Shown piece by piece: positions 1-64,000 of a stretch of 64,000 nucleotides of DNA. A model generated the notes under the pieces. It was not told the DNA's origin and did not search any database. It saw nothing but the letters and a program-made list of their open reading frames with translations. The stretch comes from Catonia carolina (taxonomy: Eukaryota; Arthropoda; Insecta; Hemiptera; Achilidae), in contig JAQMRL010000012.1 of assembly GCA_035578175.1 (NCBI GenBank), forward strand, positions 19,602,048 to 19,666,047, given 5' to 3'. A program made the position numbers and the translations under genes. Every line of letters starts with the position of its first letter. Positions within the stretch are counted from its first letter, which is position 1.

Positions 1-25
1 TTTTTACTTTCTCTGGCCCTATATA

Positions 26-965
26 CGAGGTGTGGCTATTAAATAACGAGACTGACATTGTAAAAAATTTTATTGTTATTTTATACATAATCACTTATTG
101 TCACCTTCAATATACACTCCTTCTCTATCCCTACAACACTCCATGCGAATTTTCCATTGTTGGAAACAGTGCTGGAAGTCATCTTCTGTTAGCTCCTTCA
201 GGACACGTGCAGCTCAAAAATATTTGAAATGAAGCTCGCAAAAATATTATTGTACTGACACTTTGTACGCGATTGAAAATGACCCAAATTTTTTTGAAAT
301 GATAATAACATGTGATGAAACGGGGTTTTTTACTTATGATCCAGAAACGAAGCACCAATCCATGCACTGGAAGAGCCAAACTTCACCGAGAGCCAAAAAA
401 GCTCAAATCAGCAAGTCAAAATTTAAAGCAATGATAATTATTGTTTTTTTTTTATATTCATGGGATTGTGTACTTTTGCTGGGTTCCTGAAGGTCAAACA
501 ATTAATCAATATTACTACCTTGAGGTACTTTCTAAACTACGTCAAAAAGTAAGGAAAAAGAGCCCCGAAATGTGGAAGGACAAATCATGAGTTCTCCACC
601 AAGACAATGTGCCAGCTCATTCCGTGTTATCTGTCAAGAGGTTCCCAGCCAAGTACAGCATCTCAGTGTTAGAACATCCACCTTATTCACCAGATCGTGC
701 ACCATGTGACTTCTACTTATTCCCTAAGGTGAAATCTGCATTAAAAGGGACAAGATTTGAGTCAGTGGAAGCTGTAAAAGAGGAAGCGACACGTGTCCTG
801 CAGGACAGAAGATGACTTCCAGCATTGTTTCCAACAATGGAAAATTTGCATGGAGCGTTGTAGGGATAGAGAAGGAGTGTTTATTGAAGGTGACAATGAG
901 TGATTATGTATAAAATAAATATAAAAATTTTTACGTCAGTGTTGTTATTTAATAGCCACACCTCC
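26..965 (+). mobile_element. mariner element with foldback ends and broken transposase
   Basis: The element is bounded by TA dinucleotides and by terminal repeats that begin GAGGTGTGGCTATTAAATAA. Mariner transposase pieces run on the plus strand: an ITCDETGFFTYDPETK block near 303-350 (first catalytic Asp), HQDNVPAHSVLSVKRF near 598-645 (second Asp) and YSPDRAPCDFYLFPK near 682-725 (third Asp region). Frameshifts and stops break the frame, and the N-terminal DNA-binding part is absent. In its place the left ~180 bp (26-205) is an inverted copy of the right ~175 bp (790-965), which encodes the C-terminus (QQWKICMERC, GVFIEGDNE). It is non-autonomous and lies inside ACTT copy 1. Confidence 0.9.
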
Positions 966-1966
966 TAAATATACAGGAAGGAAAGTATTGTTTTCATGTC
1001 AATTTTTTGAAATCAAGTTCTCACCGGATATGCACGTTTTCAGACCCCCTGAACCCGAAAAATATGTTTTTAGCGAGTGGTCTATGTGTGTGTGTGTGTG
1101 TGTTTACAAAATATCTCAAGAACGGAACATAGTACGAAGCTGAAAGTAGAAACTTAAATTAGGTACCATTAGGGGACCTGACATGAACATTTTCATCAAA
1201 ATCGGTCAACCGGAAGTAGTAGTTTATTCGTACGATTTTACTTTTTTTTGCTATTTTCTTAAACAACAGCTCTACAATTTTTTTTAGAAATCTCATTTAT
1301 TACATTTTTTATTCTTCGTAAGATAGGGTAAGCACCATGTCTGCTGAAATTCCTGGGAAGGCTGTGCTCTCATAGAAAGAACCGTTTTTTTTAATTGTAG
1401 CCTTAATATGAATTTTAGGGCAAAAGTTTCTGTAATTAAAGTTGTAGAACATTTAAAAACTTTTATTCAAATATTTTTTTATATAACGCTTAGTTTAGCA
1501 GTAATTAGTGATTTGTTTTTTGTTTTTTTTCATGAAAATTGTAAAATAATGGATTTTTTAAGATGTCAGCCTTAGTATGCATTTTACGACAAAAGTGTAG
1601 CCCTATATAATAAAATTTGTAGAAAATTAAAAAAACCTGCAATTTTTATTTCAAATATTTATGTGTGCGAACTTAGCTTAGCGATAATTAGTGATTTTCT
1701 GTATTTTTTCATAAATTTCTTTAAAAAAATTGTTTCTTTTAATATTGCAGCCTTAGTATGACAAAAATGTATAGGCTACAAATTACAGTTACAGGAAGTC
1801 AAAAAAATCTACAACTTTTATTTTAAGCATTTTCCTTTGCAGAGCTTAGTTTAGCGTCAATTATTAATTTTCCGTATTTATAAGTCGAATAGAGGTTAAG
1901 TTTCATTTAGCGTCATTGACTCATAATTAAAATTAGGTTTTGTTTTTCATTTCACATTGTTAACTA

Positions 1967-2330
1967 GTTAAATTATTTGCACTCGGTCTCCTAGTTCCAG
2001 GGCTACAAAAAAAAGGTCATTTCTTGTCACACAATCAGTCAATTATATGACTGGAGCATTTAAGATAAGAAGAGGTAGAGGTGTAAAAGATATTATTCAC
2101 AGTTATCTCCTCTGAGAGTAATGAATTTCATTATACAGCCAGACCCTGTGGTGAATGAAGTGAAGGTATCATTTGCAGGGTGGAAAGTAGATGCTTTTCA
2201 GAAGGCCTGGCATGCTGATAAGCATGCTTTTCCATTTAGTGAGGAAGGCATGGTAAACCACCTCACTCCTCATTTTACTTAGCCTCTAGAGGTTCAAAAC
2301 AACCTTTCCGCTGATCACCTAACAACAACA
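1967..2330 (+). mobile_element. SINE-like repeat A, copy 1
   Basis: This ~370-400 bp short interspersed repeat occurs seven times in the window. It contains GGTAAACCACCTCACTCCT, GAGGTTCAAA and ends in CTAACAACAACA, a (CAA)n-type tail. It is flanked by ACATTGTTAACTA (1954-1966) and ACATTGTTTACTA (2328-2340), a 13-bp target duplication with one mismatch, which supports retroposition. It has no ORF. The pol III promoter and source RNA are unclear. Confidence 0.7.
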
Positions 2331-2635
2331 TTGTTTACTAATAATTCAACTTAGGTTTGAATGTTTTATTATATACATTGGCTAGATAAAGTCGTTGAGT
2401 GTTTCACACCAGATTTTTTTCCTTTACTAGTTTCATTTGTAAAATTGCTACATTACTGCTTGATTTAGGCTACCTTATCAGTTTTTTAAACTCTAAAGCA
2501 GTGATAAAATGTAAAAGTATTAAAAAAATAGTAATGTAACGTAATTTAAACATAGATTACACAAAGAGGCTTAGGTAGTTGTGTAATTAAATTTTATGCC
2601 ATTTGATAAGTTGAAATGTATCAGGCCAAACCATG

Positions 2636-2940
2636 ATAATTACCTCGTAAGTGTTAGATTACTCTTTTTGTGTGTACGTTGCAATCTGTTCAGTTCGGAA
2701 TAAACAACCCTATAATGCAACGAGATGACGATGCGTAGTCTTGTACAGACCCAGGCCGACCATTCCTGAAAGAGTATTGTTAATTGAACCCCAACCATCA
2801 AAGTACACCGGTAACCACTGTCTATTATCCAAATCCATAAAAACCTATACTAGGATATGAACCAGGAATCTTGGTCTCCGAAAATCAGCTGTTAACTGTC
2901 TGACGACTTTTCTTCTAGACCAACCCGATGGGGCTATGAA
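2636..2940 (-). mobile_element. tRNA-headed SINE, copy 1
   Basis: On the minus strand the repeat opens with a tRNA-like head. A B-box-like block (minus GATTCCTGGTTCATATCC) lies near 2853-2871 and an A-box-like GGTCTAGAAG segment near 2923-2932. The body, including minus GATGGTTGGGGTTCAATTAA, continues to about 2636. It matches the copy at 39186-39508 along its length. Confidence 0.7.
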
Positions 2941-3100
2941 CTTACTACAAAATGTTTATGTAGTTAATCTTATTTAACAATTATTCTATCTCTGTTTGGC
3001 GACCACTTCTGTTAATCAATTACAGTACTAGCTCACTAATCCGAATTATCCAAAAAAGTTTGTTTTATGTAGCGATGATGATTTTCTGTAGTACGATTAT

Positions 3101-3230
3101 TACTTTCTCTTGCCTATATGAATATATAGGAAGGAAAGTATTGTTTTCATGTCGATTTTTCATAATCGAGTTTGCACCGGATCTGCACGTTTTCAGACCT
3201 CAACCCAAAAAAACATGTTTTTAGCGATTG

Positions 3231-3279
<49 letters not shown>

Positions 3280-4061
3280 CAAAATATCTTAAGAACGGAA
3301 AATCGTACGAAGTTGAAACTTGAAGCTTAAGTTAGGTAATACTAGAGGACCCGACACGAACATTCTCATCAAAATCGGTCAACCGGAAGTATTAGTTTAT
3401 TCGTGTAATTTTTCACTTTTTTGCGATTTTCTCAAAAACGGCTCCTACGATTTTTTTTTTAAAAATCGCCTCATTTACTATATTTTCTATCCTCTACAAG
3501 ATAGGGAACTAAGCGCTATGTCTGCTGAAATTCTTGGGAAGGCTGTGCTAAGTTGAAAAAATTTTTTTTCATATTGCGGCCTTTATATGCATTTTGGCCA
3601 AAAATGTATATAATAAAAGTTGTAGACAATTTAAAAACCTACAACTTTATTTCTAACATTTCTTTGTGTAACGCTTAGTTAAGCGTTATTGGTAATTTTC
3701 TATTTTTCCATGAAAACCTGTAAAAAAATATGGTTTTTTAAGATGTCAGCCTTAGTATGTATTTTACGACAGAAGTGTATATAATAAAATTTATAGAAAA
3801 TTAAAAGATCTACAACTTTTATTTAGCCTAAAGCATTTTATTCTTCGGAGCCTAATTTAGCGTAAAAGAGTGATTTTTCGTATTATTAAGCCGAACTGTG
3901 GTTAATTTTCATTTTGCATCATTCACTCATGATTAAAATGAGGTTATGTTTTGAGATTAATTTTATTGTTTATTTCTAATGTTTTATTGCTAATATTAGG
4001 TTATATTGTTCATTATTTGCACTGGCAAGAGAATGTTGTGTGTTTCACACTAGATTAGTTT
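3101..4061 (+). mobile_element. ACTT element copy 2, near full length
   Basis: It starts ACTTTCTCTTGCCTATATG and ends GGCAAGAGAATG...GTGTTTCACACTAGAT. It holds two internal modules and the conserved AAAATCGGTCAACCGGAAGT block. Its 5' GT tract is expanded to about 45 bp (3230-3278). Apparent short ORFs inside it are not conserved between copies. Confidence 0.75.
3233..3278. repeat. (GT)n microsatellite inside ACTT copy 2
   Basis: This is an almost pure GT run of about 45 bp. Other copies of the element have 8-20 bp of GT at the same place, so the tract is part of the element and has expanded here. Confidence 0.9.
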
Positions 4062-4334
4062 TTGAATGTCTTGACACGGTAATGAAATAAGCCATGAAGT
4101 GGCAGTTGCAAGTTTTTATAACTGTAACCTATAAGAATCGGCTAAGGAAACCGATACGCCGTTTCATAAAATATTATTGCATGAAGATTCGTGACAAAGC
4201 ATTCGACCAAAATTTTGGCTTCCAAGAAACAGAAGAAAATGACTTACAATAACAGAATAAAGTGACTTTATTGTGAAAAAATAAAGGTTAGTGAAAAGTA
4301 CGCATTTTATTATTGAATAGGGTATAAGGTTACC

Positions 4335-4362
4335 AGCAACATAAACATATGTTTATGTTGCT
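4335..4362. repeat. Perfect 28-bp palindrome beside short tandem units
   Basis: AGCAACATAAACAT is followed directly by its reverse complement. Downstream to about 4402, the unit ATGTTGCTGTTAT recurs three times. No element boundary was recognised. Confidence 0.85.
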
Positions 4363-4497
4363 GTTATAGAATATGTTGCTGTTATTTATGTTGCTGTTAT
4401 ATAAAGTTATTGTTATGTACTGTATTCACGCATTGTTTTATTGTTAATTTATTTCTTTTGATGGACTTTTTTGGAAAAAATATGTAAGTTCAGTTTT

Positions 4498-5262
4498 TAT
4501 TTTCTCTTGCCTATATGAATGTATAGAAAGGAAAGTATTGTATTCTATATCGAGTTTTCAGACCCCCTGAAGCCATAAAACGTTTTTAGCGATTGTTGTG
4601 TGTGAACAAAATATCTCAAGAACGGAACATCGCGCGAAATTTAAACTTGAAATTTAAGTTAGATACCTCTAGAGGACCCGACAAGAACATTTTCATCAAA
4701 ATCGGTCAACCGGAAATAGTAGTTAATTCGTGTAATTTTTCACTTTTTGCGATTTTCTCAAAAACGGCTCCTACGATTTTTTTTAAAAATCCTCATTTAC
4801 TGTATATTTTGTAATCTACAGGATAGGGTAGGCGCCATGTCTGTTGAAATTCTTGGGGAGGTTGTGCTCTCGTAGAAAAAAATGTTTTTTTAAGATTGCG
4901 GCCTTAATATGCATTTTAGCGTAGAAATGTATGTAGGTAAAGTTGGAGAAAATTTAAAACGTACAACTTTTATTGCAAACATTTTTTTGTATAACGCTTA
5001 GTTTAGCGGTAATTAGTAATTTTCTGTTTTTTATGAAAATCTGTTAAAAAATGTTTTTTTAAAAGATTTCAGCCTTAGTAGGCCTATGCATTTTACGACT
5101 AAAGTGTAATAATCAAATCGAAGTGTATTATGAACTTTATAGGGAATTAAAAGATCTACAAATTTTATTTTGAGCATTCTTCTGTACAGAGCCTAGTTTA
5201 GCGTGGACGAGTAATTTTTGGTATTATTAAGCCAAACTGAGGTTAATTTTCATTTTGCATTA
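4498..5262 (+). mobile_element. ACTT element copy 3, 3'-truncated
   Basis: It begins TTTCTCTTGCCTATATGAAT and carries the ATCGGTCAACCGG block and two modules. Homology fades after 'ttcattttgcattatttt', before the usual 3' hairpin. The GT tract is only about 6 bp. Confidence 0.7.
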
Positions 5263-5557
5263 TTTTAACTGTATGTAATATTGAAATATTAACTCATTGA
5301 GTACATGAAACCATTAAATAAATCAATCATTTAATTAATTTAACATAATTTAATTAAATATTATTGAATAATTTAATAATTTGTCAATAAATAGTTTAAG
5401 GTTAACTTGAAAAAGGAAAAAACTTTAACGTTAACTTGAAAAATATTGAAATATGATTTTTTTAATACTTTTCCCATTTTTGTTGTTAAGCATCTTATCG
5501 TTTTTAAAAACATTTAACGCTAACTTTAAACATATTGATGTATGATTTTTTTAAATA

Positions 5558-6524
5558 CGAGGCATGTTCAGAAAGTAAGTACCGTTTTTAAAAAAAACAA
5601 GTAAAACAATTTTTTTTTCAACACAATTTTATTTCTACGTGAAAGCCCAAACCTTAAACTATTTTCGACATAGTTTCCCCCGATGTTCAAACACTTGTCG
5701 TACCGGGTGATCAATTTGTCTATACCCTCTTCGTAGAAAGTTCCCGCGAGCGAATGTAGCCACGACTCCACGGCAGTTTTCACTTCATCGTCGGTTTCAA
5801 AGCGTTGGCCGCCTAGCTCGCGCTTCATGTGCAGGAACAAGTGGTAGTCAGACGGTGCCAAGTCCGGGCTGTAGGGCGGGTGATCGAACTGCTCCCAACG
5901 AAATTTTCGAACCAATGTTTAAATGTCACCAGCGGTATGGGGCCGAGCATTGTCATGGAGCAACACAATTCCGTTACTGAGCATTCGTCTCCGTTTGTTT
6001 TGAATTGCCCGCCTTAGTTTTCTTAAGGTTTCGTACCTTGCCGCATTAATGGTTTCACCTCTTGCGAGAAAATCAATCAGCAAAACACCTTTCCGATCCC
6101 AAAAGACAGTGCACATGATTTTTTTGTGCAGATATTGTCGTCTTGAATTTTTATTTCTTCGGGGATTGCGTGTGTCGCCACTCCATTGACTGCTGTTTAG
6201 ATTCCGGTGTGACATGACGGACCCAAGTTTCATCACCTGTCACAATTTTGTTTAAAAAATCCTCGCCATCATCACTGTACCGTGTGAGAAAAGTCAAAGC
6301 ACTTCCGAGTCTCTTGGTTTTGTGCACGTCAGTGGCGGGAACCTTCTACGAAGAGGGTATAGACAAATTGATCACCCGCTACGACAAGTGTTTGAACATC
6401 GGTGGAAACTATGTCGGAAAATAGTTTTAGGTTTGGGCTTTCATGTAGAAATAAAATTGTGTTGAAAAAAATTGTTTTACTTGTTTTTTTTTTTAAACGG
6501 TACTTACTTTCTGAACACGCCTCG
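5558..6524 (-). mobile_element. mariner element with foldback ends, second family
   Basis: TA-flanked terminal repeats begin CGAGGCATGTTCAGAAAGTA (left) and match the right end GAACACGCCTCG. Transposase segments on the minus strand include KKIMCTVFWDRKGVLLIDFL, LLHDNARPHTA (second Asp) and HPPYSPDLAPSDYHLF (third Asp region), split into two frames at about 5917. The right ~190 bp (6332-6524) is an inverted copy of the left ~190 bp, which encodes the C-terminus (FYEEGIDKLITRYDKC). It replaces the 5' half of the transposase gene. The element is non-autonomous and from a different mariner subfamily than the one at 26-965. Confidence 0.9.
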
Positions 6525-6582
6525 TATTTTCCCCGTTTTTATCGTTAAAAATACTGTAAGAATACCTACACACGAAATACCC

Positions 6583-6974
6583 TTGCCCATAACAGACAGG
6601 TGGAGTGTCAAATTATTTACACTTAAACTGTTCGTTGCAGGGCTAAAATAAATAGTTCTGTTTCTTATCACATGGTCAGCGAATTAAATGACTGAATCGT
6701 TTAAGAACAGAAGCGGTAGAGGTGTAAAAGACACTAATCAGAGTTATCTCTCTGAAGGTATGGATTTCATTGTAAAGCCAGACCCTGTGGTGAATGAAGT
6801 GAAGGTGTCATTTAGAGTGGAAAATATGTGCTTATCAGAGGGCCCGGCAGGCTGATAAGCGTACTTTTCCATTCTGTGAGGAAGGCAATTGTAAACCACC
6901 TCACTCCTCGTTTTACTTAGTAAAACCTCTACAGGTTCAAACCAGCCTTTTGGGTGATGACCTAAACAACAACG
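6583..6974 (+). mobile_element. SINE-like repeat A, copy 2
   Basis: This is a near complete copy. It starts TGCCCATAACAGACAGGTGG, includes CCAGACCCTGTGGTGAATGA, and ends GATGACCTAAACAACAAC. A run of ten Gs (7006-7015) lies just downstream. Confidence 0.75.
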
Positions 6975-7015
6975 AAATATCCACAAAATGTGAAAAATTA
7001 TCCTGGGGGGGGGGG

Positions 7016-7534
7016 ATAACAGAAAAGACCCAAGGATTTAGGGACCGGTCCCTTAAGTGAATTATTATTGAATCTGGTACGTAGGAAAATAAATTAGTGT
7101 TGAATGATCAACTTTATTGAATGCATTACTCTAGCTTAGCAAATTGTGTCCGTGCACAATTTCTTGTATTTAAAATATTACATTCATAACTCAATTGGTT
7201 GCGTAATACTTTTACTTTTTGTCTCTCCCCCCTCTCGTTCCAAATCTCATTTGTCCTTTTCTTTCTTGTAAGTGGCCTAGTTGTGTTGAATGAATTGCCA
7301 ATTAATCGTAGACCTACTCGGAAAGGGAGTGGTGTGTCTGTGTATGTAGATGTAAAATCTTTATTGTTTAGCTTACAATAGGTTAAATAGCGGGTGTTTC
7401 AAAAAGGATGCTACCGGAACAAGTTGACTCCCGAGATAATTTTTGGAATTTTGCTTAAAAACCCATACCTATTTAAAGGTTCCTTTGTTTTTTTTTATAA
7501 ATTTTCTTTAAGTCTGTAGAGTATTTTATTTGTT
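7016..7534. other. Intergenic stretch without recognised gene
   Basis: I see no supported gene or complete element here. A CGGGTGTTTCAAAAAGGATG motif at 7391 resembles the ends of some Tc1/mariner-type elements and the start of the units at 19870, but no partner end was found. Confidence 0.5.
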
Positions 7535-7919
7535 TAACAGGCAGGTGAAACGTCAAATTATTTGCACTCAATCTGCTCGTTCTAGGGCTGTAAAAAATAG
7601 TTCTGTTTTTTATCCCATGATCAGCCAATTATATGACAAATATTTAAGAACAGAAGAGTTAGAGGTGCAAAAGACACCAGTCATAGTTATCTCCTCTGAG
7701 AGTAATGATTTTCATTATACAGTCAGTCTCTGTGGTGAATGAAGTGAAGGTGTCATTAGCAGGGTGGAAAGTAGGTGCTTTTCGGAAGGCCTGGCATGCT
7801 GATAAGCATACCTTTACACTCAGTGAGGAAGGCAATGGTAAACCACCTTACTCCTCGATTTGCTTAGTAAAACCAGCAGAGGTTCAAACCGGCCTTTCAG
7901 CTGATGGCCTAAACAACAA
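7535..7919 (+). mobile_element. SINE-like repeat A, copy 3
   Basis: The copy runs from AACAGGCAGGTGAAACGTC to GATGGCCTAAACAACAAG. It shares GGAAGGCAATGGTAAACCAC and GAGGTTCAAACCGGCC with the other copies. The open frame inside it is not conserved. Confidence 0.75.
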
Positions 7920-8070
7920 GAGTATTTTTTGGCGCTGTTTTTAAGGCGAGAGACTGATCAGGTACTCAAGAGTAAAAATTCAAATTTACAGTGAGAGTCT
8001 CACTGGAATTTTAATTGTATTTCTATAAAATATTATAAATGTATTTTATAAATAATTAGTCGTAAAAGTA

Positions 8071-8631
8071 GGGGAGAGGAACCAAATATGGAATACCATT
8101 TTCATTTTTTCATTTTCCTGGGTTTCTATGACTTTTTTGAAATTACATGAATTTTATATCATTTGTAGAAATAGTTTATTTCACATCTAGAAAATACAAA
8201 ATCTTAAATTTACAAATATAATTTAAAAAAAAATTTCTTTAGCGACATTATTTTTACAATTCACAAAATAGGTTCTTAATTTGGAATACTTGGAATAGAT
8301 ACATAATTTGCCTACAAAGTTTTTATAGCACCAAAGTATTAGTCCAATCAGTTTATTTACAGTAATCAAAGACAAAATACAACCTTTCAGTACTAGTGCA
8401 TTGTTCATGACTTCAATTATTACACCTCAAGCATTGAATCCACTTTTCACCTTTTTTATCTTCATTGTAATCACCTTGACAAAAACACGCTGTATTTGGT
8501 CTGTTTGAATCCGGTAGTTGCTTCTGTCGGTAAAACCACTGGTGCGAGAAAATCAGGATTTCCAACGTCCTGTCTAGAAAAACACTAGTATTCCATAATG
8601 AGACCCTATTCCATATATGGCTCCTTTCCCC
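8071..8631 (-). mobile_element. TA-flanked DNA transposon remnant (pogo/jerky-like) inside an ACTT copy
   Basis: The terminal repeats GGGGAGAGGAACCAAATATG and its inverted counterpart at 8606-8631 are flanked by TA (8069-8070, 8632-8633). On the minus strand a C-terminal zinc-knuckle-like stretch reads CFCQGDYNEDKKGEKWIQCL, a pattern seen at the end of some insect DDE transposases. No catalytic domain remains. It splits an ACTT copy that resumes at 8634. Confidence 0.6.
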
Positions 8632-8633
8632 TA

Positions 8634-9232
8634 ATAATAGTTAATTCATGGAATTTTTCACTTTTTGCGATTTTTTCATAAACGACTCCTTTGAGTTTTT
8701 TAAATCTCCTCATTTCCTACATTGTTAATTTTCTACAAGATATGGTAAGCGTGTCTGCTTAAATTCTTGTGAAGCTGTGCTCTCGTGGTAAACATAGTAT
8801 ATTTTAAGATTGCAGCCTATGCATTCTAAAAAGTGTCTTTGTAATCAAAGTTGTAGAAAATTAAGAAACCTACAACTTTTATTTCAAACTTTCTTTGTTA
8901 CAACGCTTATTTTAGCGGGAATTAGGTATTTTCTGTAATTACTTATATTGGTACAAGAATGCAATATTTTTAATATTGCAGCCTTAGTATGCATTTTACG
9001 ATAAAAGTGTGTATAATAAAAGTTATTGGAAATAAAAAAATATAAAACTTTTATAAGCACTTTTTCTGCAGAGCCTTGTTTAGCGTTAACTATTGATTTT
9101 CCGTATTTTCAAGTTCTACAGAAGTTGATTTTCATTTTGCGTCATTCACTCATGATTAAAATTAGGTTATATTGTTCATTATCTACATTGGGAAGATAAA
9201 GTCGTGTGAATGTTTCACACAAAATTTTTCAG
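8634..9232 (+). mobile_element. ACTT element copy 4, 5'-truncated
   Basis: Homology begins inside the 5' third ('tagttaattcatgga'), and a few bases of the same copy probably precede the insertion at 8071. It ends with GTCGTGTGAATGTTTCACAC. Two modules are present. Confidence 0.7.
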
Positions 9233-9879
9233 TTTTGTTATACTGTTTTATTAACATTACTCTTGTTATATTTCTGTTCAATTTTACTGGATATTTTTGA
9301 TATTATCCGTACAGATAGGCCTATTATGTCCGGATTGAAGCTTTTAGCTAGGAAGTTAGTATTGTACAGTAAGAGCAACCTGTATTTTGGTTTCATTTAT
9401 GATTTATGTGACTTCTTTGTAGCATTGTAATGTTACTGTTGTTGTGCAATACGTCTAGGTGTGAACTGAATATCATATGATTAATAACATTCATAAAAAA
9501 TTTGTATGAGTTAAAACTCATTAAAATACTTTAGGCTTATATATATATAACCTACTTGTTACATGTGAAACCTATTTAATTTTCAAGCATACTTACATTA
9601 CTACATGCCTTTGATATATTATCTACTTATTTGTTATCTAAAGCGCTGTATTCTAATTTAGTGGTTTTTAATACAGTAAAATTCTATTATAACGAACTTC
9701 AAGGGACTGGCATTATTTATTCGTTATATTCGGGTGTTCGTTATAACCGAATGGGCCTACACGCCGCAAAATCTACGTAGCACTCTACTGTATTATGTTA
9801 CGTGCCCAGCCAATTACCGAAATAACCAATATTAGTCTAAATACTTAATGTAAGTAAAAAATCATGAATTAAAATCGTT

Positions 9880-9970
9880 TACGCCACTTCCGCGGCCGAA
9901 CGGTAAGTGACGTTTAGTCGTCAGCTGTTCTAGGCATAAAAACGATAGCGGGTTCGATTTCCTGTAGGTC
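9880..9970 (+). mobile_element. tRNA-like (Leu/Ser-type) SINE head
   Basis: The GCGGCCGAACGGTAAGTGAC block resembles a tRNA A-box region and GGGTTCGATTTCC at about 9950-9962 is a B box. The anticodon arm cannot be folded convincingly, so this is a SINE or decayed tRNA-like sequence rather than a working tRNA. It abuts the 3' end of the LINE fragment on the opposite strand. Confidence 0.55.
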
Positions 9971-9971
9971 T

Positions 9972-10790
9972 GTGCTGAGGGATCAGGATCTTCTTCATCT
10001 TCTGCCTTTCAAGGATTAGGCATCTCTGCCTGTTCCGAACCTCTCAAATCTGCCCATTCTTTCTCGGGCGTCCTCGTTCTCTCTTTTCCTCCGGTTTGTA
10101 GCTTAGTGTTTGCTTAGCTGCCCTATCCTCCCCATTCTGCTCACATGGTCCAACCACTGCACTCTTTTCTCAGATAGGCCTACCCTGTCGTTTATAGAGA
10201 AGATGTTGAGTTTTTCCTTATCTCTTTCCTTATCTCGTTATTCCTGTATCGATCCTCTACTACACCTGTACGTATGTCGAAGAAATCTAATTTTAGATGC
10301 TTGCATTTTACTTTCCTCTCGCTTTGATAGCACCCAAGTTTCTTTGCCATAGAGTAGGGTCGGCACTGCCATTGAGATTGAGATTTATTATTCTCAATTA
10401 TTGAGATTTATAAAATCTCAACCTCGTGTTTTTGCTGGTGCTATTTTTTAAGGTTCGGTGGACATTTCCGCATATTTGCTGAAATCGGTGCATCTTATTG
10501 TAAGCATCTTTATCCTGTTGGTATGTAATGTTGCAACCTAGATACTGGAAGTGGAATATCTGTTCCAAAATATTCTCTATAACAATTTTGTTTCTACTGG
10601 CTCCTTTTTCCGAATGCCATTATCTTTGCCTTCTTTTTTGATACTGCCAACTTATATTCTTTGCTGATTTTGTTCAGCATGATGAGTGCTCTCTGCAGAT
10701 CATCCTCATTCTCCTGTTGCACTATCAGGTCATCGGCAAATGATAGGCAGTTTACAAATATATTTTCTCCTATGAGCATACCAGTGGGAT
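9972..10790 (-). mobile_element. LINE reverse-transcriptase 3' fragment
   Basis: Minus-strand pieces of a non-LTR retrotransposon ORF2: LSFADDLIVQQENEDDL (10690-10740) is the FADD catalytic box of reverse transcriptase. PTLLYGKETWVLSKREES (10305-10360) and SINDRVGLSEKRVQWLDHV (10130-10190) are the usual C-terminal blocks. Several stops and frameshifts occur, so it is a dead 5'-truncated copy inside the pogo-type element. Confidence 0.85.
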
Positions 10791-11491
10791 CAGGTTAATA
10801 CTGCAATTTACCGATAACTCCCCAACGTACCAATTTAGAGAAAAACGCGAAGTAATCGTTAATGAGTGCGGATGTTGATGCAACTTATAAAAATATCTTT
10901 TGAGTATGCACTGTACTGACCAAAAATCCGTGATGAGGTGATTCCCAAATTAAACTAAAAATAAGTATATCAAAACTGTTTGTTTCGTATTTCACAGAGA
11001 ATATTTTTGTCTATTATTAATATTAATTCAAAGAGAGTGATTTGTTCGTTACAACTGGATTCTATGTTCGTTATATCAAATTTTCAATTGTGTTAATAGC
11101 ATATAATTAAAACTAACTAAATTTTCTATTTTCACACGTTATTACCGGATTTTTGTTGGAACCTACCTCGATAAAACCGAATTTTACTGTATATCATAAC
11201 TGTAATTTTTTGGCACTTCATTCTGTACTTTAAGCTATGAGAGGTTTAATTTGAAGCCCGTACTAATAATAGATGGTCTAATGCGATGGCCCTTGGACGA
11301 CCAATACTATTCACAATACCTTAACATATTGACTATTATATTGACCGTGTTAGGTGAATAAATAGGATTTTGTGTCAATATTGATGAAGTGTTGACGAAA
11401 ATCCGGATTTTATTCGCCCTTACACGATCAATAATGTTGACAATACATTTATCAATACTCGTATCAACCAGTCTCAATATTTCTCTACCTT

Positions 11492-12566
11492 AAGGTGCGG
11501 TTTCGTTTGTGCGATCGTCGCATGCGATTACGGCACGCAGTAATCGCATGCGACTGACGCATAGGTTGGGTAGTTTCGTTTGTGGAGTGGAACGTGCGAT
11601 CCAACTGCACGTCCGGGTTAACCGAAACCCGGGTTATCCGAAACGTCAAAAAATAGGCCTACTCAGTATTATAAATGTAATTTTTCTACAAATAACTGTA
11701 ATAAAAACAATGTATAATAAATTTTGTAAATTGTATTACTTCACCAAAATACTGTTTAAGCAAACTGAACTGTTAATTATAGCACGTAAAATATGCCTAC
11801 ATGACATTCAGCACTGCAGACAGGATTTTTACCGATAACATGAGTATTTTCCTTGGAGCGGTAGCCTACTACTAGGCCTACTGTTCATTTTGGCTACATC
11901 ACCTTTACTGCAAACGGTCAATTAGTACTGTATTTTGGTTGAATGGATACGGTAGTGTCTTGGTGAAATGGTATTTAACAATATCGTGTAAACGTAAACG
12001 CGTGGTCAAAACCATCGAAGCGACGCCCACTGATGTACTTTTAGTTAAACGTTGGTGGGACATTTCGGTAAGAAAACGAATGGAAAATAAAAACCAAAAC
12101 ATTTTTTTGATTTTTCAAAAAAAGAATTAAAATGCACGGAAAATATTTGACAATTAAATCGAACGAATAAAAGTTTTTAGGCCACAGTAATATTTTTTTA
12201 CAAAAACACCTTTTTCTTCTTATTTAAAAAAATCCGGCTTATCCGAAATCGGCTCACCCCAATTATTTCGGATTACCGGGAGTTTACTGTATCTATTCGA
12301 CGATGAAAGCAAGTTTGAAGGATCAAATTGTTGTAGTTTTTCTGCAGCTAACTCAATGAATTTTGCGTCATCGTCTTTGGAAAAACTCATTTTCAACTTC
12401 CAGACGCATGCGACTACTGCAGGTGATTGGTTCCCAAAGCAGTCGATGCAACCGACGCATGTGACCTCTTGCGTAGGACGAATAAACGGAACCACTTTTT
12501 AAGAAATCCATTTGATGAGTAATGGCAGTGACGCATGCGACGATCGTACAAACGAAACCGCACCTT
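11492..12566. mobile_element. PIF/Harbinger-like element with AAGGTGCGG ends
   Basis: Terminal inverted repeats of about 34 bp begin AAGGTGCGGTTTCGTTTGT at both ends. TTA/TCA next to the ends would be a decayed 3-bp TWA duplication. A minus-strand start MSFSKDDDAKFIELAAEKL (about 12330-12391) resembles a MADF domain, the companion protein of Harbinger transposons. A pogo remnant (11609-12289) is inserted inside. Confidence 0.55.
11609..12289 (+). mobile_element. pogo/Tigger remnant with transposase C-terminus
   Basis: The right end GGATTACCGGGAGTTTACTG is followed by TA, a typical Tigger/pogo terminus. The left end near 11609 (GTCCGGGTTAACCGAA) is a weaker match. A plus-strand reading at about 12025-12100, ATPTDVLLVKRWWDISVRKR, resembles the C-terminal tail of jerky/Tigger transposases. 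The catalytic core is absent. It is nested in the Harbinger-like element. Confidence 0.55.
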
Positions 12567-12654
12567 CACTCTATCAATATTATTGGCAAAATGTTTGTCA
12601 ATTAGTTCGCTCAGTACTTACCTTTTTCCGTTACGAATAGGGGTGTATCTAGGT

Positions 12655-13388
12655 GGTTTTAATCGGCGATTTGTCGAATGTTACCTTCCAAACATGGATA
12701 ATAGTACAAATGCTTGTATTACTATACTCGTCGAGTGAAACGCAAATGCTGGTTGAAGGAGTGGTTGAAAAAGAGAGATGTATTGTGCGGTTCCAGCTCC
12801 GTGTAGTTGCGGGGTGAAGGGTACAGGTGAAGTATAATGAATGAGTGACGCATGCCGGGAGAACGATTGTTGTATTACTCTGATACAAAACATTCGTTTT
12901 CAAACTTTCCGTAAAAACATATTTGCTTGTATTTATTACATTTATTTATTTACATATTTTGATATAAATTAGCAAGTTAAATATTATGAATCCGACCAAG
13001 TTAATAACTCTGTAGGTATTTGTTAAATTAATGCGCCGGCTAAGAATATTTTTTTAGTCTAGTTAGTTCACGCTACCACTACAAATGCATCAGCTGTGAA
13101 ACACTACATCTCATTCATTCTCCCACTTCTATAAAAACGCACTGCATTCCACAACAACTACACGCAGCTGGGACTCGAGCAATACATTCTCATCTAGTAC
13201 TGTTAAAGGAAACCAGCCTCAGTAGTGTTGACGATTTCAGGAACTACTTCCTAATGGAGGAAAGTACCTTTAACAAATTGTTACAGATGGTTGAACCCTT
13301 TAAGAGAGGACACAAATATGAGAGAAAGTATATGTGTTCGGGGAAGATTAGCCTTAACCCTGAGGTGCTTGGCCACAGGCAGAAATTA
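12655..13388 (+). pseudogene. PIF/Harbinger transposase N-terminal remnant A
   Basis: This is a broken Harbinger transposase. A basic segment RRVKRKCWLKEWLKKR lies near 12729-12776. DFRNYFLMEESTFNKLLQMV at about 13228-13290 corresponds to the family's conserved F-R-N-Y-F...F-LL helix block, and RLALTLRCLATG at 13349-13382 to its ERLA-TLR-LATG motif. Frames shift between blocks. The remnant is cut at 13388 by another Harbinger element. Related pieces lie at 16205-16390 and 16552-17010. Confidence 0.75.
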
Positions 13389-13627
13389 AGGGCGGGTTCA
13401 GATGGCCGACTATCGCAGTTGTAAGTCGACACCACGCACCACTGACGGGTGCGGCAATCGCGTGAAATAGTTCACAATAGTGCTGTTGTCCGAAATTGCG
13501 ATCTTCATAATTTTTATTGCGATTTTTCAGTAACAGTTCAACCTTCTTGGTGTTTGCTGTGTTTCTGTGTAGTGTAAATGTGTAAACCGTAGTTATAGAA
13601 GTAGAGGAGGAGTATTTGTTTGTTATC

Positions 13628-13741
13628 ATGCTACAACGCGCTATTCGCCGAAGAAGATTTTACAAGCAATATTGGGTTCATCCCATTTTAAGTTCTCGCC
13701 TTCTTAAAGACCAGTTTCATCAGCTGAATTCTGAGCTATAA
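13628..13741 (+). pseudogene. Harbinger transposase N-terminus
   Basis: The reading starts MLQRAIRRRRFYKQYWVHPI and continues with LKDQFHQLNSEL. The arginine run followed by WVHPI is the usual start of insect Harbinger transposases. The frame stops at about 13740, so only about 38 residues remain and the DDE core is deleted. Confidence 0.75.
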
Positions 13742-13751
13742 GAGGTTTCTA

Positions 13752-13921
13752 TTTTTCTGCAGCCTCAATTCCTTCATATTCCGGGTACATTGCTGCACAA
13801 ACTTCTTCCCATGCCTTGTTTTTAAGATATTTATTTGCGTAGTGTGGAGATTCAAAGTCCCATAAGGCAGGCCTCTGCTCAACCTCAATTATAAACCTTT
13901 CCGTATCAAACTCAGACATTT
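13752..13921 (-). pseudogene. MADF-domain protein of Harbinger, N-terminal fragment
   Basis: From an ATG at 13919-13921 the minus strand reads MSEFDTERFIIEVEQRPALW and then NKYLKNKAWEEVC. This matches the start of a MADF (Myb/SANT-like) domain with its W-D-F and K-AW-EV positions. Harbinger transposons encode such a DNA-binding partner for nuclear import and end binding of the transposase. The frame is lost after about 56 residues. Confidence 0.8.
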
Positions 13922-13939
13922 CAAAATTAATTGGTAACT

Positions 13940-14339
13940 GTGTTGTTGTTGTTTAGGTCAACAGCCGAAAAGCTGGTTTGAACCTCTAGAGATTTTACTA
14001 AGTAAAACGAGGAGTGAGGTGGTTTACCATTGCTTTCCTCACTGAGTGGAAAAGTACACTTATCAGCATGCCGGGCCCTCTGAAAAGCACATATCTCCAC
14101 TCTGTAAATGACACCTTCACTTCATTCACCACAGGGTCTGGCTGTACAATGAAATTCATTACTTTCAGAGGAGATAACTCTGATTAGTGTCTTTTACACC
14201 TCTACCTCTTCTGTTCTTAAATGATTCAGTCATTTAATTGGCTGACCATGTGATAAGAAACAGAAATATTTATTTTAGCCCTGCAACGAACAGATTGAAT
14301 GTAAATAATTTGACACTCCACCTGTCTGTTATGGGCAAA
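13940..14339 (-). mobile_element. SINE-like repeat A, copy 4
   Basis: This complete minus-strand copy is flanked by the perfect 11-bp duplication AATTGGTAACT (13929-13939 and 14340-14350). The plus strand reads TGTTGTTGTTGTTTAGGTCA at the tail side and CCTGTCTGTTATGGGCAAAA at the head side. It defines the ends of the family. Confidence 0.85.
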
Positions 14340-14848
14340 AATTGGTAACTATGAACAATAAACTACAAAATGTATAAAAATTATACTGATGTCCTATTCA
14401 CTGACGCAACTCTCAATGCTTGCGTCTGTGGTACTAAGCTAGGCGGGAGTCGGTTGCAGAAGTCAGTGGTACCACGCATCGCATTGTCATGTGAAGTAGT
14501 GGGTGCGACTGCCATAGTGCGCTGCGTCAGTGTTACGAGAGGCGTGGCGTGCGATTAGTGGTAACGACTTACCACTGATGGCGATAGTCGGCCGGCGGCC
14601 ATCTGAACCAGGCCTTAGTTAATGGGTCGGTCATTTTCACCACTTGTTCTTCACCGGTGCGCTACTTGAACAGAAATGAGGATTGATGGAAATATTGACC
14701 CCGCCCCTACACGGTCAATTGTAGTAACAATATCCCCTCCGATTTCCAGTATTGGTGCTCAAAAATCAAACAATTCGGATTTTTGTCAATACTTTATCAA
14801 TATCGACCGTTAGTCCAAATTGTTCACCTTACGCGGTCAATAATAATA

Positions 14849-16010
14849 GTTATGTCTACACTCGTGCGATTTAGCATGCGCTTAGAGGCATGCAATTTCA
14901 CCTGTCCGCACTCGTTTGAAGAGCTTTATCTAAAAAAAACATAACGAATATTTTTGAACACTACACTACATTGAAGCCTGTTCTTTCCTGCGTTTATTGG
15001 TTTGACTTAGATTATTTTATTTTGAAACTAGTCGGAGATGCAGCAATTCACGCATACTCAGATTACTCAGATTTTAGCCGGGTTTCCGTTAATGTAGTTT
15101 TTAAACTTTCGTTACTTCCTCCAGGCTTTTCATAAAAGAACGGCGTTTAAGTATGTTGAAGATCAGAGTTCTCTCTACATGAACATTTTAAAATAGAAGT
15201 CTGATATTCCTTTTTAAAATGCCGGCCATTTTTTTTTAAAGTGTATTATGGCTTTACGTAAAGATAAGGAAATTATTTTTGGACTAAACCATGCATTTTT
15301 ACAGCGGTATTGTGCCATTTATCGTATTTTTCATTTGTAATTAGAAATAGATATGTGGTGTAAATAGAAAATTCTATTAGCCTCTAAACTTCTTTAGAGG
15401 AAACTGAGCTCTAAAACGTATCCGCTCCGAGTATAGTCGTTTAGAAAAATAAATTTCTGTGTTTTTCCTGCTGCAAGTCATTCCGTAGCTCATTTTGAAT
15501 TATTTAACGATGTTTTTATTAAAAAAATAAACGCCTTGCTTAACATAATATTGTTGTGAAAATGCATGGTTTAGTCCAGAAATCATTTCCTTACCTTTAC
15601 GTGGAGCCAAAAAAGTTTTAAAAAATGGCCGGAATATTAAAACGGAACATGAGATTTAACGTTTAAAATATTCATATTGTAGAAAAAACTCTGATTTTCA
15701 ACGTACTTAAGCGCCGATTTTTATGAAAAGACTGGACGGAGTAATGGACGTTTAAAAACCACATTAACGGAAAACCGGCTAAAAACTTGAGTACTTTTTT
15801 GCGTAAATTGCTGGAGTTATCTGCGATTAATTTCTAAATAAAACAATCTAAATTAAACCAATCAATGCAGGAAAGAAAGTGTTCAAAAATATTCGTTATG
15901 TTTTTTTGAGACAAAGCTCTTCAAACGAGTGCGGTCAGGTGAAATGGCATGCCTCTAAGCGCATGAGATGTAGCATGCAAGTTGAAAGAGCGCACGAGTG
16001 TGGGCATACC
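14849..16010. mobile_element. Long-arm foldback element
   Basis: The two halves are inverted copies of each other. Ends read TATGTCTACACTCGTGCG (left) and, inverted, TATGCCCACACTCGTGCG (right). Arms of about 460 bp (14849-15310 and 15550-16010) share blocks such as GCGCTTAGAGGCATGC, CCGCACTCGTTTGAAGAGCT and the reverse-complemented GGACTAAACCATGCATTTT. The middle ~240 bp is unpaired. No coding region is recognised. Confidence 0.85.
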
Positions 16011-16204
16011 TAATGTCTATGTATTAACGTATTGTCAATATTATTGATCGTGTAAGGTCCGCATTAAAAAAATATAACTAAGACACTGCTGGTATAATCG
16101 TTACTGAAAATAATAGAATTAATTTGGATTCACAAAAGTTAAAATTAGATTTTTAAACAGGGTGAATATCAAGATGAATAAAATTTACTTTTAAAAGAAA
16201 ATTA

Positions 16205-16390
16205 GCTTCAGCGATATTGACGATTCCAAGAATTAATTTCGATTGGAGAAAAGTACCTACCTTAACAAATTATCACAGATGATTGGACCATTTCTGAAAA
16301 AGGAGGATGCAAATGTGAGAGAAAGTGTTAGCGTTACGGACAGGTTAGCCTTAACCCTGAGGTACTTGGCCACAAGAAAGATATTTTAAA
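16205..16390 (+). pseudogene. PIF/Harbinger transposase remnant B
   Basis: The plus strand reads QMIGPFLKKEDANVRESVSV followed by TDRLALTLRYLAT (about 16275-16377), the same region as in remnant A. It is a short decayed fragment with no catalytic residues. Confidence 0.75.
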
Positions 16391-16551
16391 GACTTGAAGT
16401 TTTCTGTTATAATGTCAGAGTGTTAAGTTAGTCTCCGATTTTTCCCGACCTCTTTGGTGCAGCAGTCTTCTTTAATTCCCGAATAATAATGAAAATAAAC
16501 CCGGTAGCCAGAAGAGAGGATGTCAGAAAGAAGATAAAGTCTTCGGACAAA

Positions 16552-17010
16552 TTATTTGAAGGAATTAAAGAAGATTGCCGCATCCATAGAAGTCGATATA
16601 TAACTCGGACCAACTTTACTCACCGACATTATGCCAGAAAACTTCAAGTCTTCAAAATTTCTTCCTGAGACCAAGCATCTCTGGGTTATGGTGAATCTCT
16701 CCCGAACACTAATACTGCCTCTCATATTTGTGTCCTCCGTTTTCAAAAGTGGCTTAACCGTCTGCAACAATTTGTTAAAGGTAGGTACTTTCCTCCATCG
16801 AAAGAAGTTCTTGAAATCGTCGACATCACTGAGGCTAATTTCCTTTTGGTTTTATATTAGAATGTTTATCTCTGTTTTTCAACAATTCCTTTATCCAGCG
16901 TTTGCGTTTCATTCGACGAGTAGTAGTTCTAAGCTCCAAAATAACAGTTACGCAAGCTTTTGTACGATTATCCGTGTTTCAAGTATTAATGAATGTATTG
17001 TTAATATTAT
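16552..17010 (-). pseudogene. PIF/Harbinger transposase remnant C
   Basis: On the minus strand a basic start (RRMKRKRWIKELLKNRDK, about 16870-16923) is followed by MLQTVKPLLKTEDTNMRGSI and RERFTITQRCLVSGRNFEDL (16640-16770). The latter corresponds to the 'MR-SIS-ERL-TLR-LA-G' region of the family. It is in opposite orientation to remnants A and B. Confidence 0.75.
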
Positions 17011-17783
17011 GGTTGTTTAGGAGACGTTTATACGTTGTTTATAAGTTTCCATAGAAACGTCATCATTTTTGAAGTGGGAATAACTAATCATTTATTTCAT
17101 TATTAAACCTACATTGAACTGTGTCACTTTAATGCGTGTTGCGTATATCATTTTACTTTCTCTCTCTGTATATGAATATATAAGGAAGGAACGCACTATT
17201 TCCTTATATATGCATATAAGGGAGGAAAGTATTGTTTTCACGTGGATTTTTCATTTCTGCAAGCCGAGCCGTCAACGATAAGAAATATCTTTTCTGAAAA
17301 TATTGTCTACAATCAAAACACATGTAAACTAAAACCTATGTTGAACTGTCGTTTTAGTGTGTTGCCTATATCATTTTACTTTCTCTTTCTCTATATGAAT
17401 TTGTAAGGAAGGAACACGTTGTTTCCTTACATATGCATATAAGAAAGGAAAGTATTGTTTTCATGTCGATTTTTCGAAATCAAGTTTTCACCGGAAATCG
17501 GTACACGTTTTCAGGCCCCCTGAACCCAAAAAACATGTTTTTAGCGATTGTGTTTTTAGTGTGTGTGAACTAAATATATCAAGAACGGAATAGCGTTAGA
17601 AGTTGTAACTTAAAACTTAAGTTACTTACCACTACGGGACCCGACGCGATCATTTTATCAAAATCGGTCAACCGGGAGTAATAGTTTATTCGTGCAATTT
17701 TTCACGTTTTTCCGATTTTTTCAAAAACGTCCCCTACGATTTTTTTAAATCACATCATTTACTTCATTGTTTATTCTCTACAA

Positions 17784-18403
17784 CAGTGGTTCTCAAACTT
17801 TCTGACACCGCGACCATCTTTTTAGATTGAATATTTTGCCGATCCCTTCTGAATAATGTTAAGAAAATTTAAAAAATCTACGAAAGTTGTAATTTTTACT
17901 TAAGAATATGAGTGGATATTTGTGGGAGTCAATCCATTTAATGAGCTAGCTGTACAAAATGCTGAGCTAAGTGTTTATCTTCATCATCAACTATCATGAT
18001 AGAGCTATCAAGTGATCAGGCAATGAAATTAACTTTCAACAATAGTTGTGCCAACAAATTTTGGATTAAGTATTAAAAAGGAATACCCAAAACTGTCCAG
18101 AATAGCTTCGAACATTTTGAAACCATTTGCCACATCCTACAACTGTGAACAAGGATTTTACGTAATGGTAACCTTGAAACCCAAATTAAATCATTTGGCA
18201 CTGGAAAATGACATCATTTTGTGTTAAGAAAATAAATCCAAACATTCAAAAATTGGTTAATTCCAAATAAGCCCAAATTTCGCGTTAATTTAATTAGAAA
18301 AAGTTGTAAAATTAATGTACAATTTATGTGGTTTTTTTTAAATAAATAACTATTTTTAATTCCCCCCCCCCATATTTCGCAACCCACAGGTTGAAAAACA
18401 CTG
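17784..18403 (+). mobile_element. hAT element remnant (ZBED-type), 8-bp target duplication
   Basis: It starts CAGTGGTTCTCAAACTTTCT and ends GGTTGAAAAACACTG. It is flanked by CTCTACAA (17776-17783) and CTCTATAA (18404-18411), an 8-bp hAT-type duplication with one mismatch. The plus strand retains a dimerisation-domain-like stretch, KEYPKLSRIASNILKPFATS followed by YNCEQGFYVMVTLK. The bulk of the transposase is missing. Confidence 0.85.
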
Positions 18404-18853
18404 CTCTATAAGATCCCACATCAGCTGAAATTCTTGGGGCTTTCGCGAGAAAAATTGTTTTTTTTGTGCCTTAATATACATTCTAGGGCAACAGTTCATA
18501 TAATCAAAGTTGTAGAAAATTTAAAAACCTACAACTTTTATTTCAAGCATTTTTCTGTTCGCCGTTTAGTTTAGCGTTAATGATTTTCTGATTTTTTTTT
18601 CATCAAAATCGGTAAAAAATCGGATTTTTTAAATATTGCTTCCTTATTGTTCATTCTACTATAAAAGTGTATATGATTAAAGTTATAGAAAATAAAAATC
18701 TACAACTTTAATTTCAAGCATTTTCTTCTACAGAGCCTAGTTTAGCATCAATTAATTATTTCCCAGATTTTTAAGTTGAACAGAGGTTGATTTTCATTTT
18801 GTGTCATTCACTCATGATTAAAATTAAGTTATGTTTTTCATTTTACATTGTTT

Positions 18854-19199
18854 CTTCTTCTTCTTCTTCTTCTTCAGGTGCCTATCTGTTTCGAATGTTG
18901 GCGATCATCATAGCAATTCTCACTTAGTTTGTTGCACTATGAAATAGCTTTCTGAGCTCTTCCTGAACCAAGTTCTCAGATTTTGAAGTCACGACACCCT
19001 TTTTCTGCCAGGTCCACGCTTTCCATGTATTTTTCCCTGCAGAATGGCTTGTATGAATAACGTGAATCATTCCAAGATATTGGAGCTTCGTTCACTTGAT
19101 GTTGGAAATGATCTCCACGTCTTTCTTCATTCTCCTGAGAACCTCTGTATTTGGCATCCCAGCAGTCCATCAGACCCTCAACATTTATCTGTATAGCCA
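18854..19199 (-). mobile_element. LINE 3' end with (GAA)n tail
   Basis: The minus strand has the C-terminal ORF2 end of a non-LTR element in shifting frames (NKDVEIISNIK, LQYLGHIMRNEQRYSLLQ, FHSATNKVRIAMMIANIR). It ends in a (GAA)n tail, seen as (TTC)n at 18854-18876. ACATTGTTT at both sides (18845-18853, 19200-19208) is the target duplication within ACTT copy 5. Confidence 0.8.
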
Positions 19200-19684
19200 A
19201 CATTGTTTACTCATAATTAAACATAGGTTATAAATTTCATTTTTACATTAGCAAAAGAAAGTTGTGTGAATGTTTCACACAGATTTTTAAAAATTAGATT
19301 TACATCCAGCTGTTACACACATTATTCCATTTCATACATTCCTTTATCATACTTTTTTGAATGATGGGTATTATTTTAGATATGTATTTAAGTTTTAATC
19401 GCTGGTTTCTGTACTTAAATCATCTTCAGCTGAACTGTTGTATGAGCTGACTTGGATAAATCAGGGATGTATCCATTAGGAGCATTCTCCCCCGCCCCCG
19501 AAATATATATATTTGTGTGTGTGTGTGTGTGTGTGTGTATAGTTGCCTGCCTGCTTTTGTATACAATATTTTATTTTGCTCCCAAAAAAATTTCTGGATA
19601 AATATATTATAACATTCAGTCTGGATGAACTGGGTACAGTTAAATGAAAAATTATTTATTCGTATTATATTTCATTTGTTTCAG

Positions 19685-19762
19685 GTTTATATGCAAAGAT
19701 ATAGTTCAGAAAGGAAGTACTAAGGATATTGATCCTATGCCATTCATTGGTGGTATGGTTAT
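19685..19762 (+). CDS. SWEET1: SWEET exon a (loop after helix 1)
   Basis: The acceptor is tttgtttcag and the donor gtaagtat. The exon encodes FICKDIVQKGSTKDIDPMPF and then IGGMV. It starts with the last base of a split codon and ends after two bases of the next, so an upstream exon ending in phase 2 is required. Confidence 0.9.
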
Positions 19763-22700
19763 GTAAGTATTTATTACTTTTTTCTTTATATAAATTTAAC
19801 GTTAGTATGATTAGCATATAATATACTATTATTGAGTTCAACATATCTGACATTACTAGTAAAGTTGTAACGGGTGTTTCAAAAACCGAGTTACTCATTT
19901 TTTAGATGACATGAATGTGGTACCAAAAATATTAAATTATTCTTGCTGGAACGAACATTCTTGTTTGTGTTAATCTTTATTGTTAAGTTCAATATCTGAC
20001 ATCAGTAGTAAAGTTTATACTGGGTGTTTTATAAAAGACACTACTTTTTTTTTAGATGACATGAATGTGGTACCAAAAATTATAAATTAATCTTGCAAAA
20101 CACTCTCGTTCGTCTAAATCTTTATTGTTAAGTTCAATATCTGACATCAGTAGTAAAAATGATAACAGGTGTTTCAAAAAACAAGTAACTCATTTTTAGA
20201 CGACATGAATGTGGTACCAAAATATTTAATTAATCCTTCAGGAACAAACATTCTTGTTCGTGTAAATCTGTATTGTTAACCCTTAAGGCTCCGGCTGTTC
20301 CGTAACTATTCTGCTTGTAATACGCAGCGCCCGTAGCACATTCCTTTCCCATAACATCACACGCACATTCATATTGTTAAATTTATTTATGAAAAACGAT
20401 TTGTAAAGCATATTTTTATTTAAACGTACATATATTCATGTACAATTCATGCAAATCCTGTTGCAGGAGAATGACATGAGGGTGACTTGTTTGGGAACAC
20501 TGCAGGTAGTATTATGTCGTGCGCCACTCCCTCTCCCCTTTGCTACTGCATACATTAGACCCAACCGTTTGTAACAAAAGCAAATTTCTATAGAAAAATG
20601 TCACTGCTTTCATACACTAAAAAATGTGTTTGTATGTTGACCTACGGACGGCCTGCATGCGATATCTGTTTGCATAAAAATTTATCAACACTCTAGCCTA
20701 CCCTTCACACTAAAACAATAATAAAATATTTCCATTTCAACATATTCTATTTCTGTAAATGCTATTAGTTGCATTGAAGATATATCTACAAAATAAATAC
20801 AATTATGACCGGTTTCAGACATATATTGACCTCACTGCAACAAGTTTTTTTGCGTAGTCCACTACCAATTTCTATAACCACTGAAGTGGCTTCACGCCGC
20901 ACATGAGTTAAGTTCAACGTATATTCTTCCCTCCAATGGTAAAGTCACGAATGTGCAAATTTTGCGATTATGAGTTTGTTAGTGCATGATGATGTATACA
21001 ACCCCCAACGCATCTTGCAGTAAACTCGTGAATATGTATCTTGTTCAGTTAGGGAGATGCAGCCTTTGTAAAGTTACGAAAATACACCAAGTGTGTTAAA
21101 GAAGAAAGCATTGAATATTTTTTTGCTCTCCTGTAAAACTGAGAATTTGCACATTCGCGAGTTTACCATTGGATGGACGATATGACATCAGTAGTAAAGT
21201 TATAATGATTGTTTCAAAAAACAAGCAAATCGTTTTTAGATGACATGAATGCGGTACAAAAATTTGAAATAATCCTCCTGGAACCAACATTCTTGTTCAT
21301 GTAAATCTCTGTCTTAAGTTCTACAGAGATTGATTTTCAATTATCGTCATTCACTCGTGATTAAAATTAGGTTAAGTTTATCATTTTACATTGTTTACTC
21401 ATGATTAAACATAGGTAAATGTATTTAATTATTATTATTTATACTTTAAATTATTTACATTGGCAAGAGAAAATCGTGCGAATGTTTTATACCAGATTTT
21501 TTTTTGTTGCAGATCAATTTTAATGCTACAATATGGCACGATATTAAACGACCCAGCTATGATACCTGTGAATATCTTCGGATTTGGTCTAAATCTAATT
21601 TATTTTATTGTCTACTATTTTTATTCAAATGAAAGGGTTAGTATAATTATTCTATACAGGTTAGATTAGATTATGTTGTTGTTTAGGTCATCAGCCGAAA
21701 GGGTAGTTTGAAACTCTGAGTCTCAACCAAGTAAAACAAGGAGTGAGGTGGTTTACTAAATGTCTTCCTCACTTAGTGGAAAAGTACGCTTATCAGCATC
21801 CCAGACCCTCTGAAAATCATCTACTTTCCCTGTGGTGAATCACAGGGTCTGTTTGTATAATGAAAATCATTACTCTCAGAGGAGATAACTCTGACTATTG
21901 TCTTTTACACCTCTACCTCTTCTGTTCTTAAATGCTTCATTCGTATAATTGGTTGACTAATTAATAAGAAACAGAACTATTTTTTGTAACTCTGGAACTA
22001 GCTGATCGAGTGCAAATAATTTAACACTCCACCTGGGTGTTATGGGCACAGATTAGATTTACAATCTCTATAAGTACCAGATATATTCAGTTAAAGCAGA
22101 AGTTGCCAAACCATTGATCACAAGCTACTGGTAGATTGCGGCTCGCTTCCGGGTTGATGAATTATTCTTTATTTCAGGCTTAGAATAATTAATACATTCG
22201 TCAGTACTACTTTATCAACTTATCAACATGAGAAGCATTTATATTTTATTAATAAGGTTCTGCCTTAATAATATGTATTTTAAGGCAAAAGTGTACATAA
22301 TTAAAGTTGTACAAAATTAAAAACCTACAACTTTTATTTCAAACATTTTTTCTACGCCTTAGTTTAGCGTCAATTCGTGATTTTCTGTAATTTGCTTATC
22401 AATATCTCTAAAAATTTGATTTCTTTTAAGACTGCAGTCATTTTACAACAGAAATGCATATAATCAAAGTTATAAAAAAATCTACAACTTTTATTTTGAG
22501 AATGTTTTTTCTACTTGACTTAGTTAAGCAACAAGTAATGATTTTACATAGTAAGTTCTACAGAGATTGATTTTCATTTAGCGTCATTCACTCATGGTTA
22601 AACATAGGTTATATTTTTCTTTATGTACATAGGTAAGAAAAAGTCGGTGAGTGTTTCATACCAGATTTTTTTAATATATATTGGAATATTTCTGTGTAAT

Positions 22701-25700
22701 TTATCAAGGTCATTGTTCTTGAGATAAAAAACTGTTTTGATAAGAAAATACTACTTGTAATGATTAAGCAAATAGAGACCAAACATAAAATAAAATTATT
22801 ACTATTTTTTTTTCAGTTGATTTTATATGATTTATTGTGACTGTTCAAAAGAACATGAATGTTACCATATTGTAACCTAATGACCCTGTCCAAAAATTTT
22901 TAATTTATTTCATGTGAAGCGTTTACAATAATAAATCTAATGTGTTTTATCTAATTTACTTGTGATTGTTAAACCAAGTACACATTAGAGTATCAAAGAA
23001 CAGTATAAAGATAAACTGTCACGGTTTGCCAAACAACCTAGCAATCATTTCTAGGAACACTGAAACAGCAATAGATCAAATCAACCTGTTAGAAGAAAAA
23101 GCAGGACTACAGATTTCCTTCGAGAAAATTAAATACATAGCAAACATCAAAACAGCCCCACACTTAAAGACACAATACAGAAAAATTAAGAAAGTTGATA
23201 GTTTGAAGTACCTCGAAGAGATAATACAACCAAAGATTGACGAAAAGGAAGTGAACAACAGCAGACGAGTAAAGATGGCCGGTTCACTCGATGGACTCAC
23301 CACTTGTATAAGAAGAAAGCATTGTCAAGAGAAACCAAGATTAGGTATTATAATATTGCGATAGAACCGGTGTGTCTTTATGCGAGTGAGTGCCTTAGAA
23401 TGACCGGAAAAGCTAGTCTAAAAGAAGCCAAGAAATGTGAGTGAAAGATCCTTCGCAAGAAAATGGGTTTGAATACATTTGAAAATGGGTATACAGACAA
23501 TACAGGTATGAGGTTAGAAGAACTGTACAAGGAAAATGTACGATTAGAGTAAGACAACTAAAATTTTACAGACACCTGTGTGGAATGGATTACAACTGGT
23601 TAACAAAAGAAATTTTTAAGACATTAAAGAATAGACCTAAGGTGTCAGATAAATGATTTAAAGAAGTCAGAAAGGATTTTGAAAAAGCCAAAATAAACCG
23701 AGAAAACTCAATGAACCGAACCAAATTCAGACAACTAATTACGGACTTTAAAGGCTTTTTTGAAAAAACAGAACACAGTTTTGTCAAAAACAGCTCATGA
23801 TTTTTTTAAAAACTTCATTTTTTATGCTGTACAAGGTAGAGTAAGCACCATGTCTACTAAAATTCTAGGAGGCTGTGTTCTCATGGTAAAAAATTTTTTC
23901 TTTTTAAGAGTTCGGCCTTGGTATGCATTTTACGAAAAAAAAGTACATAATCAAAGTTATAAGAAATTAAAAAACCTACAACTTTTATATCACACATTTT
24001 TCTACAGATCGTCATTTAGTATTAAATAGTAAATTATATTGTTCATTGTTTACATTGGTAAGAGAAAGTCATTGTAAGTATTTCACACCAGAAGTTTTAT
24101 GAATCTGTTATGAGTGTTTTTTTGTGTTTTGTGCACCAAAAAATAACACATTTTTTAATGATTTCAGAACGATCTTCATTCGAAGGTAGCAAAAGGTGTT
24201 GCCCTTGTTGCAGTATTACTAAGTTATGTTCGTGTAGAGTATGAAGAAAACGTAGAATTCAGATTTGGTATGATCGTTACAGTATTAATGTTATCCCTTA
24301 TCGGTGCACCTCTTTTACAACTTGGTGATATCATTAAATCAAAGAGTACTGCTGGTCTTCCGTTTCCTTTGATCTTATCAGGATCTGTTGTCACACTTCT
24401 GTGGTTGATATATGGTGTTATTATTAAAAACGTCTTCATGCAGGTATGTTACCTAATTGGTTTTTGTATGTTTACTTTTTCATTCCCTATATAAAATGTT
24501 TAGGGAAAGAAAGTATTGTTTTTATGTTGATGTTATAATATCGAGTTTTCACCAGAAATACACATTTTCAGACCCCCTGAACCTAAAAAACATGTTTTTA
24601 CCAATTTTGATCTGGGTGTTAGTAAAGAAAATATCGTACGATTTTGAAACTTGGAACTTAACTTATTTTCATCAAATTGGTCTGTCAGTAGTAGTTTATT
24701 CGTGCAATTTTCTCAAAAATAGCTTCTACGATTTTTTTTAAAATCACCCCTCATTTACTTCATTTTTTTTTGCTCTTCAAGATAGAATAAGCAGCTTGTC
24801 TCCTGAGATTCTTGGGAGGGTTGTGCACTTGTATAATAAAAAGAGTTTTATTAAGTCCCTACACTGGTTGATTTTCATTTAGCATCATTCACTCACAATT
24901 AAAATTAGGTTATTATTTAAATTCTATATTATTTACATAGGCAAGAGAAAGTCGTGTCAGTGTTTCACACCAGATTTTTAGTTTTAGAAATACTAGGTGC
25001 ATAAATGAAGGAATAAAACTAATGTTTTATAATTTTGTTATTCAATGAAAATCTCAGTTGCTCATTGTCTCTTCAAAGTAATTTTCTGAGGAAGCGACAC
25101 AGCGATGGAGATGATTTTTCCACTCTTCATGGCAGTACTGAAAGTTGTACACTAAAATTGCCTTCAGCTGGTTGGTTATGGAAGTTTTAATCTCTTTCCT
25201 TATCCAAAAATGAGCCCTTTGGATTTATGAAGCCCTTCGAGTTGGTTTTTCAATTTTGGTATTAGAAAAACGTCACGCTGGTGGATTATTTTTACTTTCT
25301 CTTGCCTATACGAATATAGGAATGAAAGTATATTGGTTTTCATGTTGATTTTTTGAAATCAAGTTTTCACTGAATATTCACGTTTTCAGACCTCCTGAAC
25401 CCAAAAAACATGTTTTTAGCAATTGTTTTGTGTGTGTGTGTGTGAACAAAAAATCTCGAGAACGGAATGTCAAACGAAGTTGAAACATGAAAATTGAGTT
25501 AGGTACCACTAGAGGACCCAAAACAAACATTATGAAAATTGGTCAACTGGAAGTATTTGTTTATTTGTGTCATTTTTCACTTTTTTATGATTTTCTCAAA
25601 AATGGCTCCAACAATTTTTTTTAAATCGCCTCATGGACTACATTGTCTTTGCTCTACAAGATAGGGTAGGCGTCATGTCTGCTGAAATTCTTGGGGAGGA

Positions 25701-28700
25701 TGTGCTTTTGTAGAAAAAAATTGTGTTTTTAAGATTGCGGATTTGATGTGCATTTTAGTGCAAAAACATATATAATAAAAGTTGTAGACAATTTAAAAAT
25801 CTACAACTTTTATTTCAAACATTTCTTTGTATAACGCTTATTTAAGTGATAATTAGTGATTTTCTGGGTTTTTTTTTCCATGAAAATCTGTAAAATAAAT
25901 TTTTTTAAATTTCTGTCATAGTGTGTATTTTATGGCAAAAGTGCATGTAATCAAATTTATAGGGAATTTAAAGATCTACAACTTTTATTTAAGTATTTTT
26001 CTCTACAGAGCCTAGTTTAGCGTCAAAAAGTGATTTTTCCGTATTAAGGCAAACTAAGGTTGGTTTTCATTTTGCATCATCACTCATGATTAAAATAAGG
26101 TTATGTTTTTGAGGTTAGCTTTTTGTTTATTTCTAATGTTTTATTTCTAATATTTTATTACTAATGTTAGGTTACAGTGGTCATTATTTGAATTGGCTAG
26201 AGAAAGTCTTGTGAGTTTCACACAGATTTTTTTAAAATTTATTTGTCGTTATAGCCAAAAAACCAGGTTGTTTATCTTCGCCTGTCACTCCACACAGGCA
26301 TGTACAGGGCCCAAGTGCAGAACGCAGTTTTCTTATAATACTACAATCTTACAAACTACCAGTATCACAGGCACAAAAAATAAAAAAATTTTGTAAAGTG
26401 GCTACAAAAATCATGCAAACATGGGAATATGAACTTATAGCTAATATCACTGATAGAGGAAATCTAATAGTCCACTCCTCCCATGACTGTCACACACTGA
26501 TATATCGAAGGAATCTAAGAGTCACGTCCTAAATAGGGCTTTCATCACTGAGTATATTTTGTAATTCAAGTGGTATCTTGAATCGTAGATGCAATCCAAC
26601 AACACATGTTTGATCGTCAAAGGACAACTGCACCTGCCACGGATTAGAGCATCATCAGAATTTATGAGATACCCATGGGTTAATCTGGTGTACCCAATTT
26701 TAAGTTGTGCGATAACACTTCCTCCCTTACATTCTTCCTTAGTGAATTAGGCCAAATGCTTTTTGTTTTAGTTTAGATTATCGGCTAAAAGGCTGGTTTG
26801 AACTTATAGAGGGTTTACTAAGTAAAACAAGGAGTGAAGTGGTTTACCATTACCTTCCTTACTGAGTGGAAAAGTATGCTTATCAGCATGCCAGGCCCTC
26901 TAAAAAGCATCTACTTACCACCTTGCAAATGACACCTTCACTACATTTACCACAGGGTCTGGCTGTACTGTATAATGATGAAATTCATTACTCTCAGAGG
27001 AGATAACTTATTAGTATCTTTTACGCCTATACCTCTTCTGTTCTTGAATGTTTCAGTCATATATGGACTGACCATGTGATAAGAAAAATAATTATATTTT
27101 GTAGCCCTGGAACTAGGAGATTGAGTGCAATTTAACTAGTAAACAATGTTTAATTGTTTATGTATTATCAGTATGTATTATATGTATGCATTTTTCCAAT
27201 TTCTGTTTGTTTTACGTATGGCAAATTTTCAAAACCCTCTTGCAGTTCGATGCAAATTGATGCCAGCATTCCTGCTTTTTTTATTCTATATGAATAATCT
27301 GCACAAGTTGAATCCCACAAAGCTGTTTTGCTTTGAATTGTGCCAATAAATCATTCTACATTCAAAAAATCACAGGAATCGGTTGGTGACATGTTGACCG
27401 TTAACACGTTCGTACACAACTGAATGCCTCGCTTGTTGACAAGAGTTGATACAAAGTTGAGGGAGGTTGATAAGGATCTGCTGTTGACGGCAGTGGTTGA
27501 AGGTTGTGCGACGGACAGTTTATCATTAACACTCTATCATTTAAAACCATACCTCTCCTGTTGTGTGTGGTGTGGTAGCAAGTTGATCATTTACTAGAAG
27601 CCTATAACCTAACATTAGTAATAAAACATGACAAATAAACAAAAAAGCAACGTAATTTTAATCATGAGTGAATGATGCAAAATGAAAACCAATCTTAGTT
27701 TGGCTTAATAATACGGAAAATCACTCCTTGACGCTAAACTAGGCTCTGTAGAGAAAAATGTTTAAAGTAAAAGTCGTAGATCTTTTAATTTTCTATAAAT
27801 TTGATTATTAACACTTTTGTCGTAAAATACATACTACGGCCTAAATCTTCCAAAATCAAAAAAACATTTCTTTACAGATCTTCATGAATAAAACCCAAAA
27901 ATCACCAATTACCGCCAATCTAAGCATTGTACAAAGAAATGTTAGGAATAAAAGTTGTAGGTTTTTAAATTTTCTACTACTTTGATTATACACTTTTGCC
28001 CAAAAATGCATTTTAAGGCCGGAATCTTAAAAAAAAACACTTTTCTCCGAGAGCACAGCCTCCCCAAGAATTTCAGCAGAAATAGAGGTAACCTTCTTTT
28101 TAAACTGCGTCTCCTTTATTTTATTCCTACTTACACGTGTTTCGGTGGATCCACCATCATCAGAGTAAATGAAAAATTGAAACTAACATTTTTTTCATTT
28201 ATTTAAAATTTACAGAAGATGATACATCTTCAGTCACTTGTATAAAACTTAAAGAGTTATACTATAAACGAGTTTTATACAAGTGACTGAAGATGTATCA
28301 TCTTCTGTAAATTTTAAATAAATGGAAAAAAATTTTTAGTTTCAATTTTTCATTTACTCTGATGATGGTGGATCCACCGAAACACGTGTAAGTAGGAATA
28401 AAATAAAGGTGACGCAGTTTAAAAAGAAGGTTAGTGAAATTATTATATTAATTCATTATATGAAATAGAAATAGAGGTGTTTTAAAAAAATTATAGGAGC
28501 TGTTTTTAAAAAATATCACCAAAGTAAAAAATTTCACGAATAAACTATTACTTTCAGTTGACCAATTTTGATGAAAATTTTTGTGTCGGGTCCTCTAGTA
28601 GTACCTAACTTAAGTTTCAAGTTTCAACTTTGTACAATATTCGTTCTTTGAATATTTTGTTGACACACACACACACACACACAGACCAATCGCTACAAAC

Positions 28701-29368
28701 ATGTTTTTTTGGTTCAGGGGTCTGAAAACTTGTATCTGGTGAAAACTTTATTTTGAAAAATTAACATGAAAACAATACTTTCCATCTTATATATTCATAC
28801 AGGCAAGAGAAAGTAAAAATGAAGAAGTAATTGCAATAATAATGACATCAATTAAGGAAAAAAGTGTGTGTTAATCGAACATGGTTGTTCTGCTGTGTAC
28901 AGCCAGGCGGTCAATGTGGCAACGCCAGTCCCTCTCCCTTGCCAAGCACCAGTCCTATTTTGTAATTAATTCAACTATAATTGACCGGATAGCAATGACC
29001 GAATCAGTGCACACAACATCCAACGCCCACAAACACATAGTTGAGGGATAAGGGAACTAAGGAGCTACAGTGATGGTTTGACTTGTCACAAACTCATTTA
29101 TTAAAAATTCAGTATAACAAAAGTGCTTAGTCATGATGCAGCACCAAATTGTTCTTGATACTGGTCTAATATTCTACCAAAAAAACTGTATCCTTTTAAA
29201 TCTATAAATTTTAATTTATTTAAAAATATATTATAGTTTGTATGTTTCTTTTTATAGGTACAAAATGTGGTTGCATTTACATTATGTGTCATTCAGTTAT
29301 CGCTGTTCGTAATCTACCCGAGTACAAGCAATGAAGAAAAAATTGGAAAAGATAAAAAGAAAAATTGA
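19685..29368 (+). CDS. SWEET1: SWEET sugar transporter (MtN3/saliva, SLC50), 3' four exons
   Basis: SWEET proteins are seven-helix membrane uniporters that move glucose or sucrose down a gradient across plasma or internal membranes. Joined exons 19685-19762, 21513-21636, 24168-24443 and 29258-29368 encode about 195 residues with consistent phases (2,0,0) and GT/AG borders. FICKDIVQKGSTKDIDPMPF is the loop after helix 1. SILMLQYGTI starts helix 2, PVNIFGFGLNLIYFIVYYF is helix 3 with the conserved Asn, and GAPLLQLGDIIKSKSTAG with LPFPL and LLWLIYG form the second MtN3 repeat. QNVVAFTLCVIQLSLFVIYP is helix 7 with its Asn. The tail is lysine-rich. Helix 2 has Met where many members have Trp; the second-repeat Trp is kept. 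The exon with the start codon and helix 1 was not found. Introns are filled with ACTT copies, SINEs, LINE and mariner. Confidence 0.92.
19865..20280. repeat. Tandem array of ~145-bp units in SWEET intron
   Basis: Three units start near 19870, 20021 and 20164, each with a gGGTGTTT start, GACATGAATGTGGTACCAAA and 'attgttaagttcaatatctg'. A fourth unit at about 21180-21310 runs directly into the 3' part of an ACTT copy. The units may therefore belong to a longer version of that element. Confidence 0.75.
20281..21180. repeat. Unclassified repeat block in SWEET intron
   Basis: This block separates the third and fourth ~145-bp units. Its 20570-20870 part resembles 63395-63700 (shared TATTCTATTTCTGTAAA and ACCGGTTTCAGAC), so it is a dispersed repeat. 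No coding region is seen. Confidence 0.55.
21310..21497 (+). mobile_element. ACTT element 3' end abutting a SWEET splice acceptor
   Basis: Only the last ~190 bp of the element is present: TTCTACAGAGATTGATTTTC, then TTACATTGTTTACTCATGA, then GGCAAGAGAAAATCG, the hairpin and ACCAGAT. The T-run after its end forms the polypyrimidine tract of the exon starting at 21513. Confidence 0.8.
21513..21636 (+). CDS. SWEET1: SWEET exon b (helices 2-3)
   Basis: The acceptor is tttgttgcag and the donor gttagt. After the split Ile codon, 41 residues run from SILMLQYGTI through PVNIFGFGLNLIYF to YYFYSNER. The conserved Asn of helix 3 is in VNIFG. The exon ends in phase 0. Confidence 0.92.
21673..22049 (-). 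mobile_element. SINE-like repeat A, copy 5
   Basis: This minus-strand copy in SWEET intron 2 begins 36 bp after the exon. It is flanked by the perfect 10-bp duplication AGATTAGATT (21663-21672 and 22050-22059). Confidence 0.85.
22245..22670 (+). mobile_element. ACTT element copy 7, 5'-truncated
   Basis: Two internal modules remain, with AAAGTTGTACAAAATTAAAA and CTACAACTTTTATTT. The 3' end is GAAAAAGTCGGTGAGTGTTTC then ATACCAGAT. Confidence 0.7.
22940..23770 (+). mobile_element. LINE reverse-transcriptase 3' fragment
   Basis: A plus-strand ORF (22966-23364) reads NLAIISRNTETAIDQINLLE just after a mutated YADD box (here LPNN), then AGLQISFEKIKYIANIKTAP and VDSLKYLEEIIQP. Further pieces follow in other frames: YASECLRMTGKASLKEA (about 23378-23428), and NRTKFRQLITDFKGF near 23705-23760. 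It is 5'-truncated, frameshifted and dead. It belongs to the same broad group as the fragment at 58050-58720. Confidence 0.88.
23780..24097 (+). mobile_element. ACTT element copy 8, partial
   Basis: It joins directly onto the LINE fragment and starts inside the element at AAAAACAGCTC. It contains CACCATGTCTACTAAAATTC and ends GTAAGAGAAAGTCATTG...TTTCACACCAGA. Most of the second module is deleted. Confidence 0.65.
24168..24443 (+). CDS. SWEET1: SWEET exon c (helices 4-6)
   Basis: This 276-bp, phase-0 exon encodes 92 residues with acceptor atgatttcag and donor gtatgt. KVAKGVALVAVLLSYVRVEY is helix 4, FGMIVTVLMLSLIGAPLLQL helix 5, and SGSVVTLLWLIYGVII helix 6 with the conserved Trp and Y-G. The KSTAGLPFP loop matches the second MtN3 repeat. 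Confidence 0.95.
24474..24985 (+). mobile_element. ACTT element copy 9, internally deleted
   Basis: The 5' end (ACTTTTTCATTCCCTATATA) lies 30 bp after the SWEET donor at 24444. The internal modules are missing. The end is GGCAAGAGAAAGTCGTGTCAGTG, TTTCACACCAGAT. Confidence 0.75.
24995..25287 (-). mobile_element. mariner-like C-terminal fragment
   Basis: The minus strand encodes HEEWKNHLHRCVASSENYFE followed by ETMSN and a stop (about 25052-25125), the C-terminal W-C-NYFE pattern of mariner-type transposases. FLIPKLKNQLEGL (about 25225-25265) lies upstream. Its other end is cut by the ACTT copy starting at 25288. Confidence 0.7.
25288..26233 (+). mobile_element. ACTT element copy 10, near full length
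   Basis: It starts ACTTTCTCTTGCCTATACG and ends GGCTAGAGAAAGTCTTGTGA, TTTCACACAGAT. It carries two modules and the AATTGGTCAACTGGAAGT block. It lies in the last SWEET intron. Confidence 0.75.
26764..27137 (-). mobile_element. SINE-like repeat A, copy 6
   Basis: This minus-strand copy in the last SWEET intron carries the rc of GGTAAACCACTTCACTCC and ends in a degraded CTAAAC tail. Its head side abuts ACATTGTTTACTA (as minus), the same motif that flanks copy 1. Confidence 0.75.
28126..28169 (-). ncRNA. Hammerhead-ribozyme-like core, left arm
   Basis: This is the minus-strand twin of the core at 28353-28396, identical in all key positions: CTGATGA (28157-28163), GAAA, CACGTG and the GUA triplet. 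It lies head-to-head with the other copy, so a read-through transcript in either direction would contain one sense core. Confidence 0.55.
28353..28396 (+). ncRNA. Hammerhead-ribozyme-like core, right arm
   Basis: The order is that of a minimal type I hammerhead: stem I strand TTTACT, core CTGATGA (28359-28365), stem II GGTG-GATC-CACC, core GAAA (28379-28382), a very short palindromic stem III CACGTG, triplet GTA (cleavage expected after 28390), and stem I strand AGTAGG. Stem I pairs over six positions, two of them G-U. An extra T between CTGATGA and stem II departs from the textbook core. Short-stem-III hammerheads of this kind are known from Penelope-like elements and are thought to act as dimers. 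Activity here is inferred only. Confidence 0.6.
28655..28685. repeat. (AC)n tract in inverted ACTT copy 11
   Basis: This is the complement of the GT tract found in every long copy of the ACTT element. Confidence 0.85.
28819..29257. other. End of the last SWEET intron, no gene seen
   Basis: A GC-richer patch at 28900-29060 (GGCAACGCCAGTCCCTCTCC) is probably part of another repeat, but I could not classify it. The last ~100 bp are AT-rich and lead to the acceptor at 29257. Confidence 0.5.
29258..29368 (+). CDS. SWEET1: SWEET terminal exon (helix 7 and tail)
   Basis: The acceptor is ttttatag. The exon encodes VQNVVAFTLCVIQLSLFVIY, then PSTSNEEKIGKDKKKN and TGA (29366-29368). The Asn in QNVV and the QL-LF-YP pattern are the family's helix 7 hallmarks. 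The cytosolic tail is short and lysine-rich. Confidence 0.93.
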   Translation, partial: VQNVVAFTLCVIQLSLFVIYPSTSNEEKIGKDKKKN

Positions 29369-30539
29369 TGAAATTAACTTATTAAAATATTCCTTAATTG
29401 ATTAATTGAATTTAGTAAATTTTATTCTAAATTGTTAGATTTTATTGGTTAAATTTGTACGTCACATTTTATAGTACAAAATTAAAAAATAGTTTTGTTG
29501 CGGAAAATTTAATGTCTTAAAAATACAAAAATTGTAATTTTTTATGTCTATAAAAATATATTTGAATTTTCATTTTATTATTCGGAGCGTTTTTGTTATT
29601 GGGATTTAATTTATGCATGAAAAAAGTAATTTAGTGGAAGTCATTCTCGTGTACTGTCACACAGAAAAAGTCAGGTATGTAAAGAAAATCAAGGAGTTAG
29701 GCCTTTAAGTCAGTATATGTTCAGTGGAAAAGTGGTTTCAGAAAAGCTAAAAATATTTAAAGAAAAAGTAAAAAAGACTAAAAATCAATAGAGAAATGGA
29801 TGCCTATGGTTGATCGGGAATATTTGAACAACATTGTAACATAAGGACTATGGAACTAACATGTTCGTAAATTTTCAGACCCAAAAGGTTCAATCTGCAA
29901 GTATTACTACATTTAAAAAATAAATAGTAATTTTATATAAATGTTTTTCAAAATAAAACAATTACATTTCAAATCATTAAGGCAAGTACTTTATTTATAC
30001 CATGTTTCCAAATAATTACTTTTAATACTTAAATCTACAGAATGAAACTTAAAAATGCTATCCTGTAAAATTTTAAAAAGTACAGATGACCCTTTGATTC
30101 TCAGGCCTGAACATTTAATATATTTCGCTTAACTTCACTTACAAAGTTGAGATATCAATGGTCCCATCCCAGCAGTTTATAACCGAAGTTATCTGTAATA
30201 ACAAAAAAAATTTATTTTGTATTTTTAAGATACTTTTATTAAGCAACAATAAATATATTTAGAAAATTTATAATATGTGGTTGTATTTTCTTGTCTTAAT
30301 TAGGCATAAATAATTAATTTTTTAATCAATATGTGATAGACTAAAAATGAATTTATTTTTATGTATATAATTATTGTCATAGTTATAGGATGTAAGAGTT
30401 ATGCCAACACATTCCTTGTGATTTTAATTTAATATGTTGTTAAATTATAAAAAGATTATATTATACGGTAGTGTAATAAAGTCAGAAGTTGTGGACTGGA
30501 TTTAGCTCAGGTATCAAAAAGCTCAGATAATATAGTTGT
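29369..30539. other. SWEET 3' UTR and AT-rich intergenic sequence
   Basis: No gene is seen. Candidate poly(A) signals AATAAA occur near 29952 and 30248; which one is used cannot be decided from sequence. No transposon was recognised. Confidence 0.5.
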
Positions 30540-31050
30540 TGTTACTGTCACCCTATGGTGAGAATGACTGGCATAAGGAAGCCTTACGTGTTGGAGGTCC
30601 TGAAAAGAATCGTTTAAGAGTTGGTTGTAATTGTCAAGGGGTGGGCGACATGGCATCCATGGCTGTTTCATTGGGACCAGGTTGGTTGAGGGATCATGGC
30701 AGCTCATGATTAAGCTCATGGCAGTGGGTAATGACGGTTGATGGTGTTTATAATGTCGGGTTAGCGAGGAGAAACCTCATCTTCTCTTGCAAGGTTGTTG
30801 ATGGGTCTTTGTTGGTGTCCTGTAGCCATGTGCTGATGGTCGGTGTCTGGTAGGAGCTGTAGAGTGGAATTAAATTACAATCGGGCTTAATGCAATGCTC
30901 TTATATAGTAACCAGAGGGGTGGATATTACCTCTCTGCAATTCCGACAGTTCTGCTGGCCTTATTGGGAGTATTGTTGGCTTCCCTCTATCGGTATGTTG
31001 AAGGCTATTATTAGCAGTATCTAATCAAAGGGGGCAACGGTGACATTACA
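30540..31050 (-). mobile_element. Candidate solo LTR
   Basis: This 511-bp block is bounded by short inverted ends TGTTACTGTCACC and GGTGACATTACA. On the minus strand it begins TGTAATGTCACC and contains a TATA box (CTATATAAGAG, about 30898-30908) followed by a CA-rich leader. It ends ...CAGTAACA. This is LTR-like organisation. No target duplication is clear and no internal coding region adjoins it, so a non-autonomous DNA element is the alternative. Confidence 0.5.
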
Positions 31051-31356
31051 ATTCGAGATTAACATTCTAGTGCCTGCCCTTGTTTTTGTAACACAGGTTT
31101 GTATGCATCACATGTCTATGCCTTAACTGCTTTTGTATGTAATATAATAAAAAAAACAAAGCATTTATAGAATATATCAATAGATTAATTCTGTCTTATG
31201 CTCATCAATTTATGCATCTATAAATATTACTAATCAGTAGCCGCAGAAAGTTAGTCAAAAACAGAAAAACCTGGCTAGTACTACGGTCTTCAGAAAGGTA
31301 AACAGAAACATCAAGCAGCTTTCTAAATGTTTTTTACTGACTTAAAGTAACAAATA

Positions 31357-33542
31357 CGAGACGTGACAAAAAAAAATAATGGGAATTTTTATTTTTTGGA
31401 ATAAATTGTATGTATACGAACTTCCCGTTCGAAATAATCTCAATCAGATATCACATTCTTATACCATCGCTTCTTCCATTCCCATAAGTACTTCTGGAAC
31501 TCCATTAAAGTTTTTTTTTTTTTTTTGGAACATAGTCACACAATGTCTTGTGAATATGATGGCTGAGTTATCATTTTTGTTGGTTTTGGCCAAAAATTGA
31601 GAAACCAATGATGAAATGTGAGCAGGTGAACTATCATAATGTAAAAGCTATCAATTTTTTCACCTTAAATCTGGGTATTTATATGCAAATTTCTTCGCGC
31701 AAATGATGTTAACTTTTAGGTAGTACTTCCTTTAATAAAATACATTAATTATTTACTTTAAAAAGTTTCATAAAAATAAAAAACATATTATATAAATTAC
31801 CGTTATTATTAATACAAGTACTGTTTACTATTTACACAAATTAATAATTACAGTGCAGAGGAAACAAACCTACCCAACTATTTTCGAGTTATATTCTAGG
31901 GTAAACATGAATTGATGTTTTATGGCTTAAAAAACAAGTAAGTGAACCAACCAGCTAAGGTTTAAGAGTCAGCATCTGGTGGATTTTATGCCTATCTTAG
32001 CTAAGCAAGTACAGATTTACTACCTTTTTAAACTTTATCATGTTCAGCAGATTTCTGATTTCAGTAGGCATAAGATTTAAAAGTTTAGGAGCTAGATTAC
32101 TTGGTTGCCTTTGTTATAATTTGGTAGAAGCTCTGTAGAGTGGAACCAACTGCCTGTTTTGAGTATTGTAGTGATGAGTTGTTGAGAAGAAGGTGTTTTT
32201 GTTTGTAAATACGTGAATAAGAACTCATGCATAAAGTTGTTGTACATCCAGTACTTGAAAATCTGTAAAAAGCTCTTCAGATGGAAAGCAGGGTTATGTA
32301 AGCATGGTATGCTCCTCCTTAAGCAACAATGCCGTATGCTAGTACTGATTAAGCAACTGAGCGGTAAACCATTTTTTAATGATCATGACTTCTATTGACT
32401 CAATCATTCTTTATTAATCATTTGACCTTTTGGTAAGAACTCATTGTGCACAATGCTACGAAAATCAAAAAACACATTGAGTATAACCTTCACCTTCAAC
32501 CCTACTTGTCAAAATATTTTGATTTTGGCAATCCAGAATAACTCAACTGGGTCAATTGAGGTGTAGTTTCAACATCATATCCATAAACCTGTGTTTCATC
32601 ACTTAACACATTTCAGTAATAATTGTTGCCTTTATTTAGCAATGCCACAGCAAGTTTCATTCACCCACGTTTTTTTTTCAAAATTTAACAGATTTGAAAC
32701 AAATTTTGTTGTCACAAGTTTCATAGAAACATTTGAAAAAAAATTAATGACTTGAGCCAAATGATAGCCCTAAATCATCTGTGATGATGACTTCTCTAAT
32801 GGTTATTCAACCATCGTACATAATCATTTCTTTCATTTATTCCATATTTTAATTGATTGCTGATGTGCTGGGCCATCCAGGCCGCTTGTCATTAATGTCT
32901 TCACTGCCATCTTAATAATGCTTATATACCACTTGTATACCCTTGTTTTGCTCTTAGCAGACTCACCAAAAACAATTGTTTTAACTCATCTTTTGCAGAT
33001 TTCAAGCTCTAGAGAATATTTTTTTGTATGCAGATCTTACGTTTGTGTGTGATGTGAATTTTTTTATGTTTAGGCTTTGTTCATACTAAAAACAACTGGT
33101 GATGTCAACATGACATATACCTAAATTTCTCTGAAGAAAATGATCCTCTCTGAACTAGTTTACAGCAGCAATCAGGCTTAAAGCAATTTGTGATTGCACC
33201 GTACTACAAAATACAAAAACTACAGTTTTTGTACACAGGCTTACAGTAGTTTAAAGCTGTTGTTCCATTTTATAAATCAAACCTGTTTGAAATTAACCTT
33301 TCCGAATTAGTATCAAGATTTACCATGATTACCGTATCTAAATTTTTTTAGTCACCATGGTAGACCTAAGTAAATAATTTGTCAAACCGTGGCAGGCTCA
33401 TCAAAATTTTAAACAAATTAATGAAATTTAGTTGATGACCACTGGACTTAACATTTGGTACAACTACAAATGTACGGAATACTTTTTAGACACATTTTAC
33501 CAACACAACAAAAAATTCCCATCATTTTTTTAATATACCTCA
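31357..33542 (-). mobile_element. Decayed mariner with LINE insertion
   Basis: The ends share AATGGGAATTTTT / AAAAATTCCCATCATT, with TA and GAGGT-like termini. On the minus strand DETQVYGYDVETTPQLTQL (about 32545-32605) is the first catalytic block of a mariner transposase. Many stops and frameshifts follow. The excess length over ~1.3 kb is explained by a LINE insertion at about 31730-32400. Confidence 0.75.
31730..32400 (-). mobile_element. CR1-like LINE 3' end
   Basis: The minus strand carries the C-terminus of a CR1/jockey-type ORF2: HHYNTQNRQLVPLYRAS (near 32115-32165), then LAPKLLNLMPTEIRNLLNMI and KFKKVVNLYLLS (about 32010-32090). This is the usual 'YNTR...LWN-LP--I...FK--LK-YLL' ending. 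It is truncated at its 5' side and inserted in a mariner. Confidence 0.8.
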
Positions 33543-34019
33543 CTTGTTGCTTTAGAGACTCATTCCATGGTGCATGTAATGGACAGTTAATGAGCTTAAA
33601 ACAAAATAAAATAATATTTTAATTGTTTAAAATTAAGTCACTTTTTATTATGGAATTTCAAAAAACAAATTTAAAATATTTGACTAATATTTTGTTTTGA
33701 GTAAAACGGATGCAGTATCAGAAAAGACTGTTTCATCTGACATGGTGTGTAATGAGTGTTAGCGTATAAGATTGTAACTTACAATATTGTATTCTTAATT
33801 ATGTTTTTATTGCCTTGACAATGATGTGTCATTAAATCGGTGTATAATAAATTTATATATAATTATTTTTAATATGAATTTAAATGACAAGTTGTTAAGA
33901 TTTAGTCAAAATTTTATTTTTTGTAAAAGTTTTACCATTGTTGTAGATTTATTTTGTTATTTCATAAATTTTGTTGAATTTAAAATTGTGTTTTTAATTC
34001 CTGGTTCCTTTTATAACTT

Positions 34020-34543
34020 CTTACTTTCTTTTGGTCTTTATTTATATATAGGGAAGAGGTAAGTATTGTTTCATGTTGATTTTTCACCTGAAAAACACAT
34101 TTTCAGGCCACTTGAATCCAGAAAAACATGTTTTTACTCTTTGGTCTGTGTGTAAACAAAATATCCGAAGAACGGAATGCCATACGAAGTTGAAACTTAC
34201 AACTTAACTTAGATAATTTTAGGGGAGCAGACACGAACATATTCATCAAAAACTGCTCCTACGATCTTTTAAAATTGCCTCATTAACTCCATTTTTATGC
34301 TCTACCAGATAGGGTAAGTAGCATTTCTGTTGAAATTTTTGGGGGCTGTGCTCTCATGGTAAAAACTATTTTTTAAAGATTGCAACCCTTAATAACCATC
34401 TTAGAGCAAAAGTGTATATAATTAAAGTTGTAGGAAATTAAAAATCCTACAACTTTTATTTCAAGAATTTTTTTCTACGACACTTAGATTAGCACCAATT
34501 AGTGATTTTCTGTATTTTGCTCATCAAAATCTACAAAAATATC
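34020..34543 (+). mobile_element. ACTT element copy 12, left part (split by copy 13)
   Basis: It starts TTACTTTCTTTTGGTCTTTA and continues through one module to TCATCAAAATCTACAAAAAT, where the inverted copy 13 interrupts it. It resumes at about 35421. Confidence 0.75.
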
Positions 34544-35420
34544 TGGTGTAAAACATTCCACACAACTTTTTTTGGCAGTGTAAATAATAAACCATATAAC
34601 CTATGTTTAATCATGAATGAATGACAGAAAATGAAAATCAACTTCTGTTTGACTTAAAAATATGAAAAATCAGTAATTTCCTCTAAAATAGTCTGTTGAG
34701 AAAAATGCTTAGTATGAAAGTTGTAGGTATTTTAATTTCCTATAACTTTGAATACATTGTTTTTTTCATAAAATGCATATTAAGGCTGCAGTCTTTAAAA
34801 AATCCCATTTTTTACTGATTTTGTTGCAAAAAAAAATAGAAAATCACTAATTACCGCTAAACTAAGCGTTGTACAAAAATATGTTTGGAATAAACGTTGT
34901 AGATTTTTTTATTTCCTTTAACTTTATGTACATTTTTGTCTATAATGCATACTAAGGCCGCAATCTTACAATCCCATATTTTTACAGATTTTAATGAAAA
35001 ATCACTAATTAAAGCTTAACTAAGTGTTGTACAAAAAAAAGTTTAAAATAACAGTTTTTGGTTTTTAAATGTACAAATTTGATTATATACACTTTTGCTC
35101 TAAAATGCATATTAAGGCCGCTCTCTTAAAAAGCACATTTTTTCTATGAAAGAACAGCCTTCCCAGGAATTTCAGCAGATCCTATCTTGTAGAGCGTAAA
35201 AAATGATTTTGATAAAAATGTTCATGTTGGGTCCTCTTATGGTACCTAACTAGTTCCAAGTTTCAACTTCGTACAATATTTTGTTCACACACTCAGACCA
35301 GTCACTAAAAATATCATGTTTTTTGGGTTCGGGGGCCTGAAAATGTGTATATCCAGTGAAAATCGACATGAAAACAATACTTTCCTTCTCTATATATTCA
35401 TATAGGGCAAGAGAAAGTTA
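34544..35420 (-). mobile_element. ACTT element copy 13, full length, nested in copy 12
   Basis: It is inverted, from ATCTGGTGTAAAACATTCCA (3' end) to GGCAAGAGAAAGT (5' end). Both junctions with copy 12 are readable, so they show the true element ends: ACTTTCT at 5' and ACCAGAT at 3'. No clear target duplication is seen. Confidence 0.85.
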
Positions 35421-35600
35421 AAATGTGATTTTTAAAGATTGCGACTTTAGTATGAATTATACAACAAAAATGTATATAACCAAAGTTACAGAAAAAAACT
35501 ACAAGTTTTATTTCAAGCTTTTTGTTTTCTACAGAACCTAGTTTAGCGGCAACTACTGATTTTCAAATTTTTAAGTTCTACAGAGATGATTTTCATTTTT
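35421..35600 (+). mobile_element. ACTT element copy 12, right part
   Basis: This is the continuation of the interrupted copy ('tttttaaagattgcgacttt' module start). It fades after TACAGAGATGATTTTCATTT without the terminal hairpin. Confidence 0.7.
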
Positions 35601-35968
35601 TTGTCTTGACAGTCTGGAAAAAAGAAGGAGTGCTGCTGTGTTTTTCAGTGACATATTAACAGATGATTCGTCATTGTTAGGGATGATTAATTTTCAATAA
35701 GTAAATTGTTATTTTATAAGAACATAAGAAGAATGAAGCACCTAGGTAACAGGTTTTTAACTTCTGATCACCAAGATATTTTCAGTGAAGTCCAGTATGA
35801 TATTAGAAAAAGAGGATACCAAATGTTTGAATACTTGGTGTCAGTCAATTTAAACACTTCTATTTCATTTTAGTTTTGCAGTTTACTTTTATTTATATAT
35901 TTATTCAAATAACTTACTCGTGCCCATCATTGTTTATTCTTTATTTTTCTTTGCTAGATTCATTCATT
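35601..35968. other. Intergenic stretch without recognised gene
   Basis: AT-rich sequence between a truncated ACTT copy and a mariner. No conserved ORF or repeat end was seen. Confidence 0.5.
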
Positions 35969-36300
35969 TACAAGGTGTGATCAAAAAATACTGTGAATGA
36001 TTTTACTACGAATGAACTGCAGACACTACATCCATTTGAAGTAAAAAGTTCAATAGCCTGGTTCATTGACAAAAATCAGTATCAAATTTGAACAAGTTGC
36101 AACTTGTCAGTTGGCTTCCAGACCCGGAAGAGAGGCCATGTTTACCGTGTCTGTCATGCATCATGGTTTCGAACATCGCGTTAACATTAATTTTGTTTTA
36201 AGTTCCAAAAAAGTGCCATAGAAGCTCATGAAATGTTAAAATTAGTGTATGACGATAATATAATGACTCTGAAGACTGTTAGCAAGTGGTATGTATGATT

Positions 36301-37165
36301 TAAAAATAAATCTTTATAATGCATCCTGCAGTTTGAAATATTTCTATTTCATATAATGAATTAATATAATAATTTCACTAACCTTCTTTTTAAACTGCGT
36401 CACCTTTATTTTAGTCCTAAATAAAAAATTGAAACTAAAAATTTTATTCATTTTAAATTAATTTTCATTTCAATTTTTGATACTTAAATGCCATTTTAAT
36501 AATATCTTCATTCAAAAATAAATCTTTATAATGCATCCTGCAGTTTGAAATATTTCTATTTCATATAATGAATTAATATAATAATTTCACTAACCTTCTT
36601 TTTAAACTGCGTCACCTTTATTTTAGTCCTAAATAAAAAATTGAAACTAAAAATTTTATTCATTTTAAATTAATTTTCAGTTTCAATTTTTGATACTTAA
36701 ATGCCATTTTAATAATATCTTCATTCAAAAATAAATCTTTATAATGCATCCTGCAGTTTGAAATATTTCTATTTCATATAATGAATTAATATAATAATTT
36801 CACTAACCTTCTTTTTAAACTGCGTCACCTTTATTTTAGTCCTAAATAAAAAATTGAAACTAAAAATTTTATTCATTTTAAATTAATTTTCAGTTTCAAT
36901 TTTTGATACTTAAATGCCATTTTAATAATATCTTCATTCAAAAATAAATCTTTATAATGCATCCTGCAGTTTGAAATATTTCTATTTCATATAATGAATT
37001 AATATAATAATTTCACTAATCTTCTTTTTAAACTGCGTCACCTTTATTTTAGTCCTAAATAAAAAATTGAAACTAAAAATTTTATTCATTTTAAATTAAT
37101 TTTCAGTTTCAATTTTTGATACTTAAATGCCATTTTAATAATATCTTCATTCAAAAATAAATCTT
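36301..37165. repeat. Four tandem 213-bp units
   Basis: Units start at about 36302, 36514, 36727 and 36940 (period 212-213) with AAAAATAAATCTTTATAATG and are almost identical. Each contains the rc of the palindromic element's tail and arm (CTAACCTTCTTTTTAAACTG, AAAAATTGAAACTAAAAATT) but lacks the ~40-bp hammerhead-like segment between CCTA and AATAAAAAATTG. The array splits a mariner transposase. Confidence 0.9.
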
Positions 37166-37432
37166 TCAAACTGCAGGATGCATTATAAAGATTTATTTTT
37201 GAATGAAGATATTATTAAAATGGCATTTAAGTATCTTTATTATTTAAGTATAAAGAGCTTACTTAAATTAATTTTCAGTTTCAATTTTTGATACTTAAAT
37301 CAAAAATTGAAACTGAAAATTAATTTAAAATGAATAAAATTTTTAGTTTCAATTTTTTATGTAGGACTAAAATAAAGGTGACGCAGTTTAAAAAGAAGGT
37401 TAGTGAAATTATTATATTAATTCATTATATGT
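37166..37432. repeat. Inverted unit closing the 213-bp array
   Basis: Right after the fourth tandem unit the sequence turns around: AAACTGCAGGATGCATTATA and TAAAATGGCATTTAAGTATC are reverse complements of the units. It ends with GTTAGTGAAATTATTATATT as at 28430-28467. The flanks repeat ATGTATGATTTAAAA on both sides of the whole insertion, suggesting a ~15-bp target duplication. Confidence 0.85.
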
Positions 37433-38138
37433 ATGATTTAAAATTAAAAAATGAGTCTATTGAAGATAAGGAATGGTCAGGATGTCCTTCCACCTCAAAA
37501 ACAGATGAAAACATGCCAAAAGTGGTAAAACTGGTTCTTTCAAACATCCAATTGACTATTCAAGAGCTTACTAAAGAACTGAACATCTCGTACGAGTACG
37601 AACAAAGCATTTTAATCAATAATTTGCAAATGAGATGAGCGAGTCTGAAATTCGTTCTTCAACTTTTGACGCCCGTACCACACCTCACTTTTTGATCCAG
37701 AGTTTTCAACTAAAAAAGATTCCTGTCTGTCCAGGTCCATCTTACTCTCCAAATTTAGCACCATGCGACTTCTGGCCCTTGTAAAAAATAAAAACTGTGC
37801 TGAAAGCAAAATATTTTGATACCATTTCCGACATTGAGAGGCCTCAACAGAGCAGCTAAAGGCCCTTCCAAAAGAAGCGTACCAGAAATGCTTTCAGTCA
37901 TGGAATCAACATTCACATAAGTGCATTGCTAGGCCAAGGAGATTAATTCAAAGATGTAAGCTTATTACTTTGTTCATAATAAAATTATTCATCGTATATT
38001 TTGATCACACCTCGTACGTCTGTGCTTCATGATTCAGTGTAACCGCTGTAACTTTCACTTATTGCTTTCATTGTAGATTTAAGAAAAGTTTATGTGTTAG
38101 GTAATCTTCATGTGATTTAATTTCATATAACATTAGTT

Positions 38139-39093
38139 TGCCCATAACAGGCAGGTGGAGTGTTAAATTATTTGTACTCAATCTACTAGTTCCAGAGCTA
38201 CAAAAAATAGTTCTGTTTCTTATCACATGGTTAGCCAATTATGTGACTGAACCATTTAAGAACAGAAGAGGTAGAGGTGTAAAAGTCACTAGTCAGAGTT
38301 ATCTCCTCTGAGAGTAATGAATTTCATTATACTGTCAGACCCTATGGTGAATGAAGTGAAGGTGTCATTTGCAGGGTGGTAAGTAGATGCTTTTCAGAGG
38401 GCTCAGCATACTGATAAGCATACTTTTCCACTCAGTGAGGAAGCTAATGGTAAACCACCTCACTCTTCGTTTTACTTAGTAAAGCCTCCAAAGAAATGAT
38501 TCCCAAAGTTGGGAGTGTGCTCCCCAAGGGAGGTGTGAAGACAAGTCTAGGGGGTCCCGGAACCTCAAGATAACTTTGCCGTCCGTGTGTCCAGAGATGT
38601 TGTGATTCACAAGTCAAGTTTAAGCATTTAGCACAAAGTGTACCCCAGGATATCTCACAAGCACTGCAATTCTATTTATCTTTTTCAAGCACCTATTTGT
38701 GCAAAAAAGCGTTTTCAGTACTTGTTGCAATAAAGACAAAATATCGAGGCAAACTTGATGTTGCTAATGATTATGCACTTTCTAATAATCAACTAAGAAT
38801 AGGGAATCTGATAAAATAATTTCAAGGTCATCGATCTTACTGATATTTTTTTTTTTTTTGTTTAATTTAAATTGCAACTTCTATTGTCATAAAAAACAAT
38901 AAAAAATAAATGTATGGTTATTCAGTGTAATACTGTAGGCTACTTGTTTTTTGTGCCATTACCATATAAAATTGTGTAAGGGGCGTGGAAAGTTTTTTTC
39001 TAGACTAAAGGAGACATGGTGAAAAAATGTTTGGGAATCACTGCTTTAGAGGTTTAAACTAGCCTATTGGCTGCTAATGATCTAAAAAACAAC
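38139..39093 (+). mobile_element. SINE-like repeat A, copy 7, split by a hAT remnant
   Basis: The head (TGCCCATAACAGGCAGGTGG) to AGTAAAGCCTCC is at 38139-38487 and the tail (AGAGGTTTAAACTAGCC...AAAACAACA) at 39050-39093. The gap is filled by a hAT element. Confidence 0.8.
38496..39046 (+). mobile_element. hAT element remnant (ZBED-type)
   Basis: The right end GTTTGGGAATCACTG pairs with the left ATGATTCCCAAAG. Flanks CTCCAAAG and CTTTAGAG are a decayed 8-bp duplication of the SINE's CTCTAGAG. The plus strand keeps the C-terminal dimerisation block: STYLCEKAFSVLVAIKTKYR followed by GKLDVAND (about 38680-38770). No catalytic core remains. Confidence 0.8.
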
Positions 39094-39185
39094 ATTTTAT
39101 TAGTATCATTACCACTAAATTTTTACTAGATTTAGTATAATACTTAATTTTTCAATATTAATTATTTATAAATTACCTGTAATTC

Positions 39186-39508
39186 GTAATTCCTAATGTG
39201 TGTACGTTGCAATCTGTTCAATTAGAACAATAAGCAACCCCACGACCCAATGAGATGAGGATGATGTGTATGACGTGTAAATGAGGTGTAGTCTTGTTCA
39301 GACTCAGGTCAACCATTCCTGAGTGAGTATGGTTAATTGAACCCCAACCATCAAAGAACACCGGTAACCAATGTCTAGCATTCAAATCCGTATAAAAGTA
39401 CTACCTCTACTAGGATTTGAACCAGGAACCTTCGTCTCCAAAAATCAGCTGTTAAACAACTGATTCTGGCGACGACTTTACCTCTAGACTGACCCGGTGG
39501 GTTAATAA
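39186..39508 (-). mobile_element. tRNA-headed SINE, copy 2
   Basis: On the minus strand ACCCACCGGGTCAGTCTAGA leads into an A box and a B box (GGTTCAAATCC, 39413-39423). It then continues with GATGGTTGGGGTTCAATTAA and ends near ACGTACACACATT. It is better preserved than the copy at 2636-2940. Confidence 0.8.
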
Positions 39509-39639
39509 TAAAATTAAGACAATTTATAAATTGTCTTAATTTTATTCATATTTTTTTGTTTTATTTATTTAAAGTTGCATCAAGTGCTTGTTCATTAGCA
39601 ACTATGGTGAATTATGTACCATTAACTGTGGGATTTGAC

Positions 39640-39735
39640 AATGAAAAATTTCCAGACCTTGTCTGGGAATCGAACCCGGGACCTCCGCGTGGCAGGCCAA
39701 TGCGCGAACCACTACACTACAGATGGGGCCTCATT
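39640..39735 (-). mobile_element. tRNA-Gly-like sequence (SINE head or tRNA pseudogene)
   Basis: On the minus strand TGTAGTGTAGTGGTTCGCGC, GGCCTGCCACGCGG (anticodon GCC) and CGGGTTCGATTCCCAG match the D, anticodon and T arms of tRNA-Gly. The acceptor strands (CCATCTG and ACAAGGT) do not pair, and one T-stem pair is broken. It is therefore not a working tRNA. It is most likely the head of another SINE. Confidence 0.65.
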
Positions 39736-39795
39736 AATTTTGATATTCTATTGTTTTATGTGTGTTTATAATTGGTCAAAAGACTGTTGCAGACA

Positions 39796-39910
39796 ATTAA
39801 AATTAAGTTATATTTTACATTGTTTACTAATGTTTAAACATTGGTCATATTTTCCATTATTCACATTGGTAAGAGAAAGTCATGTGAGTTTTTGATGCCA
39901 AATTTTTAAT
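39796..39910 (+). mobile_element. ACTT element 3' end fragment
   Basis: The fragment contains TTACATTGTTTACTAATG, TTGGTAAGAGAAAGTCATG and a decayed hairpin. Only the last ~115 bp of the element remain. Confidence 0.65.
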
Positions 39911-40249
39911 ACTGGTGTTACATCTGTCACTTTACGTTGGGAAATTTCATATTCACATTTTTTCACTTCACATTGGGAAATTTTTTTTTATTAGTTGTTA
40001 GTAGCATGTATAACATTTGTTTACTGTATCAGTACTGGTTTGTTAGGGTTCATCTGTTGTTAATTTCTGTGTTGTAGTGTTTTGAAAATGGTCTTAACAC
40101 ATTTACTGCTCGTGACATCTATTGGCATAAACAGCCTTGGATCAGAACGGTGTGTCATATTGAACTGTGTGTTACTGGTCTGTCTGTAGATCGACATGCT
40201 GGGCTCACCTTATCTATTATTGTGGCATTGTTCATAATGTTTGAGATAA

Positions 40250-41037
40250 AGGCCCAGGTGCACACACGACCACTTGTGGCCATGTGTGCGTCCACAAGAC
40301 ATTGCCATCGGTGGCCGACGAGCAGCCACTCTGACCTGACGCTTTCCTTGCAAAAATTAAATTATCATGACCTCTGACTCTGAAGCACTGTGTCTACTAC
40401 TAGTACAAAGACGTCACCGCGTACTGAGAAAACAGCGATGATACTGGGTACATCCCATATTATTATCACCTCCAATTCACAAGCAGTTTTATTTGCCTTT
40501 CGAAGAGCTCAAAAAAGATGAAGAGAAATTTTTTAAATACTCTTGGATGAGCATAATATTGTTTGAGACTACTGAATTTGATAAATAAAAGATCATTTGA
40601 AACACAAAGATAACAGAATGAGGAAAAGCAGACCTCCTGTTGAAAGGCTGGCAATTACCTTAAGGTTAGTATAAAATACAATAATGTATAATTACTTCTT
40701 GTACTTATCGCCCTTGCTAATAGTAGTTACGTGTACATTATTTCCATTATTTTATAGTCTCAAATTGCTGGGCACGCTTCTGTTTCCGAGATAAACAAAT
40801 CAACATCAAATGAGTTCATCTCGAGTGCAACTGATTGAACAAATGAATCCTACTGGTTGTGGCTTGAGTGTGCGCTGGAAACCCAACCACCGGTGGCAGC
40901 TAAAAGCAGCGAGACATGGCCACTTCCGTAGCTTGTGGCGCAGCGAACGCTGTATGTGCAACGAGGCCATATCAGTTACATAGGAAAGGCAATCCCTAGC
41001 TTGTGGCGGCCACAAGTGATTGTGTGCACACCCGGCC
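40250..41037 (+). mobile_element. PIF/Harbinger element with transposase fragment
   Basis: The ends AGGCCCAGGTGCACACACGA and, inverted, GGCCGGGTGTGCACACAATC continue together into CACTTGTGGCC. TAA flanks both sides (40247-40249, 41038-41040), the TWA duplication of Harbinger. The plus strand begins MTSDSEALCLLLVQRRHRVL near 40369, then YWVHPILLSPPIHKQFYLPF, EELKKDEEKFFKYSWMSI and a broken PVERLAITLR (about 40633-40663). The DDE domain is lost. Confidence 0.85.
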
Positions 41038-41171
41038 TAAGGAACCAACATACTACTGGACTTGCAGTTATCCCCATCAGTAAAAGAATGCATTCTGAAG
41101 CACTTTTGGACTATATATTTATTATTTGTTGGTTTATAAATTATTACCATATTAGGAAGGAGAATTAAAAG

Positions 41172-41998
41172 AAAACTCTGGTGAGAAACACTCACGCAAC
41201 TTTTTCTTGCTAATGTAAATAATAAAAAATACACCTAATGTATACCATTAGTAAATAATGTAAAATGAAACTCAACCTCTGTTCAACTTAAAAATTCAGA
41301 AAATCACTAATTGCCCCTTAAATAGTTTCTGTAGAAGAAAATGCTTGAAATAAAAGTTGTAGGTATTTTAATTAACTATAAACTTTTGTCATAAATTGCG
41401 TACTAAGGCTGCAATATTAAAAAATCCCATTTTTTATTGATTTTGATGAGCAAAATAATTCGGAAATTGACGCTAAACTAAGCATTGTAAAAAATGTTTG
41501 AATTAAGACTTGCAGTTTTATAAATGTTCTACAAATTTGATTACATATACACCTTTGCCATAGAATGTATATTTTTTATCACAAGAGCACGGATCCCCCC
41601 CCCCAAGAATTTCAGCAGACGAGGTGCTTCCTCTATCTTGTAGAGCACAAAAAGTGTAGTAAATGAGGTGATTAAAAAAATCGTATTAGCTGTTTTTTGA
41701 GAAAAGCACAAAAAGTGAAAAATCGCACAAACAAACTACTACTTTCAGTTGACCGATTTTGATGAAAATGTTTGTACCGGGTCCCCTAGTGGTACCTAAC
41801 TTAAATTTCAAGTTTCAACTTCGTACGCTAATCCAGTTGATATTTCGCTCACATACCCTCACAGACCAATCGCTAAAAACATGGTTTTTGGGTTCAGGGG
41901 GGTTGAATACATGTAACTTATAACTGATGAAAACTCAACATTAAAACAATACTTTCATTCCCCTATACTATAAATTCAAAAAAGGCAAGAGAAAGTAA
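41172..41998 (-). mobile_element. ACTT element copy 16, full length
   Basis: This inverted copy runs from CTCTGGTGAGAAACACTCAC (3' end) to GGCAAGAGAAAGT (5' end). It has two modules and the ACCGATTTTGATGAAAATG block. Confidence 0.8.
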
Positions 41999-43562
41999 AT
42001 GTAGGTTCCCTTCTTCTTCTCCCCGAAGCCAACAAGTAGGTTCTTTAAATGGTGAACACTGTACGTAAACCGTTTTTTTTTTTAATTTTTATCCAGCATT
42101 TGTAGAATTTTTTTTAGAAATTATTTTAATTTTTTTTAACTTATTTTGTTCTCCAATCTTTCCTGAATAAGAGTATACATTTATTTTTTGTGAATTTATT
42201 ACATAAAAATTACAACAATTGAAATATGATCATATGTAAAGGCAAAAGTAAAATGTTCTTAGTAAAATGTTCTCAGTACAAAATTAGATGTAAGTTAAAT
42301 TGGATGTTTTGAATTTCGGCAAAAAAAAGGTAATATCACGATTTTATTTATTTGTTTGTAAGTTCGCTCTTTTTTAATATTATGTATGTAAATTTTTGGA
42401 ATCGTTTATCTCGTTTTGTGCGTTTGGGTGGTCAATTTTTTTGTTAGAAGCCTAGGTCCCACACACTTACACACAATTTTTATTGTAAAGTAAACAATAA
42501 ACTGTAATTATGCATTAAACAACCATCTTTTTTTAAAGAAATTTTCTTCGGGAAAATTACAAAACAAACTATATTGAACAAAAGTTTAATAATGTATTTT
42601 TTGCCGATTTTTAAAATTTCAGTGACTCCCAGAATGCAACAGTCATTTTGTAGTATTTGGTAACGATTTCCATTTTTAGCCGCCGCTGCCGACCACCGCG
42701 TTTTTACAAAGCCAATAATCCTATAGTGATTGTGAGCTGCACCTCCGTGTTTATTTTGCCATTTTGCTGATCCCACATGCATTCTATAGGTATCAGACGA
42801 ACTAATGTCCCATAGCCGAGCGAGTGAGAGGGAGATATGTGGCATAACTACGCATGCGCTCAAAGGTCTTTACCGTTATAATCCAAATCTGAAAACATAC
42901 TACAGTCGTTATCTAGCTTGTTAGTTTATTGCATGCATAAACGCTTGCTTACAACATGAGTAAAATTACACGACAATGTTATTGGAACTGCGCGTATGGC
43001 TTGTGCGAGTGAGAGCGTTATGCATTCCCTCACTCCCGCGGCTAGGGGACACATAGTTCATCTGAATACTGTACTCGCCATGTATTCGCCCCAGTTTCAG
43101 GGTCAACGAAATTTTATTTCATTCACCGTAAAGTGTTGAAACCCGTGTCTTCTAACTCGTCTGTTATGTATCCCCTCTAGTTGGACGGGTTTCACGATGC
43201 GATTTATAAGTCAGTCGACTAGTGTTTTGAACTATTCCATAAACCTGAGGTGTTCGGTTTAACGCGCACGTATCCAATAAACTCTGTACAGAAACTGTTT
43301 ATTTTTTATTTTTATTTGATTCTATTGAAATTTCATATTTTTATAATGAGTGGTTGATCAAAAGTAGGGTTATGTTGACACTTTAGTGCATTGTTGTACG
43401 TTGCCGGTTGTACAAAATCATGTAAATAGTTTCATTAGTATTGGTTTAAATGAAAAATTTATAAACCGTTCATTTTTGAATAAATGACATACGTAATGCA
43501 GTGTATATAGGCATTTTGATGAAAGTATTGTAGTTAGTAGGGTAAGATAAAAAGTTCTTTTT
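41999..43562. other. Gene-poor stretch with a GC-richer inverted pair
   Basis: The outer parts are AT-rich without recognised features. Between 42660 and 43220 base composition rises. GAACTAATGTCCCATAGCCG (from 42799) is an approximate inverted match of 43029-43064 (CCCTCACTCCCGCGGCTAGG). A 127-codon minus-strand frame (42480-42863) shows no recognisable domain. Confidence 0.5.
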
Positions 43563-43857
43563 TCACTTTCTCTTGCCCTATATGAATATATATGAAAGGA
43601 AAGAATTGTTTTCATGTCTAGTTTTCACCGGATATACACGTTTTTAGGCCCCCTGAACCCAAAAACATGTTTTTAGCGATTGTAAGGTTTTAGCGTTTTG
43701 TACGTTCATAAGTTTGGTATCTCTAGGGGACCGACACGAACATTTTCATCGAAATCGGTCAACCGAAAGTAGTAATTTATTCGTGCAATTTTTCACTACC
43801 GATTTTCTCCAAAACTGCTCTTACGGTTTTTTTTTTAATTAACCTCCTGCTACAGTT
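43563..43857 (+). mobile_element. ACTT element copy 17, left part (split by copy 18)
   Basis: It starts CACTTTCTCTTGCCCTATAT and runs to TCCTGCTACAGTTTTT, where copy 18 begins. The remainder is at 44761-45296. Confidence 0.8.
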
Positions 43858-44760
43858 TTTACTTACTCTTGCCTACATGAATATAGGCCTATAGGAAGGA
43901 AAGTATTGTTTTCGTATCGATTTTTCGAAATCGAGTTTTCACCAGATACAGTTTTCAGACCCCCTGAACCGAAAAACCATGGTTTAGCGATCGAGTGAGT
44001 GTATGTGTGTGTGTGAACAAAATATCTCAATAACGGATCATCGTACGAAGTTGAAACTTGAGACTTTGGTACCACTAGAGGACCGGACGCGAATATTTTC
44101 ATTAAAATCGGTCAACCTGAAGTAGTTTATTCGTGTAATTTTCACTTTTTTGCGATTTTCTCAAAAACTGCTGCGATATTTTTTTAAATCGTCTAATTTA
44201 CTACTTTTTTGCTCTATATGATAGGGTAGGCACCATGTCTGCTGAAATTCTTGGGGAGGCTGTGCTATCGTAGAATTTTTTTTTAGATTGCGACCTTAAT
44301 ATGAATTTTAGGGCAAAAGTGTCCCTCAAATCAGTTTCTAAAATCAAAGTTGTAGAAAATTCAAAACGCTAAAATTTTTTTTGTAAAGCGCTAAGTTTAG
44401 CGGTACCTAATTAGTGATTTTCTGTTTTTTTTCATGAAAATCTCTAAATGGATTTTTTAAGATTTCGGCCTTATAATGCATTTAACGACAAAAGTGTATA
44501 TAATGGAATGCATAGGAAATTAAACGATCTATAACTTTTATTTTTTTAAGTAATATTCTCTACAGAGCCTAGTTTAGAGTCAGTGATTTTCCGTACTATT
44601 AAGCCAAACTGAGGGGTTTGTTTTTATTTTGCATCGTTCACTCATGATTAAAATAAGGTTAGTTTTTTGTTTATTTCTAATGTTTTATTACAAACATTAG
44701 GTTATGTTGTTCATTAGCATTGTCAAGAAAAAGTCGTGTGAGTGTTTTCACACCAGATTT
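43858..44760 (+). mobile_element. ACTT element copy 18, full length, nested in copy 17
   Basis: The copy is complete, from ACTTACTCTTGCCTACATGA to CACACCAGAT. It is inserted in a T-run of copy 17 (ACAGTTTTT before, TTTTTATGCTCC after). With two modules, it is a good reference for the ~0.9-kb length of the family. Confidence 0.88.
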
Positions 44761-45296
44761 TTATGCTCCAAAAGGTAAAATAAGTGCCATGTCTGCTGAA
44801 ATTTTTGGGGAGGCTGTGCTCTTGTGGAAAGTTTTTTTTAAGATTGCGGCCTTAGTATGCATTTTATAACAAATTTATAATTAAAAGTTTTAGAAAATTT
44901 AAAAAATCTACAACTTTTATGTTATGAATTTTCTTCTACAGAGCTTAGTTTAGCGTCAATTTAGTGATATTTTTTTGTATTTTGCTCATCATTATTGGTA
45001 AAAAAATGGGATTTTTTTAGATTGTGGCCTTATTATCTGTTTCACAACAAAAGTTAAAGGAAATTAAGAAACCTAAAAAACTTATTTTTAAGCATTTTTC
45101 TCTCAAGAGCCTAGTTAGAGGCAATATTCTGTATTTTTATACAGAGGCTAATTTTCATTTTGCATCATTCACTTACGATTAAAATTAGGGCGTTTTTCAT
45201 TTTACATTGTTACCTAATGATTAAACGTGGGTTACGTTGTTTATTATCTACATTGTCAAGATTGTTGTGTAAGTGTTTCACATCTAATTTTTTTGA
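44761..45296 (+). mobile_element. ACTT element copy 17, right part
   Basis: It resumes at ATGCTCCAAAAGGTAAAATA, exactly where copy 17 stopped, and ends TTGTGTAAGTGTTTCACATC. Confidence 0.8.
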
Positions 45297-45339
45297 TTGA
45301 AATATCAATTGGAAACAAAATAACTTTATAGCTTTACAG

Positions 45340-46250
45340 CTCCTAGAAACATAATTTTATCTTCTATGATGGTGCAGAACCCTTTCATGGATTTCACACT
45401 TGTTTTATTAATTTTAACATTTAGTAATGATGGCAAAAATATTTTTTTCATTTTTTATTTGTCCCCTCTGGTAAGATGTTTCCATATACTTACTTTTCAT
45501 CCACTAACCTAAGAACCTCAAAATTACTTATTTTGTCCACCCTCTTAGTCTTTAAAATTTTCTGATAACACCACATTTTTAAAGCGTCTATCCTCTTCCT
45601 TTCTACAGCCCCTATCATCCATGTTTCACTCCCATGCAATGCTACACTCCAAACATACTGTTTTAAGAAAATTTTCCCTAATTTGTAAATCAGTAATTGT
45701 AGTCGGTAAGCTGTTTTTCATTTCAAAGGCCCTTCTGGCCTGAGTAATCCTACTTTTTAAATCATTTGTGGTTCTACTGCCCTGTTATTTTACTCCCTAG
45801 ATAGCAGAATTCCCCGACTTCCCGTATGTTTTTGTTGCCTACTTTTAAATTTCCCTTCTCTAAACCACTCTTACTACTGCAAAACACTTTTGTTTTGTTC
45901 TTGTTAATTTTTGTGAAGTAATCCTTTCTCATAATCTCAACCATTCCATTTAAGACATTCTCTAGTTCTTTCTTTGTCTTTGATAATATTACGATATCAG
46001 CAAATCTCAGCATTTTCATTTTCTCCTTGAATTTTTATTCATGCGACTAATCTGGTGACAATGGACAGCCTTGTTGTACACCTTTTCTTATGGCAGCTTC
46101 TTTTTTCTACCCCTCAATTCTCAAAACTGCCGTTTGATTCTTATACAGACAGTAAACAATTTTCCTTTCTTTGTTTTAATTTCCAAGCCTTATCAAGGTT
46201 TTAAACATTTTTTTCATATTTTGAAGTTCATGAAGATCTGCTTATACTAA
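45340..46250 (-). mobile_element. LINE reverse-transcriptase fragment
   Basis: On the minus strand KEAAIRKGVQQGCPLSP (about 46060-46110) is a reverse-transcriptase box upstream of the catalytic Asp pair. MLRFADIVILSKTKKELENV (45955-46014) is the catalytic box with one Asp lost (FAD-IV), and NIREVGEFCYLGSKITGQ (45777-45830) is the thumb. Broken C-terminal blocks follow to about 45350. It is dead and 5'-truncated. Confidence 0.88.
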
Positions 46251-46329
46251 ACAAACCTAACCAGAATCATACATCTGGGAGTTTCCTCATGATAATTCAA
46301 GTCAGACAGAGAAAGCTATAGTTTAGTTT

Positions 46330-46535
46330 CTTTCAGCTTTTTGCTTGGCAGACTGAATGTCCCAAGCCACCATCTGCCAGGGTGGAATGGGTAGCCCTTC
46401 CAGTACGTTTACCATGAGACGGTCACATGGTTACTAACAATCCATATAATGTGAATGTTTGGATAGGGCACTAGCCTTCCATCCCGGCCGGTTCCCTTAA
46501 GCCTTTTGTAAAAGGAATTAAGGGGGTCTCCTTCC
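46330..46535. repeat. Unclassified GC-richer block
   Basis: This stretch (CCACCATCTGCCAGGGTGGA, TCCCGGCCGGTTCCCTTAAG) differs sharply in composition from its flanks and is probably a fragment of a repeat. No partner copy or ORF was recognised here. Confidence 0.4.
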
Positions 46536-46536
46536 A

Positions 46537-47207
46537 GTTAGTTGTGTGTGTGTGTGTATGTGAACAGAATATCGTACAAAGTTAGGAACCATTTTGGCAC
46601 CCTACACGAACATTTTCATCAAGATCAGTCAACATGGAAGTAGTAGTTTATTCCTGCAATTTTTTCAAAAACAGTTTCTGTAGGTCTTTTAAAATCACCT
46701 CATTTACAACATTTTTTTTTATACTCTGCAAAACAGACTAAGCACCATGTCAGCTGAAATTCTTGGAAGGCCTGTGCTCTGGTAATTTTTTTTTAAGATT
46801 GCCTCTTAATATGCATTCTGGAGCAAAAAGCATAAAATCACAAAGTTGTAGAACCATACAACCTGCAACTTTTTAATATCAATTTTTTGTACACCACTTA
46901 TTGTAGTGACAATTAGCAATTTTCAAAATTTGTTTAATCAAAATCTGTGAAAAATGGGCGTTTTTAAGATTACGGCCTTAGTATGCATTTTACGACAAAA
47001 GTAAACAGCCTAGTTTAAAGGGTATTACTGATTTTCCGTATATTTAAATTCTTCAGGGGTTGATTTTCATTTTGCGTCATTCGTTTATGATTAAAATTAG
47101 GTTGTTTTTCATTTTACATGGTTTACTAATGTTTAATTATAGGTTATATTGTTCATTATCTTGATTGGCTAGAGAAAGTCGTGTGAGTGTTTCACGCCAG
47201 ATTTTTG
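46537..47207 (+). mobile_element. ACTT element copy 20, 5'-truncated
   Basis: It begins at the GT tract and ends GGCTAGAGAAAGTCGTGTGA, GTGTTTCACGCCAGAT. The second module is shortened. Confidence 0.75.
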
Positions 47208-48547
47208 TATGGAGCCCACTATTAAATCGTAAATTGTATTTTACAAACTTCTTGTGAAATAACACATGTTTAAACAAGAGGGCGGCGTAATATGACTGTT
47301 TATTGAACTAACGAAACACATGCTTAGTGCTGCTATCTGTTATTGAGTGTACGGACTACTTGGAGAAAACAAGGTGTTGGTGATAAATTTTCCGGGGAAT
47401 TAATTTGTTACATTTATCTATTTTAATTTAAGTAATTACTTTACTTGTATTTACATGCATGTATACATTTGTACAGATTTTTACACGCTAATGTAGTTTA
47501 CATGAACGCCGTGTTTAAGATAACCAAAGGTTTATCGTTAACTCTACAGATTCGTTGGACAAAATAACTTGCAGAGATAATTTAATCTGTTTAATGTTTG
47601 AATTAAACGGTGTTTTTCTAAATAAATATTATGTAATTTATCGCGTTCTGTGATTGCATGGTACATGTATCAAAAGATTAATACGGAAACGCCCCACCCA
47701 AATTCTGTTTTGGCAGATTGTTTTCTGTATCAAAGTGTAAGAAAATACATTTAATGCGGTAATAATATCCGTGAACATCTATATAACACAGAAAACGTTC
47801 TTACATACCAAAACAACCTTATATCTATTATTTATGCACAAAAACTTATATATTCTTTTCCTTTGTATTCTAACACCAGTTTTAAATTTCGCGGAATAAT
47901 ACTGTTTATGAAAATAAATAGTAAAGTTTTGTATTAAACTAAGGTTTTCTCAATTTTCAACACAGTTAAATTTATTATTCGTAATTAGATAACATTCAAA
48001 CCTAATATTATCGAAGGATAATTTTTAAACTTCTATTATTCTGTTTTAAAAAGAAATATTACATAAATCTACTGTTATATACACTATATTAGATCGTTTT
48101 CTAAAATATGATGAAATAATGTAATATTCTTTTATTATAATTCAATAACAATCCTAATTTACTAATTTATGTTTTAATTTTATCAGAATATTTCATTTTC
48201 CTCCTTAGTTTTGTTAAGAGATTCAGAATAATATAGTTTTTCAAATATATATAAACATATTTTCATTAATATAAAGTAAAATTATATTTCTAAAATGTCA
48301 GTAAATTTTTATTTTAACTCTGTTTCTTTAATAATCGCGTCAAATAGTTACTAAGTTATCGATTGAATTTTTAATAAAAATCAAATAAAATCAGGAACCA
48401 GTACGATAGATTGTTCTTAATGTCACGTACTGTCCTGGAAATGCTTTTAAACATTGTTTATGAGAATCCTTTGGCCAGAAAGAGAAATTATAGCGTTTGA
48501 TCTACACGTAGCGGAGCATCACTGTCAAGTCAATGCCGAGAATAAAA
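47208..48547. other. Upstream region and 5' UTR of Bap60
   Basis: This AT-rich stretch without recognised repeats lies immediately upstream of the Bap60 start codon and should hold its promoter. No TATA box or initiator can be assigned. An in-frame TAG at 48509-48511 precedes the start. Confidence 0.5.
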
Positions 48548-48661
48548 ATGGCGCAGCGGTTTCCCAACGCTCAGCCGACGCCAAATTCGGGACAATCGCC
48601 TCAAAGATATCCAGCTCCTCCAGTTGCACCTTTAAGACAATATGCTGGGCCAAATTTCCCG
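48548..48661 (+). CDS. Bap60: Bap60 coding exon 1
   Basis: The exon encodes 38 codons, [10 protein letters not shown] to YAGPNFP, ending in phase 0 at donor gtaaat. The MAQRF start is that of insect Bap60. The upstream in-frame ATG at 48533 would add MPRIK. Confidence 0.93.
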
Positions 48662-51600
48662 GTAAATAATTTATATTTTTAGTGTTTTTTGAATGTTTAA
48701 ATATAGTGTTTTAAAGTGTTGTAATATGGCTTCGTAGTCGAGCTTGCTTGACCGGCTGCATAGTTTGATAGCGTTTTGTTTACCTTTTTGACTAGATAAA
48801 TTTTACATTTTTTAACGTTAATCCTGAGTACTTATTTGGTTATTCTATGCAAAAATCGTAATTTATTCCCTCTTGTTAATTTTTTTATTAGTGTTAACTT
48901 TTAACTAAGAATTTAAACGTTTTAATTATTTTAACGAAACCTTTTGCTGCCCGGCTTTATTATAGTGATAGCTTTGTAGACAATTTCTGATCTCAGGCTA
49001 ACCTTTGATACGCTAATAATTATTAGGCAAAAATAAATATTACAAAATTTATAAGAGCTCAGAAACAAATTTTTATAATTTTATCATGGTTACTCCTGTG
49101 TAATGTAAAAACGAAATAGCCCAGTGAAGAAGTTAGAAAAAAATAACATGTATAATCTCAAACTTGTATTTAAAGTTAAATCTAACACAGAATTGTTTTA
49201 TATATTATTTAATATACAACTCATAACATTGCCATTGTGATTGATTATTGAAACCACCTAATGTTAACCATTTTAGATTTCAAATTTTTAGATTCATTTA
49301 TGATTTTCTGTCTGTATTTGAATGCTCAAGAACCAGCAGTATATTTAAACATGTATATACTAAAGTAAATATGTGTAGTTCTCGCAGGCACAACTGGTTG
49401 AGCTAAGCTAATGTTTCTTCATCTTTCATTTCTACAGAGTTAACTATTTCTGTTGGTTCAAATTTTATTGCCAAGGTGTTTGAGTTATGGTATTTTTGTG
49501 TAATCAAAAAGTTATTTGTACCTGTCATAATGACAACTGTAATCGTGTCACATTTTATTAATTTTTACTTTCTCTTACTCTATAAGCTTTGGATGTGTAT
49601 AGGGAAGGAAGGTTTTGTTTTCACTGGAAATATGTTTTCGGCCCCTGAACCAATAGAAAAAATGTTTTTTAGTCTGGATGATTGTTCATAATCATCTTAC
49701 TAAGTTCAAAATTTGGAACTTAAGTTAGGTACCACACTGAGACCCAACATGGATAAATTTTATAATCACACCTATTTTTTTAAAATCTCATTTATTACAT
49801 GTTTTTATTCTCTACAAGTTAGAGTAAGTGCCATGTGAGCTAAAATTCTTGGGGCAGCTGTGTTTTTTAAAGATTTTAACTGTTTTTTAAAGATTGTGGC
49901 CTTTATATGGATTTTATGGCAAAATTCGTGGGGCAGCTGTGTTTTTTAAATATTGTGGCCTTTATATGGATTTTATGGCAAAATGTATGTAATTAAATGT
50001 AGAAAATTTATAAAACCTTACAACTTTTATTACAATTATTTTTGCTACAATCCCTAGTTAGTGGCAATTAGTATAGTCTGTATTTTGCATACCAAAATCT
50101 ATAAAAAATTGTACTTTTTAAGATTGTCGTTTTAATATGCAATTTACAACAAAAGTGTAGCACATAAAGTATTAATAATAAAGTTGTAGGAAATGAAAAA
50201 CCTACAAGCATTTTTTTCTTCAGAGCTTAGCATCTGTTTGTAATTATCCATATTTATAAGTACAAAACTAACTACAGAGGTTGCTTTTCATTTTGCATCA
50301 TTCACTCATGATTAAAATTAGTTTATGCTTTCCATATTACATCGTGTACTCATGATTAAATAAATGTAGGTTATATAGTTTTTATTTACGATGGCAAGAA
50401 AATGTTTGTGAATATTTCACACCCGAATTTAAACTTAAAATACTCTTTAACACAGTTTATTTACTTGACAAAATATCCGTTTATTTTATTAGCATTTAGA
50501 GCCCTTTTAGACCACAAACTAAGGAAAATATTTTTGAAACTTATATTTCCAAGTTTTTACTGATTTGCCTGTACTCTTAATGAAAGCTATTAAATTTCAT
50601 GCTCTGTTTTGTGAACTAGGATAATTCAGTTTTTTTTTTGTTTTTACTTTCTTGCCTATATGAATAAAATAGGAAGGAAAGTAGTTAACGTGTCAATTTT
50701 TCATCTGATATTATACGTGTTTTCAGACCCCTTGAACTCAAAAAACATGTTTTTAGTGATTTGTTTGTGTGTGTATGTAATTAAGAGGACCTGACGCAAA
50801 CATTTTTATCAAAATAAGTCAACTGGAAGTAGTAGTTTATTCGTGTAATTTTTCACTTTGTTTTCATTTGCTCCTATGATTTATTTTAAAAATCGCCTTT
50901 CTTTCTACATTTTTATGCTCTACAAAATAGGGTAGGAAACATGTCTGCTTAAATTCTTGGGGAGGCTGTGCTCTCATAAAAAATTGTTTTTTAAAGATTT
51001 CGGCCTTAATATGCATTTAGGGCAAAATTGTGTTATAAAAGACAATTTTAAAATCTACAACTTTTATTTTAAACATTTCTTTATATAACTAGTTCAGCAG
51101 TAATTAGTGATTTTTCTGTTTTTTTTTCATGAAAATCTGTAAATAATGGATTTTTTAAGATTTTGGCTTTGGTATGCATTTTATGACAAAAATGTATATA
51201 ATCAATTTTATAGGAAATTAAAAATCAACTTTTATTTTAAGCATTTTTTACTAAAGAGCCTGGTTCAGCGAAGTGATTTTCCGTATTATTAAGCCAAACT
51301 AAGGTTGATTTTCATTTAGCATCATTCACTCATGATTAAAATAAGGTGTTTTTTGTTTATTTCTACTGTTAGGTTATATTGTTCATTATTTGCATTGCCA
51401 AGAGAAAAATGTGAGTGTTTCACTCCAATTTTTTCCTGTGTATTTATTCTACTAATTAGGCATGCTATAAATTTGTCATTATTTTGTGATTTACTCCATT
51501 AGTTGTGATTAATTAAGAAATATTTGAATCCTTAGATTTTAGTTTTTTGTGTAATTGATACATGAAGATCTGCAATAGTCTATTCTAAAGACAGTATTTA

Positions 51601-54600
51601 AATTTAGATTGTTTTCTATTACGTAACGTTGTATAATTTGTATTTGGTGTTTGTCTGTATTCAGTTACAGCAGAGACCAGGTCCCCCAACATTCTCCCAA
51701 GGCCCTGCTGGAGCTCTGGGAACATCGCCTGGTCCAGGAATGATGGGTCCTCGCTCTCAGCAGCAACCTCCTTACAGTCCTATGCGTCAGGGAGCAATGA
51801 CTCCACAACAGGGTGGAAAAAGGCCTTCTGACAATCGACCAACACCTTCACAGTCAAAAGGGTCTGTATTAGTATTTAACATGTAAGTTAAACTGCACTC
51901 ATTCATCTTGTTTCATTTAATTTTATGGTTTTATTTTTGTGATAAGGGTTATTTTTTAAATAAGGTCAGTTTGTGAATGAAAGTGAGAATGATGTGCGAT
52001 TGCTGCTGTGCACATGTGCATTTAGACATTTGCAGCTGCATCGTCTGTCTGAGCTCTAAAGTTTATAATGTTTGTACTGTCCCGCTAGACAGAACTTTCA
52101 CGCATACAGTAAGGACTTACGTTTCATTAAGAAAAAGAAACTTCTGTCCAACTGTTAAAATTAACTTATAATTTTTGTAGAGAGCAAAATCATACATAAT
52201 TCATTATCACCTTCATGAACATGAATTTTTAGGTGCTACTTGTAGTATGCGGCTTACTGTGTTATTTTTAGTGAAGTTTGTATTGGTTGATGAGGTAGCA
52301 CTGTCCAGTAGCACTTTTTCACCCGTAAAAAGATTCACATATTTTACATTAAGGTTATGTCTTTTAACTAAAGTTAGGTTATGTATTAAGTAGACAAAAT
52401 GTTAAGATTTTTGTAGAAATGTAATTGCGAATGAAGAAACAGTTAAGTGCAAACACTTTAATATAAATTATATGTACCAACCTATAATATTTCTATCCTT
52501 TTCATATTCTAATATAATAATAAAATACTATAATATATTTTTTGCTATTGTAAATTATTGTATAATCCTTTTCTTGTAAATTATAGTTTGTATTGCCCTT
52601 ATTTTGTCCTTTTTTCTTAAATTTATCCTTTTATTGTAAAAGTATGCGCAAAGATAGTATACTAGTGGACTGTACTACCTCAACGAATACACACCTCACT
52701 AAACATAACACAGTAGCACAAACTTTTATACATAAAATGTAAAACATGACATTCGTTTCAATCAGCATATACTTGATCTAATACTACAAATACATTATTA
52801 AGTAATAAAGAAAATGATAACTATCTAGCCGTAAACATTTGGCTTATTAATATTTTACCTGCGCGCGTGGTTAATGCATATTTCAAATAAAATACATTCC
52901 ACTATCAAAATTGTCAATTTTATTTATTTTTTAATGCATCCAGGAGACTCGGGGAGTGTAGGACATGTAGAGAAGTTAAAACAACTGAAGTACACTTTAA
53001 AATCACACATTGTTCTACTACTACTACTATTTAGAAATAATTATTAAGAAAGAAATTTTTCTTTGTTATGAAAAGTTTTGCCAATCAAGTAATTTTTTTA
53101 GATTTTTTTTTAAAGGAATTTAAATTATCACAACATATTAAAATTGGGATAATTTATTGATGTATCTTTTTGCTGCATAAGTAGGTTTTTGTTCAAACAA
53201 TTTTGTGGTGTGATTAGTTACATAATAATAGTTTGTTTCATGTGTTACAATAGTGAACATTAAAATTATGTATAAAATTAATTTGCATAACATACATTAT
53301 CACCTCAAAAATGTAGAGTGAGGGAACTGTAAGCAATTTTAGCTCCTTAAATAGTGGTGTGCATGAGTTGAGCTGCTTAGCTCCACCATACACCTAATAG
53401 CTTTCTTTTGAATTTAAAAAACCCATGTATTACCCATTTTACAATTACCCTATACTAAAATACCATATGAAACAGAATTAGACCATGAAAGCTGTTATTA
53501 ATAATTTTTTATAATTTAATCTGGCAGTTTGCTTTAATGCTAAAACCCCAGATATTGTACTACAAACTTGATTGGTATAGAAATCCCAAGACAAATATCT
53601 ATCTTGTGGTACTCCTAAGAAGTTCACTATTTCTGCATGCTCTATACTCGGTTCATCGCAAGAAAGATATGTCGAGTAAACAGATAATGTCACTGAGTAC
53701 GCGCATTATTTAAAATGTGTACACGATGATTAAAAAGTATTTTTATAAATGAAACTGTTAGGCGTACATGATATCGTGACTGATGTTTTAAGTACCGATC
53801 GATAAATTAATAAAAACTTTTGGCCTATGTTTTATTTCCATTCTTTTTCATAAATAAATGTGGTTACTAGTTTTATTTATTACCTCTAATCTGTGACGAA
53901 ACAAGAGAACTTTAAAAGTAAACATTTTTGTTTTAATGATTAGTCATCTAATATTAGTTTAGTCACTCCGTTATTTCGCAATTGAATGTGATTATGACTA
54001 ATCCAAACCCATAAATTTCTCCACATTTTTTAAAAGAATATGTCATCGTTTTAATATGCTACCTGTTCGCGTAATGAGATCTTATTGTCTCGCTTTGTTC
54101 TTACGTGCATTTTTTTTTTCTATTAGGAATTTAGTTTTATAACGGGTGTTTTATTAAGGACGCAACCCTGATTATAAGAAGATAGAAGTAATACATCGGT
54201 AAATTTTCTGTCCACCAATTGGTATGTTGGCAACAGTGTACTCAAGGCCAACTACCTAAGATAGTTAAAATGTTCCAGTCAAGCATTAGTGTGGTGACAG
54301 CAGTCATTTCGTTATATTGTGTCAGCAATGGTTTTTTCTAAGGAAGAACGCGTGCTTATTGTAGAGACTTACATAGCGAGTAAATCAAACAAATGTGTGC
54401 AAGATAAGTTACAGTTGAAATTTCCCTGTTCTACCATTCCGAATAAATCGTCAATATTGCGTTTGATAAATAAATTCTGTAGAACTGGGAGTGTACCCTA
54501 TGAGAAACCACCTCACCAGCCAACAAAGTTAACCGCGGAAGTTCTCAAAGATTTGAAAAATCGTTTGACTCGATCACCTAAAAAATCGCTTAGAAGATTA

Positions 54601-57600
54601 TTATCGCAAGCTGGGCTAATATTAACTACTGTTTTCAAAGCTACAAAAAAGTTACATTTGCATCCTTATCGTGTTGGCGTAACTCATGAACTGAAAGCTA
54701 CAGACCATCATATCGTATTGTATGTTATGTTTAGTTCTTCCTTGGAAAAACCCTTGCTGATACAATATAACGAAACAACTGCTGTCACCACACTAATGCT
54801 TGACTGGAACATTTTAACTGTCGTAGGTTGTTGGCCTTGAGTACACTGTTGCCAACATACCGATTGGAGGACAGAAAATTTACCGATGTATTACTTCTAT
54901 CTTCTTATCAGGGTTGCGTCCTTAATAAAACACCCGTTAGTATATTTTGTTTTTTCATTTCTATTTTTATCGTTTAATTGTGTTTATGGTAAAAAGCACG
55001 TATCAGTTATCATTGTGATGTTTTCATTAAAAGTGTTGCATTTTTTCTGATTCACCACTTTATCAGCTGATTCGGTAATCGCTGTTTTGTTTACTCGACA
55101 TATCTTTCTTACGATAAACCGAGTATAGACTATTGTGAATGAATACATCCACTTCTCTACTTTCTTTAACATTATATGTTTGTTTTTGAACTGCAAGTAT
55201 TGACACTTTTCCCATTAACTGTTAATAACATTCAATTCAAGAACTGTATAACTGACTATGTTAACATGTGTACTTACTTCAAGCACATCTACCAGTAAAC
55301 TTATTGATAATTGAATTATCATCAGCAAACAGTAAAGCTCTGCCATTAGGTATGACTTCTGGTAACCTATTATGTATAATAGAAAGAAAATTGAACCTAA
55401 AACTGACCCTTCTGGAATGCCTGCTCTGACTTTAAGCTTTTCAGATACAATCTTTGTAAGTTTACCCCTTACAACTCTAGCTAACTCCATGTATTGTCTA
55501 TCAATAAGGTATGATTGGAAGCATTTCAATTCTACATCCATAACATCTAATGACTAATGTTTTCAGTAAGATTGTGTGATCGATACAATCGAAAGCTTTA
55601 CCCAGATCTAAGAACACAGCTAATCCTTTCTCTCCTGCATCCAATATATCAACTACTTGCTCAGCAAGTGAGACTATTGCAGTTTTGGTTGATCTACCTT
55701 TTGGAAAAGAAAGCCTTTTTGGATGCCTTTTTTTCAGTCAAGAAACCAATTATCCTCCTTAAAACTACCTTAATATAATACTACCTTTTCAAAAATTTTA
55801 CAAATTATGTTTAAAATACTACTTATGGGCCTATACAATTTTCAACTAACTGGCTATCTCAATCTTTAAAAATAGGCAATAATTAGCCTTTTTCAGTTTG
55901 TTTGGAAATACACTTATTTCAAGTGAGAAGTTAATTAAATTAAGGAGAGGAGTAATTAGAAAATATTTACATTTCTAATCGTTTTGTTTTTAAACTGTCA
56001 ATAACTGATCATAATTCTTCAAGTGAAACTGGGGCTAAACCAGAATTTATTTACTACCTTGTTGTTAACCTTTGGATCGTAACATTCCACTGTTTCCCTA
56101 ATCTCTTGTTAGTTATGAAAGTACTTCCTGATAATATTTGTTTAAATAATTACTAATTTCTAAACCATTCTAAATAACTTCATTATTATTAGTGTATGAT
56201 TCTTATTCTATTTTGGTCCTATTCTTACTAATTGTTTCCCATATTAACGATTTTAAATTTCATAATTTATGAAGAACTTCAGTAGTTTTTTTTTGCATTT
56301 AGCTCATTGGGTTTCTTTGGTGATATTTTTAAAATAGTTTTGTACCTTTGCTTATTAAGGGTATTCCTATGTAATTTAAACTCAGAGTATACATCTCTAA
56401 CTTCAGACCTCGTTTCAAAATTTCCTCTAACCCACTCATCCGTTTCACTGAAAATATTTTTTACATCATCCTTTTTAATTGGACAACTATGATTATAGTG
56501 AAATTCAATAAAATTATGATATTTATAATTAATATCTGAAGAATTGATAAATCTCCCAAGAGGACAAACTGTAATAAACAATTAATATTCCATTGGTTTT
56601 CCGGCCTAATTTATTATTTTTTTTGGCTAGGGGCATGACTTGCCTACATGCGGAAACTTTAATACGTGATAGCCATGAACAGAGAACTCCGATCCCTTTA
56701 ATCTAACCTGACAACTATCATTATTGATAGTTAGTGAGTGACTAGTAATTCTTGTATAACCATTAACTTTTATTTAAAGATTGTTCATACTCACAGTGTC
56801 CCTAAACTCTTCAGCCATTTTACTTTGAACAGCAAGATTTACATTAAAATCACTCAGAAATACCATTTTTATATATCGTTCTTTCAAAACTTCTAGTAGT
56901 TCTGTAAATGATGTACAAAATTGACCCCAATCACCATTAGGGGATCTGCAAACACTCACTTCAGCCATATTTTTGCTGATTTCCTTTGTAACTTGTACCC
57001 CCACTATTTCAGTAACAATTTCCTGAGAAAACCGCTTTAAATAACATAAGCTACGAGTGTCAAGATTCTTACTTGAATTAGCTAGTATACAAACCCCTTC
57101 ACTTTAGCGTATTTTCCTTCAATATTTAGCAGCAATAGAAAACCCTGAAAAGCTTATTATTAGAGACATCTAGTTACTTTTTAACCTATGTTCCGTAAAT
57201 ACCACCGTATCAGGGTTTTCAGAACTTAAAAATATTTCTTATCTATCTATTTTATTACTTAAGTATTGAATATTTTGATGTGAAATAGAGAAGTGTGATG
57301 CATTTTCCTGCACTTGTTATGTAAACTTTGGTTATTTATATCTGTGTCAGCTCTAATTTTGGAAGCTGGTCATAGCCTATTTACTAACTTGGCATCAGAT
57401 AAACATAACCTACCATTAATGTTTTGAAAAACCTGTGATCTCTTCATCAGTTGTTTTTCCAAAAAAATCAGACTTTTCATTTCCTATCTCTTTACCCCTT
57501 GTTTCAGCCAACTTATTGAGTCTCTTTAATTTTTAACTTATCTGGGAGTTAACAAGTGACGAGGGATGCTAACCATCACACAACACGTTTTTATACCTGA

Positions 57601-60600
57601 CTGATTCAAATGCAAGTAAGATTAAGCCTTTCAGTGATGAAATTATTTTAATCCTGTTAACTATTTTATTTCCTAGGCTATTAATTTTTTTATAAATATC
57701 ATGGTTCATTTTATTAATTACTTTGTTCAATTCTGGCATATCATGTCGAAAGGGAATAATATTTGATTAAATTTGTTATTCATTAGAATGAATTCTTCAA
57801 TTGCGTTAAGAATTTGCGAGGGGTATCTTTAAAATTTTTAGAAGTGATATCGTTGGTTCTTCCAAGAATTATTAAATGATGGTCTTTTGTTAAGGCTTTT
57901 AAATCCTCTTTTGCTTAATTTATTACTATTAAGGAGCATTCAAAAACTACACTAACATCAAAATTGTTAAATTTTTACTTAACAATTCTCACCATCCACG
58001 TCCATGACTGTCTGCAAGCACCAAGAATTTTTTATTATTAGGCCTATTATTAGTCGTGAAGCTCCCGAAGTGGAAGACTCTTAAGTAAATCTGGTTTGTT
58101 TTGGGATTTCTTGTCCTTTTTATCTGCCCACCAGTTTATCATTCTTTGTGAGAATTCAGCTTTTCTTTGTTCACTCCATTTTGTTTCAGTTCTTGGAGCT
58201 TTTGTCTCTGGTTTAACCTCCCATTTTTTAACTCTTGTTCTAAAATTGTCTCTTATGAGAATTTCTTCTTTGGTGATTTTGGCCAATTCTAAATCTTTTT
58301 TTAACATTTTGTATCCATTCCCCTCTATTAACAAGTGATTATACATATTTTACTATTCTCTTTGTCTATTGTCAGGAAGCCTCATTATGTGGCCATAAAA
58401 TTGAAGGCGTCTTTTCCTCATGTCTGTCTCTATGTTGGAATATTCTTCAATTTTAGATGTTCTCTGTAATCTGTACCCGTTTTCGGTCCATCTAGGTCCA
58501 AGAATTTTCCTAATTATTTTTCTTTCTTCTTTCTTTAAGCTTTCCATGTCTTTTTTCCTGTTAAGTGTCAAGGTCTTTTTATTATTCTTATAAGGTTTAT
58601 TATTTATTTATTTTAAGGTTCTTTTTATTATTATTATTATTATTGTTTATTTTATTAGTTTTTTTCAACCCTAATGCTTCACTGTACAAAAGTATCGTTG
58701 GATAGTTTATTACTATTGATTTATATTCACTTTTAGTGGTATTATTTATTTTACTATTATTATTATTATTATTATTATTTTATTGTTTTTTAACACATTT
58801 TGCAATTTTCAATTAACTAATTTTATTTCATTTTCTAAAACTCTTGTTTGCTTCTATTAGTTTATTAATTTCTACTTTGTGATCTGTATTGGTTATCCTA
58901 ATTATCTCTTTAAGCGAAGCTATCTCTTATTTCAGTTTATTTAACTGGTGGTGAGGATTTGTTTTATTTACCTAAATTTACAATATTTTACTGGCCTTTA
59001 TTAGCAGTATCTATTTCATGACATTTAAGTATTTTTATTGAAATCAAAACGTTGAAATTGTGAATCACAGACTATTCGGAGATCACAGATATTACAAAGT
59101 TTGTACATAACCTCAAAATGACAGCTATTATTTTTATTAAAATTTTAATTTTCTAAAAAAAATGAACAATCTAAATTACAGTATGTGAAACTAGTTATAA
59201 ACTTATGTTAGAACACAAAATTAATACTTACCGATATTTAATTTCTCTAAAACTTTTTCTTAAACTGGAGCTAAAAAACACTATCATTCCTCACTAATAT
59301 ATTTACGGTTATGAGTTGTACTAAGGGGCTGAATATTTAATAAGGATGAACCAGCCCAGAACTCTCGCCTAATCAAATATATCAAGAAAATTAATACTTA
59401 CCGTATCATTTTACTTAATACTTACCGTATCGCATTTTAAGGATGGACAGAACCTAATTCTGGAAATTTTCAAGCAGTTAAAACACTTTCAAGCAGTTAA
59501 AACATTTTCAAGCAGTCATCAATGTAAAGCATTCTTCAAATTGAAAAATACATCCTTTTGCTCCCCCCAAGCCAATATTACCAAACTGTATTATCAATAT
59601 TTAATATGTTATATGTTAGAAAATTACGGCATTTTTGCCACAGTTCCTAAACTAGAGAAGTGGTATTGAAGAATCGACTTTTTACCGTTGACTCTTGATA
59701 CAGATTTTCAAGTATGGGTCATATCTAGAATCGGTACATCCCTAATATATTTGTAAACAACATTTTGTTGTTTATTATGTCAGTACTGGTTTGTCTGTTG
59801 TTAATGTCCATGTAGTGTGTAGTGGTTTGCAGTATCTTAAATTCTTTACTAGGTGACAAGTTTACATGCTGAAATTCTGTTGGAAGTATCATAATACATT
59901 CATAGGTGAAGTTCTTGATGAACATAGTACCAAGTGTCCAGGTGTGCTGTTCACTCTGCAACATTTACAAAACTTAAATAAAAAATTTTGAACCATAGAA
60001 ATCATTGTAAATGCACAAAATCTGGATAGCTATTACCGGTTTGCAACAAAAAAATTCTAAATAAACCATTTTTTGAAGATTTTGTGACCAGTCGTGGTAT
60101 ATTATCATGGAAATCTTCTGAACTAAGCAAATAATGAAGAAAGTATGCTAAAATATTTTTAATTAAAGCCGTACCATCCGTCTTTTCTATGCCAGTGATC
60201 ACTAAACTTATTAAGCCACTGAGCTTAAAAAAAATTAAATATGTAAAACAAAACTTGTAAAAATTATCAGTTTTTGTGCTAACATTCTAACCTAAAAATA
60301 TTGAGTTTGTAGACAGTCTTATTTTCAGTATTTATAACTTTTTAATTAATATTTAGTTTTACTTTATCTTGCTCTGTATGAATTTATAGGAATGGAAAGT
60401 ATTGTTTTCATGTCAATTTTTCAAAATTGAGTTTTTACTGGAAATACATGTTTCCAGTCCCCCAAAGCCATAAAGCGTGGATTTAACGATTGATCTGTCT
60501 GCGAAGAAACTCTCAAAGTAATATCGTATGGAGTTGAAACTTTAAGTACCTTAAGTTACTTAAAGTATTAGGGGACCTGACACAGATATTTTCATTAAAA

Positions 60601-62501
60601 TTGGTCAACCAGAAGTAATAGTTTATTCGCGTGATTTTCTCCAAAACAGCTTAACTCATTTACCAAGTTTTTTATTTCCTACAAGATAGGGCAAGCCCCA
60701 TGTCCTCTGATAAATTACTAATTGAGGCTAAACCTAAGCCTTGTAGAAAAATTGCTCAGGGTTTTTTAGTTTTGTACAATGTATATACAATTCTACATTG
60801 TATACACTTTTGCCCTAAAATGCATATTAAGGCTGCAGTCTTAAAAAATTTTTTTTACCATGAAAACACAACCTCCCCAAGAATCTCAGCAGACATGCCG
60901 TTACCCTATTATGTAGAGGATAAATTATGTAATAAATGAAGTACTTTAAAATAATTGTACGAGCCATTTTTTGAGTACACCGCACATTTATATAAACTAC
61001 TGCTTTGGTTGACCAACTATTGATAAAAATGTTTGTTGGGTCCCTTAGTGGTAAAAACATGTTTTTTTTTTGGGTTCAGGGGTTCTGAATGTGAATGTGT
61101 AACATGAAAACAGTATTTTCTTTCGTTATAAATTCATACAGGCAAGAGAAAGTAAAAAAGAAAAAACAGAAAAATAACCATACAGTATGACAGAAGTTTC
61201 ATAGTGGAGACACAGTTTATAAATTAACTATTCTACATCATAGTGAAACAACTGTAAGGATAGATGCGAGATGAAGTGAGGGCTTGTCTTATTCACAACT
61301 CAATCAACTTAAGTTGTCAGACAAGCTTTACAAACCACTTATACTGTACTACTGAGTGGTTCTCTGATAGCTTTAAAATATGAGGGTGTATCAAATAAAA
61401 CCGTAGTGCCATAAGTTTTGTATTGTTACAATTAAGGAAACATCATACATATCATTTTTCGATGAATTTCCATATCGTTCAATGCAAGTATTTCGCCACT
61501 TCAGAAGTGCATGGATACCCATTCAAAGAATTCTTTTGGTTGACTGTAGCCATGAATGCACCCCAGAATTTTTTACCTATGCATCACTTCTGAAATACTT
61601 GCCTCCCATCAATCTTAAAACGATGTAAACACATAAGCCACTAGGGGCCAGGTCTGGTTAAGGTGGGTGTATGACATTCGAATTTGATTTCATGAATAGT
61701 AGAGTTTTTAAACGTGGTGTATCCAGTGAGCATTGTCATGTTGTAAAAATACACCGGAAGTCAAGAATGCTTTTCTCATTAAGGGTTAAGTTGATTTTTA
61801 ATCGGACCTGAATAACCAGCACTGGTTGCTATCACTCTCTTTTCCATGTGATGTTCCAAAATTACTCCCTTTACATTCCAAAATAAGAATGAGCATGAGT
61901 TTTCCCACTGATTGCTGAGTGCGGAATCATTTGGGTTTCATCAATGAACTTGATTATGAATCCAGATCTCATCGCCTGTGAAAGTTTTTCCTGGACCTTC
62001 GTTGTTGATACTTTCACTATACAGAAACGGAATTACAGATCGCTGCTCTAACGCATTGCTTGTTGAAAGTGGGCTAGCCATTTTGATACTGGTACACTGC
62101 CATCCTCTTCGTTTTAGGATCACTTTGCCATCTAATGGTTTACAGCTCAAGAAACAATACTGCCTTATTACAAATCAGTCGTACAATTGTTTGGAATTCT
62201 ATTGCACTTTTAAGGTTTTCATTTGATACACCTTCGTACAATGTCTTAAATGACTCATTGGCATTCGGTAAATTTAAATTTGTATCTAATAGAAATAAAT
62301 TGTTTTTGCAACAGAAGTGATTTCCAACATTCAAGTAGTGGGGGAGGTGGAGGCAGTGGAAAGAAGAAAAAGAAGCTTGCAGACAAAATTTTACCGCAGA
62401 AAGTTCGTGATCTGGTACCAGAATCACAGGCCTATATGGATTTATTAGCTTTCGAACGGAAACTTGATTCGACCATTATGAGAAAACGTCTTGATATTCA
62501 G
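48548..62501 (+). CDS. Bap60: Bap60 / SMARCD, SWI/SNF 60-kDa subunit, first three coding exons
   Basis: Bap60 is a core subunit of the nuclear Brahma (BAP/PBAP) chromatin-remodelling complex and links it to transcription factors. Exons 48548-48661, 51665-51861 and 62315-62501 join in frame to about 166 residues. [20 protein letters not shown] starts a Pro/Gln/Gly-rich N-terminus, which continues as [20 protein letters not shown] and [17 protein letters not shown]. It leads to [20 protein letters not shown] and [29 protein letters not shown], the strongly conserved stretch before the SWIB domain. The rest (about two thirds, including SWIB) lies beyond the window. The start has a strong context (aaaaATGG); an in-frame ATG five codons upstream (MPRIK) has a weak one. 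Intron 2 is over 10 kb and full of transposons. Confidence 0.95.
49566..50430 (+). mobile_element. ACTT element copy 21, with internal 70-bp duplication
   Basis: It lies in Bap60 intron 1. It starts ACTTTCTCTTACTCTATAAG and ends AAAATGTTTGTGAATATTTC. The segment with GGGCAGCTGTGTTTTTTAAA and TGTGGCCTTTATATGGATTT is present twice in tandem (about 49850-49981), a local duplication. Confidence 0.75.
50643..51432 (+). mobile_element. ACTT element copy 22, near full length
   Basis: It lies in Bap60 intron 1. It starts ACTTTCTTGCCTATATGAAT and ends GCCAAGAGAAAAATGTGAGT, GTTTCACTCCAAT. It has two modules. Confidence 0.75.
51665..51861 (+). CDS. Bap60: Bap60 coding exon 2
   Basis: The acceptor is tgtattcag. 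Codons run [20 protein letters not shown] to RPTPSQSK plus two bases. The chosen donor (gtctgt at 51862) joins to exon 3 as [10 protein letters not shown], which fits the family best. A stronger-looking donor, AT|gtaagt after 51882, is also in phase and would add seven residues (SVLVFNI). Confidence 0.85.
51883..53329. other. AT-rich part of Bap60 intron 2
   Basis: No transposon ends or conserved ORFs were recognised. A cysteine-containing frame at 51977-52171 has no family match I can see. Confidence 0.5.
54142..54937 (+). mobile_element. Tc1/mariner-superfamily foldback element (DUF4817-type)
   Basis: Arms of about 160 bp (54142-54303, 54777-54937) start ACGGGTGTTTTATTAAGGAC and are near-identical inverted copies, with TA next to each end. 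The element is 796 bp and sits inside the CR1-like LINE. Confidence 0.9.
54319..54840 (+). CDS. Truncated transposase: DNA-binding half only
   Basis: This 173-codon frame starts [20 protein letters not shown] and has two helix-turn-helix-like segments (about residues 5-60 and 65-125). They include [20 protein letters not shown] and [19 protein letters not shown], as in the N-termini of insect DUF4817-containing mariner-type transposases. The catalytic DDE domain is absent. The last ~20 residues are encoded by the right inverted arm and are not transposase sequence. The start codon used could be the second Met (MVFSKEE). The intact frame suggests a recent copy. Confidence 0.75.
   Translation: MSAMVFSKEERVLIVETYIASKSNKCVQDKLQLKFPCSTIPNKSSILRLINKFCRTGSVPYEKPPHQPTKLTAEVLKDLKNRLTRSPKKSLRRLLSQAGLILTTVFKATKKLHLHPYRVGVTHELKATDHHIVLYVMFSSSLEKPLLIQYNETTAVTTLMLDWNILTVVGCWP
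58050..58720 (-). mobile_element. LINE 3' fragment with ATT expansion
   Basis: The minus strand reads [13 protein letters not shown] (about 58670-58710), then an (ATT)n-interrupted part. [37 protein letters not shown] and [20 protein letters not shown] (58370-58570) follow, then [20 protein letters not shown] (58165-58240). These are the C-terminal ORF2 blocks of the same LINE group as 22940-23770. It lies just upstream (in minus sense) of the CR1-like LINE and is a separate insertion. Confidence 0.8.
58625..58655. repeat. (ATT)n microsatellite within LINE fragment
   Basis: An ATT run interrupts the LINE C-terminal coding region. A second run of similar type is at 58752-58780. Confidence 0.85.
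58781..60359. other. AT-rich intron sequence with short repeats
   Basis: A 19-bp unit (TTTCAAGCAGTTAAAACAC) is repeated about 2.7 times at 59467-59520. AATACTTACCG recurs at 59223, 59395 and 59419. The segment 59750-59830 resembles 40010-40090 (TCAGTACTGGTTTGT), another dispersed repeat. No gene seen. Confidence 0.55.
60362..60710 (+). mobile_element. ACTT element copy 23, 5' part
   Basis: It starts ACTTTATCTTGCTCTGTATG and runs to CAAGATAGGGCAAGCCCCAT. It then meets an inverted copy head-on. Confidence 0.7.
60711..61155 (-). mobile_element. ACTT element copy 24, inverted 5' part
   Basis: Its 5' end is at 61155 (plus CAGGCAAGAGAAAGTAAAA). It includes the rc of the CATGTCTGCTGAGATTCTTG and module-start regions and stops near 60715. 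Together with copy 23 it makes an inverted pair. Confidence 0.7.
61381..62236 (-). mobile_element. mariner remnant next to Bap60 exon 3
   Basis: The ends TGAGGGTGTATCAAATAAAA and, inverted, GAAGGTGTATCAAATGAAAA are TA-flanked (61379-61380, 62237-62238). Minus-strand transposase pieces include [14 protein letters not shown] (first catalytic Asp, about 61945-61985), a [20 protein letters not shown] region, and a C-terminal [14 protein letters not shown] stretch with a stop. It is shortened and broken, and ends 78 bp before exon 3. Confidence 0.75.
62315..62501 (+). CDS. Bap60: Bap60 coding exon 3
   Basis: The acceptor is ttgcaacag and the donor gtatgt. It carries one base of a split codon and then 62 codons: [40 protein letters not shown] and [22 protein letters not shown]. 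This is the most conserved part of the gene in this window, ending in phase 0 as in other insects before EALKRP-type sequence. Confidence 0.95.
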
Positions 62502-64000
62502 GTATGTGTAGTTTTGTGTTTTTGTCTGCTCATATTCTACTTATAGTATTAGTGAAATCTTTTGATTAATTTTTAACCCTTCAGTGTGTAATTTTTTCAT
62601 TGGGTTGGATCATTATCTCTTTTTCCAGTTGTGTACTATTCATCACAAAATTTGTTTTGTATTATAAGGAAACTTTTATAAAAGTATAAAATAATATAAG
62701 ACCATGAATTCTAAAGACAATACTACACTATGTCTGCTGAAGTTCTTGGGGCCTGTGCTCTCAAAGTAAATTTTGTATTTTTAACCCTTTGGAAACTGAC
62801 TGTTCCTTGTTAAACAGAAGAATTGCAAAATTCAAAACGCGCTCTCAAAACAACTGTTTAATGTCTAATGTCATGAAAAATTCTGAAAATATTACAGTTG
62901 ATTCATATAATACGTACGTGCTTTTTGAGTATAATTACAACAAAATCGCTTTATAATTCTTAGCATTTCGGCGAACGAAATTTTCAACCGCGAAAATTTT
63001 TGTGTTTACTTTATATTTTTTACTATAATGGGCTTAAACTTCAGTTTAGCAAACAAATTTATAAAACATGTTATGTAGATAAGAATTTACTGGAATAAAT
63101 ATTTTTTTAATTTAAATTTCCGTAAATATTTGACGAAGTTATAAAATGTTCAACGTGAGTCCATTTTCACATCACAGGGAAGCATTAAGGGATGGTATTT
63201 TACATTCTTTACGGTGATGTCACAGAGCCACTATTATATTTAGGTTACAGCTGTAAGCAAAGAAATGTAGAAAATTCTTTTCTCTACACCTACACGTTTT
63301 GAAAAATTCTGTAGGTGCGGTTAGAAGGAAGCCATTGCAACCCGGCAAAGTGTCGAATTATTTGCCTCTGTGATTGTAAACCCCCTCCTGAAAAGTAAAA
63401 TGACTTCTTCCTTTTCCAAGAGCAAATGCCATAACAGAATCGTCATAGCTTCTACACAAAGAACATGCATGTACGTTGACTTACACATGAGCTACACGGA
63501 TTTCCATTCAAAACAAACAATTCCCAAATCATCAATACTACCTACACACTATAGAGGGATTAAAACTTTTCCCTATTATGATATTCTATTTCTGTAAACA
63601 CTAGTAGATGCGTTAAAAAATTCCCTGAAAAGAACAATATATACCGGTTTCAGACTTATACTGACCTTGCAGAAGCACATTTTATTGCCCCAACCACAAT
63701 CCATTCGGTATCATCTAAAATTAGATTACCAGTGTGAACAGGGTTAAGATTACAGCCTTAAATATATTACAACAATATTATGCACAATCAAAGTTCATTT
63801 ATAAATAAATCTTATAATGCATCCTGTTCATAAAATTGAAACTAAACTTTTTAAAATTTTAAGATATATATTCTGAAAATTTTAGTTTTCAATTTTATGT
63901 ATTCTGATGATTCTGAATCGACCTAAATATGTTAGTAAGTAGATAGTATATACAGTTGAGTAGAAAATCTGAACCAATTGGGACCATGGATATTTCGGAT
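62502..64000. other. Start of Bap60 intron 3 with repeat fragments
   Basis: No further exon was recognised. Small ACTT fragments lie at about 62727-62775 (TGTCTGCTGAAGTTCTTGGG) and 63745-63800. The block 63395-63700 is the partner of the dispersed repeat at 20570-20870. Confidence 0.55.
63800..63945 (+). repeat. Decayed relative of the palindromic/213-bp repeat with degenerate hammerhead core
   Basis: AAATAAATCTTATAATGCATC and AAAATTGAAACTAAA match the 213-bp units. At 63904-63910 CTGATGA is kept, followed by TTCTGAATCGACC and GTTAGTAAGTAG where the 28.4-kb copy has stem II, GAAAC and GTGTAAGTAGG. GAAA and stem II are lost, so this core should be inactive. Confidence 0.6.

What the first reader, a model, noticed from the sequence alone, without database searches (positions are those of the whole stretch)
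28090..28467. Palindromic insertion carrying two head-to-head hammerhead-like cores
Seen: both arms contain CTGATGA, a GGTG/CACC stem, GAAA, CACGTG, GTA and a six-pair stem I in the order of a minimal type I hammerhead. Known: short-stem-III hammerheads occur in Penelope-like elements and cleave better as dimers. Inference: the inverted arrangement means transcripts from either strand carry one core, and the perfect CACGTG palindrome could pair between two molecules. The extra T before stem II is a deviation to be tested.
Basis: partly seen in the sequence, partly recalled or inferred. Interest (0 to 1): 0.75.

Follow-up and report, generated by a model that had tools for sequence, protein, structure and literature searches.

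The report
Head-to-head pair of Penelope-type retroelement ends
This looks like a dead scrap of a mobile genetic element in an animal genome: two mirror-image copies of its end piece, each carrying the outline of a self-cutting RNA; the type is known, but two neighbouring copies, one with the ribozyme cut out and one with it decayed, make it a useful example.

Summary
A 377-bp insertion (28090-28466) between 12-bp repeats consists of two head-to-head arms, 97-98% complementary. Each carries a hammerhead-like core beyond chance: a strict descriptor found 0 cases in 414 Mb of simulated sequence. Rfam finds no hammerhead and folding prefers another pairing, so catalysis is unproven. Best reading: a non-autonomous insertion of Penelope-like-element (PLE) type, two inverted pseudo-LTRs. 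Only one arm has a 33-bp tail, as PLEs optionally do. The "extra T" makes an ATG at stem II, 26 nt before the predicted cut, as published for the anole PLE PAc. Two related insertions lie in the window: a 213-bp tandem array lacking exactly the ribozyme, and a decayed copy. The inversion probably arose by reverse transcription primed on both target strands; self-priming is not excluded. A read-through transcript would fold into one duplex hiding the cores. No PLE protein gene was found (20 of 250 ORFs scanned), no clean empty site was seen, and the own genome could not be searched. An animal retrozyme is the main rival. New member of a known kind.

The parts
28078..28089 (.). left copy of the flanking duplication AGAAATAGAGGT
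   Evidence: read directly; 12/12 identical to 28467-28478
28090..28249 (-). left arm: pseudo-LTR-like copy in minus orientation, without tail
   Evidence: inverted repeat
28126..28169 (-). hammerhead-like core of the left arm (stem I to stem I); predicted cleavage between 28132 and 28131; ATG at 28157-28155
   Evidence: descriptor hit on the minus strand; string
28250..28270 (.). turn between the arms
28271..28433 (+). right arm: pseudo-LTR-like copy in plus orientation
   Evidence: inverted repeat
28353..28396 (+). hammerhead-like core: stem I 28353-28358/28391-28396, CTGATGA 28359-28365, extra T 28366, stem II 28367-28378, GAAA 28379-28382, stem III 28382-28389, predicted cleavage after 28390
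   Evidence: descriptor; string
28365..28391 (+). ATG at stem II and its 8-codon frame MVDPPKHV, closed by TAA at the predicted cleavage site
   Evidence: translation; ATG-to-cleavage distance 26 nt
28434..28466 (+). 33-bp tail present only on the right arm
   Evidence: the right arm goes on matching the array unit through 28473, the left arm stops at the equivalent of 28433
28467..28478 (.). right copy of the flanking duplication (its first 7 bases also match the element, so the duplication is 5-12 bp)
36290..36305 (.). left copy of the 16-bp duplication TATGTATGATTTAAAA around the related array (about 4 bases at one end of each copy may be element)
36306..37427 (.). related insertion: 213-bp unit, about 4.1 copies in minus orientation, then inverted pieces ending in a plus-orientation copy; the ribozyme is absent from the units and from the last copy
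37428..37443 (.). right copy of the 16-bp duplication
63803..63957 (+). third, decayed copy: CTGATGAT kept, GAAA changed to TAAA; starts with a piece in inverted orientation

Best explanation
It is a non-autonomous, truncated insertion of Penelope-like-element (PLE) type. Two copies of one pseudo-LTR, each with a minimal type I hammerhead motif overlapping a relic start codon, lie head to head between a short target-site duplication. Likely mechanism: a PLE protein supplied in trans cut both strands of the target; each free 3' end primed reverse transcription inside an element RNA, at two neighbouring start sites 33-40 nt apart; each cDNA ran past the hammerhead, stopped about 80 nt upstream of it, and the two were joined in the middle. 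The result is a palindrome with a tail on one side only. Shown: the inverted arms, the one-sided tail, the flanking duplication (with the caveats below), the motif, the ATG spacing, and two related insertions nearby. Inferred: the PLE enzyme, two-strand priming, and any ribozyme activity. Today the locus is most likely inert; if transcribed it would give long double-stranded RNA rather than a free ribozyme. The confidence given is for the identity as a PLE-type insertion; within that I put about 0.65 on two-strand priming.
For: The motif is far beyond chance (control). Flanking duplications of 12 bp and 16 bp surround two independent insertions of the same family. The layout matches published PLE anatomy (passages of PMC3846280): inverted pseudo-LTRs of 181-218 bp, most often head to head, palindromes at the inverted junction, an optional 31-bp tail on one inverted copy, duplications of 8-10 bp in the copies named, and a pseudo-LTR that includes the first codons of the ORF. 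The ribozyme geometry matches the anole PLE PAc (main-text section of PMC11167929; [quoted passage not shown] An 81-bp segment just downstream of the ribozyme (28393-28473), ending in the tail, is identical at 80 of 81 positions between the two insertions, while the part just upstream is 89% identical and parts further up differ, as expected of a conserved RT recognition end.
Against: No RT or GIY-YIG gene in the insertion, nor by Pfam in the 20 of 250 ORFs (>=55 aa) scanned. No Rfam hammerhead hit. The array's 213-bp unit is of retrozyme size, and its left end lies 33-51 nt beyond the tail, not at either of the two ends used by the finding. The first 7 bases of the right flanking repeat could be element sequence. 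In 7 of 7 paralogous host-repeat copies aligned across the site there are extra bases there (about 40 in 5, fewer in 2), so a clean empty site was not seen. PMC3846280 also names Penelope copies without a duplication, so the duplication is neither required nor specific. The 26-nt spacing is largely fixed once an ATG sits at stem II of a motif this short, so it is not independent of the motif. Arms of equal 5' length are not predicted by two independent priming events unless both stop at the same place. PAc showed no difference in start site between top and bottom strand.
Confidence: 0.7

Rival explanations
1. It is a metazoan retrozyme: a small non-autonomous element whose ribozyme processes tandem transcripts into circular RNAs of about 170-400 nt, which are then reverse transcribed by another element.
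For: Unit size 213 bp in the array (about 251 bp if the 38-bp ribozyme stretch is added, an inference), low GC and a tandem array with a duplication longer than 4 bp fit the published description (PMC7229834, text parts 1-3 of 6 and passages), as does a very short helix III with a palindromic loop, like axolotl HHR_Amex1. Insects are named there among the carriers of such repeats.
Against: The tandem array has lost the ribozyme, and the intact ribozyme copies are not in tandem but inverted; the one-sided tail, the ATG at stem II and the inverted pseudo-LTR layout are PLE features. The two classes may overlap: the same paper names PLEs as a strong candidate for the mobilising partner.
Confidence: 0.2
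2. Same element, other route to the palindrome: a cDNA (or an antisense template) folded back on a palindrome at its end and primed its own second strand, giving a hairpin that was integrated. (Confidence is within the PLE reading, not added to it.)
For: Both arms end at the same 5' point, the turn is only about 20 nt, and the arms carry a small palindrome (GAAGATGTATCATCTTC) near the turn. Self-priming was proposed for Adineta PLEs because of palindromes at inverted junctions.
Against: A copied-back arm should include the 33-bp tail unless trimmed; the left arm lacks it. The four differences between the arms that the array unit can polarise are all private to the left arm; that fits either later mutation or copying errors and does not decide.
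Confidence: 0.35
3. A fold-back (inverted-repeat) DNA element or microRNA-like hairpin in which the hammerhead resemblance is accidental.
For: Long hairpin; matches to miRNA families (best E 4.6e-21); no Rfam hammerhead hit.
Against: Chance control. The miRNA rows are all below gathering score. A related copy occurs as a direct tandem array, and the best-conserved part of the family is one end piece, not a pair of terminal inverted repeats.
Confidence: 0.05

Closest known systems
Penelope/Poseidon-type PLE pseudo-LTRs (PAc of Anolis carolinensis; Pen2a of Adineta vaga)
   Same: Inverted head-to-head pseudo-LTRs, one-sided 30-40 bp tail, short target duplication, minimal type I hammerhead overlapping the ORF start with 26 nt to the cleavage site (PAc), end of the insertion about 100-118 nt into the ORF.
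   Different: No ORF here: the ATG frame closes after 8 codons at the predicted cleavage site; the insertion is nothing but the two end pieces, with arms of about 160 bp.
Metazoan (non-LTR) retrozymes
   Same: Small AT-rich units, tandem array nearby, type I hammerhead motif, duplication longer than 4 bp.
   Different: Here the tandem units lack the ribozyme and the ribozyme copies are inverted.
Newt/axolotl satellite hammerhead HHR_Amex1
   Same: Very weak helix III closed by a palindromic loop; that motif cleaves better as a dimer.
   Different: Extra U between A9 and stem II; no loop-loop contact tested.
Hammerhead with an extra core nucleotide in a viroid (de la Pena and Flores 2001; only its title seen, in a reference list; details recalled)
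   Same: One unpaired base between A9 and stem II (recalled).
   Different: There an A in Chrysanthemum chlorotic mottle viroid (recalled); here a U that also makes an ATG.

Membership tests
Type I hammerhead ribozyme | Catalytic bases CUGAUGA ... GAAA ... NUH before the cleavage site | tested here: met
   both arms
Type I hammerhead ribozyme | Three stems, stem I open | tested here: inconclusive
   the descriptor finds stems of 6, 5 and 2 bp (stem II is 4 bp with a 4-nt loop), but this fold is not the minimum-energy one: -4.7 against -10.8 kcal/mol
Type I hammerhead ribozyme | No base between A9 and stem II | tested here: not met
   extra T at 28366; natural exceptions are recalled, not tested
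Type I hammerhead ribozyme | Match to an Rfam hammerhead model | tested here: not met
   no positive control with a known minimal PLE hammerhead was run
Type I hammerhead ribozyme | Self-cleavage | not testable with these tools
   needs in vitro transcription
Penelope-like element (pseudo-LTR copy) | Inverted or tandem pseudo-LTRs with an optional 30-40 bp tail on one copy | tested here: met
   33-bp tail on the right arm only, set against passages
Penelope-like element (pseudo-LTR copy) | Hammerhead overlapping the ORF start, cleavage 26 bp after the start codon (PAc) | tested here: met
   ATG at 28365, cleavage after 28390; compared with one published element
Penelope-like element (pseudo-LTR copy) | Short target-site duplication | tested here: met
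   12 bp (5 bp unambiguous) and 16 bp (about 8 unambiguous) at two loci; clean empty site not found
Penelope-like element (pseudo-LTR copy) | RT plus GIY-YIG ORF | tested here: not met
   absent from the insertion; 20 of 250 window ORFs scanned with Pfam, none RT or GIY-YIG; so at most a non-autonomous derivative
Metazoan retrozyme | Tandem 150-450 bp units each with a type I hammerhead | tested here: not met
   the 213-bp array units lack the hammerhead; the hammerhead copies are inverted
Metazoan retrozyme | Circular RNA of unit length | not testable with these tools
   needs RNA

The most novel reading that the evidence does not exclude
The neighbouring array is a natural ribozyme knock-out: a 38-bp deletion removed just the hammerhead, with both breakpoints inside stem I, yet the deleted RNA was still copied and inserted as a tandem array with its own target duplication. 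Together with the two-sided priming scar of the finding, this would say that PLE-type elements can amplify end pieces alone, on both target strands, without the ribozyme. Not excluded: that the array grew by DNA-level slippage after insertion.
Probability: 0.25. Interest if true: 0.5.

Novelty: new member of a known kind. Interest (0 to 1): 0.33.

Why it matters
The role of the hammerhead in Penelope-like elements is called a mystery in a 2020 review (passage), and how their inverted ends arise is unsettled: self-priming was proposed in 2013, while PAc was later shown to cut and extend both target strands. Here are three insertions of one family within 36 kb, with the ribozyme motif intact, precisely deleted, and decayed. 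That would make the host genome a good place to test whether the ribozyme matters for insertion, tandem layout or copy number.

Tried and rejected
Rfam at gathering score and at E up to 10 on the window, the insertion and the core: no hammerhead. The high-scoring miRNA rows were rejected as effects of the long hairpin (all below gathering score; inference). Exact-pattern scans of viral contigs with the core, with the conserved end piece and with a looser core: 0 matches each. The scan of genome contigs gave 9 prokaryote matches, rejected as chance because no stems form; an Rfam gathering search of 6 of these 9 loci found no hammerhead, only a tRNA. Retrozyme was considered as the main label and kept as a rival. 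A free active ribozyme per strand was rejected as unlikely because of the -253 kcal/mol duplex. The flanks of the array read like a mariner transposase gene (translated frames), but Pfam and PDB searches of the 37324-37635 ORF gave nothing, so that name rests on recalled motifs. The third copy (63.8 kb) keeps CTGATGA at 7/7, GAAA at 3/4, stem II at 8/12 and stem III plus TA at 6/8, against 30/37 upstream and 8/14 downstream: too little for a claim of conservation or of its absence.

Papers, what I saw: PMC7229834, text parts 1-3 of 6 plus passages; PMC11167929, the main-text section plus passages; passages only of PMC3846280, PMC6155905, PMC7761336 and PMC9608096. Search listings only. Lunse et al. 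2017, Cervera and de la Pena 2014 and Arkhipova et al. 2017 are not held and were seen only in reference lists. I make no claim that anything is absent from print.

Full report
What is there. The window is animal DNA, probably of an arthropod (inference: a SMARCD/BAP60 exon at 62250-62543 by PDB match; a SWEET exon at 24162-24491 and a mariner-type transposase piece at 5922-6239 by Pfam). At 28090-28466 lies a 377-bp insertion between two copies of AGAAATAGAGGT (28078-28089, 28467-28478). It is an inverted repeat with arms 97-98% complementary and a turn of about 20 nt. The right arm continues 33 bp further than the left one before the flank is reached (28434-28466). The insertion sits in an interspersed host repeat whose other copies align on both sides. 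In 7 of 7 paralogues aligned across the site further bases are present there (about 40 in five of them, fewer in two), so the target had lost them before or during the insertion, and I did not see a clean empty site. The first seven bases of the right flanking repeat also match the element itself (identity with the array unit runs to 28473), so the duplication is 5-12 bp, with up to 7 nt of possible priming microhomology.

The motif. Each arm carries, in order, TTTACT, CTGATGA, T, GGTGGATCCACC, GAAA, CACGTG, TA, AGTAGG. Both arms come from one insertion, so this is one observation. A descriptor with the catalytic strings and three stems found 47 cases in 414 Mb of simulated sequence at loose settings and 0 at I>=6, II>=4, III>=2. 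The bare string was found 9 times in the 257-Gb prokaryote collection, never with stems. It is therefore a real hammerhead-type motif, but not a demonstrated ribozyme. Rfam does not recognise it. In a 62-nt context the hammerhead fold has -4.7 kcal/mol against -10.8 for the best fold, in which stem I slips by four bases and the extra U pairs with G12 (pair probability 0.82). Nearest-neighbour energies do not credit the hammerhead core, so this counts against activity but does not decide. Helix III is two pairs in the monomer and palindromic, as in an axolotl motif that cleaves better as a dimer (PMC7229834).

The extra T. It makes the sequence ATG at A9-U-G10.1, where stem II begins. [quoted passage not shown] Here the distance from the A of ATG (28365) to the predicted cut (after 28390) is also 26. 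The frame closes after eight codons (MVDPPKHV, stop at the cut), so it is a relic or a coincidence; the spacing is largely forced once an ATG sits there. Further agreement does not depend on the motif: PAc starts reverse transcription 111-118 bp into the ORF, and the sequence between its two start sites is the optional 30-40 bp genomic tail. Here the longer arm ends 102-109 nt after the ATG, and the shorter arm 33-40 nt earlier.

Relatives in the window. At 36306-37427, between two copies of TATGTATGATTTAAAA, is a second insertion of the family: a 213-bp unit in about 4.1 tandem copies, 99.1-100% identical to one another by blast against one unit, in minus orientation, followed by inverted pieces and a final plus-orientation copy ending in the tail region. 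Its unit matches the finding at 80 of 81 positions downstream of the ribozyme (28393-28473) and at 89% over 38 positions upstream, but the ribozyme itself is missing: a 38-bp gap whose ends lie in the two strands of stem I (alignment). The left end of this insertion lies 33-51 nt beyond the tail, so not all ends fall on the same two sites. At 63803-63957 a third copy keeps CTGATGAT but has TAAA for GAAA and only 8 of 12 stem II bases. Thus of three insertions one has intact cores, one a deletion and one a decayed core. Three copies are too few to show or exclude selection on the ribozyme.

Mechanism. Inverted pseudo-LTRs, most often head to head, palindromes at the inverted junction, a tail on one of them and duplications of 8-10 bp are described for Penelope elements of the rotifer Adineta vaga, and the authors say that the structure is conserved among animals with this kind of PLE; some copies there lack a duplication (passages of PMC3846280). 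They proposed self-priming. Later in vitro work found that PAc cuts and extends both target strands, though without a difference in start site between the strands. For the finding, priming on both strands at two neighbouring start sites explains the outward-facing 3' ends, the flanking duplication and the one-sided tail; self-priming explains the equal 5' ends and the short turn better but predicts a tail on both arms unless one was trimmed. I put about 0.65 on two-strand priming within the PLE reading. The arms reach about 80 nt upstream of the core, past the cleavage site, so the template was uncleaved, multimeric or circular RNA (inference).

Present-day effect. A transcript across the whole insertion folds into one duplex (-253 kcal/mol against -57 for the two halves apart). 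Each core is then paired with its own antisense copy, and cleavage in cis is unlikely; double-stranded RNA is the more likely product if the locus is transcribed at all. This is a prediction from folding only.

Verdict. The insertion is a new member of a known kind, with modest interest that rests on the three states of the ribozyme in neighbouring insertions. The own genome could not be searched, so copy number and an autonomous partner are unknown.

Noticed in passing
36306-37427: 213-bp tandem array of the same family without the ribozyme, flanked by a 16-bp duplication, inside what reads like a mariner transposase gene (recalled motifs; no Pfam or PDB hit for the ORF).
   Followed up: partly
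63803-63957: Third, decayed copy with an inverted left piece and CTGATGAT but TAAA instead of GAAA.
   Followed up: partly
3096-4066, 25288-26236, 43856-44762, 4554-5264, 968-1708, 50784-51433, 27603-28820 and others: Interspersed repeat of up to about 1 kb in at least seven copies, roughly 68-81% identical pairwise (list cut off), not identified; the finding is inserted in one copy.
   Followed up: no
13945-14338, 6583-6973, 7535-7919, 1967-2330, 38137-38483, 26763-27130, 21674-22054: A second interspersed family of about 390 bp, roughly 77-93% identical pairwise, at least seven copies in the window (list cut off).
   Followed up: no
5571-6239 (-): Mariner-type transposase remnant (Pfam Transposase_1 for 5922-6239).
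   Followed up: no
54298-54837 (+): ORF of 180 aa with a DUF4817 helix-turn-helix domain, possibly part of a DNA transposon.
   Followed up: no
55218-55553 and 56282-57103 (-): ORF pieces that resemble non-LTR retrotransposon RT and endonuclease by recalled motifs; no Pfam hit.
   Followed up: no
19827-20279: Tandem repeat of period 145, 3.1 copies.
   Followed up: no
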